From positions 3,955,168 through 4,019,167 of the forward strand of contig NZ_CP009528.1 in assembly GCF_000970025.1 (NCBI RefSeq): a stretch of DNA of 64,000 nt, in the 5' to 3' direction. Under the pieces are notes generated by a model, which was not told the origin of the DNA, did not search any database, and saw nothing but the letters and a program-made list of their open reading frames with translations. The DNA is from Methanosarcina barkeri MS. GTDB lineage: Archaea; Halobacteriota; Methanosarcinia; Methanosarcinales; Methanosarcinaceae. Shown piece after piece: positions 1-64,000 of the stretch. The translations under genes were made by a program, and so were the position numbers. The stretch's first letter is position 1; each line of letters begins with the position of its first letter.

Positions 1-630
1 GTACTTGGTGAGAAACCATTGCATGTACTTGATGTTGGGTGCGGGCCTGGATTTTTTACAATTATGCTTGCCAGGCTAAAACATAATGTGACATCTGTTG
101 ATGGTGCTGAGGGAATGGTAGAGCATGCAAGAATCAATATCAAAAAGGAGGCGTTAAATGCAAAAATATATAAAAGCGACGCCGTGCTTTTGGATAACGA
201 GAAGGAAGGAAGCCTTGATGCCATAGTATCACGTGATGTTGTTTGGACTCTCTATGACCCGGAGAAAGCTTTCATTAGATGGAAATATCTGCTGAAAGCG
301 GATGGTAAAATCGTTATCTATGATGGTGATTACAGGCGAGATCAGTCTTCTTTGCGTTACCATGTATTGAAATTGACCTCAGACCTGATTAATCTCTTCA
401 TGGAGGGAAAACATAGGAAAAAGAAACAGCACAATTCCCCAGGCAATGGATTTGAGCAACTGCCAATGATTCGGCATAAGCGACCGCAATATGATCGAGA
501 ATTGTTGCTGAAGGCAGGTTTTTCAAAAGTTGAGGTAACAAAGGATTGTTTCCGCAACAGTCCATTACATCTTGAATTCTGGAGATATGGGTATCAGGGG
601 AAAAAGTTCCGTATAATTGCTTACAAGTAA
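1..630 (+). CDS. Class I SAM-dependent methyltransferase, 5' truncated by window edge
   Basis: The frame is open from base 1, so the gene begins outside the window; the TTG at 19 is not a likely start because family residues precede it. The visible protein opens with the SAM-binding motif I LDVGCGPG and has an acidic residue after strand 2 (TSVDGAEGM) and the DAIVSRDVVWTL strand that usually follows. It therefore transfers a methyl group from S-adenosylmethionine to a substrate that cannot be told from sequence; the closest general type is the UbiE/Coq5-like Methyltransf_11 fold. The C-terminus (ELLLKAGFSKVEVTKDCF) fits the end of that fold. Cytosolic, no membrane segment. No co-directional gene follows. 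Confidence 0.85.
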   Translation, partial: VLGEKPLHVLDVGCGPGFFTIMLARLKHNVTSVDGAEGMVEHARINIKKEALNAKIYKSDAVLLDNEKEGSLDAIVSRDVVWTLYDPEKAFIRWKYLLKADGKIVIYDGDYRRDQSSLRYHVLKLTSDLINLFMEGKHRKKKQHNSPGNGFEQLPMIRHKRPQYDRELLLKAGFSKVEVTKDCFRNSPLHLEFWRYGYQGKKFRIIAYK

Positions 631-1095
631 GTGAGATAATAACTGCGAGAGTACAGGCTCTAATTATGAGAATAAAGAAATAATTGTGAGAATACAGGCT
701 CAAATCACATAACTTTAGATAAAACACTAAGTGAGATAAGCTTCATAATCCATAGGACTTATGCACTTGAGAAACAAAATCAAGTGCAGCAAAGATTATG
801 GATTAAAGTCGTGTTTTATACAGTTAATGATCTGATGCTGTTGATTTTTCAGTTCGACTGCGTTAATCCGGTGATTTCACTATTTTTCTTTTCACCGGAT
901 TTTACATTTAGATCTCCATCTTTAGTTTTTTTCATTAAATTTCGTTGACTCAGGAATTATTGCCCTTTGAGTGACCATTCTTTTTACAAATATCTAAAAA
1001 ACTCTCGTTTTTTATTATTATTTCAATCACAACAAAATGTGTTCTGAAGCAGATTCTAATTAAAGCAAAATTCGGACTGGAATGAAGACGATTTC
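631..1095. other. Intergenic region without a gene
   Basis: No supported gene. It holds two copies of a short direct repeat (tacaggctc at 652-660 and 693-701), then one copy of a dispersed repeat (754-866) described separately, then AT-rich sequence up to the end of the first UPF0228 gene. Confidence 0.6.
754..866 (+). repeat. Dispersed repeat, copy A
   Basis: About 113 bases that align with 4553-4664 in the same orientation. Shared landmarks in order are AGGA-TTA-GCACTTGA, ACAAAATCAA, ACAGTT, TTGATGCT(A/G)TTGATTT, TCAGTTC and CGTTAA/CGTAAG, with diverged sequence between. Neither copy is coding. The pattern looks like the remains of an IS end or a non-autonomous element present in several copies in the genome; I cannot name the family. 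Confidence 0.6.
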
Positions 1096-1704
1096 TTAGG
1101 TTGTGTTGTCATCTGGAGGAAAAAGGTAATCAAACTGCACAGTATATATATTTTCGTTTTGTTCAAGCTCATTTTTTATCCTTATTGCATCTTCTCTCGG
1201 AATCCAATACGTTAGGGGACCATCACTATAAAGAAAACGAATATTACACCAAACAAACCTTTTTACTTCGGCATTATATTTAGTGAGTATTGCAAGAAAT
1301 TTTCTGTTCCGAGTTGCTTGTTCAGAGACCGAAAGAACGTAATAATCTCCTTTTCTGATAACATGAGGAGAAGATATAGTCCAATCTTTTTTCTCTTCCT
1401 TCATCTCAACAAGTTCATCTCTGATGTCACTCCAATTATCTTTATCCACCATTATGTAATATCTTTCATCCGTATGATTAGTATTATATTCCATTCTATA
1501 GTTCCGAGTCATGTTATAGTTTTGAAGAATGGATTTTACTTCTGACTCAGAAACTCCATCTTTAAATTGAATAAACAGACCACCTACTTGCGATTCAGAA
1601 TCCGGCGTTTCTTTATCAACTGGAGGTTCTATAAATAACCCAGCTATCATTATTAGAATAAAAAAAAATAATAAAAAAATTATTTCCTTATTAATTTTGC
1701 TCAT
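1096..1704 (-). CDS. UPF0228 family membrane-anchored protein (first of two)
   Basis: Protein of about 202 residues of the UPF0228 family, known as a multi-copy family in Methanosarcina with no assigned function. The start is taken at the ATG of MSKINKE (1704), not the ORF limit at 1776, because an AGGTG ribosome site precedes it and the paralogue at 1892-2515 starts at the same motif. Residues 8-23 form one hydrophobic segment, so the rest is probably extracellular and anchored. The core holds [16 protein letters not shown], shared with the paralogue. Ends in a short PPDD tail. The two genes are a tandem duplication, roughly two thirds identical by eye. Confidence 0.8.
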
Positions 1705-1739
1705 AATAACACCTAAAAATGAAGAAGGTACGATAAAAC

Positions 1740-1880
1740 TTATAGATTGACTGTTTGTATGGAGAATAATGAGCAACCTTCGTTGGCATCAATCCCTTTG
1801 GGAACATCGAATATAGTTTTACCATTTACTTGAAGACCAGGCTGGATCTGCTTCAACCATGGGTAATTAACTTCCTCCTT
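1740..1880 (-). pseudogene. C-terminal relic of a DUF4352-like protein
   Basis: Reading the minus strand from 1880 to the TAA at 1740-1742 gives a frame with PWLKQIQPGLQVNGKTI followed by [11 protein letters not shown]. This is the usual look of the second half of a DUF4352 (telokin-like) domain, where proline-glycine, a GK motif and FDVPKG occur in this order. A stop codon lies just upstream (1881-1883) and there is no start, so only about 46 residues survive between the two UPF0228 genes. DUF4352 proteins are exported lipoproteins of unknown function. The family match is by eye. Confidence 0.45.
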
Positions 1881-1891
1881 TTAATCTGAAA

Positions 1892-2515
1892 TTATAAGAC
1901 AGTCTCTTTGGTTGTAGGGTCATATGGAGGATAAATGTAACTAAAATCTACAGTAAAGATATTTTCGTTTTGTTCAAGCTCATTTTTTATCCTTTTTGCA
2001 TTTTTTTCTTGAATCACATACCGAGATCCATCAGGATTTTCAAAATGAATCTCGCACCAGGTAAACTTTTTCACCTTAATATTATATTTGTCTAGTATTG
2101 CGAGAAATTTTTTGTCTTGGACAGCTTGTTCAGAGACCGTAAAAACGTAATTATCCCCTTCACTGATAACATGAGCAGGAGACGTTGTAATCCATTCTTT
2201 TTTCTCTTCTTTCATCCCTTTACTAATTTCACGTCTTATATCCCAGTTATCTTTGTCCACTATTATGTAATATCTTTCATCCGTAGTATTAGTATCATAT
2301 TCCATGCTATAGTTCAGAGTCATATTAATGTTTTGAAGAATATCTTTTACTTCTGGCTCAGAAATTCCATCTTTAAATTGAATATATATACCAGCTACTT
2401 GTGATTCAGGAGCCGAGGTATTAGTATTAACTGGCATTTTTATAAGTAGTCCAGAAACTACTACGAGAGTCAGAAAAGCAATAAAAATAGCAATCTTCCT
2501 ATTAATTTTGCTCAT
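1892..2515 (-). CDS. UPF0228 family membrane-anchored protein (second of two)
   Basis: Protein of 207 residues, paralogue of the 1096-1704 product. Starts [11 protein letters not shown] with a GGTG site just upstream. A hydrophobic stretch at residues 8-25 is a likely signal anchor. The segment [16 protein letters not shown] matches the family core, and the cysteine in TWCEIHF is also conserved in the neighbour (VWCNIRF). This copy is upstream in the direction of transcription; about 190 bases separate the two, occupied by a DUF4352-like relic, so they may be separately transcribed. Function unknown; family confidence is good. Confidence 0.8.
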
Positions 2516-3113
2516 GCTAACACCGCTAAGATAATATATTTTGGTTTCTCATATCTTCGAGCTTAAATAGATATAATAGCATTATACTTTATGATTTACC
2601 TGGAGAGTACATTTTAACTCCATAAACTCCTTTTTTCTAATATTTTATAACTTTTGTGTCCAGGTTCTCTAACAATTCAATTTTCAAGCGGATTTTGAGT
2701 CTGAATTACTTTTTAATATTTTTATAGTTTAATGATTTGGTCATAAATTATTTATTTGAGTGTATGCCTTAACTCATATTCAAAAACAAGTATAAAAGAA
2801 AATAGTATTCAATCCTGAGGTATAAAAGTTTTATATAAATTAAAAACTAATAAATATAGTCTTATTTTTCTAAAAATTCACTGAATCTGACTATTTGGTA
2901 TAATCAATTAAAGAGTCAGAAGGATGGAAACTTACTGTTATTGTGCATGCACCTGAGCAAAATTAGCTTAACATATAAAATTAAAATTTTAAATTTGTTG
3001 TTTTGTTGAGGTTGACGGGCTGTATCCCGTCATTTTAATGGCGGGAATTAGCCCTTCCTTTTTTTCTAGAAAAATTTTAGAGTTTTTTTATTTAAAAATA
3101 AAACCTAAAGCCT
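2516..3113. other. AT-rich intergenic region with a terminator-like hairpin
   Basis: No gene. Around 3013-3032 there is a perfect stem GACGGG-N6-CCCGTC, followed by GGCGGGAATTAGCCC and a T-run at 3058-3064. On the plus strand this looks like a terminator; it also resembles the structured ends of IS200/IS605-type elements, but no transposase or TnpB is nearby. Confidence 0.4.
3013..3064 (+). terminator. GC-rich hairpin with T-run
   Basis: Stem GACGGG/CCCGTC in an AT-rich context, then a second GC cluster and a run of seven Ts. No plus-strand gene lies just upstream, so a role as a terminator is uncertain; it could be an element end or part of a small RNA. Confidence 0.3.
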
Positions 3114-3299
3114 TCAGAGCTCTTCAGGAATTATAATCCATGCGATTATGTACGCAACTAAACCGCTTCCTGTACCCACTATAGAAATGAGCAACCATAA
3201 AAGCCGTATAAGCGTAGGATCAACTTTAAAGTATTCACCTAGCCCACCACATACTCCTGCAATAATCCTGTTCTTCTTTGACCTATACAATCTATTCAT
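3114..3299 (-). CDS. PspC domain protein
   Basis: 61-residue protein consisting of a single PspC domain: RSKKNRIIAGVCGGLGEYF is the family signature, followed by DPTLIRLLW and a hydrophobic helix ending in AWIIIPEE, the usual end of the domain. In bacteria PspC domains sense envelope stress; in archaea they are small single-domain membrane proteins of unknown role. The start ATG is followed by NRLYRSKKNR, the normal beginning, and a GGGGTGG ribosome site lies just upstream. Monocistronic. Confidence 0.9.
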   Translation of the reverse strand: MNRLYRSKKNRIIAGVCGGLGEYFKVDPTLIRLLWLLISIVGTGSGLVAYIIAWIIIPEEL

Positions 3300-3836
3300 T
3301 TGACCACCCCTAAGTACAAAATGCTTTAATAAATTAATAATAGATTGCTTATATTCGATTTATAAGTAACTCCGAAAATAAGAAATTTATTGAGAACTCA
3401 TACGTTTGCAAATTCTCTATGCTCTTGCAGATATAAGTTAATTGGCATGAAAGTAGCCTTTGTTTTTTATTCTTGACTCTATTCCCAACTTTCAGTTATG
3501 CTGCCAATATTGCATTTTTGTCCGGTTGAGTAAAGCTAAGCCTACATTCCACAGTATTTTTTAGAAAATCAATAGTTCTCTTGACAACGTTTTTAAAAAA
3601 ATTAACTTAATTTAAACTCTTAATGGCATTTAGTGAAAATTGAATAATATCGTTTTTTGCCTCTAAATACACCACATAGTTGCTTTTACCTACTACATAA
3701 AAGTCCAATAAATCCACGTTTGATTGAAAATCGATAGCAGTAAAAATATGAATTTACGAAAATTTACTGCGGAAAGTGGGCTAAGGTCCGGAATGTGGAC
3801 ATTAAGATATTTTGTCTTCACGTAATAACAAGCAAA
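3300..3836. other. Intergenic region without a gene
   Basis: No gene seen. The segment 3777-3830 (GGTCCGGAATGTGGACAT...TTTTGTCTTCACGTAAT) resembles 4951-4999, so it may be a second degenerate dispersed repeat flanking the acetyltransferase gene. Confidence 0.4.
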
Positions 3837-4478
3837 TTACTGAGGAAGTTTATAGAATCCTCTTAAAATGTCTGTAGCTTTATAGTAACATTTATCAAAT
3901 CCTTCACTACTAACTTTTTTTGCTGGAACTCCTGCTATTGTAATACCTTCTTCTTTAAAGGATTTGTTTACTACTGAATTTGCACCTATTGCGATATTAT
4001 CTGCAATTTCAATATCTCCAAAGATTTTAACGCCGGGACCAATATATACATTATTTCCTATTTTTGGCACAGGCAATACAAAATCCGGTCTTAATTCGTC
4101 CTCCATACTATAGGCATTTGTTCCAATATTTACATCAGTATGAATGCGACAATTTTCACCAACTTGTGCATTGCTATTTACAATTAAAGTACCTTTATGA
4201 GCAATAGATAATCCAGGCCCGAATACATTTGGAGGTATAGTAAATCCTAATTTCGTGCTTAATCTTTGGAATTTAAAATAAAGGTACAGAGAATATGGTT
4301 TATATATAATACCTTTTTTGCAATTTATATAGAATTCTCTTTTCCTGAGTAATCTCTCAAATCTCCAGATATCATCCAAAAGATAATCCCTATAATACTG
4401 AACTGTACCTCCTTTTTTTTTAAGTGCAATTTCATCTGCTTTTAAATAAAATATATAATCTTTCTTTGATTGAATCAT
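3837..4478 (-). CDS. Serine O-acetyltransferase-like hexapeptide acetyltransferase
   Basis: About 213 residues. The start at 4478 (MIQSKKDYIF) follows an AGGCGAG ribosome site; the longer frame to 4511 lacks one. Residues 1-85 are an alpha-helical N-terminus and the rest is a left-handed beta-helix of hexapeptide repeats (GLSIAHKGTLIVNSNAQVG, NIGTNA, IGNNVYIGPGVKIFGDIEI, NIAIGANSVV), closing with IAGVPAKKV, a signature of SerA/CysE-like acetyltransferases. It uses acetyl-CoA; the acceptor could be serine or a sugar of a surface polysaccharide, as in the CysE-like transferases of capsule clusters. The N-terminus is shorter than in true CysE. Stands alone. Confidence 0.75.
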   Translation of the reverse strand: MIQSKKDYIFYLKADEIALKKKGGTVQYYRDYLLDDIWRFERLLRKREFYINCKKGIIYKPYSLYLYFKFQRLSTKLGFTIPPNVFGPGLSIAHKGTLIVNSNAQVGENCRIHTDVNIGTNAYSMEDELRPDFVLPVPKIGNNVYIGPGVKIFGDIEIADNIAIGANSVVNKSFKEEGITIAGVPAKKVSSEGFDKCYYKATDILRGFYKLPQ

Positions 4479-4552
4479 AAAAACTCGCCTATGAATAATC
4501 CGGATCGTCATTGAAAATAATTTTTAGGATATATATTTCTAGTTTTAGAGTT

Positions 4553-4664
4553 AGGAATTACGCACTTGAAGTACAAAATCAACCACAATCAACGTTGTGA
4601 ATAAGGCAAGGGTTTAGACAGTTGAGGGTTTGATGCTATTGATTTCTCAGTTCAACCGCGTAAG
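4553..4664 (+). repeat. Dispersed repeat, copy B
   Basis: Aligns with 754-866 in the same orientation; the best conserved parts are GCACTTGA, ACAAAATCAA and GATGCTATTGATTTCTCAGTTC. The two copies bracket the UPF0228-PspC-acetyltransferase stretch. Confidence 0.6.
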
Positions 4665-5112
4665 GTTTAATAATTAGTAAGTTTTAATAGTTGTAGTCAT
4701 AGTTATATAAATCTGTGTATAAAGCAAGTCACAATTAAATAAACATAAGTAGCTTTTTCTGTTTAAACTATATATACCAGAAATCTACACCTGGAAAAAA
4801 GATGTCAGTAAAAAATCTGTATGTTTGTGTTTTTAGATTTATAGGTATTGGCAAGAAAATCTCTTTCACATCGTATTCTGAGCATTATTTCCAAACCTCG
4901 CATCATATTGGAAGCCAATATCATATCTTTATCCAGTTAAATTGAAGCCAGGACCCAGAATGTGGGAATGTGAGGAACTTTGTCTTCGTGTAATGTCAGG
5001 TTCCTTCTTGCTTACAATCAAGAATAATTTGCTAATTATTAAGATATTATTGTCAACCGAGAAAACCTTACTCTTAACAATTTGTCTCTTTTGAATATTT
5101 CCTTTTTTCGAA

Positions 5113-5162
5113 AGCGTTGTAAAAATTAGGAATCTCTAATAAATTTAGACTTTTACGACGCT
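5113..5162. terminator. Long hairpin downstream of the transglutaminase-like gene
   Basis: Arms AGCGTTGTAAAA (5113-5124) and TTTTACGACGCT (5151-5162) pair at 11 of 12 positions around a 26-base loop. It lies about 60 bases past the stop of the minus-strand gene ending at 5224 and could end its transcript or protect the RNA end. Confidence 0.4.
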
Positions 5163-5223
5163 CTGTAAGTTAAATTTTTACGTGCAGTTCTTTTTTATAT
5201 AAACATTTCAGAAGGCCGGATTT

Positions 5224-6315
5224 TCAGATCATAGCCCACTTACTGGTTATGTTTTCAGGTACGAGGTTTTCTCCAGATGCCTGTACATATACCCTGAATT
5301 TATTTCCTGCAGGAACTGTAAGGCCTTTTGCAGTGTAATTGAAAACTCCTTCCGGCTCAATCGTAATTGAAGAACTTTCAATTTCATCCCACAAAGAAAG
5401 CTTATCTTCAGCCTGAAGGGCAACGTAAACGGTTGCATTTTCAGCTTTCTCCGAACCCACGTTTCTTACTGTTACGTTAATATCTACAACCCCTTCTTTT
5501 TTTGAGTATGCACACTGTGCTTTGAAATCAAGATTAATCATGGGCCTTCTATAAACAGGAACAACATGTACAGGCTGGTCGGAATATTCTCCCGGGACTT
5601 CACCTATCTGCCAATCACTCCCTGTAGTCTCCAGATAGTAGTAATTGCTGCCTTCATACTCGAAACTCCTGCCTCTGTACCCATTGTTACATTTTATCCC
5701 GAGAGCCATATGTTCAGGAAGCTCCAGAAGGATAGCATCGTAACCCATCTCCTGAAGAATTGCCACAGAGAGAATTGAAGTGTCTTCACAGTCCCCACCG
5801 TTCTCATAAAGAGTTTCATAAGGAAAACGGGGGTACTGGTCATAACCCGAGCTTTCAAGGTCCGAGATATAGTTAAGGGATTGGACAAAAGAAATACAAA
5901 GTCCTGGAATTTGACTTTTTTCAAGCCCGTGAGCTTTTGAGAGAGAGAGTAAAGCCTCTGCAATGTCCTTAATTAACCAGTCATCGTATGGATCTGAAGC
6001 AAACAGATCGTAGTCTCGGTTCCTAGTCCTGGACTTATATTTTTCATACAATTCATTATTAAGAGGCAGAGTAAGCTGCCAGTTGCAGCCCTCGTATTCC
6101 CAGGAGTAAGTTTGGGAAAACGTTCCAGGAGTTGTTGACTCCTCTGTTATCGAGGCGCTGTAAGGCTCAGAATTTACAATATCTGCTCCTATCAGACTCT
6201 CTCCAGCATCGCCTATGTAGGAATCTATGGAAGTTTCAGAGTTGGACCAGGTTATGAGAAATCCGATCAGAGAAAGGAGTAAAAAGAAATAAAACAAAGC
6301 GGTCAAGTGTTTCAT
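5224..6315 (-). CDS. Transglutaminase-like exported protein
   Basis: 363 residues. Residues 4-22 are a hydrophobic signal or anchor, so the protein faces outside. The central part holds a transglutaminase-like (cysteine protease fold) domain: the catalytic cysteine is in GGDCEDTS (C176), the histidine in PEHMALG (H202), and YYYLETT (about 227-231) takes the place of the third residue. The C-terminal 110 residues look like a CARDB-type beta-sandwich (VTVRNVGSEKAENATVYVAL). Archaeal members may crosslink or process cell surface proteins; substrate unknown. Followed downstream by a possible terminator; the next gene upstream (DUF523) is 37 bases away on the same strand, so they may be co-transcribed. 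Confidence 0.8.
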   Translation of the reverse strand: MKHLTALFYFFLLLSLIGFLITWSNSETSIDSYIGDAGESLIGADIVNSEPYSASITEESTTPGTFSQTYSWEYEGCNWQLTLPLNNELYEKYKSRTRNRDYDLFASDPYDDWLIKDIAEALLSLSKAHGLEKSQIPGLCISFVQSLNYISDLESSGYDQYPRFPYETLYENGGDCEDTSILSVAILQEMGYDAILLELPEHMALGIKCNNGYRGRSFEYEGSNYYYLETTGSDWQIGEVPGEYSDQPVHVVPVYRRPMINLDFKAQCAYSKKEGVVDINVTVRNVGSEKAENATVYVALQAEDKLSLWDEIESSSITIEPEGVFNYTAKGLTVPAGNKFRVYVQASGENLVPENITSKWAMI

Positions 6316-6352
6316 AAAATTATCCCCGCCCAGAAGTTCATAGTTTACGAGT

Positions 6353-7336
6353 TCATTTCCAGAGGTCTTCCCTTAGATGAGAGTCTATAGGGTCCACTTC
6401 CATCAGGCCTTCTGGATAGGGTTCAAAAAAGGTCTGATTCGTAAGATACTGGTCTTCAAAGCGCACGGCCCATGACCTGATGATGCTAATTGCAGGGCAA
6501 AGAGAGACTTTTCCGTTCCTGTACTTCTGGATCCAGCCAAAAAATAGTGCTTTTTCCTGGTTTGAGAGACGCTCTGAAAAATGTCCGAAGGCATGCATGA
6601 GTACATTAATAATTGAAGTATACCTGGGAGGTCTGGAAAGGGCGCGGTAAAGATGCCTCTCGTACTCAGAAACCAGTTCTTGAAAGGTTTCCTGTTCTTT
6701 ATTTGCAACAATAGCTCCCAGTTTCTTGAGTTCTTCCTGGCTATATACCATGAGCAGATACTTATTTTCGGTATGGAATGCAACAAGGTCCTTCATGCGG
6801 CCTTCGGATTTTACTTTTCGGAAAGCGGCAAGCATAAAAATCCTGGTCATGAAATGTTCTTTTATGCGAGCGTTCCTTAGCCTTCCTTCATCCTCAACAG
6901 GAAGATAGGAAAACTCTTTCAGGACTGCACTCCCGAAATATCCTGAAGTTTTCCCAATTACCGCTGATTTGAACGATGTAGTCGGGTAAACTTTTACGTC
7001 CTTAATGCCGCAAGAAGGAGATCTGTATTTAAGAATAAAACCATCAATCTCTCCCGCAGAACCAAGAAAATCAGTGCAAAATGTCTCCATAGCCTCAGTT
7101 ACATCCCTGCCACTTGCGGGTTGGACAAGCCGCTGTTCCCCATTTTCAAGAATAATCCTTAACGGGTCTCTTGGGATACCGAGCCCTATCTCCACTTCAG
7201 GGCAGACAGGCAGGAAATCAACATACTCCATGAGGTTTGCCACTATCGAACTATTTATGATATTCCCATTGTATCGACAGTGGTCAAACCCAAGGCACCT
7301 ACTAACCACAACCTTTGGCCGAACAAACTCTCTCAT
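6353..7336 (-). CDS. DUF523/DUF1722 domain protein
   Basis: 327 residues with two known domains. The N-terminal half is DUF523: VVSRCLGFDHCRYNG and LPVCPEVEIGLGIPRDPLRII with its conserved cysteines, and KYRSPSCGI. The C-terminal half is DUF1722 (YbgA-like): HTENKYLLMVYS, and YTSIINVLMHAFGHFS. Proteins with both domains are common next to photolyases or in DNA-repair settings, but the activity is unknown. The start is supported by GGGGG 4 bases before ATG. Soluble. The transglutaminase-like gene follows closely on the same strand. Confidence 0.88.
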   Translation of the reverse strand: MREFVRPKVVVSRCLGFDHCRYNGNIINSSIVANLMEYVDFLPVCPEVEIGLGIPRDPLRIILENGEQRLVQPASGRDVTEAMETFCTDFLGSAGEIDGFILKYRSPSCGIKDVKVYPTTSFKSAVIGKTSGYFGSAVLKEFSYLPVEDEGRLRNARIKEHFMTRIFMLAAFRKVKSEGRMKDLVAFHTENKYLLMVYSQEELKKLGAIVANKEQETFQELVSEYERHLYRALSRPPRYTSIINVLMHAFGHFSERLSNQEKALFFGWIQKYRNGKVSLCPAISIIRSWAVRFEDQYLTNQTFFEPYPEGLMEVDPIDSHLREDLWK

Positions 7337-7620
7337 TTAACCCCCATATAACAAAGGAGTTCCAGCATAAATTATTTTCCAAAAGAAAGCCTTATAAGAC
7401 TTCTTTTTAAAAGATAAGACGTTATAAGGTAGGGATCAGTTAAAAAAGACTTCAAAAAGACTTCAAAACACTTAACACATAAAAACTAAAAGTATTGACA
7501 AAAAAGGAATTGAAAATAGGTTCACAGTACTTATTTTGGGAAAAATAAAAACCAAAAGAAAATAAGGTTTTAAAAAAAAGTATTTTTAACAAAGTAAATT
7601 TTTTGTCCGTATTTCGGAAC

Positions 7621-7631
7621 AAATATATAAG
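7621..7631 (+). promoter_or_regulatory. TATA-like box for the peroxiredoxin gene
   Basis: AAATATATAAG matches the archaeal TATA consensus. Initiation about 25 bases further would leave a leader of about 160 bases that contains the repeats at 7687-7741. Confidence 0.5.
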
Positions 7632-7686
7632 AACAAAAATAACTATAGATAGTTAGGGGACGGTTGAGGGAAAAAGGGCTTTTAAG

Positions 7687-7741
7687 TGGTAAGACTCCAA
7701 ACTCTTTTAAAGGGTAGTAAGACTTCGAACTCTTTTAAGGG
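7687..7741 (+). repeat. Direct repeat in the peroxiredoxin leader
   Basis: Two copies of about 27 bases, GGTAAGACT(C/T)C(A/G)AACTCTTTTAA with GGG following each. A candidate site for a regulator or for mRNA control; function unknown. Confidence 0.5.
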
Positions 7742-7812
7742 AAAGCCTCTGAACTTGAACTCAGTTTTCGGTCCCGAAAGAAAAAGCATGAGCTTGAAAA
7801 TAGGTGAAAAAT

Positions 7813-8502
7813 ATGGTAGAAGCCGAATATGAACAGATACACATGCCTCTGATCGGAGATGATGCACCGTCATTTACAGCAGTAACAACTCAGGGACAAA
7901 TCAATTTCCCTGATGATTACAAAGGTAAGTGGGTTATTCTTTTCAGTCATCCTGCAGATTTCACACCCGTATGTACTACCGAATTTATGACTTTTGCCAG
8001 TATGCAGGAGGAATTTAGAGAGATGAACACTGAGCTGATAGGGCTCTCTATAGACAGCGTGTTCTCTCATATTGCGTGGCTTAAGAGGATAGAGGAAAAA
8101 ATCGAGTATAAAGGAATGAAAAATGTAGAGGTAAAGTTTCCGGTAATAGCCGACCTGAAAATGGATGTTGCAAAAAAATACGGAATGATCCAGCCAAAAG
8201 CATCAACCACACAGGCTGTAAGAGCCGTATTTATCATAGATCCTGAAGCAAAGATAAGAGCAATTCTTTACTACCCGCAATCATCGGGAAGAAATATGCA
8301 GGAAATAAAAAGGCTTTTGACCGCCCTGCAGAAAAATGAAGAAGAGAAAGTAGCAACTCCAGCAAACTGGCAGCCTGGAGAGGATGTTATTGTTCCACCT
8401 CCCAGTTCGATGGAAGCCGTAAAAGAAAGAACCGGTAAGCCAGAAGAAAATATGTACTGTCTTGACTGGTTTTTGTGCTTTAAAAAAGATAGTAAGAAAT
8501 AA
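7813..8502 (+). CDS. Peroxiredoxin (1-Cys/Prx6 class)
   Basis: 229 residues. The ATG at 7813 is chosen because GGTG at 7803-7806 serves as its ribosome site; the GTG at 7804 is part of that site. The active site is HPADFTPVCTTEF with the peroxidatic cysteine at residue 54 and the conserved threonine at 51. The long C-terminal part (PANWQPGEDVIVPP) is typical of the Prx6/AhpC-like archaeal enzymes, and two more cysteines near the end (MYCLDWFLCF) could resolve the sulfenic acid. Reduces hydrogen peroxide and organic peroxides in the cytosol. Monocistronic, convergent with proC, with a long inverted repeat between. Confidence 0.92.
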   Translation: MVEAEYEQIHMPLIGDDAPSFTAVTTQGQINFPDDYKGKWVILFSHPADFTPVCTTEFMTFASMQEEFREMNTELIGLSIDSVFSHIAWLKRIEEKIEYKGMKNVEVKFPVIADLKMDVAKKYGMIQPKASTTQAVRAVFIIDPEAKIRAILYYPQSSGRNMQEIKRLLTALQKNEEEKVATPANWQPGEDVIVPPPSSMEAVKERTGKPEENMYCLDWFLCFKKDSKK

Positions 8503-8558
8503 TTCAGAGAATAAAAATTTTTGTGCCTGCTCAGTCTGGGCAAATACTCAGTATGAGC

Positions 8559-8648
8559 AAAACATGATCAATAACCATGTTTATTAGAACTCATGAGCAA
8601 ATATTTTTAAGTTTATAATTTTCAATTGCTAGTTATTGATCATGTTTT
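8559..8648. repeat. Perfect 17-bp inverted repeat between convergent genes
   Basis: AAAACATGATCAATAAC at 8559-8575 and its exact reverse complement at 8632-8648, with a 56-base AT-rich loop. It lies between the convergent peroxiredoxin and proC genes, so it may act as a two-way terminator, or be a small MITE-like element. Confidence 0.6.
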
Positions 8649-8783
8649 TTGTATTTCACTGGTTTATTTCACTGGTTTTTATTTGCACTGCTCAATCACA
8701 TTGGAATTAATATCAATAGACCTATTTTGCAGGGGCTGAACAGTTACCAAATGAAAAAATAGAATAAGATGGAAAAGAGAAAT

Positions 8784-9602
8784 TTATTTCTTTCCAAGTT
8801 CTTTTGAACGTTCGGTTGCCCTTATAACTGCATTCATAAACGCAGCCCTGACTCCAGCCTCTTCAAGGGCATGAACACCCTGAATGGTAGTCCCGGCAGG
8901 AGAAGTAACCATATCCTTGAGTTCTCCGGGGTGCAAGCCTGTTTCAAGCATCATTTTTGCAGCCCCAAGTACAGTCTGGGCTGAGAGAGTGAGAGCACTT
9001 TTCCTATCCATTCCTTCAAGAACAGCCCCGTCGGCCATTGCCTCAATTACAGGGAAGATAAATGCAGGCCCACTGCCTGAAAGACCTGTAACTGCATCCA
9101 TTATGGACTCAGACACCTGGACTGCAGTACCAACTGCAGAAAAGATCTCAAGGGCAGTTTTCACATCTTCGGGAGTGGCATTTTTGCCTGGAGCAATGCC
9201 TGAAGCAGCTTCGGAAACTGTGGCCGCAATGTTTGGCATTACACGTATGACTCTTGTGCCAGCAGGAAGCGCATTTTCGTAAGTGGCAAGAGGCACACCG
9301 GCTGCAATTGAGATAACAAGTTTATCAGAAGTTATGTCAGCTTTAAGATTTTCGAGTACCGAACCCAGAGTCTGGGGCTTTACTGCTAGAAGAAGAATAT
9401 CGGATGCCCTGGCGATAACAGTATTGTCAGTAGATATATTAATGCCAAGTTTTGCCTTCAGATCGTTTAAGAAAGGCTCGTAAACGTCGGCTGCGCCAAG
9501 GTTTTCAGGCTTTACAATTCCGGCCTTTATAACTCCCTGCATAAGTGCAGAGCCCATTTTTCCTGCTCCGATAAATCCTATCTTTCGGTTCTGATCTACC
9601 AT
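8784..9602 (-). CDS. proC: Pyrroline-5-carboxylate reductase
   Basis: 272 residues, the normal length. Catalyses the last step of proline synthesis, NAD(P)H-dependent reduction of pyrroline-5-carboxylate. The N-terminal Rossmann motif is IGFIGAGKMGSAL (residues 8-20), VKPQTL follows, and the C-terminal dimer domain has the ProC signature (MVTSPAGTTIQGVHALEEAGVRAAFMNAV). Cytosolic. It is the third of three proline genes on the minus strand after proA and proB; the 221-base gap from proB leaves its own promoter possible. Confidence 0.96.
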   Translation of the reverse strand: MVDQNRKIGFIGAGKMGSALMQGVIKAGIVKPENLGAADVYEPFLNDLKAKLGINISTDNTVIARASDILLLAVKPQTLGSVLENLKADITSDKLVISIAAGVPLATYENALPAGTRVIRVMPNIAATVSEAASGIAPGKNATPEDVKTALEIFSAVGTAVQVSESIMDAVTGLSGSGPAFIFPVIEAMADGAVLEGMDRKSALTLSAQTVLGAAKMMLETGLHPGELKDMVTSPAGTTIQGVHALEEAGVRAAFMNAVIRATERSKELGKK

Positions 9603-9823
9603 ATAATTTCTCCTATTTTCAAAATAAATGGGAATATCGAGGTAATTACCTCAAAACGTATTTTCGATTAGTATTGAGTAATTTAAAGGGACTTTATAGC
9701 CCAAATAAATTTATAAGAAATTAGTAGATTGATAAAAGCTTCCAAACTACAAGAAATTAATTTGGATTCTTCAGAAATCCCAAAAAATCCAGTTTAATTC
9801 TTTGAGTATGCTGGAAATTTAAT

Positions 9824-10975
9824 TCAGTTCTCTATTATGCCAATATTTTCTTTTTTTATTACATTACTGTAATTATTATAGCCCAGAATACCCTCAATTT
9901 CGTCGGTGTGGGCACCTTTTATTTTTAGAAGTTCTTCAGAGGTGTAGTCTGTAATTCCTTTCGCAAAGACCCTGCCTTCACACTCTAATCTAACCACATC
10001 TCCCCTATCAAAATTTCCCTCAACTTCCACAACTCCCGCGGGAAGAAGACTGTTTTTCCCGAGAACTGCGTCTTTTGCCCCTGCATCTACACGGATAGTG
10101 CCTGAAGCCCTTGCAAGAATGATCCAGCGGGCACGGTTCTTCTGGATATGCCTTTCAGCCAGGAAAAGGGTACCTATCTCTTCCCCAGACAAAACCTTCA
10201 GAAGCACGTCCTTAATTTCGCTGTTTGCAATCAAGACATAGCAGCCTGCCATGCTACAGATCTTTGCAGCTTTTATCTTGGTCCTCATTCCTCCTACGCC
10301 CTTGAAGCTTGTAGGGTCACCCCCATAACTTTCAATTTCAGGCGTGATTTTTTCCACGAGAGAGATGAGTCTGGCATCATCGTGTATCTTTGGGTTTTTA
10401 TCAAAAAGGCCGTCGATATCCGAAAGAATAATCAGGAGGTCAGCATCGATTTTGCTTGCAACCATTGCAGAAAGCTTGTCATTGTCTCCAAAGATTGCTT
10501 CAATCTCGTTTGTACAGGTACAATCGTTTTCATTTATTATGGGAACTACCCCATATTCCAGAAGGGTAGAGATACTGTTTCTTAGGTTAAGGTAGGATAC
10601 CCGGTCAGAATAGAATTCATAAGTAAGAAGGATCTGAGCAACTTTTATCCCATGTTTCGAAAAAGCTTCGCTCCAGTACTGCATAAGGATGCTCTGTCCT
10701 ACCGCTGCCGCTGCCTGCCTGATAGGAATTTCACGAGGTTTTGGAGAAATGCCCAGCTCATAGAGTCCTACACCTATTGCCCCCGAACTTACCACAATTA
10801 CCTCTTTTCCGCGCTTTCGAAGTTCGGAGACCTGAGCTGCAATATTTTCTATAAAGGTAGGATCAATACTACAGTTTTCTTTTGTACTGTCACAGTTCTG
10901 TTTTGTAAGTGAGGAAGTACCGATTTTGATAACGATTTTATTAACATCATTGAGGAATTCATTTCTATCTGTCAA
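9824..10975 (-). CDS. proB: Glutamate 5-kinase
   Basis: Phosphorylates glutamate to gamma-glutamyl phosphate, the first step of proline synthesis. Kinase domain: KIVIKIGTSSLT at the start, VVSSGAIGVG, IPIRQAAAAVGQS, IINENDC, FGDNDKLSA, LLIILSDIDGLF and GGMRTKI. A PUA domain forms the C-terminus (RVDAGAKDAVL, GDVVRLE, KGITDYTSEEL). The open frame runs to 11053, but a TTG at 10975 preceded by GAGG gives 383 residues, close to the usual 370-380, and puts KIVIKIG where family members have it; the longer N-terminus has no family match. ATG at 11044 is the alternative. Confidence 0.93.
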   Translation of the reverse strand: MTDRNEFLNDVNKIVIKIGTSSLTKQNCDSTKENCSIDPTFIENIAAQVSELRKRGKEVIVVSSGAIGVGLYELGISPKPREIPIRQAAAAVGQSILMQYWSEAFSKHGIKVAQILLTYEFYSDRVSYLNLRNSISTLLEYGVVPIINENDCTCTNEIEAIFGDNDKLSAMVASKIDADLLIILSDIDGLFDKNPKIHDDARLISLVEKITPEIESYGGDPTSFKGVGGMRTKIKAAKICSMAGCYVLIANSEIKDVLLKVLSGEEIGTLFLAERHIQKNRARWIILARASGTIRVDAGAKDAVLGKNSLLPAGVVEVEGNFDRGDVVRLECEGRVFAKGITDYTSEELLKIKGAHTDEIEGILGYNNYSNVIKKENIGIIEN

Positions 10976-11124
10976 TAACAAGGCCTCGTAAAATATTTTG
11001 GGAATACAGCTGAAATTAGTAACAGCTGCAATCCGGATTTCCATCGCTTGCACTCAATTTGAGCTGGTATTCCAATTCAGGTATATAAACATATCATAAG
11101 TCTTCGGCATTCTTCAACAGGGTT

Positions 11125-12468
11125 TCAATTTACATTCTCAAACTTAAGGTCAAGTTTTCTGTGCGTATAGGGTTTTGCATTTTCTCCTGCGTAGTCTGCA
11201 ACAACCTGCCCTTTCCCAAGCAAGATATATTTGTAGATCAGAAGACCTTCCATGCCTACAGGACCACGGGAATGGATTTTGTTTGTGCTTATTCCGACCT
11301 CAGCTCCTTTCCCATAACGATAGCCGTCCGCAAAACGGGTTGAGGCATTTACCATAACACTCGAAGAATCAACAAGCGCTGTGAACGCCTTTCTTCTTGA
11401 AGCATTCTCAGTTATTATTCCATCGGTGTGATGGGAACCGAAAGTGTTTATGTGGTCGATAGCTTCCTTTATAGTATTAACGAGTTTTATCGAAAGAATG
11501 AGATCATTGTACTCAAGACTCCAGTCCTCTTCCGTAGCTCGTGAGAGAGGAGAAAGCCCTCTTTTTTCAAGCAGAGTATAACTATCCTCGTCACAGCGTA
11601 ATTCAACCCCTGCACCAAGGTACATCTCTGCCATTTTCGGCAGAAAAGAATCTGCAATTTTACGGTTTATCAGAAGGGTTTCAATGGCGTTGCATACTGC
11701 AGGATACTGTACTTTCGCATCGAAGCAGACCTTCCAGGCTGTATCGAGATCCGCATATTCGTCCACATAGATATGGCAGATCCCACTGGTATGCCCCAGT
11801 ACAGGGATTTTCGTATTTTTCTGAATAAACTTGACAAATTCATTTGAACCCCTGGGGATAAGGAGGTCTACATAGGCATCAAGGCTCAAAAGGTCCATTA
11901 TCTCTTCTCTGGTTTCCATAAGCTGGAAAGCCCCTGCTGGCATGCCGTCTGTGGATTCTATGGCTTTTACAAGAATCTGGAAAATCGTGCGGTTTGACTC
12001 TCTGGCTTCACTCCCGCCTTTGAAGATGGTCGCGTTCCCGCTCTTAAGGCAAAGGGACATAACCTGAGGCACCACGTCAGGTCGAGATTCAAAGATGACA
12101 CCTATAAGGCCAATAGGACAGCTCACCTGGTAGAGAATAAGGTCTTTGTCCAGCTCAAGAGTAGAGAGAGTGTCTCCTACAGGATCTTTGAGCTTAATTA
12201 CATCTCTGATTCCTGCAATCATTCCATCAATCTTTGAGTCACTTACTTTAAGCCTGTCTACAAGAGCCTGAGTAAGCTTCCCTTTCTTTTTCAGTTCCGC
12301 CGCAGCTTCAAGATCTTTTGCATTTGCATCCAGAATAGCTGTCCTTTCCTTGTCCAGAGCCTGAGCCATGGCCTCAAGCGCAAGGTTTTTTACTTCCGTA
12401 CTTACACTGGAAAGTTCAATCGATGCCTTTTTTGCCTTTATTACCTTGGATTTAATATCTTCAGCCAT
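11125..12468 (-). CDS. proA: Gamma-glutamyl phosphate reductase
   Basis: 447 residues. Reduces gamma-glutamyl phosphate with NADPH to glutamate semialdehyde, the second step of proline synthesis. An aldehyde-dehydrogenase-fold enzyme: IGVIFESRPDVVPQV, LKSGNATIFKGGSEA, LIPRGSNEFVKFI, the catalytic cysteine in YPAVCNAIETLL, and RYGKGAEVGISTNKIHSRGPVG at the end. The start at 12468 (MAEDIKSK) has a GGTG site 5 bases upstream; the frame to 12528 does not. First gene of the proA-proB-proC set. Its upstream region carries a long 26-bp tandem array. Confidence 0.95.
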   Translation of the reverse strand: MAEDIKSKVIKAKKASIELSSVSTEVKNLALEAMAQALDKERTAILDANAKDLEAAAELKKKGKLTQALVDRLKVSDSKIDGMIAGIRDVIKLKDPVGDTLSTLELDKDLILYQVSCPIGLIGVIFESRPDVVPQVMSLCLKSGNATIFKGGSEARESNRTIFQILVKAIESTDGMPAGAFQLMETREEIMDLLSLDAYVDLLIPRGSNEFVKFIQKNTKIPVLGHTSGICHIYVDEYADLDTAWKVCFDAKVQYPAVCNAIETLLINRKIADSFLPKMAEMYLGAGVELRCDEDSYTLLEKRGLSPLSRATEEDWSLEYNDLILSIKLVNTIKEAIDHINTFGSHHTDGIITENASRRKAFTALVDSSSVMVNASTRFADGYRYGKGAEVGISTNKIHSRGPVGMEGLLIYKYILLGKGQVVADYAGENAKPYTHRKLDLKFENVN

Positions 12469-13671
12469 ATAATCACCTTCTAATATAATGATTTCTGTAT
12501 GCCTTAGTTTAAGGAATTGGGCAGCCAAACCTGTTATTGTATCATTTAATTTACAGAAGATTCGGCATTACTCGATAACGGATAGAAGTAAGATCTTACT
12601 AAAGATCTTACTATTGGATTATACAGGTAATGATCTTATCATTGAATTACAGATAATGATCATATCATTGAATTACAGATAATCATCTTATCATTGAATT
12701 ACAGGTAATCATCTTATCATTGAATTACAGATAATCATCTTATCATTGAATTACAGATAATCATCTTATCATTGAATTACAGATAATCATCTTATCATTG
12801 AATTACAGATAATCATCTTATCATTGAATTACAGATAATCATCTTATCATTGAATTACAGATAATCATCTTATCATTGAATTACAAATGATGAGACTCAC
12901 TATTGAAAGCACTGAACTTAAATTGAATATCAGAAATAAATTAAAGATCATTTTTTCTTTAAATCAAGGGTATATCCATAATTCTAAAGATGTATTAATT
13001 CTTCCGCTGCATTTATGAAGTAAACACGACGAAAAGAAAGAGAACATAGTTGTGCAATACCTTTTGATACCTTATTATACGCTAGCTATTTCGGTATATG
13101 ATATAGAGAAGTCCTAGATAAAAGATGGCATTTTATCAAATAACATTTTATTTTTGATAGTTTAGTTTTAATATATATTTTTAATATTTTATATAATATT
13201 TAACTTGTGAGATCTAATTCGGATTTAAATTCTGGAAATTTTATCTGATGACTTGATATCAGGAGCGCAAGTTTGTTAAAATATTCATATTTTAAATTTA
13301 CCTGAAATAAGTCTCTACCTTATTAAAAATTTATTTTAGACTCCATAAAATTGGCAATTAACCTTGAGCAGTGTAATATAATAGATACAGTGTAATATAA
13401 TAGATAAAATTACTATAGTTTTAATTATATCAAAGTTGAAAATTAATAGTATATTCTTATGAAATTTGTTTTCATAATATATATATATAAAAAGGGCAGA
13501 ATTCAGATAAAAACATCTGTAAAAGAGAAGATTAAAGAAGCTTTCTTACTTAAGAAATAAAACTTTCTCATTGAGAGATATTATTTCAAAACGAATATAT
13601 ATACGATGAATATAAGTATAGAATACACGACTTCATTATCTGGAAGCGTATACTACATCTGAAAAAAGAAA
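12469..13671. other. Long AT-rich intergenic region
   Basis: No gene seen in about 1.2 kb. It holds the 26-bp tandem array (12613-12889), a direct repeat GTGTAATATAATAGATA at 13372 and 13391, and TATA-like tracts (TATATATATATAAAAA near 13480) that may drive the small gene pair at 13672. Confidence 0.6.
12613..12889. repeat. 26-bp tandem repeat, about 10.6 copies
   Basis: Unit of 26 bases built on AATCATCTTATCATTG followed by AATTACAGAT. The middle copies are identical and the first two and the last are diverged (AATGATC in place of AATCATC). There are no spacers, so it is not a CRISPR. It lies between proA and the divergent small gene pair and has the form of a minisatellite. Confidence 0.9.
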
Positions 13672-13902
13672 TTGCAAGGTACCCTTATAATTTTTGAAGA
13701 TCTCTTAGCTAAGAGAAATGAAATTTTACAGCCTGGGGACCAGACCATATATAGCGTCGGAAAAGCGATAAAAAGATCATCAGAGGCCAGAATGTCCGAA
13801 AATATGGCTGTTCAGCATCTTTCATACACAAAGTTTATTATAGGGGTAAATCCATATCAAAATGGGGATAACTTCAGTATATTGGTGGTGTGTAAAAAAT
13901 GA
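13672..13902 (+). CDS. Small hypothetical protein, translationally coupled to the next gene
   Basis: 76 residues from a TTG start; a TGA at 13660-13662 closes the frame upstream, so the only alternative is an internal ATG at residue 41. The evidence for it being real is the ATGA overlap of its stop with the start of the next gene (13899) and a protein-like composition (YTKFIIGVNPYQNGDNFSILVVCKK ends with an amphipathic beta pattern). I do not recognise the family. No membrane segment or known motif. The ribosome site before the TTG is weak, so the N-terminus is doubtful. Confidence 0.45.
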   Translation: MQGTLIIFEDLLAKRNEILQPGDQTIYSVGKAIKRSSEARMSENMAVQHLSYTKFIIGVNPYQNGDNFSILVVCKK

Positions 13903-14303
13903 AATCATTCGCGCTAGTCCGAGCAGACGACTCGGATAAAGTAAAAATAGCCTTACATGATCTAGAAAGATACGGACATATTCAATTTTCAGCTACTCCA
14001 AAATGCATAGAACCAAACTATGCTGATGAACTTCTTGTTAGTGTAATGGGCGTATCCCTCAAGTCAAAATGCAACTCTGCAGCACTGGTGGAGTTGAATA
14101 ATCATGCAGGGGCGGCAATTAGTAGACTGAAGAAAATTCATCCTCCTGCTCATATAATCATCATCAGTCCAAGACACAAAATGTTTGAAGAGCTGGCTGG
14201 TAATTTTCCGAAGTATCCGGAATTCGATAGAACATTTAACCATCAGAAGGCTCCACAGAGTATGGAGATAATTCAAGAGAAAGCAGAACCTAATAAAGAA
14301 TAA
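13899..14303 (+). CDS. DUF356-like archaeal protein
   Basis: 134 residues. The N-terminus FALVRADDSDKVKIALHDLERYG and the later IIIISPRHKMFEELAGNFP resemble the DUF356 family of small methanogen proteins with no known function; this match is from memory of the pattern. Soluble, with a charged tail. Its start overlaps the stop of the preceding small gene (ATGA), so the two are co-translated. No other gene on this strand follows. Confidence 0.6.
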   Translation: MKSFALVRADDSDKVKIALHDLERYGHIQFSATPKCIEPNYADELLVSVMGVSLKSKCNSAALVELNNHAGAAISRLKKIHPPAHIIIISPRHKMFEELAGNFPKYPEFDRTFNHQKAPQSMEIIQEKAEPNKE

Positions 14304-14458
14304 GCCAAGTCCGTCAATTGTTAATGTTAACTTTAATATTTGGTTTTAATGATAACTTTAGTGTTTGTTTTTAATAGTGGCTAGAATATTAATTTTAATA
14401 TTAATTTATGAACTTGACCTTTAAATTTCATTTTTAATATTTAGACTTATTGGAAATC

Positions 14459-14878
14459 CTACTTTGAACAGGAGCCAGTTTTCAATCTCAGCTTGGAAAC
14501 ATAAGTGTACAGGCTTTCTACATCTTTAATTTCCTTCTGAGAGATGAGTCGGAGTTTGTTTCGGATCTCAAGTTCGGGTTTCAAACCGAAACTCTGAAAG
14601 TATTCTGAAAGTTTTATAGCCAGGATGTCACCTCGTCTGTCCCAATCAGTTAGTATAACTACTTCACTACCAAGCCGAGAAATTTTCTCAGAGAAATTAA
14701 AAAGAGATTGATGGGTTGCAAGTTCAAAATTGCCTTCAATTCCAAGTCTTTTCAGTGAAAGAACGTCTCTTTTTCCTTCAACAATAATAATTGCTCCCCT
14801 TCCAGAATATTCAGAGAGTTCCGAGAGCAACTCTTCAATTCTTTCAAGCCTTTTTCTGTAAATTTCAAGATCAGACAC
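14459..14878 (-). CDS. UPF0292 Toprim-domain protein
   Basis: 139 residues made up of a single Toprim domain: [20 protein letters not shown] gives the catalytic glutamate (VEGKRD), and [11 protein letters not shown] gives the DxD metal-binding pair. Related to the Toprim of RNase M5 and primases, so it may cut or bind nucleic acid with Mg2+, but UPF0292 members are uncharacterised. Archaeal members have this length. Soluble. It is followed downstream in the opposite direction by the DUF356-like gene; the UPF0235 gene lies upstream on the same strand, 120 bases away. Confidence 0.85.
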
Positions 14879-14999
14879 GTTTTCTGCAACCTTTTTAGTA
14901 ATTAAAACTTTAAGAGAACTGCAGTTTACTCATAGGCATTTCACTTATCAGGAGATAAGGAGGTTACTCTTGAAGTTCGGTTATTTTTAAATGTAGTTT

Positions 15000-15329
15000 T
15001 TAAATTTTGGGGTTATTTATTAAATGCGCTCCAAAAACTGAAACTGCCTGTTGATATGAAACTCCTTTTAACAATAAAGACTTCTTACTGCTTGTTGCCC
15101 CACTGTTTATACTAATATTAGAACTGTTAATTGCGAAGAGTTCAGCAAGGCATTCTATCAGTTGCTCGTTTGCCTTTCCCTTCTGGGCATTTTTGGTTAG
15201 TTTTACTTCAATTCGCTTGCGCCACTCATTATAACCACTTGGAACCGAAATCGACCTGGAGCCTGGAGTAACCTCTATATCAACAATTACACCGGAACCC
15301 AGATCTGTTATTGCCTCTTCGAAGGACAT
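15000..15329 (-). CDS. UPF0235 (DUF167/YggU) family protein
   Basis: 109 residues. DUF167 fold: IVDIEVTPGSRSISVP at the start, IEVKLTKNAQKGKANEQLIECLAELF in the centre with the conserved KGKAN, then a beta strand (ISINSGATSSKKSLLLKG). Small conserved protein of unknown function found in all domains of life. Starts at ATG with an AGGTAAAAG site upstream. May be co-transcribed with the UPF0292 gene. Confidence 0.88.
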   Translation of the reverse strand: MSFEEAITDLGSGVIVDIEVTPGSRSISVPSGYNEWRKRIEVKLTKNAQKGKANEQLIECLAELFAINSSNISINSGATSSKKSLLLKGVSYQQAVSVFGAHLINNPKI

Positions 15330-15584
15330 ATCTTTTACCTTTCTGGAGGGATTATATAAATCAATAACGGGATGATCCGTTAAAGTAAAGAAACTAAAGA
15401 AATAATAGGAAACAATAACAACATAAGATTAAAAGTTTAAACAAATGAAATTTTAAACAAGTAAAAGCTTAAACAAATAAAATTTCAAGCAAATAAGATT
15501 TTAAACAAAGAATGGCTCAAATAAGTAAAATTTAAAGTAAATAACGTTTAGGTTCATTGTTTAAAGAACGTCTGGAAAGAGTTT

Positions 15585-15710
15585 TTAAAAGACGGAGAAA
15601 ATAGTGCTGTAGCCCTTGCGCACTAACTCCGAAAGCTCATCCTCTGGTTTTCCGCAGTCACTTTCAGTTACCCTCGTGCAGGGCAGTGTCACACTATCAA
15701 TGTACCGCAT
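15585..15710 (-). CDS. Small protein of 41 residues
   Basis: An open frame from ATG at 15710 to TAA at 15585 encodes a 41-residue peptide that begins MRYIDSVTLPCTRVTESDC, continues KPEDELSELVRKG and ends YSTIFSVF. The segment is clearly richer in GC than its AT-rich surroundings, the composition is protein-like, and an upstream diverged copy (15712-15785) aligns with it at the peptide level, which argues for selection on coding. Two cysteines (11 and 19) might bind metal. There is no good ribosome site, but two TATA-like boxes at 15785-15808 on this strand allow a short-leader mRNA. I know no family for it. Confidence 0.45.
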   Translation of the reverse strand: MRYIDSVTLPCTRVTESDCGKPEDELSELVRKGYSTIFSVF

Positions 15711-15711
15711 T

Positions 15712-15785
15712 GGGGTTGTCTATACACTCACAGTCAGGATTTTCCATTACCTCGTGCAAGGACCTATACAATGCGACGAAGTCAT
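15712..15785 (-). pseudogene. Frameshifted tandem copy of the 41-residue mini-gene
   Basis: From ATG at 15785 the frame reads MTSSHCIGPCTR and then stops. Compared with the intact neighbour (TLPCTRVTESDCG) one base is missing after AGG; shifting frame recovers VMENPDCE, parallel to VTES-DCG. The DNA TGCACGAGG-TAA is shared by both copies (15748-15760 and 15671-15683). This reads as a decayed tandem duplicate. Confidence 0.4.
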
Positions 15786-16015
15786 ATTATATACATAGTA
15801 ATATATAAAAATGTCGGCAAACTCAGGGTTTACTACATTGTATATATATTAAGAAGATATTTATATTAAAAACCGATTTACCTTAAGAGAACCGATTTCG
15901 ATTATAAGAGCAGTATAAGAACCTGACAATGTGGAGAAACAACTTGAAAGAATGCAGAATTAACTGCAAACTGCAGATGATAGATATCATAAAAAATGCA
16001 GATAATAAACATAAT

Positions 16016-16149
16016 AACAAATAATAAAAAATAATAAAAAATAATAAAAAATAATAAAAAATAATAGAAAATAATAAAAAATAATAAAAAATAATAGAAA
16101 ATAATAAAAAATAATAGAAAATAATAGAAAATAATAAAAAATAATAAAA
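16016..16149. repeat. 10-bp microsatellite
   Basis: About 13 units of AATAATAAAA with A/G variants (AATAATAGAA). Purine-only on this strand. Non-coding. Confidence 0.85.
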
Positions 16150-16275
16150 ACCAAGAAAAGTAGTGAGTGATATTCCTAACGGGAGTACATACTCAAAAAA
16201 ATTATATTTTGAGAAAATTAAATTTTGAAGATTGATATATTCTGAAAAATAAGAATGTAAAAAATCTGAAGAAAG

Positions 16276-16290
16276 ACTTATATATTATGT
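16276..16290 (+). promoter_or_regulatory. TATA-like box for the amidohydrolase gene
   Basis: CTTATATATTATG lies 60-75 bases before the ATG at 16351, in a position suited to initiation near 16310. Confidence 0.45.
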
Positions 16291-16350
16291 ATATGTTTGC
16301 TTTTCCACAAATTGAACATAGTGCTTAATGAGTAGCTGAGGTGCGTATAT

Positions 16351-17460
16351 ATGTACGGCACTGAACGGATAATTCCCGGGACAATTATTGCAGGCCCTGA
16401 ACTGGAACCTATTGAGGGGTATATCTGCGTAAAGAGAGGAATAATTACGGAGATTGGGGAAGAGCATACACTCTCTAAGAACATAATTGCTCCCTGTTTT
16501 GTCAATGCACATACTCATCTTGGAGACTCGGTATTCAAAGACCCTCCTCTGGGAAAAGTTTCTGGATTTAGGACTCAAAGAGACCTGGATGCTCTTGTAA
16601 AACCTCCTGACGGGTTAAAACACAGGATATTAAGAGACACGCCATACACAACCCTGATAGAGGGTATGAGAAGGTCCTTGCTGGACATGATAGAAACCGG
16701 AACCTGTGCTTTTGCGGATTTCAGAGAAGGAGGTGTTGTAGGGGTTGCAGCCCTGAATAAAGCTCTCGAAGGACTTAAACTCCATTCCATGATACTGGGC
16801 AGACCTACAGAACCTGAACAGCCACTTCAGGTTGTACTGGCAGAAGTAAGAAGAATTCTTTTACATTCTACCGGACTTGGAATGAGTGGGGCAAATGACC
16901 TTGATCTCGAACTATTGGAGAATATTGCTACCTGCACACGGCAGCGTAGAAAATTCTTTGCGATCCATGCCGGAGAAAAAGATACGAGCGACATAGAAAA
17001 AGCACTGTCACTTGAGCCAGATCTTCTGATTCATATGACAAATGCCACAAAAAAAGATCTTGAAAACGTGGCTGATGCGAAGATTCCGGTTGTTGTCTGT
17101 CCGAGGTCTAACCTAATAACAGGAGCAGGAATTGCACCTGTTGCCGAGATGCTGGAAGCGGGGATAAAAGTAGCTGCAGGAACGGATAATGTAATGTTAA
17201 ATTCTGTAAATATGTTTGCTGAAATGGAATTTATGTCTAAAATTTATTCCATTGATGACAGGCAAGTATTTAAAATTTGCACACTTAATGGTTCCTTTGT
17301 AATGGGATCTGATTCTACGGGTTCGATACAAAAGGGGAATAAAGCTAATCTCATGATCCTGAATGGAAATTCCAATAATCTTGCAGGGATAAAGAACCCC
17401 ATAAGTGGAATCACAAGGCGGGCAAGACCCGATGACATACTATCAGTACTTCATTCGTAA
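16351..17460 (+). CDS. Amidohydrolase superfamily protein
   Basis: 369 residues. Metal-dependent hydrolase of the cytosine deaminase/chlorohydrolase type. The metal-binding HTH is in FVNAHTHLGDS (about residue 50), the second histidine in FFAIHAGEKDT, a third set in LLIHMTNATKKDL, and the catalytic aspartate in VAAGTDNVML. N- and C-terminal beta strands form the usual composite sandwich (ANLMILNG). The substrate is likely a ring amine or amide but cannot be named. Starts a co-directional group with the UspA and CBS genes, 18 and 86 bases apart, which suggests one transcript. Confidence 0.85.
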   Translation: MYGTERIIPGTIIAGPELEPIEGYICVKRGIITEIGEEHTLSKNIIAPCFVNAHTHLGDSVFKDPPLGKVSGFRTQRDLDALVKPPDGLKHRILRDTPYTTLIEGMRRSLLDMIETGTCAFADFREGGVVGVAALNKALEGLKLHSMILGRPTEPEQPLQVVLAEVRRILLHSTGLGMSGANDLDLELLENIATCTRQRRKFFAIHAGEKDTSDIEKALSLEPDLLIHMTNATKKDLENVADAKIPVVVCPRSNLITGAGIAPVAEMLEAGIKVAAGTDNVMLNSVNMFAEMEFMSKIYSIDDRQVFKICTLNGSFVMGSDSTGSIQKGNKANLMILNGNSNNLAGIKNPISGITRRARPDDILSVLHS

Positions 17461-17478
17461 AGCAAATGGAGAACAGAC

Positions 17479-17931
17479 ATGATGAGCGAATTTTACCGGA
17501 ATATAGTGATTGCAACAGACGGATCCGAGAACAGCCTTAAGGCTATTTCTTACGGTATTGAGATTGCAAAACTCAGCGGGGCCACGGTTCACGCTCTCTA
17601 CGTAATAGATATAACTTCTTTTTCTTCGATACCTATGGATGCAGGATGGGAAGCAATATATGATACCCTGAGAGGAGAAGGGGAGAAAGCGATATCCATG
17701 GTACAGGAACGCGGAAAAGTCTCAGGAGTTGAGGTAAGAGAAGTTCTGTTGGAAGGTCACCCAAGTAATGAAATTATAAATTTTGCAGAAAACAATAACG
17801 CTGACCTGATAGTTGTTGGCACCCTCGGAAAAACCGGACTAGACAGGTTTCTGATGGGAAGTGTTGCAGAGAAAGTAGTAAGAGGCTCAAAAGTCCCGGT
17901 CCTGGTTGTCCGGAGTGAAAAACAAGATTAA
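17479..17931 (+). CDS. Universal stress protein (UspA family)
   Basis: 150 residues, the normal UspA length. IVIATDGSENSLKAISYGIEIAK is the first strand and helix; the ATP-binding signature is IVVGTLGKTGLDRFLMGSVAEKVVRGSKVPVLVVR, with G-2X-G-9X-G(S). Binds ATP and takes part in stress responses whose targets are unknown. The first of two ATGs (17479) is chosen since GGAG lies 8 bases upstream. Probably co-transcribed with the amidohydrolase and CBS genes. Confidence 0.94.
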   Translation: MMSEFYRNIVIATDGSENSLKAISYGIEIAKLSGATVHALYVIDITSFSSIPMDAGWEAIYDTLRGEGEKAISMVQERGKVSGVEVREVLLEGHPSNEIINFAENNNADLIVVGTLGKTGLDRFLMGSVAEKVVRGSKVPVLVVRSEKQD

Positions 17932-18017
17932 GACTTTCTGCTAACTGGAAGCCTTTTGAGAAAATAAACAGAGGAGAAAGAAAACCAGGATTCAGAGTAT
18001 ACAAAGGTGTAGATTAC

Positions 18018-18872
18018 ATGCCAAAAAACATCTTCATTGAAGATATCATGGTAAGGGATGTAGCAAGTGCAACCCTTCCAGGTTCAAGGGATGAGGTTCT
18101 TAAAATTCTTAAGAACAAGCACATTTCAGGAGTTCCAGTACTTAAAGACTCCAAAGTTGTGGGAGTTGTAACAAGAACAAACCTTTTACAAAACCCTGAA
18201 GAAGAACAACTGGCTCTTCTTATGACACGTGATCCGATAACCATATCCTCCGGATCGGATCTGCAGACTGCAGCACGCTTACTTTTGGAGCACCACATAA
18301 GAAGGCTTCCGGTGGTCGATGACGGGAAACTTGTAGGGCTTATTACTGTGGCAGATATTATAGGCACAATTGCAGACATGAACATCGATATTCCGATAAA
18401 GGACTACGTGGAAAAGAAAGTCGTTGCGATCTACAGTGAAACCCCTCTGCCCGTTGCTGCCAGAATTATGGAACTCGCAGGTGTTAAGGCTGTCCCGGTA
18501 CTTGATTCAAACCTGGAGCTCATAGGAATAATCTCAGATCGTGATGTTATTGCTGCCAGCGTAATTGAAGACAGTGTAGAGATGTCAGATATGTCTGCAG
18601 GCCAGGACGATGACGCCTGGACCTGGGAATCGATGCGAGACACCATGAGTATTTACTACAGTGTCTCAAGGATTAAGGTTCCCAACCTGATAGGAAGCGA
18701 TATAATGATAAGGGAACCAATCACAGCTACATATATTACATCTGTCAGCGACTGTGCACGTAAAATGAAACGAAACAGGATTGATCAGGTTCCGATTATC
18801 AATTCAAACCGGAAACTTCAGGGACTTTTGAGAGACCACGACCTCCTGAAGCCTCTAATAGAAATAGAATAA
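18018..18872 (+). CDS. Protein with four CBS domains
   Basis: 284 residues made of four CBS repeats and nothing else: about 8-65 (IMVRDVASATLPG, GVPVLKDSKVVGVVTRTNLL), 70-125 (LMTRDPITISSG, RLPVVDDGKLVGLITVADI), 135-195 (VVAIYSETPLP, AVPVLDSNLELIGIISDRDVI) and 220-284 (IMIREPITATYI, QVPIINSNRKLQGLLRDHDLL). CBS pairs bind AMP, ATP or SAM and act as energy sensors; the partner is unknown. An acidic linker (SAGQDDDAWTWE) separates repeats three and four. AGGTG lies 8 bases before ATG. Confidence 0.92.
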   Translation: MPKNIFIEDIMVRDVASATLPGSRDEVLKILKNKHISGVPVLKDSKVVGVVTRTNLLQNPEEEQLALLMTRDPITISSGSDLQTAARLLLEHHIRRLPVVDDGKLVGLITVADIIGTIADMNIDIPIKDYVEKKVVAIYSETPLPVAARIMELAGVKAVPVLDSNLELIGIISDRDVIAASVIEDSVEMSDMSAGQDDDAWTWESMRDTMSIYYSVSRIKVPNLIGSDIMIREPITATYITSVSDCARKMKRNRIDQVPIINSNRKLQGLLRDHDLLKPLIEIE

Positions 18873-18937
18873 GTTAAGATTAAATCTCGCTTCTAAGAAC
18901 CGTTAAACGTTTTTAACGTGAAGCGAAGAAGAATTAA

Positions 18938-19076
18938 GGTTATTTAAGAAAAAATAATATTATTTAAGAAAAGTAATATTATTTAAGAAAAGCAATATTA
19001 TTTAAGAAAAGATAATATTATTTAAGAAAAGATAATATTATTTAAGAAAAGTAATATTATTTAAGAAAAATAAGGC
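18938..19076. repeat. 19-20-bp tandem repeat, about 7 copies
   Basis: Unit TTATTTAAGAAAAGTAATA with small variants (GATAATA, GCAATA). It lies between the CBS gene and the riboflavin reductase gene. Non-coding. Confidence 0.85.
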
Positions 19077-19164
19077 TATTAATGCCTATTCAAAATTTTT
19101 TCCAGTAAGGAGGCATTCTCCCTAGAGACTCCTCCGAAAACTGCTTTATTCAGGAGCTAGAAAA

Positions 19165-19851
19165 ATGGACAAACCTTTTGTTTTTATAAATTCTGCTATG
19201 TCAGCCGACGGCAAACTTTCAACAAAGGAACGGAAACAGGTCCGAATCTCCGGGAAACTTGATTTTGAACGGGTCGACGAACTCCGAGCCCAGGCAGACG
19301 CAGTTATGGTAGGTATAGGAACTGTCCTTTCGGACGATCCAAGCTTAACCGTAAAGTCTCCAGAGAGAAAGGCAGCCCGGAAAGCCGCAGGAAAAAACGA
19401 AAATCCAGTAAGGATCATTGTGGACAGTTCAGCAAGGACTCCGCTTGATGCTGATATTTTCAAAAAAGGAGACGGGCTCAGGATAATTGCCGTTTCAACT
19501 TCTGCACCTGCCGAAAAGATAGAAAAACTGGAAGAAAAAGCTCTCGTCATTAAAACAGGAACCTTTAAAGTTGACCTTACCGAGCTTGCAGCAAAATTAA
19601 AAGAAATGGGAATAAACACCCTCATGGTTGAGGGAGGAGCGACCCTAAACTGGGGTATGCTCTCTGCTGGCCTTGTTGATGAAGTCTATACTTTCGTTGG
19701 AAACCTTATAATAGGAGGAAAAACAGCCCCGACTTTTACGGATGGGGAAGGATTTTCAGAAGCCGAAATCCCTGAGTTAGAATTGCTTTCAACCGAAAAA
19801 ATAGAAAAGGGGATACTTCTCAGTTGGAAAGTAAAAGGCAAGGAAAAATAA
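19165..19851 (+). CDS. 2,5-diamino-6-(ribosylamino)pyrimidinone 5'-phosphate reductase
   Basis: 228 residues, RibD C-terminal (dihydrofolate-reductase-like) domain protein of the archaeal type. In archaeal riboflavin and F420-chromophore synthesis it reduces the ribose of the diaminopyrimidine with NADPH before deamination. Signatures: FVFINSAMSADGKLS, DAVMVGIGTVLSDDPSLTV, PVRIIVDSSARTP, TLMVEGGATLNWGML and VDEVYTFVGNLIIGG. The length matches the archaeal stand-alone reductase. AGGAG precedes the ATG by 7 bases. Other riboflavin genes are not in the window. Confidence 0.93.
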   Translation: MDKPFVFINSAMSADGKLSTKERKQVRISGKLDFERVDELRAQADAVMVGIGTVLSDDPSLTVKSPERKAARKAAGKNENPVRIIVDSSARTPLDADIFKKGDGLRIIAVSTSAPAEKIEKLEEKALVIKTGTFKVDLTELAAKLKEMGINTLMVEGGATLNWGMLSAGLVDEVYTFVGNLIIGGKTAPTFTDGEGFSEAEIPELELLSTEKIEKGILLSWKVKGKEK

Positions 19852-19895
19852 AATCAAATTGCCAATATATACCGTATTGTTAACTGGTACCGAGC

Positions 19896-20594
19896 TTAAG
19901 TACCGGGCTTAAGGTTACATTTTTCAAACTCGCCGTTATAATATACAAAGACCTCAAGTTCACACTTGCCTTTAAGAAAATCCCGTATTTTGCGGTCATA
20001 TACGCTTTGAACGTGTTTCAGGCCGTTTTTTTGGAAGTGAGCCTTCACAGCTTCAAAAAACCCGACTATCTGTCTCAGGTAAGCCTCTTCATAAGCCCTT
20101 GTCTCCTGTGCAATTGCTCCACATTCGGAATCCTCAAGTTCGGAATAATAGCTTCCATGCTCGTTTAAGCCGCTTATCTGGCGCCAGTCCACTTTGCCCG
20201 AGTCATCAGCTTCCCTGTGAAGCATGTATGGATAGACCCTGCAGATTGAAGGACGCCTGTCATAAATTTTGCAGCGCTTATTCTCAAGGAAGATACAGGA
20301 ACCATCAGGTTTTGTTTTCAAGGCGTAGCCTGAGACATAAAACCTACCCTTCTGGTCGCAAAACTCAGGATATGGAGCAGGAGTAACTGAATCCGGATTT
20401 ATCTGCCTTATAACAGCCAGGTCTGCATCGAGCAGGAAAACGTGATCGTTAAACTCTTTTGTGCAGCAGCGTGCACAGAGTTCACATCTGAACCCCAGCT
20501 CTTTAATAATGCCTACAAATTCAGGGTCAGGAAATTCCTCTACGCCTGCAAGTTCTTCCCTTGCCTCTGTAAGCCTTGTTTCAATGTTATTCAT
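19896..20594 (-). CDS. YkgJ-type cysteine cluster protein
   Basis: About 232 residues from the ATG at 20594, which follows AGGTGA; the frame to 20633 has no site. The CxxC..CC cluster is CELCARCCTKEF and the further cysteines are in GSCIFLENKRCKIYDRRPSICRVYPY, the YkgJ/Fli B zinc- or iron-sulfur-cluster signature (UPF0153). The function of the family is unknown. Cytosolic. Convergent with the riboflavin reductase gene. Confidence 0.88.
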   Translation of the reverse strand: MNNIETRLTEAREELAGVEEFPDPEFVGIIKELGFRCELCARCCTKEFNDHVFLLDADLAVIRQINPDSVTPAPYPEFCDQKGRFYVSGYALKTKPDGSCIFLENKRCKIYDRRPSICRVYPYMLHREADDSGKVDWRQISGLNEHGSYYSELEDSECGAIAQETRAYEEAYLRQIVGFFEAVKAHFQKNGLKHVQSVYDRKIRDFLKGKCELEVFVYYNGEFEKCNLKPGT

Positions 20595-20768
20595 TTTTAC
20601 GCTAATCACCTTTTTAAGAAAAGAATCCTGCAAATCTACCTTATTTTACTTCCATGTCCGTAACATTTAATTACTAGCATTTCTTTTTATCATAGACCCA
20701 AGGCTTGATGACATTTATAATTTCGCACTTTCAGGCTTCAAGGAATATTAGATATTCTTCAATCATCA

Positions 20769-21142
<374 letters not shown>

Positions 21143-21163
21143 TCTTAAGGGCTTTTAAATTTA

Positions 21164-21552
21164 CTTTTTTGAATTTACTTTTTGAATTTACTTTTTGAAT
21201 TTACTTTTTGAATTTACTTTTTGAATTTACTTTTTGAATTTACTTTTTGAATTTACTTTTTGAATTTACTTTTTGAATTTACTTTTTGAACCTTAATTTG
21301 ACAGATTCTACTAATCAATACAGTATTTTCTTACACAAAACACGTTGTATCGACACATTACATTTTGGTAAACTGAAAAATGTCAAAAAATCATAAGATG
21401 CGGGATAAAACTTTGAGTAGTATGAAGAAAGCAGAAGCATGAAACCCGTTCAGACATTATATAATATACGCTTCTGTCAAATTTGGGTTTTGAATTTACT
21501 TTTTGAATTTACTTTTTGAATTTACTTTTTGAATTTACTTTTTGAATTTACT
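21164..21552. repeat. 14-bp tandem array split by an insert
   Basis: Unit TTTTTGAATTTACT, about nine copies at 21164-21290 and about five at 21488-21552. The copies are nearly identical on both sides of the insert, so the array existed before the insertion. Confidence 0.88.
21291..21487. mobile_element. MITE-like insertion of about 197 bp
   Basis: Terminal inverted repeats: left CCTTAATTTGACAGA (21291-21305), right TCTGTCAAATTTGGG (21473-21487), 13 of 15 pairing and the inner 11 perfect (AATTTGACAGA). TTTTGAA occurs directly on both sides (21284-21290 and 21488-21494), consistent with a 7-bp target duplication, though the array itself makes that ambiguous. No ORF inside, so non-autonomous. 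Confidence 0.65.
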
Positions 21553-21676
21553 ATTTTGACTGAACCTTGTAGGATTTTGTAGATAGATCTTTAAAAATAT
21601 TTATTTTATAAGATAATATATTTTTAGAATAATACATTCCAGAGAACATTTTTCTACCCAGTTTTCTGCATTAAAC

Positions 21677-22045
21677 TCACAAATTCAGGGTCAGATATGC
21701 AATACTTACCCCTGCGAGGCAGAGTGCAACGTTAAGAAAGATATTCAGGAAAAAGGAGAAATTTTGCCCTTCTTCAAGCAATTTGAAAGTTTCATATGCG
21801 AAGGTAGAAAACGTGGTAAAGGAACCTAAAATTCCTATATTTACGAGATAGACCATAGATTGGGGCTCAGAAGAAAAAGTGAGAAAGGCAAGTACAATGG
21901 TCCCTAAGAGGTTCACGGTAAGTGTGCCTGCAGGGATGCTCTTAATCCTAGGGACCTGACTTGAAACCGTATATCTAAGGCATGCCCCAATAAAACCACC
22001 TGCACCTATTAAAAAGAGTTTTTCCATGCCTGGAAGGGAGAACAT
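21677..22045 (-). CDS. crcB: CrcB fluoride channel subunit
   Basis: 122 residues, four predicted membrane helices. Fluc/CrcB signature: [12 protein letters not shown] (residues 14-25) and [13 protein letters not shown] with the conserved phenylalanine and threonine residues that line the fluoride path. Exports fluoride from the cell. The start at 22045 has GGGAGG 9 bases upstream and follows the stop of the partner gene by 4 bases. A paired crcB suggests a heterodimeric channel. Confidence 0.95.
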
Positions 22046-22049
22046 CTCT

Positions 22050-22430
22050 TTATACCTCCCTACCTGAAAGGGCTTTTATTGTACTCCTGCCCATGAACAC
22101 GCCAACCAGGGCAAGAAACAGGTTAACACTGATATTTTCCAGAGCAGGGAAAAAGGGCATGGTAAAAGACTGGACTGCAAACGTCGAAAATGTTGTGAAT
22201 GCTCCCATAAATCCGGTCCCAAAAGCAAGCTTTCCTTTTGGACCTATAAATCCAATATACTCAGTGTCGTACATTATCAGGCCGAGCATAAAACTTCCTA
22301 GTACGTTTACCGAAAGGACACCAAAATGCGATTCCATGAGCTCACAGAGTGAAAATCGGCATATTGCTCCAAGGAACCCGCCAGCTCCTATGAGAAAAAT
22401 CTTATTCAGGTCTTTATGCGTGGAAGACAT
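22050..22430 (-). CDS. crcB: CrcB fluoride channel subunit
   Basis: 126 residues, four helices: [32 protein letters not shown] and [17 protein letters not shown]. Partner of the 21677-22045 product; the two arose by duplication and together should form the dual-topology Fluc channel, one chain in each orientation. No fluoride riboswitch was recognised in the 360 bases upstream. First gene of the pair. Confidence 0.95.
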
Positions 22431-22789
22431 TATTTTACACTCAGGGAATCACTTAAAAATTTAGATTTCAGCTCATAACGTTTTAGCCCGGAACATATTA
22501 ACTTTTGAACATTGTAACTTCTAAATATTTTAGCTCTCAACGTTTTAGCTCTGGTTTTCTTCGTTTGATTAGCCCTTGAAGTATAAAACTTTATCTCAGA
22601 AAGGAGGGAAAATTCCTTCCGGGGCTTCAAGGGAAAAAGGAAGGATGATTCGTTCATTATATTTGAGCCTGCTTATATAAACTAGGCGAAATAAAATGTG
22701 AACTGCTTTTCCATTAATCCAATTTGAAGAGAATACAACAAACAGGGTAAAGAAGGGAAAAAGGGTGTTTTTGAGAGAACACAGAAATA
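22431..22789. other. Intergenic region upstream of the crcB pair
   Basis: No convincing gene. There is an imperfect repeat of AACGTTTTAGC and AACGTTTTAGCTC near 22478 and 22537, and a long K/S-rich minus-strand frame (22430-22657) that I do not accept as coding. Confidence 0.5.
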
Positions 22790-23983
22790 TCATTCTATTA
22801 AGAAGACATCCACCTCTTCTCCTTCATCATACCCTTCAATGTTTTCTGGCACCAGCAAATACCCGTCAGCCTTTGCAACGGAACTCAGTGCCCCGGCTCC
22901 AGCTCCGGTAAGAGGGCGCACCTTATCTCCTTCAAATACAACACGGATGAAACTAACGTAACCTATTTTTGAACTGACTTTTGCAGCCAGCCGCCTTTTA
23001 AGAATAGTCTCGGGGATCTCCGGAATTGCTGCCAGTTTCCTGATTCCAGGACGGACAAAGAAATTGAGAGCAACAAGCCCGGCAACCGGATAACCGGGCA
23101 GGCAAACGATAGGAACATTATTTATAACCCCAAGGGCTGCAGGTTTACCAGGACTTACTCCTATGCCGTGCACGAGCAGTTCTCCAAGAGCTGACACAAC
23201 CTCAGGCCCATGATCTCTTATTCCTACTGATGTTCCGCCAGAAAGAAGAATCATATCGGCATCCATGTTTGCTTCTATGGCCATTTTTAGCCTGTCCGGG
23301 TTATCAGGCACTATATCGAGATATCGGGGGATTCCACCCCATTTCTTCACATAAAGGGCCGACATCAGCCCATTAGTCTCAAGCACCATGCCCGGAGGAG
23401 GTACAGCCATGCCCTTTTTACGACTTACGAGCTCGTCCCCTGTCGGAATAACCGCAACAACAGGCTTTTTGAAAACCTTTACCCTGTCAAGTCCAAGCGA
23501 TGCAAGCACAGCAGCATCACATGGACGAAGAAGATGCCCTTCCTCAAAAACAACATCTTTTTCTTTTATGTCCTCTCCAATCTGCCCCACATTCCGATTC
23601 GGGTAGACCTGAGCCCTGACCTCAACAAGGTTTCCTGCGGCGATGGTATCTTCAACCATTACGACAGCATCAGCTCCTTCAGGCACTGCAGTCCCAGTAT
23701 GGACCCAGGTTAAACTTCCTTCCTCTACCTGATCAGAAAGCTGCAGCATTACCGGATTTGTAGGGGAAGCTCCCATAGTGTCGGAAGCCCTTACCGCGTA
23801 TCCGTCCATAGCTGCACGTCGGTAGTGTGGCACATTTCTTTCAGAGATCACGGCTTCTGCCAGTACCCTGTCTGTGCAGGTTTCGAGTGAGATTTCTTCT
23901 GTTTTCTTTGTAGTAGAAATACGCTCAAGAAAAAGTCTCAAAGCTTCATCAATCGAGGTTCGTTCTTTGAATATCTTGCCCAT
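22790..23983 (-). CDS. moeA: Molybdopterin molybdenumtransferase MoeA
   Basis: 397 residues, normal for MoeA. Inserts molybdate or tungstate into adenylylated molybdopterin, needed for formylmethanofuran dehydrogenase. Signatures: VPHYRRAAMDGYAVRA, VHTGTAVPEGADAVVMVED, VVAVIPTGDELV, ILLSGGTSVGIRDHGPEV and CLPGYPVAGLVALNFFV. The last 70 residues are the domain IV beta barrel. Lies 20 bases downstream of the MoaD/ThiS carrier gene on the same strand, forming a cofactor operon. Confidence 0.96.
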   Translation of the reverse strand: MGKIFKERTSIDEALRLFLERISTTKKTEEISLETCTDRVLAEAVISERNVPHYRRAAMDGYAVRASDTMGASPTNPVMLQLSDQVEEGSLTWVHTGTAVPEGADAVVMVEDTIAAGNLVEVRAQVYPNRNVGQIGEDIKEKDVVFEEGHLLRPCDAAVLASLGLDRVKVFKKPVVAVIPTGDELVSRKKGMAVPPPGMVLETNGLMSALYVKKWGGIPRYLDIVPDNPDRLKMAIEANMDADMILLSGGTSVGIRDHGPEVVSALGELLVHGIGVSPGKPAALGVINNVPIVCLPGYPVAGLVALNFFVRPGIRKLAAIPEIPETILKRRLAAKVSSKIGYVSFIRVVFEGDKVRPLTGAGAGALSSVAKADGYLLVPENIEGYDEGEEVDVFLIE

Positions 23984-24003
23984 GATCGTCCTTCCTGAAA
24001 AAA

Positions 24004-24297
24004 TCAGCCCCCCGATACCGGAGGCAGGACTGCAAGCTCATCGGCATCCGAAAGAAGAGTATCAAGCCCATCGAGATGCCGGGCATTGTTTCCATTTATA
24101 AGGACATTAATTGAACCACACATAACTGGAGCTTCGCTTGCTCCTTTGGGTTCCTCAAAAATAAGGTTTTTCAACTCGGGATATTTTTCAGTAAGGGATA
24201 AAAGGACATCAATAACCTTTTCTCCCGATAGCTGCAGTTCCGATGTACCTACTTTTTCACGCAAATTTGCAAATAACTTGACTTTAACTTCAGCCAT
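24004..24297 (-). CDS. MoaD/ThiS family sulfur carrier protein
   Basis: 97 residues, beta-grasp ubiquitin-like fold: VKLFANLREKVGTSEL at the start, LPPVSGG at the end. The C-terminal diglycine is what the E1-like enzyme adenylates and thiolates. With moeA directly downstream, the role is most likely as small subunit of molybdopterin synthase (MoaD), although archaeal SAMPs share the fold. ATG at 24297. Confidence 0.9.
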   Translation of the reverse strand: MAEVKVKLFANLREKVGTSELQLSGEKVIDVLLSLTEKYPELKNLIFEEPKGASEAPVMCGSINVLINGNNARHLDGLDTLLSDADELAVLPPVSGG

Positions 24298-24321
24298 GAG
24301 AGAGACTATTTCATCCTATCC

Positions 24322-24332
24322 CTTAAATATAT
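24322..24332 (+). promoter_or_regulatory. TATA-like box of the divergent promoter
   Basis: CTTAAATATAT lies 45-55 bases before the plus-strand ATG at 24377, in the short space shared with the divergent moaD-like gene. Confidence 0.45.
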
Positions 24333-24376
24333 CTATGCTCGTAAAGAAGCAGCTATGCTGGAGGATTGGGAAAATT

Positions 24377-26026
24377 ATGCAGCAAGGTCAGGATTACAAC
24401 ACTGAGAACTCGCCAGAAATTTCTGAAAAAAAATACAGAATACTCGGATTTCTGATCATCCTTTTTGCTCTATTGATAAGATTGTTTGACCTGGGAGATC
24501 GAGTGTTCCATCACGATGAAAGCGTACATGCCAGTTTTACCCTTAAACTTCTTGAAACCGAACAATACAGATATGATCCGGCCTATCACGGCCCTTTTCT
24601 ATTTCATTCTACTGCTGTTGTCTTTCACTCTCTGGGAATAAACGACACAACAGCACGCTTGATCCCTGTCTTCTTCGGAGTAGCGGCAACTCTTCTGCTA
24701 TTTTTACTTAAGAAGGAACTTGGAGAAAGAGGTGTACTCTGGTCGGCTTTCTTGCTCTCTTTTTCTCCAAGTATGGTGTACTTTTCAAGGTTCTTCAGAA
24801 ATGACCCAATCATTGTTTTCTGTACTCTTGCCACTGTTATAGGGGGAATTCGCTACCTTGAAAACCTTCACAGCCCAAAGAGATACCCTTATCTTATCCT
24901 TGCCGCTACCTCTCTTGCAATCGCCGTATCTTCAAAAGAGAATGCCTATCTTATTATTTTCATGTTCGGAGCCTATGCAGGGATTTATTCTTTGTACAGG
25001 TTTTATTCCTACTGGAAAAAAGAAAAGCTAAGCCTTAAAAGAACTCTTGTTCTTAAAATTTCATCTATTTTCCCATTCGTACCAGAAGTTCTGATTTCAG
25101 GTACTCTCTTTATTTTTATCGTAATGTTATTCTACACAAGCCTTTTCAGAACCCCGGAAACCCTCTTTTCAATTGTGGAAAGGGCTTTTTCCCACTGGAT
25201 GGAGATGCACAGAATTGAACGCATAGGAGGTCCTTTTTATTTTTATATTCCTATCCTCCTTGTATACGAAAGCCCGATTCTGATTTTTGGGACTGCAGGT
25301 ATTGTTCATTTCCTTAAAAAGAAAGGAGAAAATACTTCCTTTTTCATGTTTCTTTCCTACTGGGCAGTTACGAGTTTGCTGCTCTATTCCTATCTTCAGG
25401 AAAAAGTCCCCTGGCTTGTTGTGCACATTGTCCTGCCTGTTGGGATTTTAGCAGGGGCTTATCTGGGAGACTTTTTCTCCGGGACACCTAGCCGAAGACA
25501 GAAGAATTTACTTGAAACAGAAAACATGAATTCCGGAACAGAAAACATGAATTTCGAAACAGACAAAAAACCCGCTTTCGGGACAAAACGTTCCAGAGCT
25601 CATACCTTTGTTGTGGGGATTCTGGCACTTACGTTAATAATATCCCTGATTCAGTGCATATCTGTAAATTTTTACCGGAGTATGGAACCTGATGAGCTGA
25701 TGACGTATTCACAGGCATCTTCAGATATCCAGCAAGTTATGAAGAAAATCGAAGTCTTCAATCAGGGGCCAGAAACTCTAAGGATATCTGTAGTGGACCC
25801 TGATAATCTTTACTGGCCGCTGCCGTGGTACTTAAGGGATTATGAAAAAACAGCATATTATACAAAACCTCCAGCTAAGGCAAAATACGATGCAATAATC
25901 GTGCCTGCAGAGTATCAAATGTATAAAGAAATCCAAGAAGAAGGATACGCCTCATATAATTTTACCCTGCGCCCGGGAAAGGAGTTTACCCTTTATTATA
26001 ATAAAGAACTTGAAAATAGTATATGA
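24377..26026 (+). CDS. TIGR03663-type membrane glycosyltransferase (Agl23-like)
   Basis: 549 residues with about ten or more membrane helices, a GT39/ArnT-like fold. The start at 24377 is chosen since GGAGG lies 13 bases upstream; the open frame extends back into the antisense of the MoaD gene and is not coding there. The first periplasmic loop has the family acidic motif (VFHHDESVHASFT, residues 43-55) and GPFLFHSTAVVFHSLG. TIGR03663 proteins accompany the N-glycosylation and flippase machinery in archaea and Chloroflexi. A hydrophilic insert with the repeat TENMN lies near residues 375-395. Partners of the same pathway lie at 36957 and 39330. Confidence 0.85.
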   Translation: MQQGQDYNTENSPEISEKKYRILGFLIILFALLIRLFDLGDRVFHHDESVHASFTLKLLETEQYRYDPAYHGPFLFHSTAVVFHSLGINDTTARLIPVFFGVAATLLLFLLKKELGERGVLWSAFLLSFSPSMVYFSRFFRNDPIIVFCTLATVIGGIRYLENLHSPKRYPYLILAATSLAIAVSSKENAYLIIFMFGAYAGIYSLYRFYSYWKKEKLSLKRTLVLKISSIFPFVPEVLISGTLFIFIVMLFYTSLFRTPETLFSIVERAFSHWMEMHRIERIGGPFYFYIPILLVYESPILIFGTAGIVHFLKKKGENTSFFMFLSYWAVTSLLLYSYLQEKVPWLVVHIVLPVGILAGAYLGDFFSGTPSRRQKNLLETENMNSGTENMNFETDKKPAFGTKRSRAHTFVVGILALTLIISLIQCISVNFYRSMEPDELMTYSQASSDIQQVMKKIEVFNQGPETLRISVVDPDNLYWPLPWYLRDYEKTAYYTKPPAKAKYDAIIVPAEYQMYKEIQEEGYASYNFTLRPGKEFTLYYNKELENSI

Positions 26027-26484
26027 GATCCTAAAAATGATTCTTCGCTGTTTTGTATGTGTTAAAAATAATTACGCAGTTGCACCGTCGCTCGGTCAAA
26101 ATGAAAAACATCGAGTATGAATATGATTTTCAACAACAAACGTTCCTAAACGCACATGATATTCTTCGAATAACAGGCACAAAGAAATGAAAGTACTCTA
26201 CTTTACCCTTTTTTAACTATTGATCTCGTCATTACCCTGGGTAGTAATTTTGTCCTAACTATGATTTTTCAAACCATTGCTAAACTGATCAGTGAATTGC
26301 CATACAAGGCTTAAATTTGATAAGAAGCAGAAAATCAAAAGGAGTGTTGAGATCCAGTTTAGTCCCATACTTTCATGCTAAATATTAGACGTGTCACTCT
26401 TACATATAGGAAGTGGGTATAAGTTACCCACTCGAAAAAGCGAAGAACCAAAAAAATAATTATCTGTACCAATAATTAAATTAA
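26027..26484. other. Intergenic region upstream of the HNH gene
   Basis: No gene. Contains a TATA-like box followed by a perfect 8-bp inverted repeat (26399-26432). Confidence 0.6.
26399..26432 (+). promoter_or_regulatory. TATA box with overlapping palindrome before the HNH gene
   Basis: TTACATATA at 26398-26406, then AGTGGGTA-TAAGT-TACCCACT at 26412-26432. The core GGTA-N5-TACC is close to, but one base shorter than, the GGTA-N6-TACC operator of the nitrogen regulator NrpR in Methanosarcina. The position over the expected start fits a repressor site. Confidence 0.45.
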
Positions 26485-26517
26485 TTGCTGAGATTAAAAT
26501 CCAAAGTATGTAACTCG

Positions 26518-27300
26518 ATGGTATGTATGGGTATTCATAGAGATAATCTGGATATTTCTGCGGAAATATGGTTTGAACTATTAACGGACAGCAGTGTTTT
26601 CAAAGATAATGATATAGCTCTTATGAAAGCTCTCTATAACTGCAAGGGTTGCCGTGAAACAGCTTCAAAACTTGCCTTAATTCTTGGAGTTTCAAGGTAC
26701 TCTGTTTTGAATCTTCAAATAGGTCGGTTAGGAAAAAGAATAATAAATAAATTACCAACTGTAAAATTTCCGACAAACAAGGATGGAAATATTCGCTACT
26801 GGCTCATTCCTTTTTGGTCTGAGGATGCTGAAAAGAAAGGTCAATATTATTGGGAACTACGTCCAGAGCTAAAAAGAGCTATCGAAAAATTCTTGAACGA
26901 AGACAAAATTAATATTCCTCGTTTAATAGTTCCTACAAACAGTGAACCTGAAATACAAATTGCCCAAGAAATAGCCGATAAAGATATTAGTAACTTGTAT
27001 GAAGGAGTAAAAAAACAAATTACAGTAAATGCTTATGAAAGAAATCCAAAAGCAAGGCAGCTATGTCTCCAGAAATATGGTTTTAAATGCTGTGTATGTG
27101 GATTTGATTTTGAAGAAGTTTATGGTGAAATAGGAATTGGATATATTGAAGTTCATCACCTGACACCTTTAAATGAGATAAATAAAGAATACAAAGTAGA
27201 TCCCGATAACGATTTGAGACCTGTATGTCCTAATTGTCACTCTATGTTACATAAAGCAAATATTTCAATTGAACAATTGAGAGATACATTAAGAAAGTAG
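26518..27300 (+). CDS. HNH endonuclease domain protein
   Basis: About 260 residues. The C-terminal 70 residues are an HNH nuclease of the McrA/zinc-containing type: FKCCVCGFDFEEV, IEVHHLTPLNEI and DLRPVCPNCHSMLHK, with four zinc cysteines and the HH pair. The N-terminal part has a possible helix-turn-helix (ETASKLALILGVSRYSVLNLQ). Such architectures cut modified or foreign DNA. Start uncertain: TTG at 26485, ATG at 26518 or 26527; none has a strong ribosome site. AT-richer than its neighbours, stands alone, so it may have been acquired horizontally. Confidence 0.82.
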   Translation: MVCMGIHRDNLDISAEIWFELLTDSSVFKDNDIALMKALYNCKGCRETASKLALILGVSRYSVLNLQIGRLGKRIINKLPTVKFPTNKDGNIRYWLIPFWSEDAEKKGQYYWELRPELKRAIEKFLNEDKINIPRLIVPTNSEPEIQIAQEIADKDISNLYEGVKKQITVNAYERNPKARQLCLQKYGFKCCVCGFDFEEVYGEIGIGYIEVHHLTPLNEINKEYKVDPDNDLRPVCPNCHSMLHKANISIEQLRDTLRK

Positions 27301-27348
27301 TCGAATTTTTAACTAATATACAATCCCATCTTCAGAGCTTTCATTTCC

Positions 27349-30072
27349 TTAACTTCTTCCTGAGAAGTATTTTATAAGTTCCATTGAAATCAGCGTAGTA
27401 GAAGCAAGAGAAAGTATCACTCCCCATTCAAAGAGAGAAAGTGGAACGGTTCGAAAAGCTGTCTGGAAAAAGGGAACATAAATTACTACGAGTTGCAGGA
27501 TTACTGTTGTCAGGACTGCATAAACCAGAGGTTTGTTTGTAAAAAGCCCCAGGGAAAAGATAGAGTATCGGTCAGACCGCCAGTTAAAGGCGTTAAACAT
27601 CTCTGAGAAAACTACCAGCGTAAAGATAAGGGTCTGGAGTTTCTCAATAGAGAAATTTCTGTCAAGAGCCCAGTTTAAAACGAGAAGAGCCTGAAGCGCA
27701 ATCAACCCTCCAATTCCCAGACTGGCTGAGATTTCACGACTGGTGATAAGCCCTTCCTCAACGTTTCTTGGCTTCTGTCTCATAATACCATTATCAGGAG
27801 GCTCAACTGATAGAGCCATAGGAGGAAGCCCATCCGTAATCAGGTTAATCCAGAGGATCTGAACCGCAATAAGAGGCAGGATTTGCCATCCCAGGATAGC
27901 AATGAGAACTATAAGAACCTCACCGATATGGGCTGAGAGCCCATAAGTGATGAAGTTTCTAATATTTTTGAATATATTTCGTCCTTCCTCAACCGCTGCA
28001 ACAATCGACGCAAAATTATCATCCGTAAGGATCATGCTTGAGGCTTCTTTGCTGACATCCGTGCCAGTAATTCCCATAGCTATTCCCATATCTGCAGCTT
28101 TAAGGGCAGGAGCATCGTTTACCCCATCCCCGGTCATTGCTACGACATAACCCTTTTTCTTAAGGGCGTCTATTACTCTCAACTTATGAGCAGGATAGAC
28201 CCTGGCATAAACCGAAACCCTCTCGACCTCGTCTTCGAACTCGACATCTCCAAGGCTGTTAAGCTCCGAGCCTGTAAGAGTAAGATCGTTTTCCTTTAAA
28301 ATCCCCAGTTCCTTTGCAATTGCAGACGCCGTAATCTTATGGTCTCCTGTTATCATTACGGTTTTAATGCCTGCATCTTCACATTTCTGGATTGCAACCT
28401 TTACTTCCTCTCTTGGAGGATCTCTCATGCCCATTAAACCTGAAAAGACCATATCTTCTTCAATTCTCTCTGAAGAGAGCTCTTCTAAAGAAGCCTTTTC
28501 AATATAAAGTTCCTCGTCCAGAGGGCGGAATGAAAGAGCCATAACCCTGAGGGCCTGATCAGCCATTTCCTTAACTTTTTCTTCAATCAACTGCTTCATT
28601 TTGGGAGATAAGGATTTTATTTCGCCGTCAAGAAAAATCTTCGTACATGAGCCGATAATCACTTCAGGGGCCCCCTTTGAGAAAGCAGCAAGTCCTTTTA
28701 CAGGGAAGCTGCCAGAATCGACTTCCAGTTTATTGAAGGTAGTCATTCTTTTTCTTTCAGAGGAAAAGGGTATTTCTCCAAGGCGAGGATATGTTTGATC
28801 AAGCTCAACTTTATGGAACCCTGACTTTGCAGCAACAACCACAAGAGCTGCCTCCGTAGGGTCTCCTTTGATCTCCCATTTATCACTTTCCTTAAAAAGA
28901 CCAGCATCGTTACAGAGAACAGCTCCCAGCAAGAGAATCTGAAGATGGGGATCATCTGTGGAAACTTTTTCATCTCCGTTAAAGAACTCTCCTTCTGGAG
29001 AATATCCTGCTCCAGTAACCTTCAAAACCTGCTCATTGACGCAAATTTTTTCAACCGTCATTTTGTTCTGCGTAAGCGTGCCTGTCTTATCCGAACAAAT
29101 AACATTTGTGGCTCCAAGCGTTTCTACGGATGGCAGTTTTCTTACAAGGGCATGCCTTTTGACCATACGCCTTACCCCAAGCCCAAGCCCTACTGTAACA
29201 ACCGCAGGGAGAGCTTCAGGGATAGCAGCAACCGCAAGAGCAACACCCCATAAAAACATATCAAGGAGAGGGAAACCATAAAAAACCCCAAGCATTGCAA
29301 CAAAAGCTACAATTACAAGAGTCGCAGTACCAATCCATCTGCCGAACTTGTCAAGGCTTTCCTGTAAAGGCGTCCTGGACCTCTCTATTGTCCCCAGAAG
29401 CCCGGCAAGTTCCCCAAAAGCCGTATTCATTCCGGTTGCAGTAACAATCGCGCTGCCTCTTCCGTAAGCAACCGCAGTTCCTGTGTAGACCATGTTTGTC
29501 CTGTCAGCTTCAGGAGTTTCGGAAGGCAGGGCTTCGATATTTTTCTGAACTGGCACGGATTCTCCTGTAAGAGAGGACTCGTCAGTCTTGAGATTGAACC
29601 CTTTGATAATCCTGGCATCGGCTGGAATGCGGTCTCCGGTCTGAATAAGGATAAGATCCCCAGGAACGAGATTTTTTGAGGGAGTTTTATTTTCAACCCC
29701 GTCCCTTATAACAGTCGCTTCCGGCGAGGTAAGGGACCTTAAAAGCTCAATTGCTTTTTCGGCTCGATATTCCTGCACGAAGCTGAGAATTCCTGCAAGA
29801 AATACCGTAAAAATAATGACTATTGCATCGATGAACTCCCCAAGAAGAGCCGAAACAATAGAGGCCGTTATCAAAATAAAGATCAAGATACTTTTAAACT
29901 GTGAGATAAAGAGCTGCAGGACCGAAACTTTTTCTTTTTCTTTAAGTTCATTTTCGCCATACTCCTTAAGCCTTTTTTCGGCTTCCTCAGAACTCAAACC
30001 TGCTTCTGAAACCCCAAACTCTTCAAAAACTGAGCTTATTTCCTGGTCGTAATACACCCCTTTACCCCTCAA
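27349..30072 (-). CDS. P-type cation ATPase (Ca2+-type P2)
   Basis: 907 residues, full length for the P2 family. N-terminal cation_ATPase_N (about 8-60), actuator loop with TGES (169-172), phosphorylated aspartate 328 in CSDKTGTLT, nucleotide domain KGAPEVI, hinge TGDGVNDAPAL, then four to six C-terminal helices. The M4 motif is PEALP (285-289) and M6 has NLITDGLPP, which with the single site fits PMR1-like Ca2+/Mn2+ pumps. Exports cations using ATP. GTG and ATG choices at the N-terminus change little. Ends convergent with the HNH gene. Confidence 0.93.
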   Translation of the reverse strand: MRGKGVYYDQEISSVFEEFGVSEAGLSSEEAEKRLKEYGENELKEKEKVSVLQLFISQFKSILIFILITASIVSALLGEFIDAIVIIFTVFLAGILSFVQEYRAEKAIELLRSLTSPEATVIRDGVENKTPSKNLVPGDLILIQTGDRIPADARIIKGFNLKTDESSLTGESVPVQKNIEALPSETPEADRTNMVYTGTAVAYGRGSAIVTATGMNTAFGELAGLLGTIERSRTPLQESLDKFGRWIGTATLVIVAFVAMLGVFYGFPLLDMFLWGVALAVAAIPEALPAVVTVGLGLGVRRMVKRHALVRKLPSVETLGATNVICSDKTGTLTQNKMTVEKICVNEQVLKVTGAGYSPEGEFFNGDEKVSTDDPHLQILLLGAVLCNDAGLFKESDKWEIKGDPTEAALVVVAAKSGFHKVELDQTYPRLGEIPFSSERKRMTTFNKLEVDSGSFPVKGLAAFSKGAPEVIIGSCTKIFLDGEIKSLSPKMKQLIEEKVKEMADQALRVMALSFRPLDEELYIEKASLEELSSERIEEDMVFSGLMGMRDPPREEVKVAIQKCEDAGIKTVMITGDHKITASAIAKELGILKENDLTLTGSELNSLGDVEFEDEVERVSVYARVYPAHKLRVIDALKKKGYVVAMTGDGVNDAPALKAADMGIAMGITGTDVSKEASSMILTDDNFASIVAAVEEGRNIFKNIRNFITYGLSAHIGEVLIVLIAILGWQILPLIAVQILWINLITDGLPPMALSVEPPDNGIMRQKPRNVEEGLITSREISASLGIGGLIALQALLVLNWALDRNFSIEKLQTLIFTLVVFSEMFNAFNWRSDRYSIFSLGLFTNKPLVYAVLTTVILQLVVIYVPFFQTAFRTVPLSLFEWGVILSLASTTLISMELIKYFSGRS

Positions 30073-30493
30073 GCCTCCGGATTATCTGGAGAGTTCTCAA
30101 CTATAGTCCCTAACATAAGTATTTGCACTTACTTTCTAACCACGGAAAACGCGGAAAGCATGGAAGAATTGGACCCATATTTACTTTTCTGTGTTTTCCG
30201 TGATTTTTGTACTTAAACTTTCACTTCAGATTGGTAAAGAAATTTTGGTCCTCGACTATAATCCTCGTATAATATATCTGCTTATCTAATATAAGTTTCA
30301 AAGTATATATAGTGGTAAAGCCCATTGATAGGGTAAGGGGTTTTTAAAGAACTTCAGTTATTACAGATTTTGTGGAAAAAGAGATATAAAACTTTAGCTT
30401 TTTTTACAGTAAGATTGGGGTTTGAAATCTGTTTGATTTCTTAAGAGGCATTAAGATTCTGTTTAAAAGTAACAGATGAGGGAAAAGTTGGGT
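30073..30493. other. Divergent intergenic region with a hairpin repeat
   Basis: No gene. A degenerate inverted repeat at 30141-30202 (CACGGAAAAC... paired with ...GTTTTCCGTG) is the main feature; a related one lies at 50426-50478. Confidence 0.5.
30141..30202. repeat. Dispersed hairpin repeat (CCGTG family)
   Basis: CACGGAAAACGCGGAAAG (30141-30158) pairs with CTTTTCTGTGTTTTCCGTG (30184-30202) with a few mismatches. Related in sequence to 50426-50478. Confidence 0.55.
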
Positions 30494-31807
30494 ATGAAAA
30501 TCACAATAATAGGAAGTGGGCTCGCGGGGCTATCAGCCGGGTACAAGCTCTGCAAGTCGAATGAGGTTGTTATTTTTGAAAAAGATGCGGAAATCGGGGG
30601 GATGACTGCAAGTTATTGTAAGGATTTTGCTGGAAAGAAGTACTTTATAGAGAAATATTATCACCATATATTCAGGAGTGATTCGGAACTTCTTGACCTG
30701 ATAAGAGAACTGGGGCTTGAAGGTCAAATGCTGTGGCTTAAAGGAAAAAGCGCCTATTTTGTAGATGGTAAAAACTATCCCATGAATACCCCTGCTGAAA
30801 TTCTAAGGTTTAAACCTCTTTCTTTTACAGATCTGGTAAAACTTGGGCTGCTGGTGCTCAGAATAAAGCTAATAAATGATACGACTTCCTACGACAGAAT
30901 AAAGGCAAAAACCTGGATTCTTGACACTACAGGACAATCCGTATACGAAAACTTTTTTGCTCCTCTAATGAAAAGCAAATTCGGTGAAAATGACGAAAAC
31001 ATTTCTGCAGCCTGGCTTATAGGGCGTGTGAAAATAAGGTCAGATAGGGGAAAAGAAGGGGAAAAACTGGGGTACCTGAGAGGAGGATTTAATTCTCTGA
31101 TAGAAGCTCTGGCAAAGGAAATCACTGCAAAAGGAGGCAGGATTTTACAGAATAAAGCAGTAAAGGAAATCGTAATCAAAGACAATACAGTGCAGGGAGT
31201 GATTGCAGACGGGGATTTCATACCTTGCGATGCTGTGATTTCAACTGTTGAACCCAGAGTACTGGATATCATTACAAAAAGCAAACTTGGAACTATTCAC
31301 GAGACCCTGCAGGGTATTCGTTATCAGGGAACTGCATGTGCCCTCATAGGACTTGACAAAGGGCTTATGAAAGATGGGAATTACTGGTTGAACATAAAAG
31401 CTGACGTGCCTTTTGGCGCCGTAATTGAGCACACCAATTTTATGCCTTTTGAGGACTATGGAGAACACCTCGTTTATGTAACTTCCTATTTTCAGGATGA
31501 AAACGACTCTCTCTGGCTGAAAAAGGAAGAAGAAGTTCTGGATTCTTATATAAAAGGCCTGGAAAATATGTTTCCTGATTTCTCAAGAACCGATATCCAC
31601 TGGGCGAAACTCTTCCGAAGAATGGATACTGCACCTGTATATGAAAAGGGGTACCTTGAAAAGGTTCTGCCGTTTGCGCCAGGCCCAACCGGACTTTACC
31701 TGGCAGGAATGTTCTCATCAACCAATTATCCGGAAAGAAGCATGAACGGCTCTGTAAAAGCCGGGTTTGAAGCTGCAAAATTCTTCACGAAAAAAGAAGA
31801 GAATTGA
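30494..31807 (+). CDS. NAD(P)/FAD-dependent amine-oxidase-like oxidoreductase
   Basis: 437 residues. MKITIIGSGLAGLSAGYKL is the FAD-binding Rossmann motif and VVIFEKDAEIGGMT the second; EPRVLD and the closing YLAGMFSSTNYPERSMNGSVKAGFEAA the C-terminal FAD contacts. This subgroup (protoporphyrinogen-oxidase-like) is often found with glycosyltransferases and is thought to modify sugars or isoprenoids. The ATG at 30494 is taken rather than 30476 because GAGGG lies 10 bases before it. Monocistronic; a VNTR follows the stop. Confidence 0.82.
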   Translation: MKITIIGSGLAGLSAGYKLCKSNEVVIFEKDAEIGGMTASYCKDFAGKKYFIEKYYHHIFRSDSELLDLIRELGLEGQMLWLKGKSAYFVDGKNYPMNTPAEILRFKPLSFTDLVKLGLLVLRIKLINDTTSYDRIKAKTWILDTTGQSVYENFFAPLMKSKFGENDENISAAWLIGRVKIRSDRGKEGEKLGYLRGGFNSLIEALAKEITAKGGRILQNKAVKEIVIKDNTVQGVIADGDFIPCDAVISTVEPRVLDIITKSKLGTIHETLQGIRYQGTACALIGLDKGLMKDGNYWLNIKADVPFGAVIEHTNFMPFEDYGEHLVYVTSYFQDENDSLWLKKEEEVLDSYIKGLENMFPDFSRTDIHWAKLFRRMDTAPVYEKGYLEKVLPFAPGPTGLYLAGMFSSTNYPERSMNGSVKAGFEAAKFFTKKEEN

Positions 31808-31841
31808 GAGGTTTGCTGGCTTGACTTAGAAAGCCGCCTCC

Positions 31842-31950
31842 TATATTTTCATTTCCGATATTTTCATTTCCGATATTTTCATTTCCGATATTTTCATTTC
31901 CGATATTTTCATTTCCGATATTTTCATTTCCTGTATATTCATTTTCGGTA
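31842..31950. repeat. 15-bp tandem repeat (VNTR), about 7 copies
   Basis: Unit ATATTTTCATTTCCG. It is exactly divisible by three, so an antisense frame looks like a protein (NIGNE repeats), but that frame has no other support. Confidence 0.85.
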
Positions 31951-32044
31951 TTTTTATTAAAATTTTCGTGCATCTGAAGAAGTTCCCGGACTTAATATAG
32001 TCTTTTAGGACTAACTATTATATAGGCTAAGGGATGATAATATA

Positions 32045-32351
32045 CTGTCTGTATCTGTATGCAGAAAGAAGTTCTGCATGATTACCTGTCCTTCTGGATT
32101 TATCATTCACGGGGATTTAAGCAATGATGAATTCGGAAAAGACAGTAAAACTCTAAAAAATCTGGACTTCTGCCGTTAGTCGGCATTTGGGGGCGTGCTG
32201 GTCAAATCCGCATTTGTGGAGATGGCACCGGAGAATAGACTTGTTTTCCCTTGAGCTTTGCTCTCAAAAAGAGATCCCGGATGCTGTAAAAAGCTGCCCT
32301 GGCTTCCGGGAAGGGGTATTGGCAGCGCGAAAATAAGAGGAGTGGTAAAAG
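32045..32351 (+). ncRNA. Structured 5' leader or small RNA before the DUF3303 gene
   Basis: Several perfect hairpins lie in a GC-rich stretch: ATGCAGAA/TTCTGCAT (32059-32079), TGCCG/CGGCA (32171-32185), GTGC/GCAC around 32195-32229, and CCCGGA/TCCGGG (32276-32310). The TATA-like box near 32020 places a transcription start about 300 bases before the ATG. No known riboswitch consensus is matched; GGAGATGGCACC at 32218-32229 recalls the fluoride class only in part and its 3' core is absent. A 33-residue frame (32078-32179) may be a leader peptide. Confidence 0.35.
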
Positions 32352-32624
32352 ATGTTATTCATGGACGTTAGTACCTGGGACCCTTCGAACCGCGATAAGA
32401 TCCTTGAGCATTTTAAGAAACTGGAGATTCCAGAAGGAATCGATATCATTAACCAGTGGGTTGACCTTTCCGGAAACCGTTATTACATCCTTTACGAAGC
32501 CGAAAGTGCCGAAGCTTACGGAGCTTTCAACCTGCCCTGGTCGGATGTCTGCGTAATTGACAGCGTGCCGGTTATGGAAGCTTCCGAATTTATGCAGCTT
32601 CTGCCCAAATACCAGAAAAAATAA
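32352..32624 (+). CDS. DUF3303 domain protein
   Basis: 90 residues forming a single DUF3303 domain: MLFMDVSTWDPSNRDKILEHF, then GIDIINQWVDLSGNRYYILYEA and a ferredoxin-like fold to the end. Small dimeric alpha-beta-barrel-type proteins common in methanogens; no known function. AGGAGTGG lies 8 bases before ATG. The unusually long structured leader is its main peculiarity. Confidence 0.88.
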   Translation: MLFMDVSTWDPSNRDKILEHFKKLEIPEGIDIINQWVDLSGNRYYILYEAESAEAYGAFNLPWSDVCVIDSVPVMEASEFMQLLPKYQKK

Positions 32625-32779
32625 ATTTTATGATTAAGTAAATTTTAGAACTTATTGATACGATTTTACAGAAAAAGGTCCGATGAGCTTCACGTTAACT
32701 GGCTCATCGAAAAATCTTTATTTTATCAGCCTTGAAAGTCATAGCTTTCTTGAAGCCTTTTTACTGATTACATTAAGTT

Positions 32780-32911
32780 TTTAGCATACTGGTTTAGATT
32801 TTAGCATTACTGTATTGGAGTTTTAGCATTACTGTATTGGAGTTTTAGCATTATTGTTTTTAGCATTATTGTTTTTAGCATTACTGTTTTAGATTTTTAG
32901 CATTACTGTTT
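32780..32911. repeat. TTTTAGCATTACTG tandem repeat overlapping the end of the aldehyde dehydrogenase gene
   Basis: Units of 17 to 22 bases built on TTTTAGCATTACTGT, about seven copies. The last copies are the final codons of the aldehyde dehydrogenase (KTVMLKI and stop), so the array grew from the 3' end of the gene. Confidence 0.75.
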
Positions 32912-34319
32912 TCAGATCAAGATATTCAGAAAGAGCATCAGGACCGTTTTCTCTTCCAATCCCGCTCTCCCTGGTACCCCCGAAAGGAACTTCAGGAGCA
33001 ACCTTAAGGTGCTGATTAAGCCAGATAATTCCTGCATTCAACTGTTCACATCCTGCACGAGCTCTATCAAGGTTTTTTGTCCAGATAGAGGCACCAAGCC
33101 CATAGCAGGTATTATTGGCTTCTTCAATTGCTTCATCAAGATCTTTCACTCGGACTACAGGTAGGACCGGACCGAATACTTCTTCATTCAGAAGCCTGGA
33201 TTCTCTGGCCACATCTGTAATAAGTGTGGGCTCGAAAAAATATCCTTTACTACAGGAGCTTCCCTCTGGAACTCTGCCTCCTGTAACTATTCTGCCTTCA
33301 TCCTTTTCTTCGACGTCTGCAACAAGCCCTTTTATATATTCCCATTGCCTGCGGTTGTTAAGAGGTCCCATGTCGATGTTTTCCTGCAGCCCGTTTCCAA
33401 CCCTTAAATTTCGGATGCCCGCTTCAAGCTTTTTTATAAACCCTTCAGCTACGGATTCGAAAACAAAAAGCCTCTTTACAGCAGTACAGGCCTGTCCGCA
33501 ATTGTAAAATCTTCCCCTGAGAGCCCCTGCGACTGCAGCCTCCAGGTTAGCATCATCACAGACCAGCATTGGATCACTGCCTCCAAGCTCAAGGGTTACT
33601 CTTTTCATCCCGCCGGCTGCAAGCTCTGCTACACGTTTCCCGGTTTTCACTTCTCCGGTAAAGGAGATTTTTTTAACCTTCGAGCTCCTAACCAGGCTTT
33701 CTCCCACAACCTCACCAGGGCCTGTAACGATATTGAGCACACCTGGCGGAAGCCCTGCCTCGTTGAGGATAGAAGCCAGGACAAGGTTAGTAAGAGGGGT
33801 ATTGCTTGCAGGTTTCAGGACAAGCGTATTTCCTGAAATCAGGGCAGGACCTATTTTCCATGCCATAATAAGAGCAGGCATATTCCAGGGAATTATAGCT
33901 GTACAGACTCCCAGAGGCTTCTTTACAGTAAAAGCGTATCCATTTTGAGGAATTGGAACAAAATCTCCGTGAAAACTGCTTGCAAGCCCGCAATAATACT
34001 CAAGGACATGTGCAAAACCTTCAATCTCGTTTTTAGCTTCGGCAAGAGGTTTACCCTGTTCCCGGGTAAGTAGAACAGCAAGTTCATCCTTTCTCTGCCT
34101 TACAATTCCCGCAGCTGTGTAAAGAATCCTGGCTCTTTGCTGCGGAGATGTGGAAGCCCAGCCATTAAAAGCTGACGATGCCGATTCAACGGCTATTGCC
34201 GCATCATCTTCCGTGCCTTTTGGAACCCGGTCAACAAGTTCACCTGTTCCCGGGTTTATGATATCAAAAAATTCGCCGTTGCATACGTCCACAGCTTTTC
34301 CATTAATCTGCATTTTCAT
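32889..34319 (-). CDS. NAD(P)-dependent aldehyde dehydrogenase
   Basis: 476 residues, normal for the ALDH superfamily. LELGGSDPML gives the general-base glutamate, GQACTAVKRLFV the catalytic cysteine, VTGPGEVVGESLVRSSKVKKISFTGEV the cofactor-binding part, and EVFGPVLPVVRV the hinge. Closest in look to succinate-semialdehyde or lactaldehyde dehydrogenases (GabD/AldA type); the substrate cannot be fixed. Cytosolic. Its 3' end merges into a tandem repeat. The MarR gene lies 135 bases upstream, on the same strand. Confidence 0.92.
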   Translation of the reverse strand: MKMQINGKAVDVCNGEFFDIINPGTGELVDRVPKGTEDDAAIAVESASSAFNGWASTSPQQRARILYTAAGIVRQRKDELAVLLTREQGKPLAEAKNEIEGFAHVLEYYCGLASSFHGDFVPIPQNGYAFTVKKPLGVCTAIIPWNMPALIMAWKIGPALISGNTLVLKPASNTPLTNLVLASILNEAGLPPGVLNIVTGPGEVVGESLVRSSKVKKISFTGEVKTGKRVAELAAGGMKRVTLELGGSDPMLVCDDANLEAAVAGALRGRFYNCGQACTAVKRLFVFESVAEGFIKKLEAGIRNLRVGNGLQENIDMGPLNNRRQWEYIKGLVADVEEKDEGRIVTGGRVPEGSSCSKGYFFEPTLITDVARESRLLNEEVFGPVLPVVRVKDLDEAIEEANNTCYGLGASIWTKNLDRARAGCEQLNAGIIWLNQHLKVAPEVPFGGTRESGIGRENGPDALSEYLDLKTVMLKI

Positions 34320-34453
34320 ATATATCAGTACTTACAAAGACCTATTTTAAGATAACAAGAGGTACAGCTTGGAGCAGGTCTAAAGATTAGATAATTCTTG
34401 CTATAACAGATAGTCAACGACAATAGAACAAATCCACTAACTTCTTATCACGC

Positions 34454-34918
34454 TTATTCATCGATCGGACTATCAAAAATAAGGGGCTTGAATTCCGACT
34501 CATGAAATTTAAGTGAGGCCTTACGAATCAACCGCCTGAGAAGTTCTCTTTCTTCAGGTGTGAAATCCGAAAGGAGTGCATCGACAAAAAAAACCAATTT
34601 TTCCAGAATCACCTTTCTTACTTCCTTTCCTTTTTCAGTCAGGTAAACCCTGTAAGCCCGAAGGTCATTTTCATCTCTTTGTCTGTACACATAACCTTCT
34701 TTTTCCAGGTTTTTGATAGCTCTTGTACTTGTTGCTTTGCTAACTTTAAGGGTTTTTGCAATGGTTTCCTGAGAGAGGCCATCCTTGCGGTATAAAACCA
34801 TTAAAAAATCAAATTGTCCGCTTCCTATCTTGTAGACTTCGAGTTCTTTTGCCATACATGCTAGATGGCTTCGGTAGATGATGGCGATTGAACCGAGGAT
34901 TTCTCTTGGATCTACCAT
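34454..34918 (-). CDS. MarR family transcriptional regulator
   Basis: About 154 residues from the second in-frame ATG (MVDPREILG), or 159 from 34933. Winged helix: LSQETIAKTLKVSKATSTRAIKNLEKEGYVYRQRDENDLRAYRVYLTEKGKEV, the MarR signature with the DxR wing. Dimeric DNA-binding repressor that usually responds to small phenolic or drug-like ligands. It lies 116 bases downstream of an MFS transporter gene on the same strand; a perfect palindrome (36455-36479) at the transporter promoter is its likely operator. Confidence 0.92.
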   Translation of the reverse strand: MVDPREILGSIAIIYRSHLACMAKELEVYKIGSGQFDFLMVLYRKDGLSQETIAKTLKVSKATSTRAIKNLEKEGYVYRQRDENDLRAYRVYLTEKGKEVRKVILEKLVFFVDALLSDFTPEERELLRRLIRKASLKFHESEFKPLIFDSPIDE

Positions 34919-35049
34919 GATTTTATCCTCCATTTTATAACACCTGGAAGTTCGCTTTGGAATAAGTTAGTTAAGAAGTAATAACAGATAAAACTAATTT
35001 GAAATTACAATCGTAGATTTTTAGATTTAGATCTTTTTTCAGATACTAT

Positions 35050-36252
35050 TTAGAAATGCCTAACACCTTTGCTGCGCATAGCTTTTTTCCCATATAATAG
35101 ATAATACAATATCAGGCACACCGCCGCAAAAACTGCCATGAACATGTATATTCCTCTATAACCGGTAAAAGGAATAATAAATCCAACCATCAAAGGCCCA
35201 ATTCCCATTCCTATATCTGAAAACGCAAAATAGGTTGAATTCGCCAACCCCATACGATGTTGCGGAGTTATTTTTACAGAAATCGCTTGAGTACTGGACT
35301 GTATAGCTCCAAATCCAAGCCCTATCAAAGCTGCGGCTAACAAAAGTGTATAACCGTGATGAGTTTGGCTAAACAGTATCATTCCAGCCGTAAATATCAG
35401 AATTGCCGGGTACATGATTGTATTTTCACCTTTGGAGTCAAACAGTCGGCCAATAATCGGCCTCGAAACTAAAATTACTGCGGCATATACTATGAAAAAG
35501 AAGCTGGCTTCATCTACGAGATGAATTTCCTTGGAGTACACTTCAAGGAAGGACACAACACTCGAATAACAGCTGAAAATAAACATACAAACGACTGAAA
35601 TTGGAATTACCCTGGGTTCAAAGAAGTTGTTAAATTTGAATCCCTTCATTTTCTCCATCTGTTCTTTTGTTAATTCCATTTTATGTAAGGATGATAAAAA
35701 CGGCAAAATGACAAGGCTGATTGATGAGGCAATTGCACAGGTAGCAAAAATCATGACGAAACTGCCGTACTGGCTAATGAACATACCTAAAAAGGGGCCG
35801 ATAGCGGTTGCGAGTATCTGACTTAATCCGAAATAGGCAATCCCTTCACCCTTCCTCTCCATAGGAATAATATTTGCAACGATTGTAGCCGTTGCTGTAG
35901 TAGTAATGCCAAATCCCATGCCATGAAGAAAGCGGACAGTAAACAGAAGAAAAATATTATTAACCCTAAAATATAATAGCGTCATAATTAAGCTTAAAAT
36001 AACCCCCACGTAAAGGATCTTCTTATGACCGATTTGTCCGATCCATTTTCCGACAAACAGACGTGCGATAAGTCCGCCAATTATGAATATACTGGCAGAA
36101 AAGCCCGCTTCACCTGGGGATGAATTAAATTTACTCATCGCATATCCAGACATGACTATCATTAATAAGTAAAAACTTAAAGCAGCTATAAAATTTTCAA
36201 CAAAAATGACTATAAAATCTTTAGTCCATAATCTTGATTTTTTTGAATTCAT
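35050..36252 (-). CDS. MFS transporter
   Basis: 400 residues with twelve membrane helices. The family loop between helices 2 and 3 is GKWIGQIGHKKILY, and the matching one in the second half is GRLFDSKGENTIMY. Drug or small-molecule exporter of the YfcJ/Bcr-like group with a conserved MGFGITTTATATIVANIIP segment. Probably co-transcribed with the MarR gene downstream. The 5' leader predicted from the TATA box is about 215 bases. Confidence 0.92.
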   Translation of the reverse strand: MNSKKSRLWTKDFIVIFVENFIAALSFYLLMIVMSGYAMSKFNSSPGEAGFSASIFIIGGLIARLFVGKWIGQIGHKKILYVGVILSLIMTLLYFRVNNIFLLFTVRFLHGMGFGITTTATATIVANIIPMERKGEGIAYFGLSQILATAIGPFLGMFISQYGSFVMIFATCAIASSISLVILPFLSSLHKMELTKEQMEKMKGFKFNNFFEPRVIPISVVCMFIFSCYSSVVSFLEVYSKEIHLVDEASFFFIVYAAVILVSRPIIGRLFDSKGENTIMYPAILIFTAGMILFSQTHHGYTLLLAAALIGLGFGAIQSSTQAISVKITPQHRMGLANSTYFAFSDIGMGIGPLMVGFIIPFTGYRGIYMFMAVFAAVCLILYYLLYGKKAMRSKGVRHF

Positions 36253-36956
36253 ATCTTACCTCTTTTTTCTTTTAAAGATCCCATAAGATTAGTTGAATGT
36301 GCCACTTTTTGTGTATTTTAAGAAGCCATACTTGCATTCGGAAAGCCAGCATGTAGGTTTAACGTATCTGTTTGTTGGCCGATCAGACCAAAGGCTGTTT
36401 CGATTTAGCCTTCTTTTTCATATGTTGAATTGTTCTCTGTTAGTACTAGGTTCAAATTAGTTTCTCTATGAAACTAATTGAAATCTTATACATTTTTGTC
36501 TTATATACAAGTTACTCATGAAATTAAATTAAGATATAAATTAGCAAGTTTGAAAAGTGGCAATACATAGAATACAAAGGAAATACAGAGGAATTCGTAA
36601 ACAATACAGGATTGCTACAAGCAGCTAAAGAGAACTCAATCATGTAAAACATAAAAAATATAAAATCTGGAGAAAAAAGAAAAATTTTTTTCATACGATA
36701 AAAATATAAACCTATTTACAAAATACATATTATCGACACTTCTGTAAGGTAAATAAAGTTGGGAAAACAGGAATACCGACTGCGAAAGTATTTGGAATAT
36801 TTCAATACCTCTCGGAACCAAGACCTTTAGTGACCTTGCCGAGCTAATAAAAAGCTCAGGTTTTGAATGCAGATTTTATGCATAAAAAGTACACTTCAAG
36901 AGAGTGGGGCTTTAGAAAGTGTACATTAAGCAATCGATTTTAAAGGGAAGAGAGCG
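36253..36956. other. Intergenic region with the MarR-type operator
   Basis: Besides the operator and TATA box (36455-36502) there is a plus-strand frame at about 36759-36883 ending SSGFECRFYA that looks like the relic of a protein end (ISIPLGTKTFSDLAELIK), without a start or partner. Confidence 0.5.
36455..36502 (-). promoter_or_regulatory. TATA box and palindromic operator of the MFS-MarR operon
   Basis: On the minus strand CTTGTATATAAG (36491-36502) is a TATA-like box. About 25 bases downstream is a palindrome with 10-base arms, AATTAGTTTC-N5-GAAACTAATT (36455-36479), over the expected start of transcription. A half-site AAACTAATT recurs at 34991-34999, before the MarR gene. Confidence 0.65.
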
Positions 36957-39143
36957 GTGTTAGAGTATCTTCACGTAATTTTCTGGTTTATTTTTATTGA
37001 AATACTGGGCCTGGTTTCCATTCCTCTTGCAGGAATAGCTGGAAATCGGCTTGCTGACAGAGGTTATTCTGCAGCAAGGACTCTGGGAATAGTGCTCGTC
37101 ACATATCTTGCCTGGCTTTTTTCCTTTTTATGTGGTTTTAACAGACGCACGATCCTTATCTCGGTACTTCTACTTTGCCTTATATCAGGAATTGTCTATC
37201 GAAAACAAAGGACCTTACCTGAAAAGAAAATCCTGTTGTCAAATGAGCTCGTATTCGCTGCAAGCTTCTTTTTTTTTCTGCTTATACGTATGTATCTCCC
37301 TAAGATCTACAGGCATGAAAAATTTATGGATTTTGCTTTTTTGAACGCAGTTATGAGAACTTCTTCTTTCCCCCCGGCAGATCCCTGGTTTGCAGGTGGT
37401 TCCCTTGATTTTTATTACTATTTTGGATATCTTGCAGTAGGAGCTCCTGGAAAATTATTTTCTGTCGAACCGTCAATGCTTTTCAATCTGGCTATTGCAC
37501 TCACTTTCGCTCTTTCTTTCAATCTCCTTTTTGGATTTGGATATAACCTCACTCATGGAAAAATCAGGTATGGGTTTCTTACTGCCTTATTCGTGATCCT
37601 GCTAGGAAACTTGCAGGGAGTTAAAGAATTTATATCCATGTATCTTATCAAAGAAACGACTATAGTGGGATACTACTGGAGCAGTTCGAGAGTTATCCCA
37701 TATACAATAAATGAATTTCCTTACTTCAGTTTCATACACGGAGACCTGCATTCTCATATGATTGCAATTCCTTTCCAGCTTCTGGTACTTGCTTTTCTCC
37801 TGAACATATATCTCAGGAAAGACAGCAACCGGGTCTTTGAAAGTATACTGGAACTTCTGATTTTTTCAGTATCCCTTGGTTTTTTATTTCTTTCTAATTC
37901 CTGGGATTTCCCGATATATTTCAGCCTGACATTTGCAGTTGTTTTTGCTTTTTACTACGGGTATTATATCCGCAGTAAAAGCTTATATATCCAAAATAAA
38001 AGCCTATCTAGATCCGTTACCGGTTTTCTGGAAACAGTTCTTTCAGTTTTCGCTCTCAGCCTTCTTCCGTATTTGCCCTTTTATCTGTCATTTAAACCGC
38101 AAGCTGCAAGTGGATTTGACTTTGTTCCTCCAGAACTTCGTACAACAATTGGAGAATTCCTTATCCTGTTCAGCCTTTTCCTTTTTTTGACCCTTTCTTT
38201 TCTCATAACCCGCCTGGAATCCAGAAGAAAAATACAATATTTTCTTCTGTGGATAGGAATATCAGCATTTCTTGCCAAGGAATTGTCTATTCCCCTGCTT
38301 GTAATCCTTCTCCCCTTACTTGCCCTTTCACTTTATTCTTTCCAAAAAGACCTTACTGAAAGGAGCAGTGCAGGATTCGTTTCTCTTCTTATAGCAGTAG
38401 CTGTATTTTTAGCTCTTTTCTGTGAGATAATCTTCCTTGATGACCCCATTTCCGGGAATTTTGCCCGCATGAATACGGTTTTCAAGTTTTACATACACTT
38501 ATGGACATTTCTAGCTATTGCTGCTTCTTATTCCTTCTATCAGCTTTATTTCCGCTACAGAGCCTTTCCCAAGAATAACCTTCCTACTAACAGGGTTTAT
38601 GGAAAAAAAGTATGGACAGTTTCACTTATGCTTCTGGTTCTTTCATGCAGCGTCTTTCCTGTAGTAGCTACCTTTACGAGAATAGAAGATATGAATGCGA
38701 AACCTGCCCTTGACGGCATGGAATACATGAAAGAGCTGGATCGTGGAGATTATGACGCTATAAAATGGATTCAGGAAAACCTCAGTGGAACTCCGATAAT
38801 CCTTGAAGCTTCCTCAGATGACAGCAGTTATAGTTATATTTCGCGTGTCTCGGCAAATACCGGGCTTCCTACGGTTATTGGGTGGGCAAGGCATGAGCAG
38901 TTCTGGGGAAGAGACGATACAGAAATCAGGGCAAGGTTTGAAGACGTAAATACCATTTACAGTACCAGCAGTAAAAAAAAAGCTCTTGAGCTCATGAATA
39001 AATATAACATAAACTATGTTTATATCGGTCAACTTGAACGGCAGATGTATGATATAAAAACGGATAAGTTCCAGGACGAAACTTATTTTGAACCTGTTTA
39101 CCAGGGTTCAGTCCGAATTTATAAAGTAAAAAAGGAATTCTGA
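36957..39143 (+). CDS. DUF2298 (Chlor_Arch_YYY) membrane protein
   Basis: 728 residues with about fifteen membrane helices. Starts at GTG after GGGAAGAGAG. DUF2298 signature: FMDFAFLNAVMRTSSFPPADPWFAGGSLDFYYYFGYL (acidic catalytic loop) and FPYFSFIHGDLHSHMIAIPFQLL. The family behaves like GT-C glycosyltransferases of the surface-glycan pathway and occurs together with TIGR03663 proteins. The long C-terminal part (SGTPIILEASSDDSSYSYISR) faces outside. The next gene in the same direction is the GT2/flippase-like gene, so they may act on the same lipid-linked sugar. Confidence 0.85.
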   Translation: MLEYLHVIFWFIFIEILGLVSIPLAGIAGNRLADRGYSAARTLGIVLVTYLAWLFSFLCGFNRRTILISVLLLCLISGIVYRKQRTLPEKKILLSNELVFAASFFFFLLIRMYLPKIYRHEKFMDFAFLNAVMRTSSFPPADPWFAGGSLDFYYYFGYLAVGAPGKLFSVEPSMLFNLAIALTFALSFNLLFGFGYNLTHGKIRYGFLTALFVILLGNLQGVKEFISMYLIKETTIVGYYWSSSRVIPYTINEFPYFSFIHGDLHSHMIAIPFQLLVLAFLLNIYLRKDSNRVFESILELLIFSVSLGFLFLSNSWDFPIYFSLTFAVVFAFYYGYYIRSKSLYIQNKSLSRSVTGFLETVLSVFALSLLPYLPFYLSFKPQAASGFDFVPPELRTTIGEFLILFSLFLFLTLSFLITRLESRRKIQYFLLWIGISAFLAKELSIPLLVILLPLLALSLYSFQKDLTERSSAGFVSLLIAVAVFLALFCEIIFLDDPISGNFARMNTVFKFYIHLWTFLAIAASYSFYQLYFRYRAFPKNNLPTNRVYGKKVWTVSLMLLVLSCSVFPVVATFTRIEDMNAKPALDGMEYMKELDRGDYDAIKWIQENLSGTPIILEASSDDSSYSYISRVSANTGLPTVIGWARHEQFWGRDDTEIRARFEDVNTIYSTSSKKKALELMNKYNINYVYIGQLERQMYDIKTDKFQDETYFEPVYQGSVRIYKVKKEF

Positions 39144-39179
39144 GTTTTCGGTTTTTAGGGGGAACCTTAAACTCAGAGT

Positions 39180-39259
39180 TATAGTCACGCCTACAATTAT
39201 TGCAACAAAAACTCATTGTACCTTATTGAGTAGTTGCATTATTTATCCTCGTGACTATA
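39180..39259 (+). mobile_element. MITE-like element, copy 1
   Basis: 80 bases bounded by the inverted repeat TATAGTCACG / CGTGACTATA. It matches the reverse complement of 52733-52814 over the full length (CCTACAATTATTGCAAC... and ...GTTGCATTATTT are shared). No coding capacity. Confidence 0.75.
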
Positions 39260-39271
39260 TATAAAAATCTA

Positions 39272-39281
39272 TTTATATAAA
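39272..39281 (+). promoter_or_regulatory. TATA-like box for the GT2 gene
   Basis: TTTATATAAA lies just after the MITE-like element and about 55-70 bases before the apparent start of the glycosyltransferase gene. Confidence 0.5.
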
Positions 39282-39329
39282 TCGTAGATTCGCTCCCAAT
39301 AATGGAATGAAAATAGTGGGGTCTTATCC

Positions 39330-41069
39330 ATTACCAGCGTATCGGTGGTTTTACCAGCTTATAATGAGGCAGCAAATATCGATAAGGCTGTCTTAGTTAC
39401 AGCAGAAACACTTTTTAAAATAACAGACCGTTTTGAGATCATCATAGCTGAAGACGGCAGCAAGGACGGGACGGACCGGATAGCTTCCAGGCTCGCGGAA
39501 CAGTATGCTTATGTTGTCCACCTGCATTCGGAGAAACGACAGGGCCGGGGAAAAGCTCTTAACCGGGCTTTTAAGGCAGCTTCAGGAGAAGTCCTCTGCT
39601 ATATTGACGTGGACCTTGCTACAGATATGAAATATCTGGAAAAACTGATCAGAGCTGTGAGCACGGATGGCTATGATTTTGCTACAGGCTCAAGAATGAT
39701 GCCCGATAGCGATGCAAAAAGGCCTTTTAAGCGAGAGTTTGCAAGCAGGGGATATAATTTTCTGGTGAGGCTTTTTTTGCATTCAAAACTCTATGACCAC
39801 CAGTGTGGTTTTAAGGCTTTCAAGAGAGAAGCTCTCTTTGAACTTCTCGATGAGACCAAGAATGAACACTGGTTCTGGGATACCGAAATACTTGTCAGAG
39901 CCCAACACAAAGAATATAGAGTAATGGAACTTCCGGTTTACTGGAGACATGGAGGGTCAAGCAAGGTTAATCTGGCAAAAGATGTCAAAGGAATGGGGTC
40001 CGAAATATTCCGTCTCTGGAGAGAACTCTCATCCCCGCTCGAAGTTTCAGGAAAAGGAAAATTCTTTTTAACAGCTGCCCTTGCAATTCTGATCCTTGCG
40101 TTTGTTGCAACCTTCTTGGGTGCATCGGATATTCTGGAAAATGTGAAGCAAGCATCCTTCAGGACTCTGGTTTCAGCTGCTCTGGTGTACTGTGTTTCCT
40201 GGCCTTTAAGAGGAGTTCGTTTCCAACAGATCCTTAACAGGCTTGGAAATCAATACGAGCTTGGGTTTCTTACAGGCAGCATTTTTATCAGCCAATCCGC
40301 AAATGTAATTCTTCCAGCACGGATAGGAGACCTGAGCAGAATGTATATCCTGAAAAAAAGCAAGGACCTTGCCTTTACAACTAGCTTCTCCTCGATAACC
40401 GTAGAAAGAGTCTTTGATATAGTTGCAATAACTTCCATAGCAATACTTGCTTCTTCAGGTGCTACGTCCCGTTTTGAACTTGAACCCTGGATGGAATCCC
40501 TGATAAAGCTGTCCAGACTTGCAGTAGTGCTTTTTTTCTTGATTCTCTTTATTGTTTCTTTCCGAGAAGGCAACGCAAGAAAAAGACTGGAAATTAGAAA
40601 TTCCCAAAACGGGCTCTCTGGAAAGATAAAGATTTTTGCCTCTACTTTTTTACACCAGATAAGCATCGTTGCCGTACGTCCGAGATCGTTTCTAGCAGTG
40701 ACAGCCTCTTCTCTTCTGATATGGGGAATAGATATATTCACCTGTTTCCTTGTCCTCAAATCATTTCCGACAGTAGGAGAAAGTGTCTCGTCCACATATA
40801 TGATATCACTGATTTTCCTGGCTGTAGCCCTGGGAAATATTGCAAAAATAATTCCGATAACGCCTGGAGCTATAGGAACATATGAAGTTGCCCTGACTGC
40901 AGTTTTCGGACTTGGTGGAATCAAACCGGAAATAGGATTTACGGTTGCCGTGCTTGATCATATTATAAAAAATTCAATTACTTTAATAGGAGGAGGTCTA
41001 GCCCTCTCCGAACTCGGACTCAGGTGGAGAGAAGTGCTTTGTACTGATAAGGATGTTTTGAAAGGGTGA
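39330..41069 (+). CDS. GT2 glycosyltransferase with flippase-like (LPG synthase TM) domain
   Basis: About 579 residues. Residues 1-235 are a family 2 glycosyltransferase (SVVLPAYNEA, IIAEDGSKDGT with the DxS, CYIDVDLATD, QCGFKAFKR), as in dolichyl-phosphate sugar synthases; residues 245-560 are an eight-helix UPF0104/LPG-synthase-like membrane domain (SQSANVILPARIGDLSRMYILKK, PITPGAIGTYEVAL). It would make a polyprenyl-phosphate sugar and perhaps flip it. The GT2 first strand is coded 5' of the GTG at 39345 (frame open from 39303), and the codon at 39330 is ATT, 9 bases after GGGG; no ATG/GTG/TTG precedes it, so the true start is in doubt. Confidence 0.88.
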   Translation: MTSVSVVLPAYNEAANIDKAVLVTAETLFKITDRFEIIIAEDGSKDGTDRIASRLAEQYAYVVHLHSEKRQGRGKALNRAFKAASGEVLCYIDVDLATDMKYLEKLIRAVSTDGYDFATGSRMMPDSDAKRPFKREFASRGYNFLVRLFLHSKLYDHQCGFKAFKREALFELLDETKNEHWFWDTEILVRAQHKEYRVMELPVYWRHGGSSKVNLAKDVKGMGSEIFRLWRELSSPLEVSGKGKFFLTAALAILILAFVATFLGASDILENVKQASFRTLVSAALVYCVSWPLRGVRFQQILNRLGNQYELGFLTGSIFISQSANVILPARIGDLSRMYILKKSKDLAFTTSFSSITVERVFDIVAITSIAILASSGATSRFELEPWMESLIKLSRLAVVLFFLILFIVSFREGNARKRLEIRNSQNGLSGKIKIFASTFLHQISIVAVRPRSFLAVTASSLLIWGIDIFTCFLVLKSFPTVGESVSSTYMISLIFLAVALGNIAKIIPITPGAIGTYEVALTAVFGLGGIKPEIGFTVAVLDHIIKNSITLIGGGLALSELGLRWREVLCTDKDVLKG

Positions 41070-41401
41070 ACTACAACCTGGGTAAAGACCAACTTGCTTC
41101 TCGAGTCACAGATGATCACCGGCATCTCCAACGAGCTTTAGTTTGACCCTCACTGGCCCTATTGAGCTCCGTCCATTCATCCCTAATGGCTTTACATGGA
41201 AACAACCTGATACAGTATATTTATAATAGAACAAAAAGAGTAAACAAATAATGTAAATCAGATATGAGTATTTAAATCGAAGAACCTAAGAAAAATCTGA
41301 GTATTTAAACCGGAGAATCTAAGAAATAACTGAAGCACTAAACACAAAAAATTAAAATAATAACCACATGCTTTATTCGAACTAATGGTCAAGTGGAAGA
41401 A
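41070..41401. other. Intergenic region with a direct repeat
   Basis: No accepted gene. Two copies of a 32-35-base direct repeat (TGAGTATTTAAA(T/C)CG.. at 41266-41298 and 41299-41330) precede the ArsR gene. A 24-residue minus-strand frame at 41106-41180 is noted as doubtful. Confidence 0.5.
41266..41330 (+). repeat. Direct repeat upstream of the ArsR gene
   Basis: Two copies of about 33 bases: GAGTATTTAAATCGAAGAA with CCTAAGAAAAATC, then GAGTATTTAAACCGGAGAA with TCTAAGAAATAAC. Placed 70-130 bases before the ArsR start, so they may be regulator sites. Confidence 0.5.
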
Positions 41402-41758
41402 ATGTCTGAAAAAAAAATAATTGAAGTAAAGGATGCATATTGTCTTCCGGAAGATGTGCTTGATGCTGTACATGCGGCAATGAATGAGGATGTGGGAGAA
41501 ATCGTTAGCCTGTTTAAGGTACTTTCAGATCCCACTCGCCTCAGAATTCTCAAAGCCCTTGAAGTCCAGAGCCTCTGTGTTTGTGTCCTTGTGGACTGTA
41601 CGGACCAGCAGCATTCAGCTCTTTCCTATCATCTTAAGCTGTTAAAAGAAGCAGGACTGGTGAACTCGCGAAGAGAACGGAGTTTTCAGATTTATGAACT
41701 CACAGAGTTCGGAAACCTGCTCCTGAAACATATTGAAAAGCACTTTGAAAAAGCTTAA
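41402..41758 (+). CDS. ArsR family transcriptional regulator
   Basis: About 118 residues; GTG at 41393 is the other start. Winged helix: LFKVLSDPTRLRILKALEVQSLCVCVLVDCTDQQHSALSYHLKLLKEAGLVNSRRERSFQIYELTEFG. The ELCVC-type pair LCVC and the additional cysteine DC place metal ligands on helix alpha-3, as in ArsR/SmtB metal sensors (As(III), Cd or Zn). It probably represses a metal export or detoxification gene, but no such gene is adjacent, so its target may be elsewhere. Confidence 0.92.
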   Translation: MSEKKIIEVKDAYCLPEDVLDAVHAAMNEDVGEIVSLFKVLSDPTRLRILKALEVQSLCVCVLVDCTDQQHSALSYHLKLLKEAGLVNSRRERSFQIYELTEFGNLLLKHIEKHFEKA

Positions 41759-42060
41759 ACATAGAAATCAAGAGGAATTTAGTATCCTCTTTGAAATCTT
41801 TTCCATATAGAAATCATTTCCATCGAGCCTATCCTGAAACTCAAAATTTGATTTTTGAATTTGTGATTTTTGAATTTCGTATATGGAACAGTCAGTTGAA
41901 TACCTAATCATTAAACTGATCCTGAAAACTCATAGTGATTTAGAATAAAATAGGTTTTGGGATAAGCTCATCTAGAAATCTTTTCCATATAGAAATCTTT
42001 TCTTTACTCCATCCTTACTTTCTCATAGCTGTTTGAGGGACACTCCGGCCTGGGAAAAGA
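41759..42060. other. Intergenic region with flanking direct repeats
   Basis: Two 29-base direct repeats of GAAATCTTTTCCATATAGAA type (41793-41821 and 41975-42003, 27 of 29 identical) enclose about 150 bases. They may be the footprint of an excised or decayed insertion, or a duplication. Confidence 0.55.
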
Positions 42061-42483
42061 TCAGATTTTATCGGTTGATGCTACAGTTGTGAGCTTTGAG
42101 AACTTTACCCCTTTGAGGGCCATTATAGCTTCGGCAAGCTCCTTAATCTCTTCACCTTCCCCATCGAGAACAATCACTTCAAAACAGTTGTCATGATCAA
42201 GGTGTATATGCACTGAAGATTTTATCAGGTGAGAATAGTTGTGTTGAATATCTGCAATAGCATTTGAGAGCCCCCTTTTAGTATGGTCGTAAATAACCGA
42301 AATGGTTCCGACACGGTAACCCTTAATGTCACCCATCCATTCATAATAAGAAATGTAACTCCTGATGGCATCCCTTATGCCTTCAGAACGAGAAGAATAA
42401 CCTCTTTTTTCGATAATCTCATCAAATTTACCCAGAAGGGTATCAGGAAGGGAAACTCCTATCCGCATAAGTTCTGTTTCCAT
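42061..42483 (-). CDS. nikR: Nickel-responsive regulator NikR
   Basis: 140 residues. Ribbon-helix-helix at the start ([39 protein letters not shown]) and ACT-like metal domain with the nickel ligands H (YDHTKRGL), [12 protein letters not shown] (HxH...C). Binds Ni2+ and represses nickel uptake; nickel is needed for methyl-CoM reductase F430, CODH and hydrogenases. GGTG lies 5 bases before ATG at 42483. The F390 synthetase-like gene and the uptake operon lie a little upstream on the same strand. Confidence 0.97.
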
Positions 42484-42516
42484 AATATCACCAAATAATC
42501 TTGGACTTGTTTACGA

Positions 42517-42540
42517 TATAATACTTTAGTATATTATATG
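42517..42540 (-). promoter_or_regulatory. Palindrome in the nikR promoter
   Basis: Arms ATATAATACT and AGTATATTATAT around two bases, with a two-base bulge on one side. The AT-rich composition includes a TATA-like element, so it could be either promoter or NikR site. Confidence 0.35.
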
Positions 42541-43019
42541 TAGCACTATATATGTTTTTTTCACATAGGTACTAATATAAAAGAGTTGATAACAAATATT
42601 CATTCTTTACAAATATAAATCCTTGGTAATGGTTTACATCTGCCACTAAAAAATATATAAGTTTTTTTATTTTGGAAAAAGTAACTATCCAGTCTGGAGA
42701 AAACAATATCAACAAACATTGTTATTAAGATATGAAAGGCAAATTTATTTGAAATCAGTTTATTTAGTTATTGACCATTCATTGTACTTTATCTGAACTC
42801 ATCAATATATAACCATTTTTATTTGTCAAGTAAAAACCGATATCAATAAAAGAATTTTGGTTTTACTGAATAATATATAGGAAATGACATAAAAATATAA
42901 TAAAAGGTAGAAAAAAGTCTTAAATAGAGTATTTTTCAACAGAACTTTAAGAAAATTGTGATTAAGATTGTTCTCAGGCACGAATACATCTACCAGATAA
43001 GCGCACTTTTCCGTCATCA

Positions 43020-43160
43020 ACAATTTCATTATTCCATGTGTTATTTCAGTATTCCATGTGTTATTTCATTATTCCATGTGTTATTTCAGTATTTTCTATG
43101 TCATTTTAGCATTCTCTGTATTTGTTTCAGCATTATATGCGTCATTTCAGCATTACTCTA
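43020..43160. repeat. Degenerate 18-19-bp tandem repeat
   Basis: Unit TATTCCATGTGTTATTTCA, three clear copies (43030-43090) and four or more diverged ones (CAGTATTTTCTATGTC etc.). Overlapping plus-strand frames are low-complexity and not coding. Confidence 0.75.
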
Positions 43161-43183
43161 TACCTTGCTCTCTTCTTGTTCTC

Positions 43184-44542
43184 TTACCGCCTGTCTACAA
43201 GCCTTTTAGGCCTGCCTTTTATCCTGCTCAGTTCGAGCCCCATAGGACCTGTGAAATTGAATACTATTTTAAAAGTGCCTTCGGCATAAGCTCTGGAAAG
43301 CAGAGGTTTATATCTGAGAAAAGTACGAAGAAAGTTTTCTTTTATAAGATTCCGATCGCACACCTCAGGATTTTCACATTCCATACTAACTCTGAGTACG
43401 GTTTCTCCCTCGTCTTCTGTACCATAAAGAAAAGCCTCATATTCTCCGGTCAGGTAGTCCATGTTTTCACGCTGAAAAACGCCCTTTTCCACATCTACGC
43501 GGTTAAAGGGAGTTACTTCTACCCACGCGGTTTCAGCTTCCCGCTGAGGGGTCAGAATTTTCATATGCGTCCTTCCGCAGGGACACTGTTTGCGCGTAAG
43601 CACCACAGTCGTGTCTTCGGTATCATAGTTTAAAAGAAGAGTTCCTGCTTTTGCCCCAACAGGCAGCAGTGTGCTCAGGATAACTCTTCCGCATTCTCCG
43701 TCAGGCACATAATTTTCGAGATGGGGATCGTAAATATCAACATGGACAAGATCTTCAGGCACATGCAGCCCTGACACCTCATCACACTCACCGCACATCG
43801 TGCCTTCCGTGCTTCCATAGGTGTTATAAACAGGACAGCCCCAGATTTCGGAAAGATAATTCCTTGACTCGTCAGCAAAGGCTTCTCCTCCTACAACCAG
43901 TTTATTTACACCTGACTCTCGAGGGTCAATGCCCTCTACCCGTAACCTTCTGGCAAGGCTCAGGAGTTTGAATACGCTGCCTACTATGCCTGTAGGCCTG
44001 TAAGCTTCGATAACTCGCAGGGGAAATGTGCACTTGCCCTCAGGAATAATGCTCATACCAAGCTGCCTGGCCGCAAGGGTCATGGTGTTTGCCCCTACAT
44101 TCATCCCATAAGAAGCACAGACAACAACCCTGTCTCCAGGACCAAAACCCTGTGACCTGAAAATACGAGCGTATTTTTCCGAATACCTTTCCCAATCCTC
44201 CCATGTAAGGAAAAAACTCTTCGGGTTTCCGCTGGTTCCGCTAGTCTCATGAACTGTGAAAACATCCTTCCAGCCCACACTCCTGAACATGAATTCGCTC
44301 GTTTCTGGAGGCTGGTTTTCGCGGATAATGTTTCCCGAGATTATTGGAAGGTCCAGAAGATCATCATGGGTTTTGATCTCAGCCGGGTTCACACCCTGCT
44401 TTTCAAACCATTTTCTGTAAAAAGGAGAATTTTCTGCCGCATATTTTACCGTGTATCGTACCCGCTCCTCTACGAGAGCATCTAGCTCTCCCCTGTCCAT
44501 GGTCTCGATTTCAGGGTTGAAATAAGGTTTTGAGTTGTCCAT
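43184..44542 (-). CDS. Coenzyme F390 synthetase / phenylacetate-CoA ligase-like enzyme
   Basis: About 452 residues of the ANL adenylating family. The P-loop-like motif is TSGTSGNPKSFFLTWEDW, A5 is YNTYGSTEGTMCGEC, A7 CGRVILSTLL, and the cysteine pair CPCGRTHMKI near 340 is typical of PaaK-like enzymes. In methanogens this family adenylates or guanylates the oxidised F420 to F390; the acid substrate is otherwise open. The start at 44542 (MDNSKPYF) follows TTGGGGG; the frame to 44557 begins at that site with TTG. Lies between nikR and the uptake operon, 257 bases from the latter. Confidence 0.85.
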   Translation of the reverse strand: MDNSKPYFNPEIETMDRGELDALVEERVRYTVKYAAENSPFYRKWFEKQGVNPAEIKTHDDLLDLPIISGNIIRENQPPETSEFMFRSVGWKDVFTVHETSGTSGNPKSFFLTWEDWERYSEKYARIFRSQGFGPGDRVVVCASYGMNVGANTMTLAARQLGMSIIPEGKCTFPLRVIEAYRPTGIVGSVFKLLSLARRLRVEGIDPRESGVNKLVVGGEAFADESRNYLSEIWGCPVYNTYGSTEGTMCGECDEVSGLHVPEDLVHVDIYDPHLENYVPDGECGRVILSTLLPVGAKAGTLLLNYDTEDTTVVLTRKQCPCGRTHMKILTPQREAETAWVEVTPFNRVDVEKGVFQRENMDYLTGEYEAFLYGTEDEGETVLRVSMECENPEVCDRNLIKENFLRTFLRYKPLLSRAYAEGTFKIVFNFTGPMGLELSRIKGRPKRLVDRR

Positions 44543-44798
44543 AGAAAGCGCCCCCAACTGGAATAATAGGATATAGAAAGCCTGTTATTTATTGACTTCA
44601 AAGATGAAACGTTTTCTGGAGGCATTTAAATTAATAGTCTCTTTAAACTTTAAAAATAGTAAGGTGGGACAGATAAGATCCGGGTCTCTTCCCTTCCGCC
44701 TTTTTTCTCTTTAGACTGCGTTTTATGGATGCGTTTTATGGATACGTTTTATTTCACCTTATTTTTCGTAGATCTTTTCTATTTTTGTCATACTTTGT

Positions 44799-45578
44799 TT
44801 ACCTTCTTAAGGGTAAACACACTTTCCTTTTCATATCTTCAATTTCCCTGACAGCTACATTTACACCATAGACTGAAGACATCATCTTACTGGTTACAAC
44901 GGTTTCAACTTTTCCTACGGCAACCAGTCTACCTCCAGACAGAGCTGCAGCCTTGTCACCTAACAGAAAAGCATGGTCTGGCATGTGTGTATTCATTACA
45001 ATAGACATACCAAGTGAAGCCAGTTTCTGGACAGTTTCCAGCACAAGGACCTGGTTGCCAAAATCAAGGTGAGAAGTTGGCTCGTCCAGCAAAAGCAGAG
45101 CAGGCTTCTGGACAAGAGCCCTGGCAATAAGCACCATTTGACCCTGTCCTCCACTGAGGTTAGCAACCGGCCTTTCTGCAAGATCGGAAATTCCCACCAT
45201 TGCTAAAGATTCTTTTGCAAGTTTAATATCCTCTGCGCCAGGGGATGCGAACATGGAAAGGTGTGGAGCACGGCCCATGACTACAAAATCCAGCACAGTA
45301 AATGGAAAAACCACTTCATTCTGCTGAGGTACGTAACCTATATGCCTGGCAATTCCTCTTACCCCAAGAGAAGCTGTATCCTTTCCCTGAATAAAGACAG
45401 ACCCCACAGCTGGTTTGAGGATTCCTGCAATACATTTGATAAGTGTAGATTTTCCTGCTCCGTTTGGACCCAGAATACACATGATTTCGCCCTTTTTCAG
45501 CGAAAAAGATACATTTTCAAATACTGGATTGTTTCCATAAGAGAAAGCAAGGGACTTTACTTCCAGCATCAGTTCCAT
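44799..45578 (-). CDS. ABC transporter ATPase (iron/cobalamin type)
   Basis: 259 residues; starts at 45578 or at 45569. FecE/BtuD-type ATPase: Walker A ILGPNGAGKSTLI, Q-loop YVPQQNEVVFP, signature NLSGGQGQM, Walker B LLLLDEPTSHLD, and the H-loop NTHMPDHAF. Drives import of metal chelates or corrinoids with the permease. The start overlaps the permease stop (TGATG), so the genes are translationally coupled. Last gene of the five-gene operon. Confidence 0.95.
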   Translation of the reverse strand: MELMLEVKSLAFSYGNNPVFENVSFSLKKGEIMCILGPNGAGKSTLIKCIAGILKPAVGSVFIQGKDTASLGVRGIARHIGYVPQQNEVVFPFTVLDFVVMGRAPHLSMFASPGAEDIKLAKESLAMVGISDLAERPVANLSGGQGQMVLIARALVQKPALLLLDEPTSHLDFGNQVLVLETVQKLASLGMSIVMNTHMPDHAFLLGDKAAALSGGRLVAVGKVETVVTSKMMSSVYGVNVAVREIEDMKRKVCLPLRR

Positions 45579-46588
45579 CCCATACGCCCCTTCTTGATAA
45601 GATATGCAAACACCGGAGCTCCTACCAGGGAAGTTAGGATTCCCAGGGGAATTTCTGTAGCTACAATAGTCCTTGAAAGGTCATCCACGACCAGCATAAA
45701 CGATGCTCCAATAATCATACTCATAGGCAAGAGGCGGCTATAATTGGGACCAACAATCATTCTTGAGATATGAGGCACAACAAGTCCGACCCACCCAATG
45801 ACACCGCTGATACTGACTGCTGCTGAGGTTACAAGAGTCGCACAAACAATGATAACCAGGCGCGTTTTTTCCACATCCGTCCCAAGAGCTTTAGCTTCTT
45901 CGTCTCCCAAGGACAAAATGTTGATACGCCACCTGAAAAGAAACAATACTAGAGTCCCAATAAATATAGGCAATAATATGTAGAGCAGATCACCGTACCT
46001 GACACTGGCAAGGCTTCCCATAAGCCAGAATACTATTTCAGGAAGTTGATCATAAGGATCTGCTACATACTTTGCCAGCGACGTAAGAGCCGTAAAAATA
46101 GAGCTCACAATAATTCCCGAAAGCACGAATACTAAAGTTCCAGTACCTTTGCTGACTTTACCCATACTTATAGCAATAAACATCGCAAGGAGTCCGAAAG
46201 CAAAAGCCGTCAACTGTATCATCAGATAATTATTCCAGAGCAATATTGCAAGGCATGCTCCAAAACCTGCCCCTGAACCTACTCCAAGGATATAAGGAGA
46301 CACAAGTGGATTACGAAAGATTCCCTGGAAAGAAGCTCCAGCTATGGAAAGAGCTGCGCCTACCAGTAAAGCTGCAAGTATCCTCGGTAGCCTTACATTG
46401 AATAGTACCGTGTGTTGAGTGGAGACTGAAATAGGAGTACCAAAAAAAAGAGATGAAAAAACCTTCATACTCTCATCCACAACTGCCGACAGTGGGGTCT
46501 GGTATCTTCCAATAAAAAGGGAGATTATGAGTAATGCGATAGGTAACAGGTACACCAGAGTAGTGCGATTAAACTTGTAATCAGGCAT
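45569..46588 (-). CDS. ABC transporter permease (FecCD/BtuC family)
   Basis: 339 residues with about ten membrane helices. FecCD signature: NPLVSPYILGVGSGAGFGACLA, LGDEEAKALGTD, GVIGWVGLVVPHISRMIVGPNYSRLLP and the end VGAPVFAYLIKK. The channel of an iron-siderophore, heme or cobalamin uptake system. Its first codon overlaps the end of the radical SAM gene (stop at 46581, start at 46588), which again shows coupling. Confidence 0.95.
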   Translation of the reverse strand: MPDYKFNRTTLVYLLPIALLIISLFIGRYQTPLSAVVDESMKVFSSLFFGTPISVSTQHTVLFNVRLPRILAALLVGAALSIAGASFQGIFRNPLVSPYILGVGSGAGFGACLAILLWNNYLMIQLTAFAFGLLAMFIAISMGKVSKGTGTLVFVLSGIIVSSIFTALTSLAKYVADPYDQLPEIVFWLMGSLASVRYGDLLYILLPIFIGTLVLFLFRWRINILSLGDEEAKALGTDVEKTRLVIIVCATLVTSAAVSISGVIGWVGLVVPHISRMIVGPNYSRLLPMSMIIGASFMLVVDDLSRTIVATEIPLGILTSLVGAPVFAYLIKKGRMGWN

Positions 46589-48353
46589 GAGTATACCTCA
46601 TAACATGCCTGGACCAGATGCCAGAGGTAGGTCTGTGAAATGACCTGTTAGGCTTTGCTTCCTCAAAAGGCATACCATAAAACCTTAGATAAAACTCATC
46701 TGCTTCCTTTTTCAGGTCAATTACTGAGCTTTCCGGGTTCAGTTTATCTGCTATGTACATGAGTCCCAGTATCCAGCGAGGGTTCCCGAAATCCCAGGAA
46801 GGGGGAATTTCATAGACATGGTGCTCTTTTACTGCATCTGCAGATATGCCGTATTGATGGCACAGGCCATAAAATTCATCTAGAGGACGAGAAAGGAAAC
46901 CTGAAATAAAAATTGTCTCAGGATTCTGCTCATTTATAAAAGAGGGAGAAACATTTACACCCGGTTTGCCTTCTTTTTGAATCTGTTTATTGATACTGAC
47001 TCCCCCAGAAAATGCCACAAGGTTATTTTCCATTCTCCCAGCGTTCAGGGCAAAAAGAGGAGAACCCATACAATAATACACCTTATGATTACTATTTTTC
47101 GCTGCAAGAGACTGGACAAGTTCCAAGCGTTCACGAATAAAAGAAATAAGCGCTTCTCCTTTTTCCGACTCATTTGCTTTTTCAGCAATAAGCCTGACAA
47201 ATTCAAGATAGGAGTATGGCTGTTGTATCATATGATGTATTTGACTCAGGGTTTCAGGATTGGAAACCTTTACCCAGATTTCAATTACCCTGTGGTTGTC
47301 CAGTATTCCCAGGCATGTAAGTACTGCATGGACCATACTGAAAGCCCGGCTTATCCTGTAACCACCCATGAAACCTTCCTCGTTGAAGCTTTCAGTTGCA
47401 GTCGTTCCTTTAACCGGGATATTTTTACCACAAGTGCAGGTGTAATTTATCCAAGATTTTAGAGGTTTGGAACCCATGGGCCCGTAAAACTCCCTTTCTG
47501 CAAGAAGGCTACCGCATTCAGGACAGTATGTATTTAATGATTCCGTACCTGGAGAATTGAAAAGATAGACATAGTCTACATGCTCACGCAGAGCGGCGCA
47601 CAGGTTCTCAGCCTCTCCTATAGAGGGTTCAAGCTCAATCGGAGCATCCCCAAAAGGAATGAATCTCATGACCTGAACCGGAATTGTAGGAGAAATATTA
47701 GACAATGCTTTTGCAACATTTATCACGTCGTCTTCATTTCCCCTTAAGTATACGACCGAAGTTTCAATATGCACACCCATATCAAAAAGCCTGGATATAT
47801 TGCGGAAAACAGGTGCAGAGGACGGAACTCCACAGTTTATATAACTCTTATCAGAATAGCCTTTAATTCCAATATTCATGAAATCTACAAGCTTTCCAAG
47901 CTCCTCCAGTGTCTCACCTGTGAAATAACAGTTGGTAGAACAGCCTGCAAGTAAACCTTTTTCTTTTGCCTGTACCACAAGGTCCTTGAAAAGATAATAG
48001 TTTGCAGCAGGCTCATTGAGTGTAGAAACTACACCCAGACATCCCTGCTGCACTGCCTTTTCCACCACCTGAGACGGGGTAACCACAGGAAGGTCAAGCG
48101 ATTTCCCTGAAGCTAACAGGCGAGCTACGCAGCCTGAACACTGGAAGTTGCATCCAGTACTGAAAACCTGAAGGAATTTACCTGAGGGATAATAGTGAAG
48201 TAAGGGAATGGTTTCTATAGAAACAGGATATGCTCCAAGATATCCGAGATCAGGGTCCTGGATAATAGTATCACCAGTGCATGAGTAGTTCCCGCACCTT
48301 CCCCTGCTCCATTCATCGATATCACACCTGAATTCACACACATTGCACTTCAT
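46581..48353 (-). CDS. Radical SAM protein with zinc-ribbon and SBP-like C-terminal domain
   Basis: 590 residues. N-terminus: cysteine-rich MKCNVCEFRCDIDEWSRGRCG, as in AMMECR1-linked/PflA-like radical SAM proteins. Radical SAM core from about 55: FSTGCNFQCSGC, CX3CX2C at 68, 72, 75 for the 4Fe-4S cluster; VVSTLNEPAA (108-117) is the GGE-like part. A zinc ribbon follows (C277, C280, C306, C308). Residues 420-570 look like the second lobe of a cluster A-II binding protein (VYYCMGSPLFALN 425, AFSGG 447, NPETIFISG 477), with no signal peptide. The combination suggests modification of the substrate imported by the same operon. Stop overlaps the permease start. Confidence 0.8.
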   Translation of the reverse strand: MKCNVCEFRCDIDEWSRGRCGNYSCTGDTIIQDPDLGYLGAYPVSIETIPLLHYYPSGKFLQVFSTGCNFQCSGCVARLLASGKSLDLPVVTPSQVVEKAVQQGCLGVVSTLNEPAANYYLFKDLVVQAKEKGLLAGCSTNCYFTGETLEELGKLVDFMNIGIKGYSDKSYINCGVPSSAPVFRNISRLFDMGVHIETSVVYLRGNEDDVINVAKALSNISPTIPVQVMRFIPFGDAPIELEPSIGEAENLCAALREHVDYVYLFNSPGTESLNTYCPECGSLLAEREFYGPMGSKPLKSWINYTCTCGKNIPVKGTTATESFNEEGFMGGYRISRAFSMVHAVLTCLGILDNHRVIEIWVKVSNPETLSQIHHMIQQPYSYLEFVRLIAEKANESEKGEALISFIRERLELVQSLAAKNSNHKVYYCMGSPLFALNAGRMENNLVAFSGGVSINKQIQKEGKPGVNVSPSFINEQNPETIFISGFLSRPLDEFYGLCHQYGISADAVKEHHVYEIPPSWDFGNPRWILGLMYIADKLNPESSVIDLKKEADEFYLRFYGMPFEEAKPNRSFHRPTSGIWSRHVMRYTHA

Positions 48354-48356
48354 TTT

Positions 48357-48980
48357 TTAACCTTCCTTGCTTAATACCATCCAGAATCCCGAATCATTCT
48401 GGATTACATGACAGGGAATCTCGGTCTGCCTTCCAGCTTCCTTTATAGCCCGAAGGTTTTCAGGACTGAGACGTTCTTTTGAACTGGCACGCCAATCCGG
48501 ATCTATTTCGACCATCTTATCAGAAATCTGCGCTTTCAACTCTTTTGTGCCGAAGCCACCTCCTACCCATGCCTGCCCACCAGGAGCAAGGACGCGAGAG
48601 ATCTCATTAAAGGCAACAGGCAGGTCATTCCAGAAAAATACGGAACCCCGACTTACTATGAGGTCTGCACAATTATTTTTTAAAGGTAGCAGGTGTACAT
48701 CAGACTGCACAAGAGCAACTTTCCCTGAAATGCAATGGCGTAAGGCTTTGTTTCGTGAAAGCCTGCACATCTTAGTTGAAATATCAATACCATATACCTG
48801 CATGTCCGTGATTTCCGCAACAGCAATTCCAAGGGATGCTATACCGCATCCCAGGTCAAGGCATATACCTTTCTCTATCCCGCTTTGCTTGACGATATTA
48901 GCAGCTATTACAGGGTAGATAGGGGCAAAGATGTTCTCTGCAATATAGGGGAAATCCGGAGATTTGTCCTGCTCGCTCAC
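48357..48980 (-). CDS. Class I SAM-dependent methyltransferase
   Basis: 207 residues, Methyltransf_11 type. Motif I is CLDLGCGIASLGIAVAE, the ribose-binding acidic residue is in VYGIDIS, motif IV DLIVSRGSVFFW and motif VI VLAPGGQAWVGGG. Starts with GTG at 48980, which overlaps the stop of the binding-protein gene (GTGA) with AGAGGC upstream. It lies three bases before the radical SAM gene. A methyl acceptor within a chelate or cofactor pathway is the likely target; the substrate is unknown. Confidence 0.9.
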   Translation of the reverse strand: MSEQDKSPDFPYIAENIFAPIYPVIAANIVKQSGIEKGICLDLGCGIASLGIAVAEITDMQVYGIDISTKMCRLSRNKALRHCISGKVALVQSDVHLLPLKNNCADLIVSRGSVFFWNDLPVAFNEISRVLAPGGQAWVGGGFGTKELKAQISDKMVEIDPDWRASSKERLSPENLRAIKEAGRQTEIPCHVIQNDSGFWMVLSKEG

Positions 48981-50074
48981 GTCTTAGCCTCTGATGAAGG
49001 GTTAAGTAGCGCATTCAGCTCTTTGTCTGTGAGATTATAGTGGAAGAATTCCGAGTAGAACTCACGAGTCAGATTGGAGAGGTCCATATTTGCAAAACGG
49101 TCCGGATACAGCATTTTTGCAGTCCAGGCAGTTCCGAGGATAAGGTGAGGGCCCTGTGGCCTGTCAATCCAGCAGAAAGGATTCTGAGGAGCAAGGTATA
49201 CTTTCTTATTTTTCACAGCATCTATACTTGCCCAGAGAGAATCAGAGTAAACTGTCGAATAGAACTGTGGATTTGAGGTGATAATTATCTCAGGGTTCCA
49301 GTTCATAACCTGCTCAATTGAAACCTGAGTCATGCCACTCCCTGGCGTAAGCTGACAATCTGCAACATTAATACCACCGCAAATATCAATGACCTGAGAG
49401 TGCTGAGAACCTGAAGGATCAGTCATTAGCCCCTTTGGACCTTCGGCATAATAAACACGTACTTTATGGTCTTCAGGAATATCTTTTATAGTGTTATTTA
49501 TCTCACTAAGGACTGAACTGCGGAAATCAATCAGTTTTTGCGCTTGGTCTTCACAATTAAGAAGTTTACCTACATATTGTATGGTAGGATCAGATTTGTT
49601 GACGAAGATAATAGAATCATTAACAGCCACTACAGGAATATTTCCAAAACTTTCCTGTCTGCGCTCTATAGCTTCATGGATTTCCCCATCAGTGGTGTAC
49701 CCTTCAATTACAATGTCAGGATGCATTTTGATTATAGTTTCATAGTTTCCTGTCTGTGTTCCGAACCAGCCCCCTATTACAGGCAGACTTGAGTAATTTT
49801 CAACCATGTAAAGTTGAGTAAAATTATTTTTAAAATTCCACCCTGCAAGTTTCTCTGGAGAAAGCATATACACGAGGATGGTGGATGGCGGAGAAGTAGC
49901 TACAACTGAAGAGATTTCCGCCGGCACAGTTAACTGCCTGCCCAACATGTCGGTGATCTGTATCGTGCTTGAGTTCTGAACAGCCTGCTGATTCGCATTT
50001 TCTGCACATCCACAGGACGCAACAGCCAGAACCAGAATAGAGAGTAGTAGTATTGTACTTATTTTTCCACGCAT
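48977..50074 (-). CDS. ABC transporter binding lipoprotein (iron/cobalamin type)
   Basis: 365 residues. Signal peptide 1-22 with a lipobox-like VLAVASCGCAEN (Cys 21 or 23). Then a cluster A-II (FepB/BtuF/TroA) fold: IQITDMLGRQLTVP, VVATSPPSTILVYML, ETIIKMHPDIVIEGY, VVAVNDSIIF, and VIDICGGINVADCQLTPG, QVSIEQVMNWNPEIIIT. Captures a metal chelate or corrinoid outside the membrane. First gene of the operon, behind a palindrome-bearing promoter; overlaps the methyltransferase gene by 4 bases. Confidence 0.93.
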   Translation of the reverse strand: MRGKISTILLLSILVLAVASCGCAENANQQAVQNSSTIQITDMLGRQLTVPAEISSVVATSPPSTILVYMLSPEKLAGWNFKNNFTQLYMVENYSSLPVIGGWFGTQTGNYETIIKMHPDIVIEGYTTDGEIHEAIERRQESFGNIPVVAVNDSIIFVNKSDPTIQYVGKLLNCEDQAQKLIDFRSSVLSEINNTIKDIPEDHKVRVYYAEGPKGLMTDPSGSQHSQVIDICGGINVADCQLTPGSGMTQVSIEQVMNWNPEIIITSNPQFYSTVYSDSLWASIDAVKNKKVYLAPQNPFCWIDRPQGPHLILGTAWTAKMLYPDRFANMDLSNLTREFYSEFFHYNLTDKELNALLNPSSEAKT

Positions 50075-50107
50075 AGAAATACCTGACAGACTTTTATAGT
50101 TTAAGCG

Positions 50108-50145
50108 TTATGTTTGCATGAACATAATGTTATAAATATATATTC
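50108..50145 (-). promoter_or_regulatory. TATA box and palindromic operator of the uptake operon
   Basis: On the minus strand TATATATTTATA (50131-50142) is a TATA-like box and 15-30 bases downstream is TTATGTT-N6-AACATAA (50108-50127), a perfect 7-base inverted repeat. The palindrome covers the expected transcription start, 35 bases before the ATG, which fits a repressor site for a metal regulator. Confidence 0.6.
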
Positions 50146-50425
50146 TAACAAAGAGAAACTAGAAAAACGCTCTTGAGCACACTTTTTATAAAGTTTTTTA
50201 GTTTTCATGATCGACTGATAGTTTTCAGTATATTTGCTATATCAGTTGATTGCTCTCAGGGGACATTTATAGGAAAGCAGTATCTTATTTCTTATTACTT
50301 TCCATATATAAATTTGCTTTTAGCGATTTAGATTAGTCAGCCCAATTTTCATAGAAAAGTTGAGCACATTCACAATCGTTATTGTTACCGATTTTCGATC
50401 TGACACGAATTTATTGGATGAAAGT

Positions 50426-50478
50426 ACGGAAGAAACACACATTTACTACTTATTTTCGTATCTTCCGTGCTTTCCGTG
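50426..50478. repeat. Dispersed hairpin repeat (CCGTG family), second copy
   Basis: GTACGGAAGA at 50424-50433 pairs with TCTTCCGTGC at 50461-50470, followed by TTTCCGTGGC. The motif CTTCCGTGCTTTCCGTGG is the reverse complement of CCACGGAAAACGCGGAAAGC-like sequence at 30140-30160. Confidence 0.5.
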
Positions 50479-50756
50479 GCTTTCAAAAAATTCATTTTTG
50501 ATATACTTTAGAATCAATGAACTGAACTCATTATAAGATGGAAAAAGAAAATGGAGAATTATAGTGTTATGCTTCATTTTACATGTGCATAGATAGTATT
50601 TAGAGCAGCAGGACTTCTCGGATAGGTTTTAAGTGAACCAATAAAAATTAGTAAGTTATTTATAATAAATCGCATATGAGTAATTTGGTAGTAAATAGAG
50701 TTAAACGCAGGGTATAGTGCATTCCAATAGCTACATATTATGAACCTCTAAGCTAA

Positions 50757-51110
50757 AGACTTAGGGAATTTCCTGAGTCATCCCCCCAACCAACATTCTG
50801 GAATGATCTGCAAAAGGCCCGACAGAAAGTGACTGATGCCCCTGTCAATGGCAAAGCAATAGAGATCTCTGGAGGAGAGTATATAAATAGAGGGGAGTGC
50901 AAAGTTGAATTTCTCTGTAGCGGGTGTAAGTATAGATGGGAATTACAGTGCAATACTGAACACCCAGCTAGCTGTCCGAAGTGAGGTTCCGAAATCGTTT
51001 ATCGAGTCGGAGGCGACGGAAGAGAGAAAAGGTTCATTAAGAACGATTACTGCTATCCCAAAAGCGAGGGGAAAACAGCAGCGTTAAACGTTAAAGCAGG
51101 AAGTGTGAAA
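50757..51110 (+). pseudogene. Zinc-ribbon protein gene broken by an in-frame TGA
   Basis: A frame open from 50757 reads ...NGKAIEISGGEYINRGECKVEFLCSGCKYRW..., then CNTEHPASCPK, then TGA at 50982-50984, then GSEIVYRVGGDGREKRF and on to the next gene. The TGA stands exactly where the fourth zinc cysteine of CPKCGSE should be, a one-base change from TGT or TGC. No start codon is found near 50757. It looks like a recently disabled small zinc-ribbon protein gene; readthrough is unlikely since Methanosarcina recodes UAG rather than UGA. Confidence 0.55.
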
Positions 51111-51111
51111 A

Positions 51112-51486
51112 ATGACAAAAATTGCTATACCATCGATGAATGACAGTGGATTGGAATCTGATGTTTGTTATCATTATGGCTCATGCGAATATTTTACTAT
51201 CGTGGATGTAAAAAATAAAAATATTGAAAGTGTTAAAACAATAAGCAACCTGTCTCCTGAGATCGAGCATAATTGCGCTGCTCCATCAAAAATTTTGGAA
51301 TCAAATAATGTCAATGCTGTGCTCGTCGCGGGTATTGGCGGAAGGCCATTAATGTCATTGGCGGAAAAAAACATCAAAGTATTTGCAGGAATAACGGGTA
51401 AGGTTTCCAACGCAGTTGAGGACTATAATAATGGCTTGTTGCAAGAATTATCTATGAACGGCACCTGTAATTGTTCTCATCACTAA
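51112..51486 (+). CDS. NifX/NifB-type dinitrogenase iron-molybdenum cofactor domain protein
   Basis: 124 residues. IAIPSMNDSGLESDVCYHYGSCEYFTIVD is the usual beginning, and VLVAGIGGRPLMSLAEKNIKVFAG the core of the NifX/VnfY family (Nitro_FeMo-Co, PF02579). These bind metal clusters; small archaeal members are carriers or chaperones for iron-sulfur or Fe-Mo cofactors. The tail CNCSHH could also bind metal. GGAAGTG lies before ATG. First of three close genes on the plus strand (then DUF4405, DUF169). Confidence 0.88.
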   Translation: MTKIAIPSMNDSGLESDVCYHYGSCEYFTIVDVKNKNIESVKTISNLSPEIEHNCAAPSKILESNNVNAVLVAGIGGRPLMSLAEKNIKVFAGITGKVSNAVEDYNNGLLQELSMNGTCNCSHH

Positions 51487-51544
51487 AGGACTTAATTCAC
51501 AATGTTTGAGAGCTTGAATCAGGGCTATCTAACGAGGTGAAACC

Positions 51545-51859
51545 GTAAGCCGACAAGAAACCAATTACTTAATAGACCTTATTCTGACAACTCTATTTTT
51601 TGTTGTTGCAGGTACAGGTTTAGTTATGCATTTTTTAATACCTTCAGGAATTCCAAGAGGGCAGTATGTAGTATATATGGGATTAACGAAAGCTACCTGT
51701 ATTTGGATACACAGCAAAGCAGGAATCCTGATAGTTATTCTTATAGTTGTCCATCTTATCCTGCATGGTCAATGGATCATATGTACCACAAAGAAATTTT
51801 TCAGAAAAGGAAAGAAAAACACTATTTGTGAGACCAATACAGTGACCGATAAAGTCTGA
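51545..51859 (+). CDS. DUF4405-like membrane protein, start codon uncertain
   Basis: The ATG at 51626 gives 77 residues, but the frame is open to 51537 and encodes SRQETNYLIDLILTTLFFVV and then AGTGLVMHFLIPSGIPRG, the expected first helix of the family. No ATG, GTG or TTG is in frame; GTA at 51545 follows AGGTGA by 5 bases and may be a mutated GTG/ATG. With the second helix (IHSKAGILIVILIVVHLILHGQWI, heme-type His pair) it would be two-helix, 104 residues. DUF4405 proteins resemble the membrane anchors of cytochrome b-type proteins. Confidence 0.65.
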   Translation, partial: VSRQETNYLIDLILTTLFFVVAGTGLVMHFLIPSGIPRGQYVVYMGLTKATCIWIHSKAGILIVILIVVHLILHGQWIICTTKKFFRKGKKNTICETNTVTDKV

Positions 51860-51903
51860 TAAGAAAACTTTTTAAAGATAATATAAAAATTGGAGTTGAG
51901 AAC

Positions 51904-52593
51904 ATGGATGTAAAAGAGATCAATAAATATGGACAAGAACTTGTAGACTGTCTGAAACTGAAGACTTCTCCTGTTGCAGTAAAGCTGATCCCAAAAGGAG
52001 GAGAAATTCCTGAAGGAATGAAAGAAGTGGATGAAGCTATGAGGCACTGCCAGCTGGTTGACAGAGTTAGAAGAACAGGCGAGGAGTTCTATACCCTTAT
52101 CGATGACCAGATGTGTAAAGGTGGCGCTGGTGCAATGGGCCTTGGTGAAATGCCTCCAAAGGTCGCAAGTGGAGAATTTTATTTTAATAAACTCAAACAG
52201 TTTAGCACCCAGGGCGCTGCAAGGCGTACCCTTGAAAGAGTTCCCAAGCTTCCACCGCACTCAACCGAAGCTATCCTGTACTCTCCTCTGGAAAAAGCCA
52301 CTTTTACTCCAGATGTTGTTGTCGTTATCAGTAATCCTAAACAAATAATGCTACTTACACAGGCTGCAATGTACAAAACCGGAGGCAGGATCGAAGCGAG
52401 TTTTGCAGGAAAGCAGAGCCTGTGCTCCGACGGGGTTGTGAATGTATACAAAGAAGGCAAAATCGGAGTCACAGTCGGTTGCAGCGGCAGCAGGACATAC
52501 TCCAAAATCGCAGACGAAGAAATGATTATGGGAATTCCCATTGAACTTCTGGCTGATGTAACTGCTGGTCTTAAGGAAATCTGCCCGAAATAA
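51904..52593 (+). CDS. DUF169 domain protein
   Basis: 229 residues. DUF169 members share the N-terminus (LVDCLKLKTSPVAVKLIP), a CxxC-like pair around MRHCQL and MCKGGAGAMGLG, and SFAGKQSLCSDGVVNVYKEG with GVTVGCSGSRTYSKI near the end. Function unknown; cysteines are conserved and metal or cofactor binding is likely. GGAG lies 9 bases before the ATG. Third gene of a plus-strand group with NifX-like and DUF4405-like genes (spacing 45-60 bases), then a MITE-like element. Confidence 0.9.
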   Translation: MDVKEINKYGQELVDCLKLKTSPVAVKLIPKGGEIPEGMKEVDEAMRHCQLVDRVRRTGEEFYTLIDDQMCKGGAGAMGLGEMPPKVASGEFYFNKLKQFSTQGAARRTLERVPKLPPHSTEAILYSPLEKATFTPDVVVVISNPKQIMLLTQAAMYKTGGRIEASFAGKQSLCSDGVVNVYKEGKIGVTVGCSGSRTYSKIADEEMIMGIPIELLADVTAGLKEICPK

Positions 52594-52732
52594 ATTTTGA
52601 AAAGGGTATCTTTAGGCTGTGTAGAGTTATTCTGAAATAATGAACTCCACAACCTGAGACGAATAACCTAATACATTTTGTTTGTTTCATCATCTTGAAG
52701 TGGACCTGGATAGGTTTTCCACAAAACCTATC

Positions 52733-52814
52733 TATAGTCACGCGGCTAAATAATGCAACTGCTCAAATGAGATACAATGAGATTTTTGTTGCAACAATTA
52801 CAGGCGTGACTATA
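52733..52814 (-). mobile_element. MITE-like element, copy 2 (opposite orientation)
   Basis: 82 bases with TATAGTCACG and CGTGACTATA at its ends. Its reverse complement aligns with 39180-39259 over nearly all positions. Sits just downstream of the DUF169 gene. Confidence 0.75.
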
Positions 52815-52935
52815 ATCTTCAAGTAAGCATTAATTCATGCCAGTCCTTTCATGAAACTATGTTTTAATAATAATAATAATAATAATATTAGAATAATATC
52901 AAAAACAAGATTTTCCATAAGTGTTTACCTGCAGG

Positions 52936-53007
52936 AAATCAATAGTTTGAAGGAAATCAATAGTTTGAAGGAAATCAATAGTTTGAAGGAAATCAATAGT
53001 TTGATTT
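52936..53007. repeat. 18-bp tandem repeat, four copies
   Basis: Unit GAAATCAATAGTTTGAAG, four nearly identical copies. In frame it would read KEINSL repeats, but there is no other sign of coding. Confidence 0.85.
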
Positions 53008-53211
53008 TCGTTCTGATTAATAAAATAAATAAGATTCTGTTTTTGAGAGATTCAGTAAGTAAAAATGTATATAGCCATGATGTTATAAAAGAAAAATAGG
53101 TTAATTAATCTTTAAGCAACTTTCCTGGGTACACATATCAGTTTTAGAATATGTAAGAAGACAATTTACTTTATTTTTAACCTGAGCTAAAACAAAGCCT
53201 TTTTGGAGTTA

Positions 53212-53607
53212 TTAACTCTCAAAAGGTACAAGGTACACACCATCTGCTCTTTTTTGCCCTTTTAACAGCTCACAATGCCTCATAATAGCAAACTGGTTCT
53301 CGGTTTCCAGAAGGGATATTTGAAACTTTTTTGCAATTTCTTCCTTTCTTGCTCCACCGCTGGAGACGATAAATTCATAGATGGCTTTTTGTAATTCAGT
53401 CAGACCCTCTGTACCTTCAAGCCCGGCTTCCTTCCGGAAGAATTTCTTGGAATAAGCTGCCCAGGGATCACAGACCTGAATTTTGTGGTGAGCTTCTATA
53501 AAACAATCTTCACAGAAAACCTTGCCTTCCTCTTCTATGCAATCTTCTTTTTCCAGTTCACATCCACAAATGTGGCATTTTACAGGATTAGTTATCTCGT
53601 CGGTCAA
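53212..53607 (-). CDS. Zinc-finger/HTH regulator-like protein (short paralogue)
   Basis: 131 residues. A treble-clef-like zinc finger (CHICGCELEKEDCIEEEGKVFCEDCFIEAHH) at 11-43 and a C-terminal winged helix (IYEFIVSSGGARKEEIAKKFQISLLETENQFAIMRHCELLKG). The same two parts in the same order form residues 70-198 of the 54008-54604 product, which has an extra N-terminal HTH. Likely a DNA-binding regulator with a metal or redox-sensing finger. It ends the group; the AhpD-like gene lies 17 bases upstream on the same strand. Confidence 0.7.
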   Translation of the reverse strand: MTDEITNPVKCHICGCELEKEDCIEEEGKVFCEDCFIEAHHKIQVCDPWAAYSKKFFRKEAGLEGTEGLTELQKAIYEFIVSSGGARKEEIAKKFQISLLETENQFAIMRHCELLKGQKRADGVYLVPFES

Positions 53608-53624
53608 TATTTCACCTCAGTTCT

Positions 53625-53954
53625 TTAAACATTCAATTCATCCAGAATTTTAAGAACCACCACAGATCCATACGCTACTGCAGGCCCACCAGCCATTACT
53701 ATGGCAGTACTGACAGCCTCAAGGATCTCCTCACGAGTTGCTCCCAAACGTACAGCTTCAGGAACATGCTTCCATAGACAGTATTCACAACGCAGAGATA
53801 CTGCAACTGCAACCATCATGAGTTCTTTTGTTCTGGCACTTAATGCTCCATCCTTAATAACTTCAGAATGGAGCCCAGAGAGTGCATCCATTACTTTTGG
53901 AAGTTGTTCAGCCATAACTTTTGTCTTTTCATTCATGTCAATTCTTTCTGTCAA
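53625..53954 (-). CDS. Carboxymuconolactone decarboxylase family (AhpD-like) protein
   Basis: 109 residues, all-helical AhpD fold. The redox cysteine is seen in VSLRCEYCLWKHVPEAVRLGATREEILEAVSTA, which is CxxC-H as in AhpD. It probably transfers electrons in peroxide or nitrosative stress defence, or acts as a thiol-disulfide relay. It lies between two related zinc-finger/HTH genes on the same strand (53 and 17 bases away), suggesting shared transcription and that the regulators respond to its redox state. Confidence 0.9.
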   Translation of the reverse strand: MTERIDMNEKTKVMAEQLPKVMDALSGLHSEVIKDGALSARTKELMMVAVAVSLRCEYCLWKHVPEAVRLGATREEILEAVSTAIVMAGGPAVAYGSVVVLKILDELNV

Positions 53955-54007
53955 GATTTCACTTCCTCAACAGAGATATTTTTATAGTAAGTTAATTTTA
54001 TAATAAG

Positions 54008-54604
54008 TTAAGAATCAAAAGGCACAATACAGATTTCATCTCCTATCTTCCGCCATTTCACAAGCTCACAGTGCCTTAATATTGCAAGCTGGTTCCTAGC
54101 TTCCTGGGGTGTAAGCCCAAAAAGTTTAGAGATTTTTTCAGGCGTAACCCCTCCTTCTACCTGTATAAATTTATAAAGTTCTTTTTGAATGTCTGTTAGA
54201 CCTTCTGTGCCTTCCAGACCATGATTTTTTCTAAAGAGTTTTTTAGAACGTACAGCCATAGGATCTGCAAACTTGATTCTCTGGTGCTCTTCCAGATAGC
54301 AGTCCTCACATATTGACTTTCCATTTTCTAGAATATACTCATTACCAGGAATTTCCTTCCCGCACACAGGACATGTTACAAAGTAGGAAATACTTTGATC
54401 GAGTTCCCGATTGCCAGATTTATTCGTTTTTACCAAGCCGTGAAACTCCAGATAACTAACAATTTCGTATACTGTTGACCTGGATAATCCATATCTTGCT
54501 TTTGCTTTTTTTATAACGTCTCGAACATGGAACCCGCAATCTATATGGGCTTCTTTTATGCATTCAATAATCCAGGTTTCTTCTTCGTCAAGTACAAGTT
54601 TCAT
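54008..54604 (-). CDS. HTH / zinc-finger / HTH regulator-like protein
   Basis: 198 residues. N-terminal winged helix (IIECIKEAHIDCGFHVRDVIKKAKARYGLSRSTVYEIVSYLEFHGLV, 13-60), then zinc finger (CPVCGKEIPGNEYILENGKSICEDCYLEEHQ, 74-104), then a second winged helix (LYKFIQVEGGVTPEKISKLFGLTPQEARNQLAILRHCELVK). Likely regulator of its own group; the finger may sense metal or redox. Upstream lies the divergent PadR gene with an array of palindromic half-sites between. I do not know a named family. Confidence 0.72.
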   Translation of the reverse strand: MKLVLDEEETWIIECIKEAHIDCGFHVRDVIKKAKARYGLSRSTVYEIVSYLEFHGLVKTNKSGNRELDQSISYFVTCPVCGKEIPGNEYILENGKSICEDCYLEEHQRIKFADPMAVRSKKLFRKNHGLEGTEGLTDIQKELYKFIQVEGGVTPEKISKLFGLTPQEARNQLAILRHCELVKWRKIGDEICIVPFDS

Positions 54605-55018
54605 CGAATTCTCCCGCCAGACAACAAAAACACGGGGTTTCAGACATTACAGAAGGTTTTAGACTTTCCCTTTTTACTAAGGCAAATCTTTGAATTTTAT
54701 TTTTCTTATAAAATATGTCTCTCTATATTAATAGAGATAATAGAATATTAAGTTATCGGTATCTATATATAGTTGATTTCTTTTCTTAAAAGAGAATAAC
54801 AGAATAGGAGAATAAAACTCAAGTTTAAAGCAGAAAGCATATATACAAAAACATCTTAGTGTAAGTTACACTTTGATGTAATTAATATCATGATGTAATT
54901 AGTATCTTAGTGTAATTAATATCTTAGTGTAATTAACACCTAGATATTGTCTGAATATAAATCGAACTGCTATAAAACTAAAATCTCCAATCCCCTAAAA
55001 AGAATCAAACGTGTTGTT
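54605..55018. other. Divergent promoter region with repeat operators
   Basis: Contains TATA-like CTATATATAG near 54765 for the minus-strand gene, the operator array (54858-54940) and TATA-like GAATATAAATCG near 54952 for the PadR gene. Confidence 0.6.
54858..54940 (+). promoter_or_regulatory. Palindrome and repeated half-sites upstream of the PadR gene
   Basis: AGTGTAA-G-TTACACT at 54858-54872 is a perfect palindrome. It is followed by four half-site-like copies of (GA/TA)GTGTAATTA at about 17-base spacing: GATGTAATTAATATC, GATGTAATTAGTATC, TTAGTGTAATTAATATC, TTAGTGTAATTAACACC. The layout suggests cooperative binding by PadR or by the zinc-finger regulator. Confidence 0.5.
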
Positions 55019-55354
55019 ATGCCCAGAAACACATACTTCCGTCATACACCTTCATTTATACTGCTCTTCCTGGCACAGAAATCCGCTTATGGAGCCCTTT
55101 TATTCAAGAGACTTGACAAAGAAATGCCTTTCAATCTGATAGATACTCCTGCGCTCTATAGGGCACTTAACGATCTGGAAAAAGAGGGAGCAGTTGAAGC
55201 ATACTGGGACACTTCAGAACCAGGCCCAGCAAAAAAATGGTATAAGATAACCCAAAAAGGAATCGAAAAGTTGGGTGAACTCAAGCAGGATATTGAAAGG
55301 AGAAAAAGAGACCTGGATTTTTTCCTGGAAACTTACGAAAAGTTACAAAACTGA
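55019..55354 (+). CDS. PadR family transcriptional regulator
   Basis: About 111 residues from ATG at 55019 (MPRNTYFRHTP); the open frame to 54947 is not supported. Winged helix with the PadR pattern: SAYGALLFKRL, PALYRALNDLEKEGAVEAYW and AKKWYKITQKG, then a C-terminal helix for dimerisation. Represses transport genes in response to small molecules. Followed directly by two half-permease genes in the same direction, so it most likely controls them. Confidence 0.9.
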   Translation: MPRNTYFRHTPSFILLFLAQKSAYGALLFKRLDKEMPFNLIDTPALYRALNDLEKEGAVEAYWDTSEPGPAKKWYKITQKGIEKLGELKQDIERRKRDLDFFLETYEKLQN

Positions 55355-55394
55355 AGCCCTGGAATTCCTGTAAATACAGAATGGAGGGGTTCTC

Positions 55395-55871
55395 CTGAAC
55401 AGTACATACTTTTATGCTTTAGCATTTATTTTCCTTACCGTTTCTTACTTGAAGGATAAGAAAAGAACAAAAATCGCTCTCCTGAAAGCCTGGAAATCTT
55501 TTTCAGGTATTCTCCCGGAAATCCTTTCAGTTATGATGTTTGCAGGAATTACCCTAGCAATCTTAAGTCCAGATATTATATCAAAGCTTATAGGCTCCAA
55601 TTCAGGCTTCTTCGGGGTAGTTCTCTCGCTAACAGCAGGATCCATTACAATGATTCCGGGTTTTGTTGCTTTTCCGCTTGGGGCTACCCTTCTTGATGCC
55701 GGAGCAGGATACGCACAGATTGCAGCCTTTGTTTCTTCCCTTATGGCAGTAGGAGTTGTAACCCTGCCTCTGGAGATCAAGTATTTCAGCAAACGTATGG
55801 CAATTCTGAGAAATGCATCTGCACTGGTAATATCTTTAGTCTTCACAATGGTGATCTGGAAGTTGATGTAA
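55395..55871 (+). CDS. Permease half, ArsP/DUF318-like (N-terminal half)
   Basis: About 158 residues if the CTG at 55395 is used; 140 from TTG at 55449. The longer version adds NSTYFYALAFIFLTVSYLKDKK, which is the normal N-terminal helix of the family, and GGAGGGG lies 5 bases before the CTG. No ATG is in frame. The core is KAWKSFSGILPEILSVM, ISKLIGSNSGFFGVVLSLTAGSITMIPGFVAFPLGATLLDAGAGYAQIAAF: the family motif with a conserved PGF. Likely one half of a two-subunit efflux permease with the next gene. Confidence 0.75.
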   Translation: MNSTYFYALAFIFLTVSYLKDKKRTKIALLKAWKSFSGILPEILSVMMFAGITLAILSPDIISKLIGSNSGFFGVVLSLTAGSITMIPGFVAFPLGATLLDAGAGYAQIAAFVSSLMAVGVVTLPLEIKYFSKRMAILRNASALVISLVFTMVIWKLM

Positions 55872-55873
55872 TA

Positions 55874-56542
55874 ATGAACACTGACATCAATGCTGACAGT
55901 ATGAACACCGGTCTCGAAAACCCGAATATGAAATCCATACGTTCCAGCATGAACTCAGGGAGGCTAACTGCCAGATCAGAAAATAGGAGTATAAAAACGA
56001 GAGCATTTGCCGTAGTAAAAAAATTCAGGTTTGTAATAGTCTTTGCTTTTGTTATAATAGCCTTATACTTTACAGACAAAACTGAAGGCATAAAGGCCTT
56101 CAATATATCCTTATCAAATATGAAGGAAATGCTCGGCCTGATTCCTCCTATTTTCGTCCTCATGGGCTTGCTGGATGCCTGGGTTCCTAAAGAGACTTTT
56201 ATTAGGTATATGGGGGAAGCTTCGGGACTTAAAGGAGTGCTTACAGCTCTATTTCTGGGTTCTGCTGCCGCTGGTCCCCTTTATATTGCCTTTCCCATTG
56301 CAATGCTCCTTATAAAGAAAAAGGCAAAACTGGCGTATGTTTTGTTTTTCCTGGGAGTATGGTCCACTGCAAAACTTCCCCTTTTATTGTATGAGATTTC
56401 ATATATGGGAGCCAGGTTCACGGCAATTCGGATAGCAGTATGCGTTCCACTATTTCTTCTCTTTTCTCTTATAATCGAAAAAACATTCTCAGCAGAAGAA
56501 AAAGAATCTCTTGGTAGGAAAGCTGAATCCGAATTTTCCTGA
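55874..56542 (+). CDS. Permease half, ArsP/DUF318-like (C-terminal half)
   Basis: 222 residues with a hydrophilic N-terminus of 45 residues, then about five helices. LIPPIFVLMGLLDAWVPKETFIRYMGEASGLKGVLTALFLGSAAAGPLYIAFPIAMLLIKK is the permease repeat of the ArsP/YraQ-like family. Starts two bases after the stop of the previous gene. With the first half it would form an efflux pump; arsenic organics or other metal species are possible substrates, but this is inference from family only. Confidence 0.8.
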   Translation: MNTDINADSMNTGLENPNMKSIRSSMNSGRLTARSENRSIKTRAFAVVKKFRFVIVFAFVIIALYFTDKTEGIKAFNISLSNMKEMLGLIPPIFVLMGLLDAWVPKETFIRYMGEASGLKGVLTALFLGSAAAGPLYIAFPIAMLLIKKKAKLAYVLFFLGVWSTAKLPLLLYEISYMGARFTAIRIAVCVPLFLLFSLIIEKTFSAEEKESLGRKAESEFS

Positions 56543-56553
56543 AAGATTCTAAT

Positions 56554-56883
56554 TCAAACCCTGCAATCGCACCCTCTTTCTTTAAGGAGCCGGACCTGTT
56601 CTTCATAAGAATCCACAAACTCGTCCTGAACAGCTTTTCCTGTCGCAAGGGCAGGGTCAAGAGGAGTGTGGTGTTTGTAACCTCGTCTTGTCATTTCCTC
56701 GACCAGAGCTTCATGCCTCAGGTAGAGCGCTTTGAGCTTTCCCCTCCAGCGCATGGTCTCTGGATGGTGTGCATAGGCTTTCTTGTTATTGGTAATTATA
56801 GACCAGAGAGCATGTAACTCACGGTGTTCCCCTAGAAGATGCTGCCTGCACATCTTCTCAGGAGGTATGTCCCAGATTCTCAT
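56554..56883 (-). CDS. Pyrimidine dimer DNA glycosylase/endonuclease V-like protein
   Basis: About 109 residues from MRIWDIPPEK (56883), since family members start this way; the frame to 56943 has no support. T4 endonuclease V fold: MCRQHLLGEHRELHALWSII (the conserved H-L-x-x-E-H-R-E-L-H), RWRGKLKALYLRHEALVEEMTRRGYKHHTPLDP. Cleaves the glycosyl bond at UV-induced cyclobutane dimers and nicks the strand. Lies near the photolyase gene (59504), so two pathways for UV damage are in one neighbourhood. Confidence 0.82.
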   Translation of the reverse strand: MRIWDIPPEKMCRQHLLGEHRELHALWSIITNNKKAYAHHPETMRWRGKLKALYLRHEALVEEMTRRGYKHHTPLDPALATGKAVQDEFVDSYEEQVRLLKERGCDCRV

Positions 56884-57020
56884 AAGATGAATTCCTGGCA
56901 CATCTAAGAAAGGTTTATCGGAGAAGAAGAGTTTACTTAACACGAAAATTAATACCTATGTTCTATGTCTGATTCTTTATTCTTATACATATTTACATAC
57001 TATTTGAGAAAACATAGTCC

Positions 57021-58142
57021 ATGAGACAGGGCACACTCTGGTTTTCTGGAATTTTTCTACTAGTTGTTATATACTTTTTATCCGCTCCTGCGCTTGCCCA
57101 CGTGCCAGTATTCGGAGGGGGAGGAAAAAGTCCTGAAACAGCAATCCATATTGAAGACCCTTCGAAATCAAGGGTGCTTTATGGAGAGCTTGTTTCTGGA
57201 GATCTTCGGTATTACAGTTTTAATGTAGAAAAAGGAGAAAGAATTGTACTCGGACTCACTATTCCCGTTGAAGATGGAAATAAGGGTTTTATCCCAAGCC
57301 TGATTCTTATCGGGCCGGGACTTACGGAAGAAGGAAAAGTACCCGAAAAATTGAAAATGCCCGAAGGGTATGGGGCAAAAGTGCTTTCCTACAGCTTGCC
57401 CGAGAGCCCTGTATACGAAGGGTTTACCCCAAGTGCCTTTTACTCACTTGTTAAGCTCGATATCAAAGCTCCGGAAAGTGGAACATATTGCGTTGCAGTA
57501 GGTGCAATACAGGAAGCAGGTTCGAGAAAAGGAGAAGATACAATAGATGGAGCAAGTTCGAGAAAAGGAGAAGACACAATAGATGAAAAAAGTCTGCAGG
57601 AAAGAGAAATCTCAAGAGAAGGAAATTATGGGTTAATTCTAGGATACAAAGAAACTTTTACCTTGAAGGAATGGATATCCATACCCTTGAACCAGATAAA
57701 GATTTACCGCTGGGAGGGCCAGGGACTGTTTTTGATTTTTACTCCACTTGTGCTAATTCTTGCAGTCGGGCTTCTAGCAATTTTCTTAAAAAGAGAAACT
57801 GTAGCCGGGTTCAGTACTGCATGCATCTCAGGAATACTTGCGGGCCTCTTCTTTCTTGGCACAGGAATGTCATACATATTCCAGATGATGATCTCACTGA
57901 GTAAAAGTTCATTTTCCTCAGAAGTAGTTATTACTTTCATTTTAATTTTTGTCAGTGTAGGCATTGGAGTTATTGCAATAGCCTTAAGCCTCAAAGATGA
58001 AAGTTACGGCACTGGGTCCGCAAGAAAACGGCTTTACTTCTCTGTCCTGGGAATAGCTGGGCTTTTGTTCTGGGCAGGATTGTTTATAGGACCTTTTCTG
58101 GCATTTGAAGCTGCATTGTTGCCCTGGAGGCATAAAGGATAA
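57021..58142 (+). CDS. Membrane protein with exported N-terminal domain
   Basis: 373 residues. Signal peptide (2-27, WFSGIFLLVVIYFLSAPALAHVPVFGGG), a beta-rich exported domain (about 30-210), then four helices (FLIFTPLVLILAVGLLAIFL, TACISGILAGLFFLG, VVITFILIFVSVGIGVIAIA, LYFSVLGIAGLLFWAGLFIG). The middle contains a direct duplication GSRKGEDTID / SSRKGEDTID (57522-57580). I do not recognise the family; its neighbours do not help. Homology to surface-anchored sensor domains is possible. Confidence 0.65.
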   Translation: MRQGTLWFSGIFLLVVIYFLSAPALAHVPVFGGGGKSPETAIHIEDPSKSRVLYGELVSGDLRYYSFNVEKGERIVLGLTIPVEDGNKGFIPSLILIGPGLTEEGKVPEKLKMPEGYGAKVLSYSLPESPVYEGFTPSAFYSLVKLDIKAPESGTYCVAVGAIQEAGSRKGEDTIDGASSRKGEDTIDEKSLQEREISREGNYGLILGYKETFTLKEWISIPLNQIKIYRWEGQGLFLIFTPLVLILAVGLLAIFLKRETVAGFSTACISGILAGLFFLGTGMSYIFQMMISLSKSSFSSEVVITFILIFVSVGIGVIAIALSLKDESYGTGSARKRLYFSVLGIAGLLFWAGLFIGPFLAFEAALLPWRHKG

Positions 58143-58365
58143 GGTTTAAACTCGAGAAAAGAATGATTATTTAATAAGTCTAGCCCAAAAGCCACTTTAC
58201 TCTTAAAATCAGTAAAAATGAAGATAAAAAATAAGAATAAAATTTTTGAAAGGAATAAAAATAACCCCTTATCTTAATAACATATCCAGCCTTCTGAAAA
58301 AACATCGCTGGTTAAGGTCTCTTTCACAGTATTACACCGCAAAGGAGCTTTTTCAATTTTTTAAT

Positions 58366-58608
58366 TTAGTGGTGTACCGGAGCCTCACGAGCTTGATACG
58401 TATCAGCTCTTGTAGCGAAATAAATCGTATAAAGTGCCGCAAGCCCGACAATTATGTACACAATTCTCGAAAGTGTACTTCCTGCCCCGAAGATATAATC
58501 TACAAGGTTAAAGTCGAAGAGACCTACAAGCCCCCAGTTTAATCCGCCCACTATAACAAGTATAAGTGCGAGCAAATCTACTGGATTTCTTACTGCCATA
58601 GATACCAC
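58366..58608 (-). CDS. DUF378 family membrane protein
   Basis: 80 residues. DUF378: NPVDLLALILVIVGGLNWGLVGLFDFNLVDYIFGAGSTLSRIVYIIVGLAALYTIYF, two helices with the conserved GGLNWGLVGLF. Small membrane protein of unknown function. GGGAGTGG lies 7 bases before ATG. Confidence 0.92.
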   Translation of the reverse strand: MVSMAVRNPVDLLALILVIVGGLNWGLVGLFDFNLVDYIFGAGSTLSRIVYIIVGLAALYTIYFATRADTYQAREAPVHH

Positions 58609-58749
58609 TCCCTTTTTGCGTTATTTCCTATATTATATAGCCAGGAGAAATATAAAAACTCCCATATTAAAATCCGATGTACTTGTATTTATATGTGACT
58701 AATATAAAAATTAGAGTTTTTTAAATAAAAAAGATAGAAGAGAAGGAAT

Positions 58750-58815
58750 TTAATTTAATGTAATTTAATTTAATATAATTTAATTTAATGTAATTTAAGT
58801 TAAGTTAAGTTAATT
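58750..58815. repeat. TAATTTAATT microsatellite
   Basis: Units of 5-10 bases (TTTAATTTAATG, TTAAGTTAAG), non-coding. Confidence 0.8.
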
Positions 58816-58879
58816 AAAACCTTGTCCTCAAGCCCAGGTTAAAGAATCAACTCCTTCATGAAAGTCACACTGGCAAGTA

Positions 58880-59206
58880 TCAGAGTGCACCAAATAAACC
58901 AGATACTAAATATATAGAGATTACATAAAAAATTAAGTTTATGAATATTTTACCAGCCTTGTAGTCAGAAATAGCTTGATACTCGTTTTCATATAGCTCA
59001 ACGTATAACCTGTACTTTATTGATTTTCGATTCCAATTATCAATTAATATGCAAAATGCTCCTACTAACAGAATAAAAAAGCTATCTTTTGTTGCTAAAT
59101 TAACAACAGCTGGATAACTTTTTATTATTAAGAAAGTAAGGATAATGCCGTCAAAACCTATGAAATACTTATAATAATTATCCAGAGAAAAGTAATGCTG
59201 ATTCAT
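58880..59206 (-). CDS. Small hypothetical membrane protein
   Basis: 108 residues. Three to four hydrophobic stretches (YFIGFDGIILTFLII, SFFILLVGAFCILID, IFINLIFYVISIYLVSGLF). GGTG lies 7 bases before ATG. Composition is AT-rich and the family is not recognised. Resembles small proteins of unknown role found singly in accessory regions. Confidence 0.6.
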   Translation of the reverse strand: MNQHYFSLDNYYKYFIGFDGIILTFLIIKSYPAVVNLATKDSFFILLVGAFCILIDNWNRKSIKYRLYVELYENEYQAISDYKAGKIFINLIFYVISIYLVSGLFGAL

Positions 59207-59289
59207 GCTTGTACACCGTATAAATTCATTTAATAAAATAAAAACATCAGGATAAATATTAACTTAATGCTTTAATGCCAATTATGTTT

Positions 59290-59374
59290 ACCTCCTGATT
59301 GGGAGGTTTGAAGGCCAGCCTATATAAAGAAACAGATTCATTTTAAGCTCTGCTTCTGGAAGCAGGCGAAGCAG
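59290..59374. other. Hairpins between the membrane protein and photolyase genes
   Basis: Two perfect stems: ACCTCC-N6-GGAGGT (59290-59307) and CTGCTTC-N11-GAAGCAG (59350-59374). They lie 130-215 bases beyond the photolyase stop and upstream of the small membrane protein gene; either could act as terminator or be an RNA element. Confidence 0.4.
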
Positions 59375-59503
59375 TTCAATCATAGAGGAAAAATGTAACT
59401 CTAAGTTCCAGTAAGCTTGTATACCTATCGATAAAAATTAAAATCTCAACATACAACGTAAACAAAAAAGTGGCATAAGTTATTTAGATAAAATTGAGGA
59501 TTT

Positions 59504-60892
59504 CTACAAAGCTGAATATTTTTCAATATATGATTTAACGTCGAACTTTCTATTACTACCCTCATAACTCATGTATCTTATTTTTCCAAAAATTTCCCTT
59601 TCCTTCCAGGCGCGGTCATGAACTCCCCCGATACTCCAGGCAATTCCTGCATATCCATTCGGGTCTCGTCCGTCCAATTCGTATTTATCATTTAGGTAGA
59701 TTGCAGTCTCGAGGGCTTTTTCGGGCGATTCACTCCATTCGAGAATCTTCTTTGCCCAGTACATCCGCATATAGCTGTGCATTTTCCCTCTACTAAGAAG
59801 TTCTATCTGGCTGGCGTTCCAGAGAGGATCGTATGTCCTTCCTGTTTCCAGTTCTTCCAATGTAAAGACATGACTTTTTTGATCATGCCTGTGAGAATTA
59901 AGGGTTTTCTTTGCCCATTCAGGAAAGCCATCAAAACTATCATAAAAAGGATTATAATAGCAGAAATTATCGGCAAGCTCTTTACGCACAAGGAGCTCAT
60001 CGAGAAATACTCTTTTTGATTTCAAGTCAGCTTTTGCTTTTTCTACTTTGAGAGCTACCCTTTGAGCCGAGATCTGTCCAAAATGCAGATAAGGAGAGAG
60101 ATTGGATAAGGCATCTTTAGTTGGGTCATTTCGCAGGGTGGAGTAAGAGTCAAGTTTATTAGTGAGAAATTCAGCCATAACTTTTCGTGCAGCTGTTTCT
60201 CCAGCTTCGAAAAGCGCGATATCAGGTAAGAAACCGGCTTTTTCTTTAAGAAACTCCCCTGGAAGACGAGTTTCAAATCCACTTTTTTGAACTTCTGAAA
60301 ACGTTTCAGATTTTCCGGATATCATGACGATTTCAGGAAATTCGAGATTTGCTTCAAGCTCAGGATACTCCGTAAGGAATTCAGGAAGGAGCTTTAAGAG
60401 CTTAGGACGGAAAGTATGGGCAGCATATTCCTGCTTTTTAGAAGCTTCCCAGCAGGGAACTACGTTATGAGCATCCACCTCAAAGAAGGGTACCTTAATG
60501 CCTGATGCGACTTTTTTTGTCCATGTCCTCTTAATCCTAAGTGGACTAAAATCAGTAACAAGAGTTCCAATCTCATGTTTCTCAATAAAATATGGAATTT
60601 CTTCTTCAGGGTCTCCTCGAAGGAAAAAGAATGGAATTTTTTTCCTTGCAAGGGTAGCTTCAACTTCCTGCAGCCCTCTGAGCATAAACTCATATTGTCT
60701 TCTTATAGCTTCCAGAAATCCATCTACCAGACAAAAGACCACAAAAAAAGGCACATCGGCTTCCAACGCTATTTTTCGGGCAAAAAGAAGAGCCCAGTTG
60801 TCCTCAACCCTCTGGTCACGGCTCATCCAATAAGCAACCGGTCCTTTGCCTGGTTTCCCGGATAGAATAGTCCGAATACGTTTAGGGTTCAT
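59504..60892 (-). CDS. phr: Class II CPD photolyase
   Basis: About 462 residues from [33 protein letters not shown], the start seen in the M. mazei enzyme of known structure; the frame to 60961 has no ribosome site. FAD domain motifs: [101 protein letters not shown]. Uses light to split cyclobutane pyrimidine dimers. Cytosolic. Single gene. Confidence 0.95.
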
Positions 60893-61032
60893 TAATGGTT
60901 TTTGGGATCCAGAATATATAGAGCTAACATAAGGAATAAAAAGAAAGATCGTGTTAGACAAAGATCCTCAATCAATTTAAACAGGAGTTTTAGAAAAAAT
61001 ATAAAGTGGTGATTACAATATTTTAAAAATTT

Positions 61033-61773
61033 TTAAAACTCAAAAACCTGCCCATCGTATCCAAGAGGTAAAAATAAGGATTCGATATGATGAGGACGAA
61101 ATAAATGACTGAGATGGATCAAAGCTATTTTTTTTGCATTGAGCTGCTCTGCAAGTGCCATAGCCTCTTCTGAGTTCATGTGTTTTTTGATATGGATATT
61201 AGGTGGCACTATAGCATCTGCAATAAGAAGATCCGGATTTTTCAGAAGTTCCAGGCTGGCTTCGGGAATTTCTGAGTTTGTATCTCCTGTAATCACTACT
61301 TTTTTATCGCCTTCACGGATTATAACCCCTGTAGGAACTTCTACAGGAGGGTGGTTGACCTTAAAAAGAGTGAATTGCAGCCCGATTAGCTCGAAGGGCT
61401 CATAGAGCTTCACATAATGATACCTGGGTTTCAGGAAGTAAACGAACCGATTTATGTATTCAATATTTTCCTGAACCCCATAAACATCAACCTTATTTTG
61501 AACTCTGTAGAACTCTCCAAATCCGGAGTAATGGTCATAATGTCCATGCGTCCAGATTACCCCATCTACACAAGACAGGTTTTGTTTGAGAAATTGTTGC
61601 CTTAGATCAGGGCTGGTGTCAATGAGGATCTTGCCCTTATCGGACTCTACAAGGATAGAAAAACGAAGACGCTGACTTTTTCCACCTTTTCGGGCGTCTT
61701 CGCAGGCAGGGCAATTACATCCAATTTTAGGAGTCCCGACAGCATCGCCGGTCCCAAGAAGTGTTAGCCTCAT
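61033..61773 (-). CDS. MBL-fold metallo-hydrolase (PhnP-like)
   Basis: 246 residues. Starts LTLLGTGDAVGTPKIGCNCPACEDARK, the PhnP-like cysteine pair, and has the zinc motif HGHYDHYSGFGEF, HxxxxxxH in NHPPVEVPTG, ITGDTNSE and the last H in LIHLSHLFRPHH. Likely a phosphodiesterase on cyclic phosphates or nucleotides; substrate unknown. The start lies two bases after the stop of the AAA ATPase, so both are on one mRNA. Confidence 0.88.
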   Translation of the reverse strand: MRLTLLGTGDAVGTPKIGCNCPACEDARKGGKSQRLRFSILVESDKGKILIDTSPDLRQQFLKQNLSCVDGVIWTHGHYDHYSGFGEFYRVQNKVDVYGVQENIEYINRFVYFLKPRYHYVKLYEPFELIGLQFTLFKVNHPPVEVPTGVIIREGDKKVVITGDTNSEIPEASLELLKNPDLLIADAIVPPNIHIKKHMNSEEAMALAEQLNAKKIALIHLSHLFRPHHIESLFLPLGYDGQVFEF

Positions 61774-61775
61774 TT

Positions 61776-63056
61776 TTACTTCTTCCTATCGTACTCTTCG
61801 GACTTGAGGCCAGCCCTCTCATTGAAAGAGTCTACAGCGTCCAGCAGATCCTGCTGGGTAAGTATTTTACGCTCTTCGAGAAGAGCACCCAGGACAGCTT
61901 CCCTTATAACGACACGCAGGTCCGAACCTGAATAACCTTCTGTCAATTCCGCAATTACCCCTGTGTCATAATCCCCTTCGATGTGCCGGGTTACGATATT
62001 CAGTATATCTTTACGCATCTCAAGGTCAGGGAGGGGAAAATGAACAATCTCGTCAAAGCGTCTCCAGGCTGCACTATCGAGCATGCGGGGGTGGTTGGTC
62101 GCGGCAATAAGAAGAACTCCATGATCCACAAGGCTGATCTCATCTATGGCCTTAAGAAGGGTATTTACTGCTCGCTTAATGGCAGCATTCTCGTCAGACG
62201 TTCTTGCTTTTGCTACGAAATCGAGCTCATCTATGAAAAGAATGCAGGGATTCAATTTCTTTGCAAGCAAAAAGACTCTGTCAATATTCTTTGCAGTCTC
62301 ACCAAGATACTGATCTGTTATCATGGAGAGTTTGACCTCAACAAACGGGATTGAGAGCCGTTCTGAAAGTGCACGGGCAACCGAGGTCTTTCCGGTTCCA
62401 GGAGGACCGACAAACAGGAGTTTTCCGATATCATGCAAGCCGATCTCCCGCAGGTATTCCCTGTACTCGATGGCTTTTGTGATCTTTTCAACTTCGTTCT
62501 TCTGTTCCCCGGTGAGCACAAGGTCTCTGACTTTTTGTTTTACATCCTCAGGAGCGATAATAACCGCGAGTTTCAGCATATCTTCGCTTTTGTCCTCTTT
62601 CCGAATCTCCGCTATCTTGGACTCTATCCATTCCCTATCGGATTCCTTAGGACTTATTTTCGTCTTTGCAAGCGCATAATTTGCAGCCTCATCCTTTCTT
62701 ATTTTTTCAAAGTAATAAGCCAGGACAGGGTTATTTTCAATCCTTTCCTGGGAACCTTCCTGCTTTTCAAACCATTCTGCAGCAAGTTCGAAAGCGCTCA
62801 GACGAAGTTCAAAGTGAGACTTGTCAGTATTTATGAAGGGGACGTTCCTTACGATTTTTTCGATATCCTTAAGCCCATACAATTTTTCAATACGAATAAA
62901 TGTGGCTGTGATGGGTTTGGGAACTGTTTTTTCTGTGCTACTCCAGTAGTTTTTTCGGATGTTTTTTGGAAGATCATTTACATCCAGTTCTGGATAGCGA
63001 TTATAGATCTCTGCAGTTAGCAGTAGTTCTACGATATCTAATATAGTGCCTGACAT
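61776..63056 (-). CDS. AAA ATPase, proteasomal ATPase-like
   Basis: 426 residues. A helical N-terminal domain of about 200 residues with no known match, then an AAA module: Walker A GPPGTGKT (217-224), Walker B CILFIDELD (271-279), sensor 1 LLIAATNH, arginine finger LDSAAWRRFDEIVHFPLPD, sensor 2 YSGSDLRVVIREAV. Belongs with Cdc48/RPT-type ATPases by these motifs; hexameric. The target is unknown. AGGT lies before ATG; the MBL hydrolase gene follows by two bases. Confidence 0.9.
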   Translation of the reverse strand: MSGTILDIVELLLTAEIYNRYPELDVNDLPKNIRKNYWSSTEKTVPKPITATFIRIEKLYGLKDIEKIVRNVPFINTDKSHFELRLSAFELAAEWFEKQEGSQERIENNPVLAYYFEKIRKDEAANYALAKTKISPKESDREWIESKIAEIRKEDKSEDMLKLAVIIAPEDVKQKVRDLVLTGEQKNEVEKITKAIEYREYLREIGLHDIGKLLFVGPPGTGKTSVARALSERLSIPFVEVKLSMITDQYLGETAKNIDRVFLLAKKLNPCILFIDELDFVAKARTSDENAAIKRAVNTLLKAIDEISLVDHGVLLIAATNHPRMLDSAAWRRFDEIVHFPLPDLEMRKDILNIVTRHIEGDYDTGVIAELTEGYSGSDLRVVIREAVLGALLEERKILTQQDLLDAVDSFNERAGLKSEEYDRKK

Positions 63057-63533
63057 GTTTTTACCTGTTGCATGCTTGGACTAATCCACTATCAAGTGTT
63101 GGGCACTCAAATGCGGTAAGTTCTTAAATTCGTCTTTAATTTGTTAAACCAAGTAATTGGTTTTCTTCGATGATAAAATTTACGAAGCAGCCGGCAGTAA
63201 AAGGAAAAAAACCGGCTGGAGATGATAACTTTATCTAGCAGAACACATTATCATCTATTCTATCTCTTTCGGGAGTCAAGCATATTTTCGGAAAAAGCAT
63301 TTGCAATCCCGAAAAATGTCTCACTTTCAGAGAGTAATTGTGAATTCTGGAAATAGCTAATTGTCTCCGCGTAGATTTTCGCATCTTAGAGACAATTCAA
63401 TCTATATAGCTTGTTTCTGGGATATCACGGAATTATCAAAACTTCTGCATTATCAGAACTAGTATATTAAAACTATCATTCCTAAGATATCTCTATCTAA
63501 GGAAATCCAGAATTATCCCTAGAGGACCATTGC
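63057..63533. other. Divergent region upstream of purC
   Basis: No gene. Contains an inverted repeat (63359-63397) and a TATA-like box (63401-63409). Confidence 0.6.
63359..63409 (+). promoter_or_regulatory. Inverted repeat and TATA box before purC
   Basis: AATTGTCTC (63359-63367) and GAGACAATT (63389-63397) with a 21-base loop lie directly before the TATA-like TCTATATAG (63401-63409). The position upstream of the TATA box fits an activator or nucleosome-like regulator; initiation would fall near 63427, about 107 bases before ATG. Confidence 0.45.
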
Positions 63534-64000
63534 ATGACAAGAGAACAACTCTATTCAGGGAAAGCAAAAACTATCTATAAGACGGATGATCCTGACACCC
63601 TTATTACCGAATTCCGAAACAGTCTGACTGCATTTAACGGAGAAAAGAAAGGGGAAATGGAAAAAAAAGGGTATTATAATGCTCAGATCTCAAAAAAAAT
63701 TTTTGAGATGCTCGAAGCCGAGGGGATAAAGACTCATTTTGTCGAAATGCTTTCTGACATCGATATGCTTGTGAAGAAAGTCGAGATTATAAAAATCGAG
63801 GTCATTGTCAGGAATATTGCCGCAGGTTCGATTACAAAAAGATATCCCATTAAAGAAGGCACGGTTTTCAAGACTCCTGTACTTGTTTTTGACTTCAAAA
63901 ACGATGAGTATGGAGATCCCATGCTAAATGACGATATTGCTCTTGCACTTGGGTTAGCAACACCGGAAGAGCTCGCCACACTCAGGAAATTCGCTCTGAA
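63534..64000 (+). CDS. purC: SAICAR synthetase, 3' end outside the window
   Basis: The first 155 residues are visible. PurC joins aspartate to CAIR with ATP in purine synthesis. [37 protein letters not shown] is the start, [26 protein letters not shown] the ATP/CAIR part, [21 protein letters not shown] the next motif. GAGG lies 9 bases before ATG at 63534. The frame runs off the end of the window. Confidence 0.96.

Follow-up and report, generated by a model that had tools for sequence, protein, structure and literature searches.

A FecCD-type importer of molybdate and tungstate, MolBC-A (HI1470-1472), is known from Haemophilus influenzae, and its molB gene is reported to be repressed by molybdate (PMC4031551). 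The operon described here, from Methanosarcina barkeri MS, likewise combines a FecCD-type permease, an ATPase and a MolA-like class III binding protein, and by sequence it would count as a transporter of the MolBC-A type, the mark of which is a FecCD permease together with a MolA-like binding protein. Among solved chains, its binding lipoprotein matched 4pag (9e-56), 4ovk (3e-28) and MolA (3psa, 7e-27), the likeness to MolA being one of overall profile; the nearest relative, 4pag, is a protein without known ligand. MolBC-A is not known to be accompanied by a radical SAM enzyme or a methyltransferase.

The window, by which we mean the whole stretch of 64,000 nucleotides that was analysed, carries five tightly packed ORFs on the minus strand at 44799-50074:

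48977-50074, minus strand: class III (cluster A-II) substrate-binding lipoprotein, 365 aa (PF01497 Peripla_BP_2, 4e-24)
48357-48980, minus strand: class I SAM methyltransferase, 207 aa (PF08241 Methyltransf_11, 5.1e-19)
46581-48353, minus strand: radical SAM / half-binding-protein fusion, 590 aa (PF04055 Radical_SAM, 3.8e-12)
45569-46588, minus strand: FecCD-type permease, 339 aa (PF01032 FecCD, 1.9e-91)
44799-45578, minus strand: ABC ATPase, 259 aa (PF00005 ABC_tran, 3.1e-35)

The lipoprotein and methyltransferase genes overlap by 4 bases, the latter starting with GTG, while 3 bases separate the methyltransferase from the radical SAM gene, which overlaps the permease gene by 8 bases. The first-pass annotation of this DNA had described five coupled minus-strand genes, and all the ORFs were found where it had placed them, with agreeing Pfam assignments. 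It had also given a TGATG junction for the ATPase gene; the junction exists, but it comes from an ATG internal to the ATPase ORF, which itself starts upstream of that ATG and overlaps the permease gene. The five-gene observation is confirmed and is beyond chance. No Rfam riboswitch was found in 38000-56000 of the window. A gene for NikR (nickel) is among the nearest neighbours of the operon.

The fusion was present at full or nearly full length in 49 of the 393 sampled genomes of the phylum, while 47 of the 393 carried the lipoprotein subfamily at E <= 1e-60, and 43 genomes (43/49 of those bearing the fusion) had both, the genomes being related, so that a Fisher p-value on these counts exaggerates. 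Within the family to which the window belongs, co-occurrence was complete: of 62 genomes, the same 22 carried both the fusion and the lipoprotein subfamily (22/22), a strong match with repeated absence inside one family. The methyltransferase lay directly upstream of the fusion gene, at a spacing of -50 to +22 bases, in 25/43 cases examined; in 24/43, a FecCD permease lay within 8 kb, the neighbouring ORFs having been called by a simple script in which individual rows may be wrong. These co-occurrence and neighbour counts support the conservation of the enzyme genes with the transporter in other genomes, which had been proposed as a check. Four loci (L053, L054, L056 and L061) have the methyltransferase-radical SAM pair without nearby transporter genes, and some related loci additionally carry an O-methyltransferase and a DUF364 protein. 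The genome of the window encodes a paralog of the fusion, 69% identical, which stands alone beside vnfH without a methyltransferase.

The fusion protein is composed of the following parts:

48294-48347, minus strand: N-terminal four-cysteine motif C3-X2-C6-X3-C10-X9-C20, invariant in 42/42
47709-48164, minus strand: radical SAM core, residues 64-215, with C68-X3-C72-X2-C75 (PF04055, 3.8e-12)
47430-47525, minus strand: zinc-ribbon-like cysteines 277, 280, 306 and 308, invariant in 42/42
47217-47396, minus strand: conserved linker GGYRxTRAxEMVHAI..., residues 320-379, replacing the missing N-lobe; no binding-protein profile match
46656-47216, minus strand: half-binding-protein domain (linking helix and C-lobe), about residues 380-566, with a WDFGSPRW motif

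The CX3CX2C motif and the Radical_SAM domain are both present, which places the fusion in the radical SAM superfamily. The C68/C72/C75 triad, the four N-terminal and the four ribbon cysteines were invariant in all 42 full-length fusion sequences, a set that takes in a divergent second subfamily, and this agreed with the earlier description of a CX3CX2C core followed by a zinc ribbon. The AmmeMemoRadiSam model (TIGR04337) covered the first 315 residues of the fusion in 21/21 members scanned, but with scores of 86-88 bits against a cut-off of 220, and the fusion has the half-binding-protein domain in addition. No MEMO or AMMECR1 partner was found in the operon or recognised among the recurrent neighbours of the fusion genes, and a true AmmeMemo enzyme (379 bits) is encoded elsewhere in the same genome. 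When the radical SAM profile was compared with solved chains, the sole matches were to NifB and were weak (E 4e-5), for which reason a NifB-like role was dropped. A glycyl-radical activase identity was also dropped, as the scores were under all cut-offs.

When aligned by hhalign with the family of the operon lipoprotein, the C-terminal part of the fusion gave 98.7% and E 3.5e-16, and hmmsearch against solved chains matched it to 4hn9 (7e-16) and 4pag (8e-14); Pfam Peripla_BP_2 reached 7e-5 and 22.7 bits, under the gathering score of 27.5. On these profile comparisons it shares homology with class III (cluster A-II) proteins such as BtuF, FhuD and MolA, but only with one half of them, the linking helix and the C-lobe. 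In contrast to these proteins it has no N-lobe and no signal peptide, and the alignments start at about residue 380, so that the fusion holds no complete class III binding protein. The first-pass annotation had proposed a C-terminal binding-protein-like domain without signal peptide, for which the homology and the missing signal peptide stand, while the domain is not whole; the lack of fold similarity that it had named as speaking against the idea did not occur, since a profile-profile relation to binding proteins was found. The linker of residues 320-379 is conserved among the aligned fusion sequences. In one genome (G159, locus L057) the radical SAM and half-binding parts are separate adjacent genes, and possibly also at L071, going by simple ORF calls, which supports the domain border. 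An AlphaFold model of the full-length fusion, built on seven closely related sequences, had a pLDDT of 35, with the two domains not placed relative to each other. The model of residues 320-590 (pLDDT 59) matched 4hn9, 4pag and 4ovk in the PDB, matches that are partly circular and not independent because the alignment contained operon lipoproteins. The radical SAM barrel may serve as the other wall in place of the N-lobe.

Two elements stand upstream of the lipoprotein gene:

50131-50140, minus strand: TATA-box-like element TATATTTATA of the operon promoter, its TTTATA part invariant in 8/8 Methanosarcina
50107-50130, no strand assigned: ModE-type candidate operator, palindrome ATTATGTT-CATGCA-AACATAAC, in 8/8 Methanosarcina and other genera

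The palindrome TTATGTT-N6-AACATAA, at 50107-50128, adjoins the TATA box on its downstream side, some 33-56 bases ahead of the lipoprotein ATG; it is absent from the first-pass annotation's description of the operon. The upstream regions of the eight Methanosarcina orthologs have diverged except for the tandem TATATTTATA-like and ATTATGTT-N6-AACATAAC elements. Four exact copies of the box were observed in the genome against 0.06-0.11 expected from the window composition, and each of them precedes genes related to molybdenum or transport: the window operon, a third lipoprotein copy, fmdE (molybdenum formylmethanofuran dehydrogenase) and a second FecCD transporter in the form of a divergent FecCD/binding-protein pair. 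Among seven sites with one mismatch, one is before modA (TIGR01256, 222 bits against a cut-off of 62.5) and one between the fusion paralog and vnfH, and the other 5/7 had no sensible target and were taken as chance. Allowing three mismatches gave hundreds of chance matches, and the analysis was therefore confined to sites with at most one. The identity of VnfD was supported by 1007 bits against a cut-off of 823. In another genome (G381, 5.75 Mb), the box stands before modA and fmdE, before the genes of the lipoprotein and the fusion paralog, and before the alternative nitrogenase (vnf/anf) operons, and in other genera of the window's family it is found ahead of the operon at five loci (L045, L048, L049, L050 and L051). 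No box was found before the operon of G376 (L046), whose family (f5) yielded no ModE, or in the fusion-bearing methanogens outside the ModE-bearing family, and the regulatory link is confined to that ModE-bearing family.

The genome encodes a ModE that combines HTH and TOBE/molbindin domains in one frame of 204 aa, which matched TIGR00637 at E 1.8e-17 and is under the curated cut-off, like all but 6 of the archaeal genomes sampled. Compared with the ModE consensus ATCGNTATATA-N6-TATATANCGAT, which is that of E. coli (PMC545781), the box agrees in the N6 spacing and the TAT-T core, but in its inner bases only in part (TATGTT versus TATATA). It is stated that modABC and the nitrogenase types of Methanosarcinales are controlled by ModE (PMC9765008). 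Because the box is shared with modA, fmdE and vnf and a ModE gene is present, the operon would belong to the ModE (molybdenum) regulon, and as the box covers the position where transcription should begin, repression by molybdenum-loaded ModE is the natural prediction. NikR was dropped as a candidate regulator of the operon: its gene is nearby, yet the box fits molybdenum genes. An operon of the ModE regulon need not carry molybdenum, since the alternative nitrogenases of the regulon need iron or vanadium.

Curated models for B12 and siderophore systems (BtuC, FhuB, FecC, IsdE, BtuF) left the permease, ATPase and lipoprotein far under every cut-off, for example 229 bits against 461 for BtuC and 36 against 234 for BtuF. 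It had been proposed before that this is ABC uptake of siderophore or corrinoid type. The FecCD ABC transporter is indeed there, but the cargo has to be revised in view of the ModE-type box and these scores; it is probably a molybdenum (or tungsten/vanadium) species and not an iron siderophore or corrinoid. As modAB in the same genome already serves molybdate, complexed molybdenum is a likelier cargo than bare molybdate.

Taken together, our main reading is of an operon for uptake and processing that responds to molybdenum, in which a molybdenum complex is imported and cytosolic ligand chemistry then frees the metal; we give it a probability of about 0.5. Molybdate-bound ModE would sit on the promoter box and shut the operon off, and molybdenum shortage would open it. 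A molybdenum-bearing species, most likely a complex or chelate, would then enter by way of the lipoprotein and its FecCD ABC transporter, and the methyltransferase and the radical SAM enzyme would act on the imported ligand in the cytosol, where the half-binding-protein domain would hold it against the barrel. The freed molybdenum would go to formylmethanofuran dehydrogenase and nitrogenase. Repression by ModE, molybdenum as the metal, a complex as the cargo, and the ligand chemistry with its direction are the steps that we infer. It is reasonable to take binding and modification or dismantling of the ligand in the cytosol as the leading mechanism. The more specific form, a dedicated archaeal route of chelated-molybdenum scavenging, in which the fusion grips the imported complex by its half binding protein and, with the help of the methyltransferase, breaks the ligand down so that the metal is released, is put forward tentatively.

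The two enzymes might also work in the opposite direction and make a secreted molybdenum metallophore, the half-binding domain recognising the product or a precursor and the transporter reimporting the loaded form. Metallophore biosynthesis and uptake genes are usually co-transcribed, and the four loci with the enzyme pair away from transporter genes fit synthesis, as do the related loci that add an O-methyltransferase and DUF364. A structure paper on DUF364 suggested condensation or hydrolysis in chelator synthesis and noted that it adjoins molybdenum, tungsten and vanadium transporters (PMC2954201). Neither an exporter nor a scaffold-building enzyme recurs among the conserved neighbours of the fusion genes; the lack of a recurrent exporter makes us favour, with moderate weight, processing after import over synthesis, and we hold metallophore synthesis to be rather doubtful.

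The MolA-like lipoprotein would suit plain import of molybdate, tungstate or vanadate as well, with the fusion and methyltransferase, for example, maturing metal cofactors and the half-binding domain acting as a metal carrier. The solitary paralog beside vnfH, without methyltransferase, and NifB as the sole solved-chain match agree with a maturation role, although that match is weak and may reflect the shared core only. We regard this arrangement as unlikely: the genome already has modAB for molybdate, and the enzyme genes sit between lipoprotein and permease inside the transport operon. Least probable, and by our estimate very improbable, is the first-pass annotation's view, in which an iron siderophore, heme, a corrinoid or a nickel chelate is taken up and its ligand released in the cytosol. 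Ligands of this sort are indeed what FecCD transporters and class III binding proteins mostly carry, and the NikR gene nearby would suit a nickel chelate; against this view stand the box common to the operon, modA, fmdE and vnf and the low BtuC, FhuB, FecC, IsdE and BtuF scores. Pfam and curated-model searches found no HemN-type domain in the operon proteins, which likewise speaks against it and bears out the earlier remark that these sequences are not HemN-like.

Methanogens and diazotrophic archaea depend on molybdenum or tungsten, and molybdenum is scarce in their sulfidic habitats. If uptake with cytosolic processing is true, archaea would gain a chemical step, beyond a pump, for obtaining molybdenum, and a radical SAM enzyme would come to be seen as a means of releasing a metal or of making a metallophore. 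One prediction from the shared box is that molybdenum depletion induces the operon along with modA and the alternative nitrogenase, and the box combined with the fusion gene would be a simple marker for finding similar systems.

The fusion was not described in the literature searched, the full text of subscription journals being outside that search. The transporter part of the operon is of a known kind, whereas a molybdenum-regulated radical SAM/half-binding fusion with a methyltransferase is undescribed in that literature. The anaerobic heme-degrading radical SAM methyltransferases ChuW and HutW are a parallel in idea only, namely that a radical SAM enzyme works on a metal ligand after its import; the methyltransferase of this operon, in contrast, is a separate class I enzyme, and the regulation appears to be of molybdenum type. 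Chelated-molybdenum scavenging, if true, would be the molybdenum counterpart of radical SAM heme degradation.

Two plus-strand genes lie upstream of the radical SAM fusion operon and are divergent from it, and a regulator gene is located close to the operon.

51112-51486, +, Nitro_FeMo-Co (PF02579) protein
51904-52593, +, DUF169 protein
42061-42483, -, NikR-type nickel regulator

The Nitro_FeMo-Co gene is kept at its upstream position in five close Methanosarcina loci, and the NikR-type gene is kept near the operon in five close relatives. No connection between this regulator and the operon's ModE-type box was found.

Related genes were also observed at other loci (positions within each locus or contig).

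L059:8657-12249 and L057:8201-11142, two divergent fusion subfamilies, tail to tail
L052:248-2248 and G238:C5:41672-43588, tandem binding proteins in a single long frame
L143:7045-13827, peptide/nickel-type ABC operon
L041:2450-6425, FecCD/ATPase and homocitrate-synthase-like genes
L040:8567-10492 and 11427-16184, fusion paralog and divergent vnf cluster

Both fusion subfamilies are encoded by the same genomes (L059, L057). The tandem frames, which occur close to the fusion or in fusion-bearing genomes, contain two PF01497 stretches (L052, 666 aa) or two lipoprotein-like matches (G238, 778 aa).

The L143 operon, which adjoins the third copy of the binding lipoprotein gene and has a class I methyltransferase on each side (the two are similar), is a further metal- or peptide-uptake operon with methyltransferases. 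At L041, two homocitrate-synthase-like genes adjoin the FecCD/ATPase genes, and an exact ModE-type box lies upstream of this locus. The L040 fusion paralog, which is without a methyltransferase, shares one ModE-type box, placed between the divergent units, with the V-nitrogenase cluster vnfH-nifI1-nifI2-vnfD-G-K.

Follow-up and report, generated by a model that had tools for sequence, protein, structure and literature searches.

Methanosarcina barkeri MS carries a compact three-gene operon which may be an autoregulated thiol/redox-stress regulatory operon, with a separate role for each product; this reading is plausible and is held tentatively. Two of the genes encode a paralogous pair of Cys4-finger/winged-helix proteins, here called long and short. 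Gene order and promoter are conserved, and CxxC redox proteins recur as neighbours of the family. We infer DNA binding, sensing and pairing of long and short. Oxygen sensing in strict anaerobes such as methanogens is poorly known. The operon is a compact, testable candidate redox regulator in Methanosarcina, and mutating a single cysteine would settle the matter. It also draws attention to a finger-winged-helix family common to archaea and anaerobic bacteria. The window (the whole stretch of 64,000 nucleotides that was analysed) contains the genes as follows.

54008-54604, minus strand: long, 198 aa, first gene in transcription order.
53625-53954, minus strand: CMD/AhpD-like CxxCxxxH gene, 109 aa, second in transcription order.
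53212-53607, minus strand: short, 131 aa, third in transcription order; it has a Cys4 finger, a fifth conserved cysteine (C46, in CDPWA) and a winged helix.

A gap of 53 bp separates long from the AhpD-like gene, and one of 17 bp lies between the AhpD-like gene and short. Short aligns without gaps over 131 aa with the last 131 residues of long, at 48% identity (E 1e-43). An earlier note, made from the letters of this DNA, had described two paralogues enclosing an AhpD-like gene on the same strand at close spacing; the alignment bears out the paralogy, and the reading frames and gaps confirm the layout. Short starts with TTG, and a Shine-Dalgarno-like GAGGTG lies immediately 5' of this codon. 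The AhpD-like gene also starts with TTG and has an in-frame ATG six codons later. Comparing the operon genes with those of L003, L006 and L015, the AhpD-like gene of L006 being left out, gave eight pairwise dN/dS ratios of 0.09-0.15.

Matches to the operon are present in 24 of the 59 relatives' genomes searched, window included. According to the open reading frames of the fetched loci, long, AhpD-like and short occur in order in 16 of these 24, again window included; the other 15 have a long which is 59-99% identical to that of the window. In a seventeenth triad (G014, locus L025), the open frame of short begins with none of ATG, GTG and TTG. Decayed or partial copies of the operon are found in other genomes, and in L012, L014 and L027 long is present with no AhpD-like or short ORF in the stretch examined. 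The order is thus decayed or partial in several Methanosarcina genomes, as might be expected if three unrelated genes were adjacent in this genus by chance. Such a chance neighbourhood is very unlikely, however, given that the order is kept in 16 genomes over this range of divergence, and that AhpD-short pairs also occur in 8/23 loci of other methanogens. The genome of the window has 12 PF02627 matches (one below the cut-off, two in one frame), so that adjacency of an AhpD by chance would be rare.

Two loci depart from this pattern. L018 (1399-1965) has a long-type finger fused to a short-type C-terminus, and no AhpD-like ORF was found in the locus; the gene reads as if long and short had recombined. 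In L015, short (708-1100) is 95% identical to that of the window (dS 0.24), and the long of that operon has a dS of 1.16; perhaps short alone was transferred or converted.

The core common to short and long consists of CxxC-x17-CxxC, then a helix, then a winged helix. At E 0.001, a profile of this core has matches in 88 of 392 genomes from the phylum, in many cases across the finger only. The 48 named loci, most of which are metagenome-assembled, were grouped by hand: 17 are of Methanosarcinaceae type, 23 belong to other methanogens (mostly Methanothrix), one to Bathyarchaeota and seven to bacteria (four Chloroflexota, a Deltaproteobacterium, a Syntrophaceae and a Desulfosporosinus). Loci L001-L030 and L031-L078 share some genomes, and their counts are not additive. 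The N-terminal domain of long (profile A4) is found in 17 of the 59 relatives, each time at the position of the long gene. Among 25 additional selected genomes it is found in the five that belong to the same family and in none of the 20 core-carrying genomes outside it. In a tree rooted on bacteria, the long forms make one clade (94/88, just under the firm-support mark), which nests with short forms of Methanosarcinaceae and some Methanotrichaceae. Seven rows which were fragments or mis-picked domains (L031 long, L032 long, L041 short, L064 twice, L067 and L076) were left out before the tree and a census of its 54 rows. Because the N-terminal domain is found only with long, and the long clade lies inside the short forms, long most likely arose from short by duplication and gain of an N-terminal winged helix. 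Short is probably the widespread, older form, with members in Methanothrix and in some bacteria. It may modulate long, as the earlier note suggested, but its wide occurrence without long means that this cannot be its main purpose.

The middle gene is a member of the CMD/AhpD superfamily. It scores 72.6 bits against PF02627 (cut-off 23) and 46.5 bits against TIGR00778 (cut-off 27.8), it matches PDB 5dik at E 2.5e-17, and its translation contains CEYCLWKH, a CxxCxxxH motif. AhpD proper (TIGR00777) was rejected as an identity for it, at 19.2 bits vs a cut-off of 191.95. In 21 of the 48 named loci, short is immediately preceded by an AhpD-like open frame, one of these frames being cut by a contig end. 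By group these are 13/17 Methanosarcinaceae-type loci and 8/23 other methanogen loci, so that the linkage of the AhpD-like gene, on which the earlier note had set store, is indeed found elsewhere. Further tblastn matches to AhpD are located at the same place upstream of short in L037, L038, L058 and L067. There is no AhpD near short in the eight bacterial and bathyarchaeal loci; in total, 27/48 loci are without an AhpD open frame by short, including 15 of the 23 other methanogen loci. The linked AhpDs of Methanosarcina and those of Methanothrix are clearly separate subfamilies (99/97 and 100/99), and the join between them is weak (91/71) in a short alignment; this AhpD tree has few columns and several long branches, and its rows L180, L185 and L187, labelled 'free', are linked copies (window, G326 and G008). 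The Methanothrix subfamily occurs away from short in some genomes.

Other redox genes also accompany the family. All four Chloroflexota loci (L070, L072, L074 and L076) have a thioredoxin gene on the same strand as the solo form, 0.4-1.1 kb downstream of its start; all four are above the PF00085 cut-off, that of L072 being cut by a contig end. Neighbour clustering, which took in 36 of the 48 named loci, gave an Fe/Mn superoxide dismutase cluster (one member Pfam-checked) 0.9-5.6 kb downstream of short in 8/23 other methanogen loci. Of the redox or metal stress suggested in the earlier note, the redox part is strengthened by the AhpD-like genes of the other methanogens and by the thioredoxins of Chloroflexota.

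Long has four structural elements:

Residues about 7-68 of long: N-terminal winged helix (AlphaFold2 model).
Residues 75-107 of long: Cys4 finger (AlphaFold2 model).
Residues 115-127 of long: linker helix.
Residues 138-195 of long: C-terminal winged helix (AlphaFold2 model).

The AlphaFold2 model is confident (mean pLDDT 90.3, pTM 0.63) and has the order winged helix, Cys4 finger, winged helix. The HTH-zinc-HTH order and the extra N-terminal winged helix of the larger paralogue, both predicted from the letters, are visible in it, and the predicted C-terminal winged helix is seen both in the model and in an alignment with CadC (VIA-align; Z 10.1, rmsd 2.8 over 73 residues). CzrA and SmtB are close behind CadC, and the domain also aligns with many ArsR/MarR regulators; the VIA-align rows cover mainly residues 123-198 of long and hardly any of the N-terminal fold. 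A sequence search for a solved structure of the N-terminal domain gave none, the best E being 0.36. Profile searches support the finger and winged helices in part: they recur in the family at E 0.05, but the window proteins remain below the curated cut-offs, and no Pfam or NCBIfam model exceeds its cut-off in short or long of the window. The LIM profile (PF00412) matches the finger at E 0.0011 and 0.0028 in the window proteins; it is matched over profile positions 28-57 of 58 only, with 19.6 bits for short and 18.3 for long vs a cut-off of 22.9. With Pfam profiles, LIM matches are found in 35/47 family members at E 0.05 (best 8e-06). The finger of short and long is thus half a LIM-type site, and falls short of the LIM domain family itself. 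TrmB (PF01978) matches the N-terminal winged helix of long with 24.9 bits (E 1.8e-05; cut-off 25.6). It appears at E 0.05 in 30/47 members (best 8.8e-09), where either winged helix could be the one matched.

The likeness to CadC raises the question of a metal sensor. The finger and fifth cysteine would then bind Zn, Cd or another thiophilic metal, the ArsR-like winged helix would be released from DNA as in CadC and CzrA, and the AhpD-like gene would be a downstream detoxification gene. Besides the ranking of CadC, CzrA and SmtB, this is favoured by the presence of metal-cofactor genes near the solo form (NifX-like in L071; DUF134 and NUBPL in L077), by the PadR and ArsP-like permease genes adjoining the operon, and by a one-mismatch copy of the promoter motif before a PF01497 transporter gene in L143. 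Long also scores 26.2 bits against HTH_metalloreg (NF033788, ArsR/SmtB metalloregulators), but this is far below the cut-off of 55 and places long outside that family. The fold is common to many non-metal regulators, and it is CxxC redox proteins that recur as partners in methanogens and in Chloroflexota; a metal sensor is therefore considered unlikely.

Cysteines distinguish the two forms. In alignment A2, whose 47 rows were picked by hand, the four finger cysteines are present in 47/47 rows. The fifth position is Cys in 23/23 short or solo rows and in 0/24 long rows (Ala in 23, Arg in one); the five-cysteine pattern likewise is found in 43/43 short and 0/11 long forms among the 54 tree rows. 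Long instead has Cys15 in helix 1, which is invariant in 24/24 long rows of A2. The model of short is weaker than that of long (mean pLDDT 77.8), and the stretch around the fifth cysteine, residues 42-52, is below 50. The fifth cysteine is kept in bacterial and bathyarchaeal loci without AhpD; it is thus independent of AhpD, and AhpD cannot be the sole reductant of this residue. In Chloroflexota, thioredoxin may be the reductant.

Helix 3 (NQFAILRHCEL) of the C-terminal winged-helix domain hardly varies between Chloroflexota and Methanosarcina. Such constancy fits a fixed partner better than a drifting operator, and it argues for a purely structural finger: long would be an ordinary lineage-specific autoregulated repressor, short a conserved housekeeping factor which binds nucleic acid or protein, and the AhpD linkage no more than co-expression. 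The many loci without an AhpD open frame agree with this, as do genes adjoining short in some Methanotrichaceae which resemble scpA/scpB. However, different CxxC redox neighbours recur, and the fifth cysteine has a clean pattern of gain and loss. This explanation is thus regarded as somewhat unlikely.

Under the redox reading, short would be the ancestral family member and a cysteine-based sensor. Oxidation of its fifth cysteine would change or open the finger, and binding via the shared C-terminal half would be altered. Long, which is without this cysteine, would be the DNA-anchored partner; it would bind DNA via its N-terminal winged helix and, by analogy with MsvR, control its own promoter at TATCGATA by the TATA-like stretch. 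Its helix-1 cysteine could be a second sensor. The AhpD-like protein (thioredoxin in Chloroflexota) would remove the oxidant or re-reduce the disulfides, closing the loop. The reading is based on the triad order, the CxxC neighbours, the superoxide dismutase, the five-cysteine pattern, the promoter block and the presence of SurR, Fur and PerR in the Foldseek list. Against it are the bacterial and bathyarchaeal loci and the majority of other methanogen loci which have no AhpD, an unenriched promoter motif, the metal-cofactor genes of L071 and L077, and low TM-scores.

A more elaborate version is improbable: short would keep a five-cysteine redox finger, and long would have traded the fifth cysteine for a DNA-binding winged helix with a cysteine of its own. 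The duplicated sensors, with their cysteines split in this way, would form mixed dimers via the shared C-terminal half at the operon promoter, and the CxxC enzyme encoded between them would be a dedicated reset. They would belong to an unnamed archaeal-bacterial family of thiol sensors, partnered by AhpD-like proteins in methanogens and by thioredoxin in Chloroflexota.

Known redox regulators resemble long in part. SurR has a CxxC redox switch in its N-terminal DNA-binding domain. Unlike SurR, long lacks a CxxC in this position, its N-terminal winged helix having an invariant C15 and a variable C23, and has a Cys4 finger between its domains, which sets it outside the SurR type. SurR of Pyrococcus furiosus (PF0095, PDB 2quf) is the first Foldseek match of the whole long model (E 4.9e-4, 191 alignment columns), followed by Fur, TFIIIC and PerR chains; whole-model TM-scores are low (0.27 with SurR), so there is at most domain-by-domain similarity. 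The likeness to Fur/PerR lies in a winged helix followed by a Cys4 site. Unlike these, long has a second winged helix after the finger, and it scores 12.9 bits against the FUR profile (PF01475; cut-off 23.1), outside Fur/PerR; that profile matches 4/47 family members at E 0.05 (best 0.0016). OxsR of Haloferax volcanii is a TrmB-family thiol regulator, and the N-terminal winged helix of long is TrmB-like just below the cut-off; with its 123 aa, OxsR has one winged helix only, and C15 of long is not equated with its C24. In the available part of PMC9426492, SurR is described as an ArsR-family archaeal regulator which senses redox through cysteines, MsvR and SurR as the two archaeal redox-switch transcription factors identified before OxsR, and OxsR as relying on a single conserved cysteine, C24, with a motif situated upstream of BRE/TATA. 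The available part of PMC3729527 describes MsvR (Methanosarcina acetivorans, Methanothermobacter) as a methanogen redox regulator with boxes at its own promoter, which overlap BRE/TATA in Methanothermobacter. Unlike MsvR, long and short have no V4R among the Pfam matches listed at E up to 1 (the best 25 of 29 families for long, three for short), and are thus placed outside MsvR. In the literature searched, which left most subscription journals outside, none of the titles and abstract openings listed dealt with the operon or the family; the mention of carboxymuconolactone in the available part of PMC1242214 concerns a table of rare-amino-acid predictions.

For autoregulation at BRE/TATA there is a precedent in MsvR, and for a site lying upstream of these elements there is one in OxsR. 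The upstream region of long has the following elements:

54753-54771, minus strand: conserved promoter element TATATATAGATACCGATAA (consensus TATATATA..TATCGATAA in the family), immediately followed by an A/T-rich TATA-like stretch.
54716-54727, minus strand: conserved TATAGAGAGACA, putative transcription start, some 110-120 nt 5' of the long ATG.

Conservation points to a promoter of the operon's own at 54716-54771, and transcription likely starts at TATAGAGAGACA. The order is TATATATA, TATCGATAA and the A/T-rich TATA-like stretch; TAGAGAGAC follows after roughly 25-30 bp. Upstream regions were aligned for 17 of the 20 full-length long loci (L005, L017 and L027 were left out). The best 15-column promoter block has 1.53 bits per column vs an alignment mean of 0.48, a mean lowered by gappy columns; the start-codon block is nearly as conserved (1.32 bits per column), and common descent contributes to the conservation of the promoter too. 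The conserved promoter also precedes the solo long copies L012 and L014. In L017, which is from another genus, a GAGAGA block is present with no clear TATCGATAA. The motif of the operon is A/T-rich vs the CG-rich motif of OxsR, and the MsvR box, TTCGTAN4TACGAA, differs from TATCGATA.

The TATATATAGATACCGATAA element is the sole zero-mismatch match in the genome, and TATAGAGAGACA also has a single match. Genome-wide, the promoter motif shows no enrichment: at up to two mismatches it has 100 matches, and the reversed motif used as a control has 104. The block could therefore be a plain core promoter. It may be a candidate binding site for long or just a strong core promoter. Six one-mismatch sites are present. 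One of them, in L143 (1500-2802), lies 168 bp before a Peripla_BP_2 gene (PF01497), presumably of a family of iron/cobalamin binding proteins; the distance at long is 167 bp. The L143 site is without the TAGAGAGAC block, and it is possibly a single second target of the operon regulator, judging from this spacing. The other five sites have no comparable arrangement; L142, L144 and L145 have ORFs up to 350 bp downstream.

An array of TTAGTGTAA-type units is located at 54858-54940, upstream of a PadR-family gene (54947-55354). The array had been proposed as a DNA target of the two regulators. Such units lie upstream of padR in 5/5 padR loci inspected (L001, L002, L015, L016 and L026), and the array is thus probably a PadR operator and unlikely to be a target of long. 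The units of L026 occupy 1010-1039, which places them some 460-490 bases away from the long start and just before the conserved part of the padR frame. A lone TTAGTGTAA is found upstream of long in L003 and L005, with no padR found in the 1.5 kb examined, which counts against a strict tie to padR. Taken together, the array most likely belongs to the neighbouring PadR gene.

Next to PadR lie two half-size permease genes in adjacent ORFs (55449-56542), which share the ArsP_1 permease profile (PF03773) between them; the first corresponds to the C-terminal half, below the cut-off, and the second to the N-terminal half, above it. A pyrimidine-dimer DNA glycosylase (PF03013) is encoded at 56554-56943, and a homologue is located upstream of long in 10/48 named loci. 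Beyond short, 51112-52593 contains NifX-like and DUF169 genes; a NifX-like gene is also found near the solo form in L071 (by Pfam) and L077 (by neighbour cluster). Four tandem copies of approximately GGAAATCAATAGTTTGAA, seen by eye, lie at 52930-53010 in a small ORF reading SLKEINSLKEIN.
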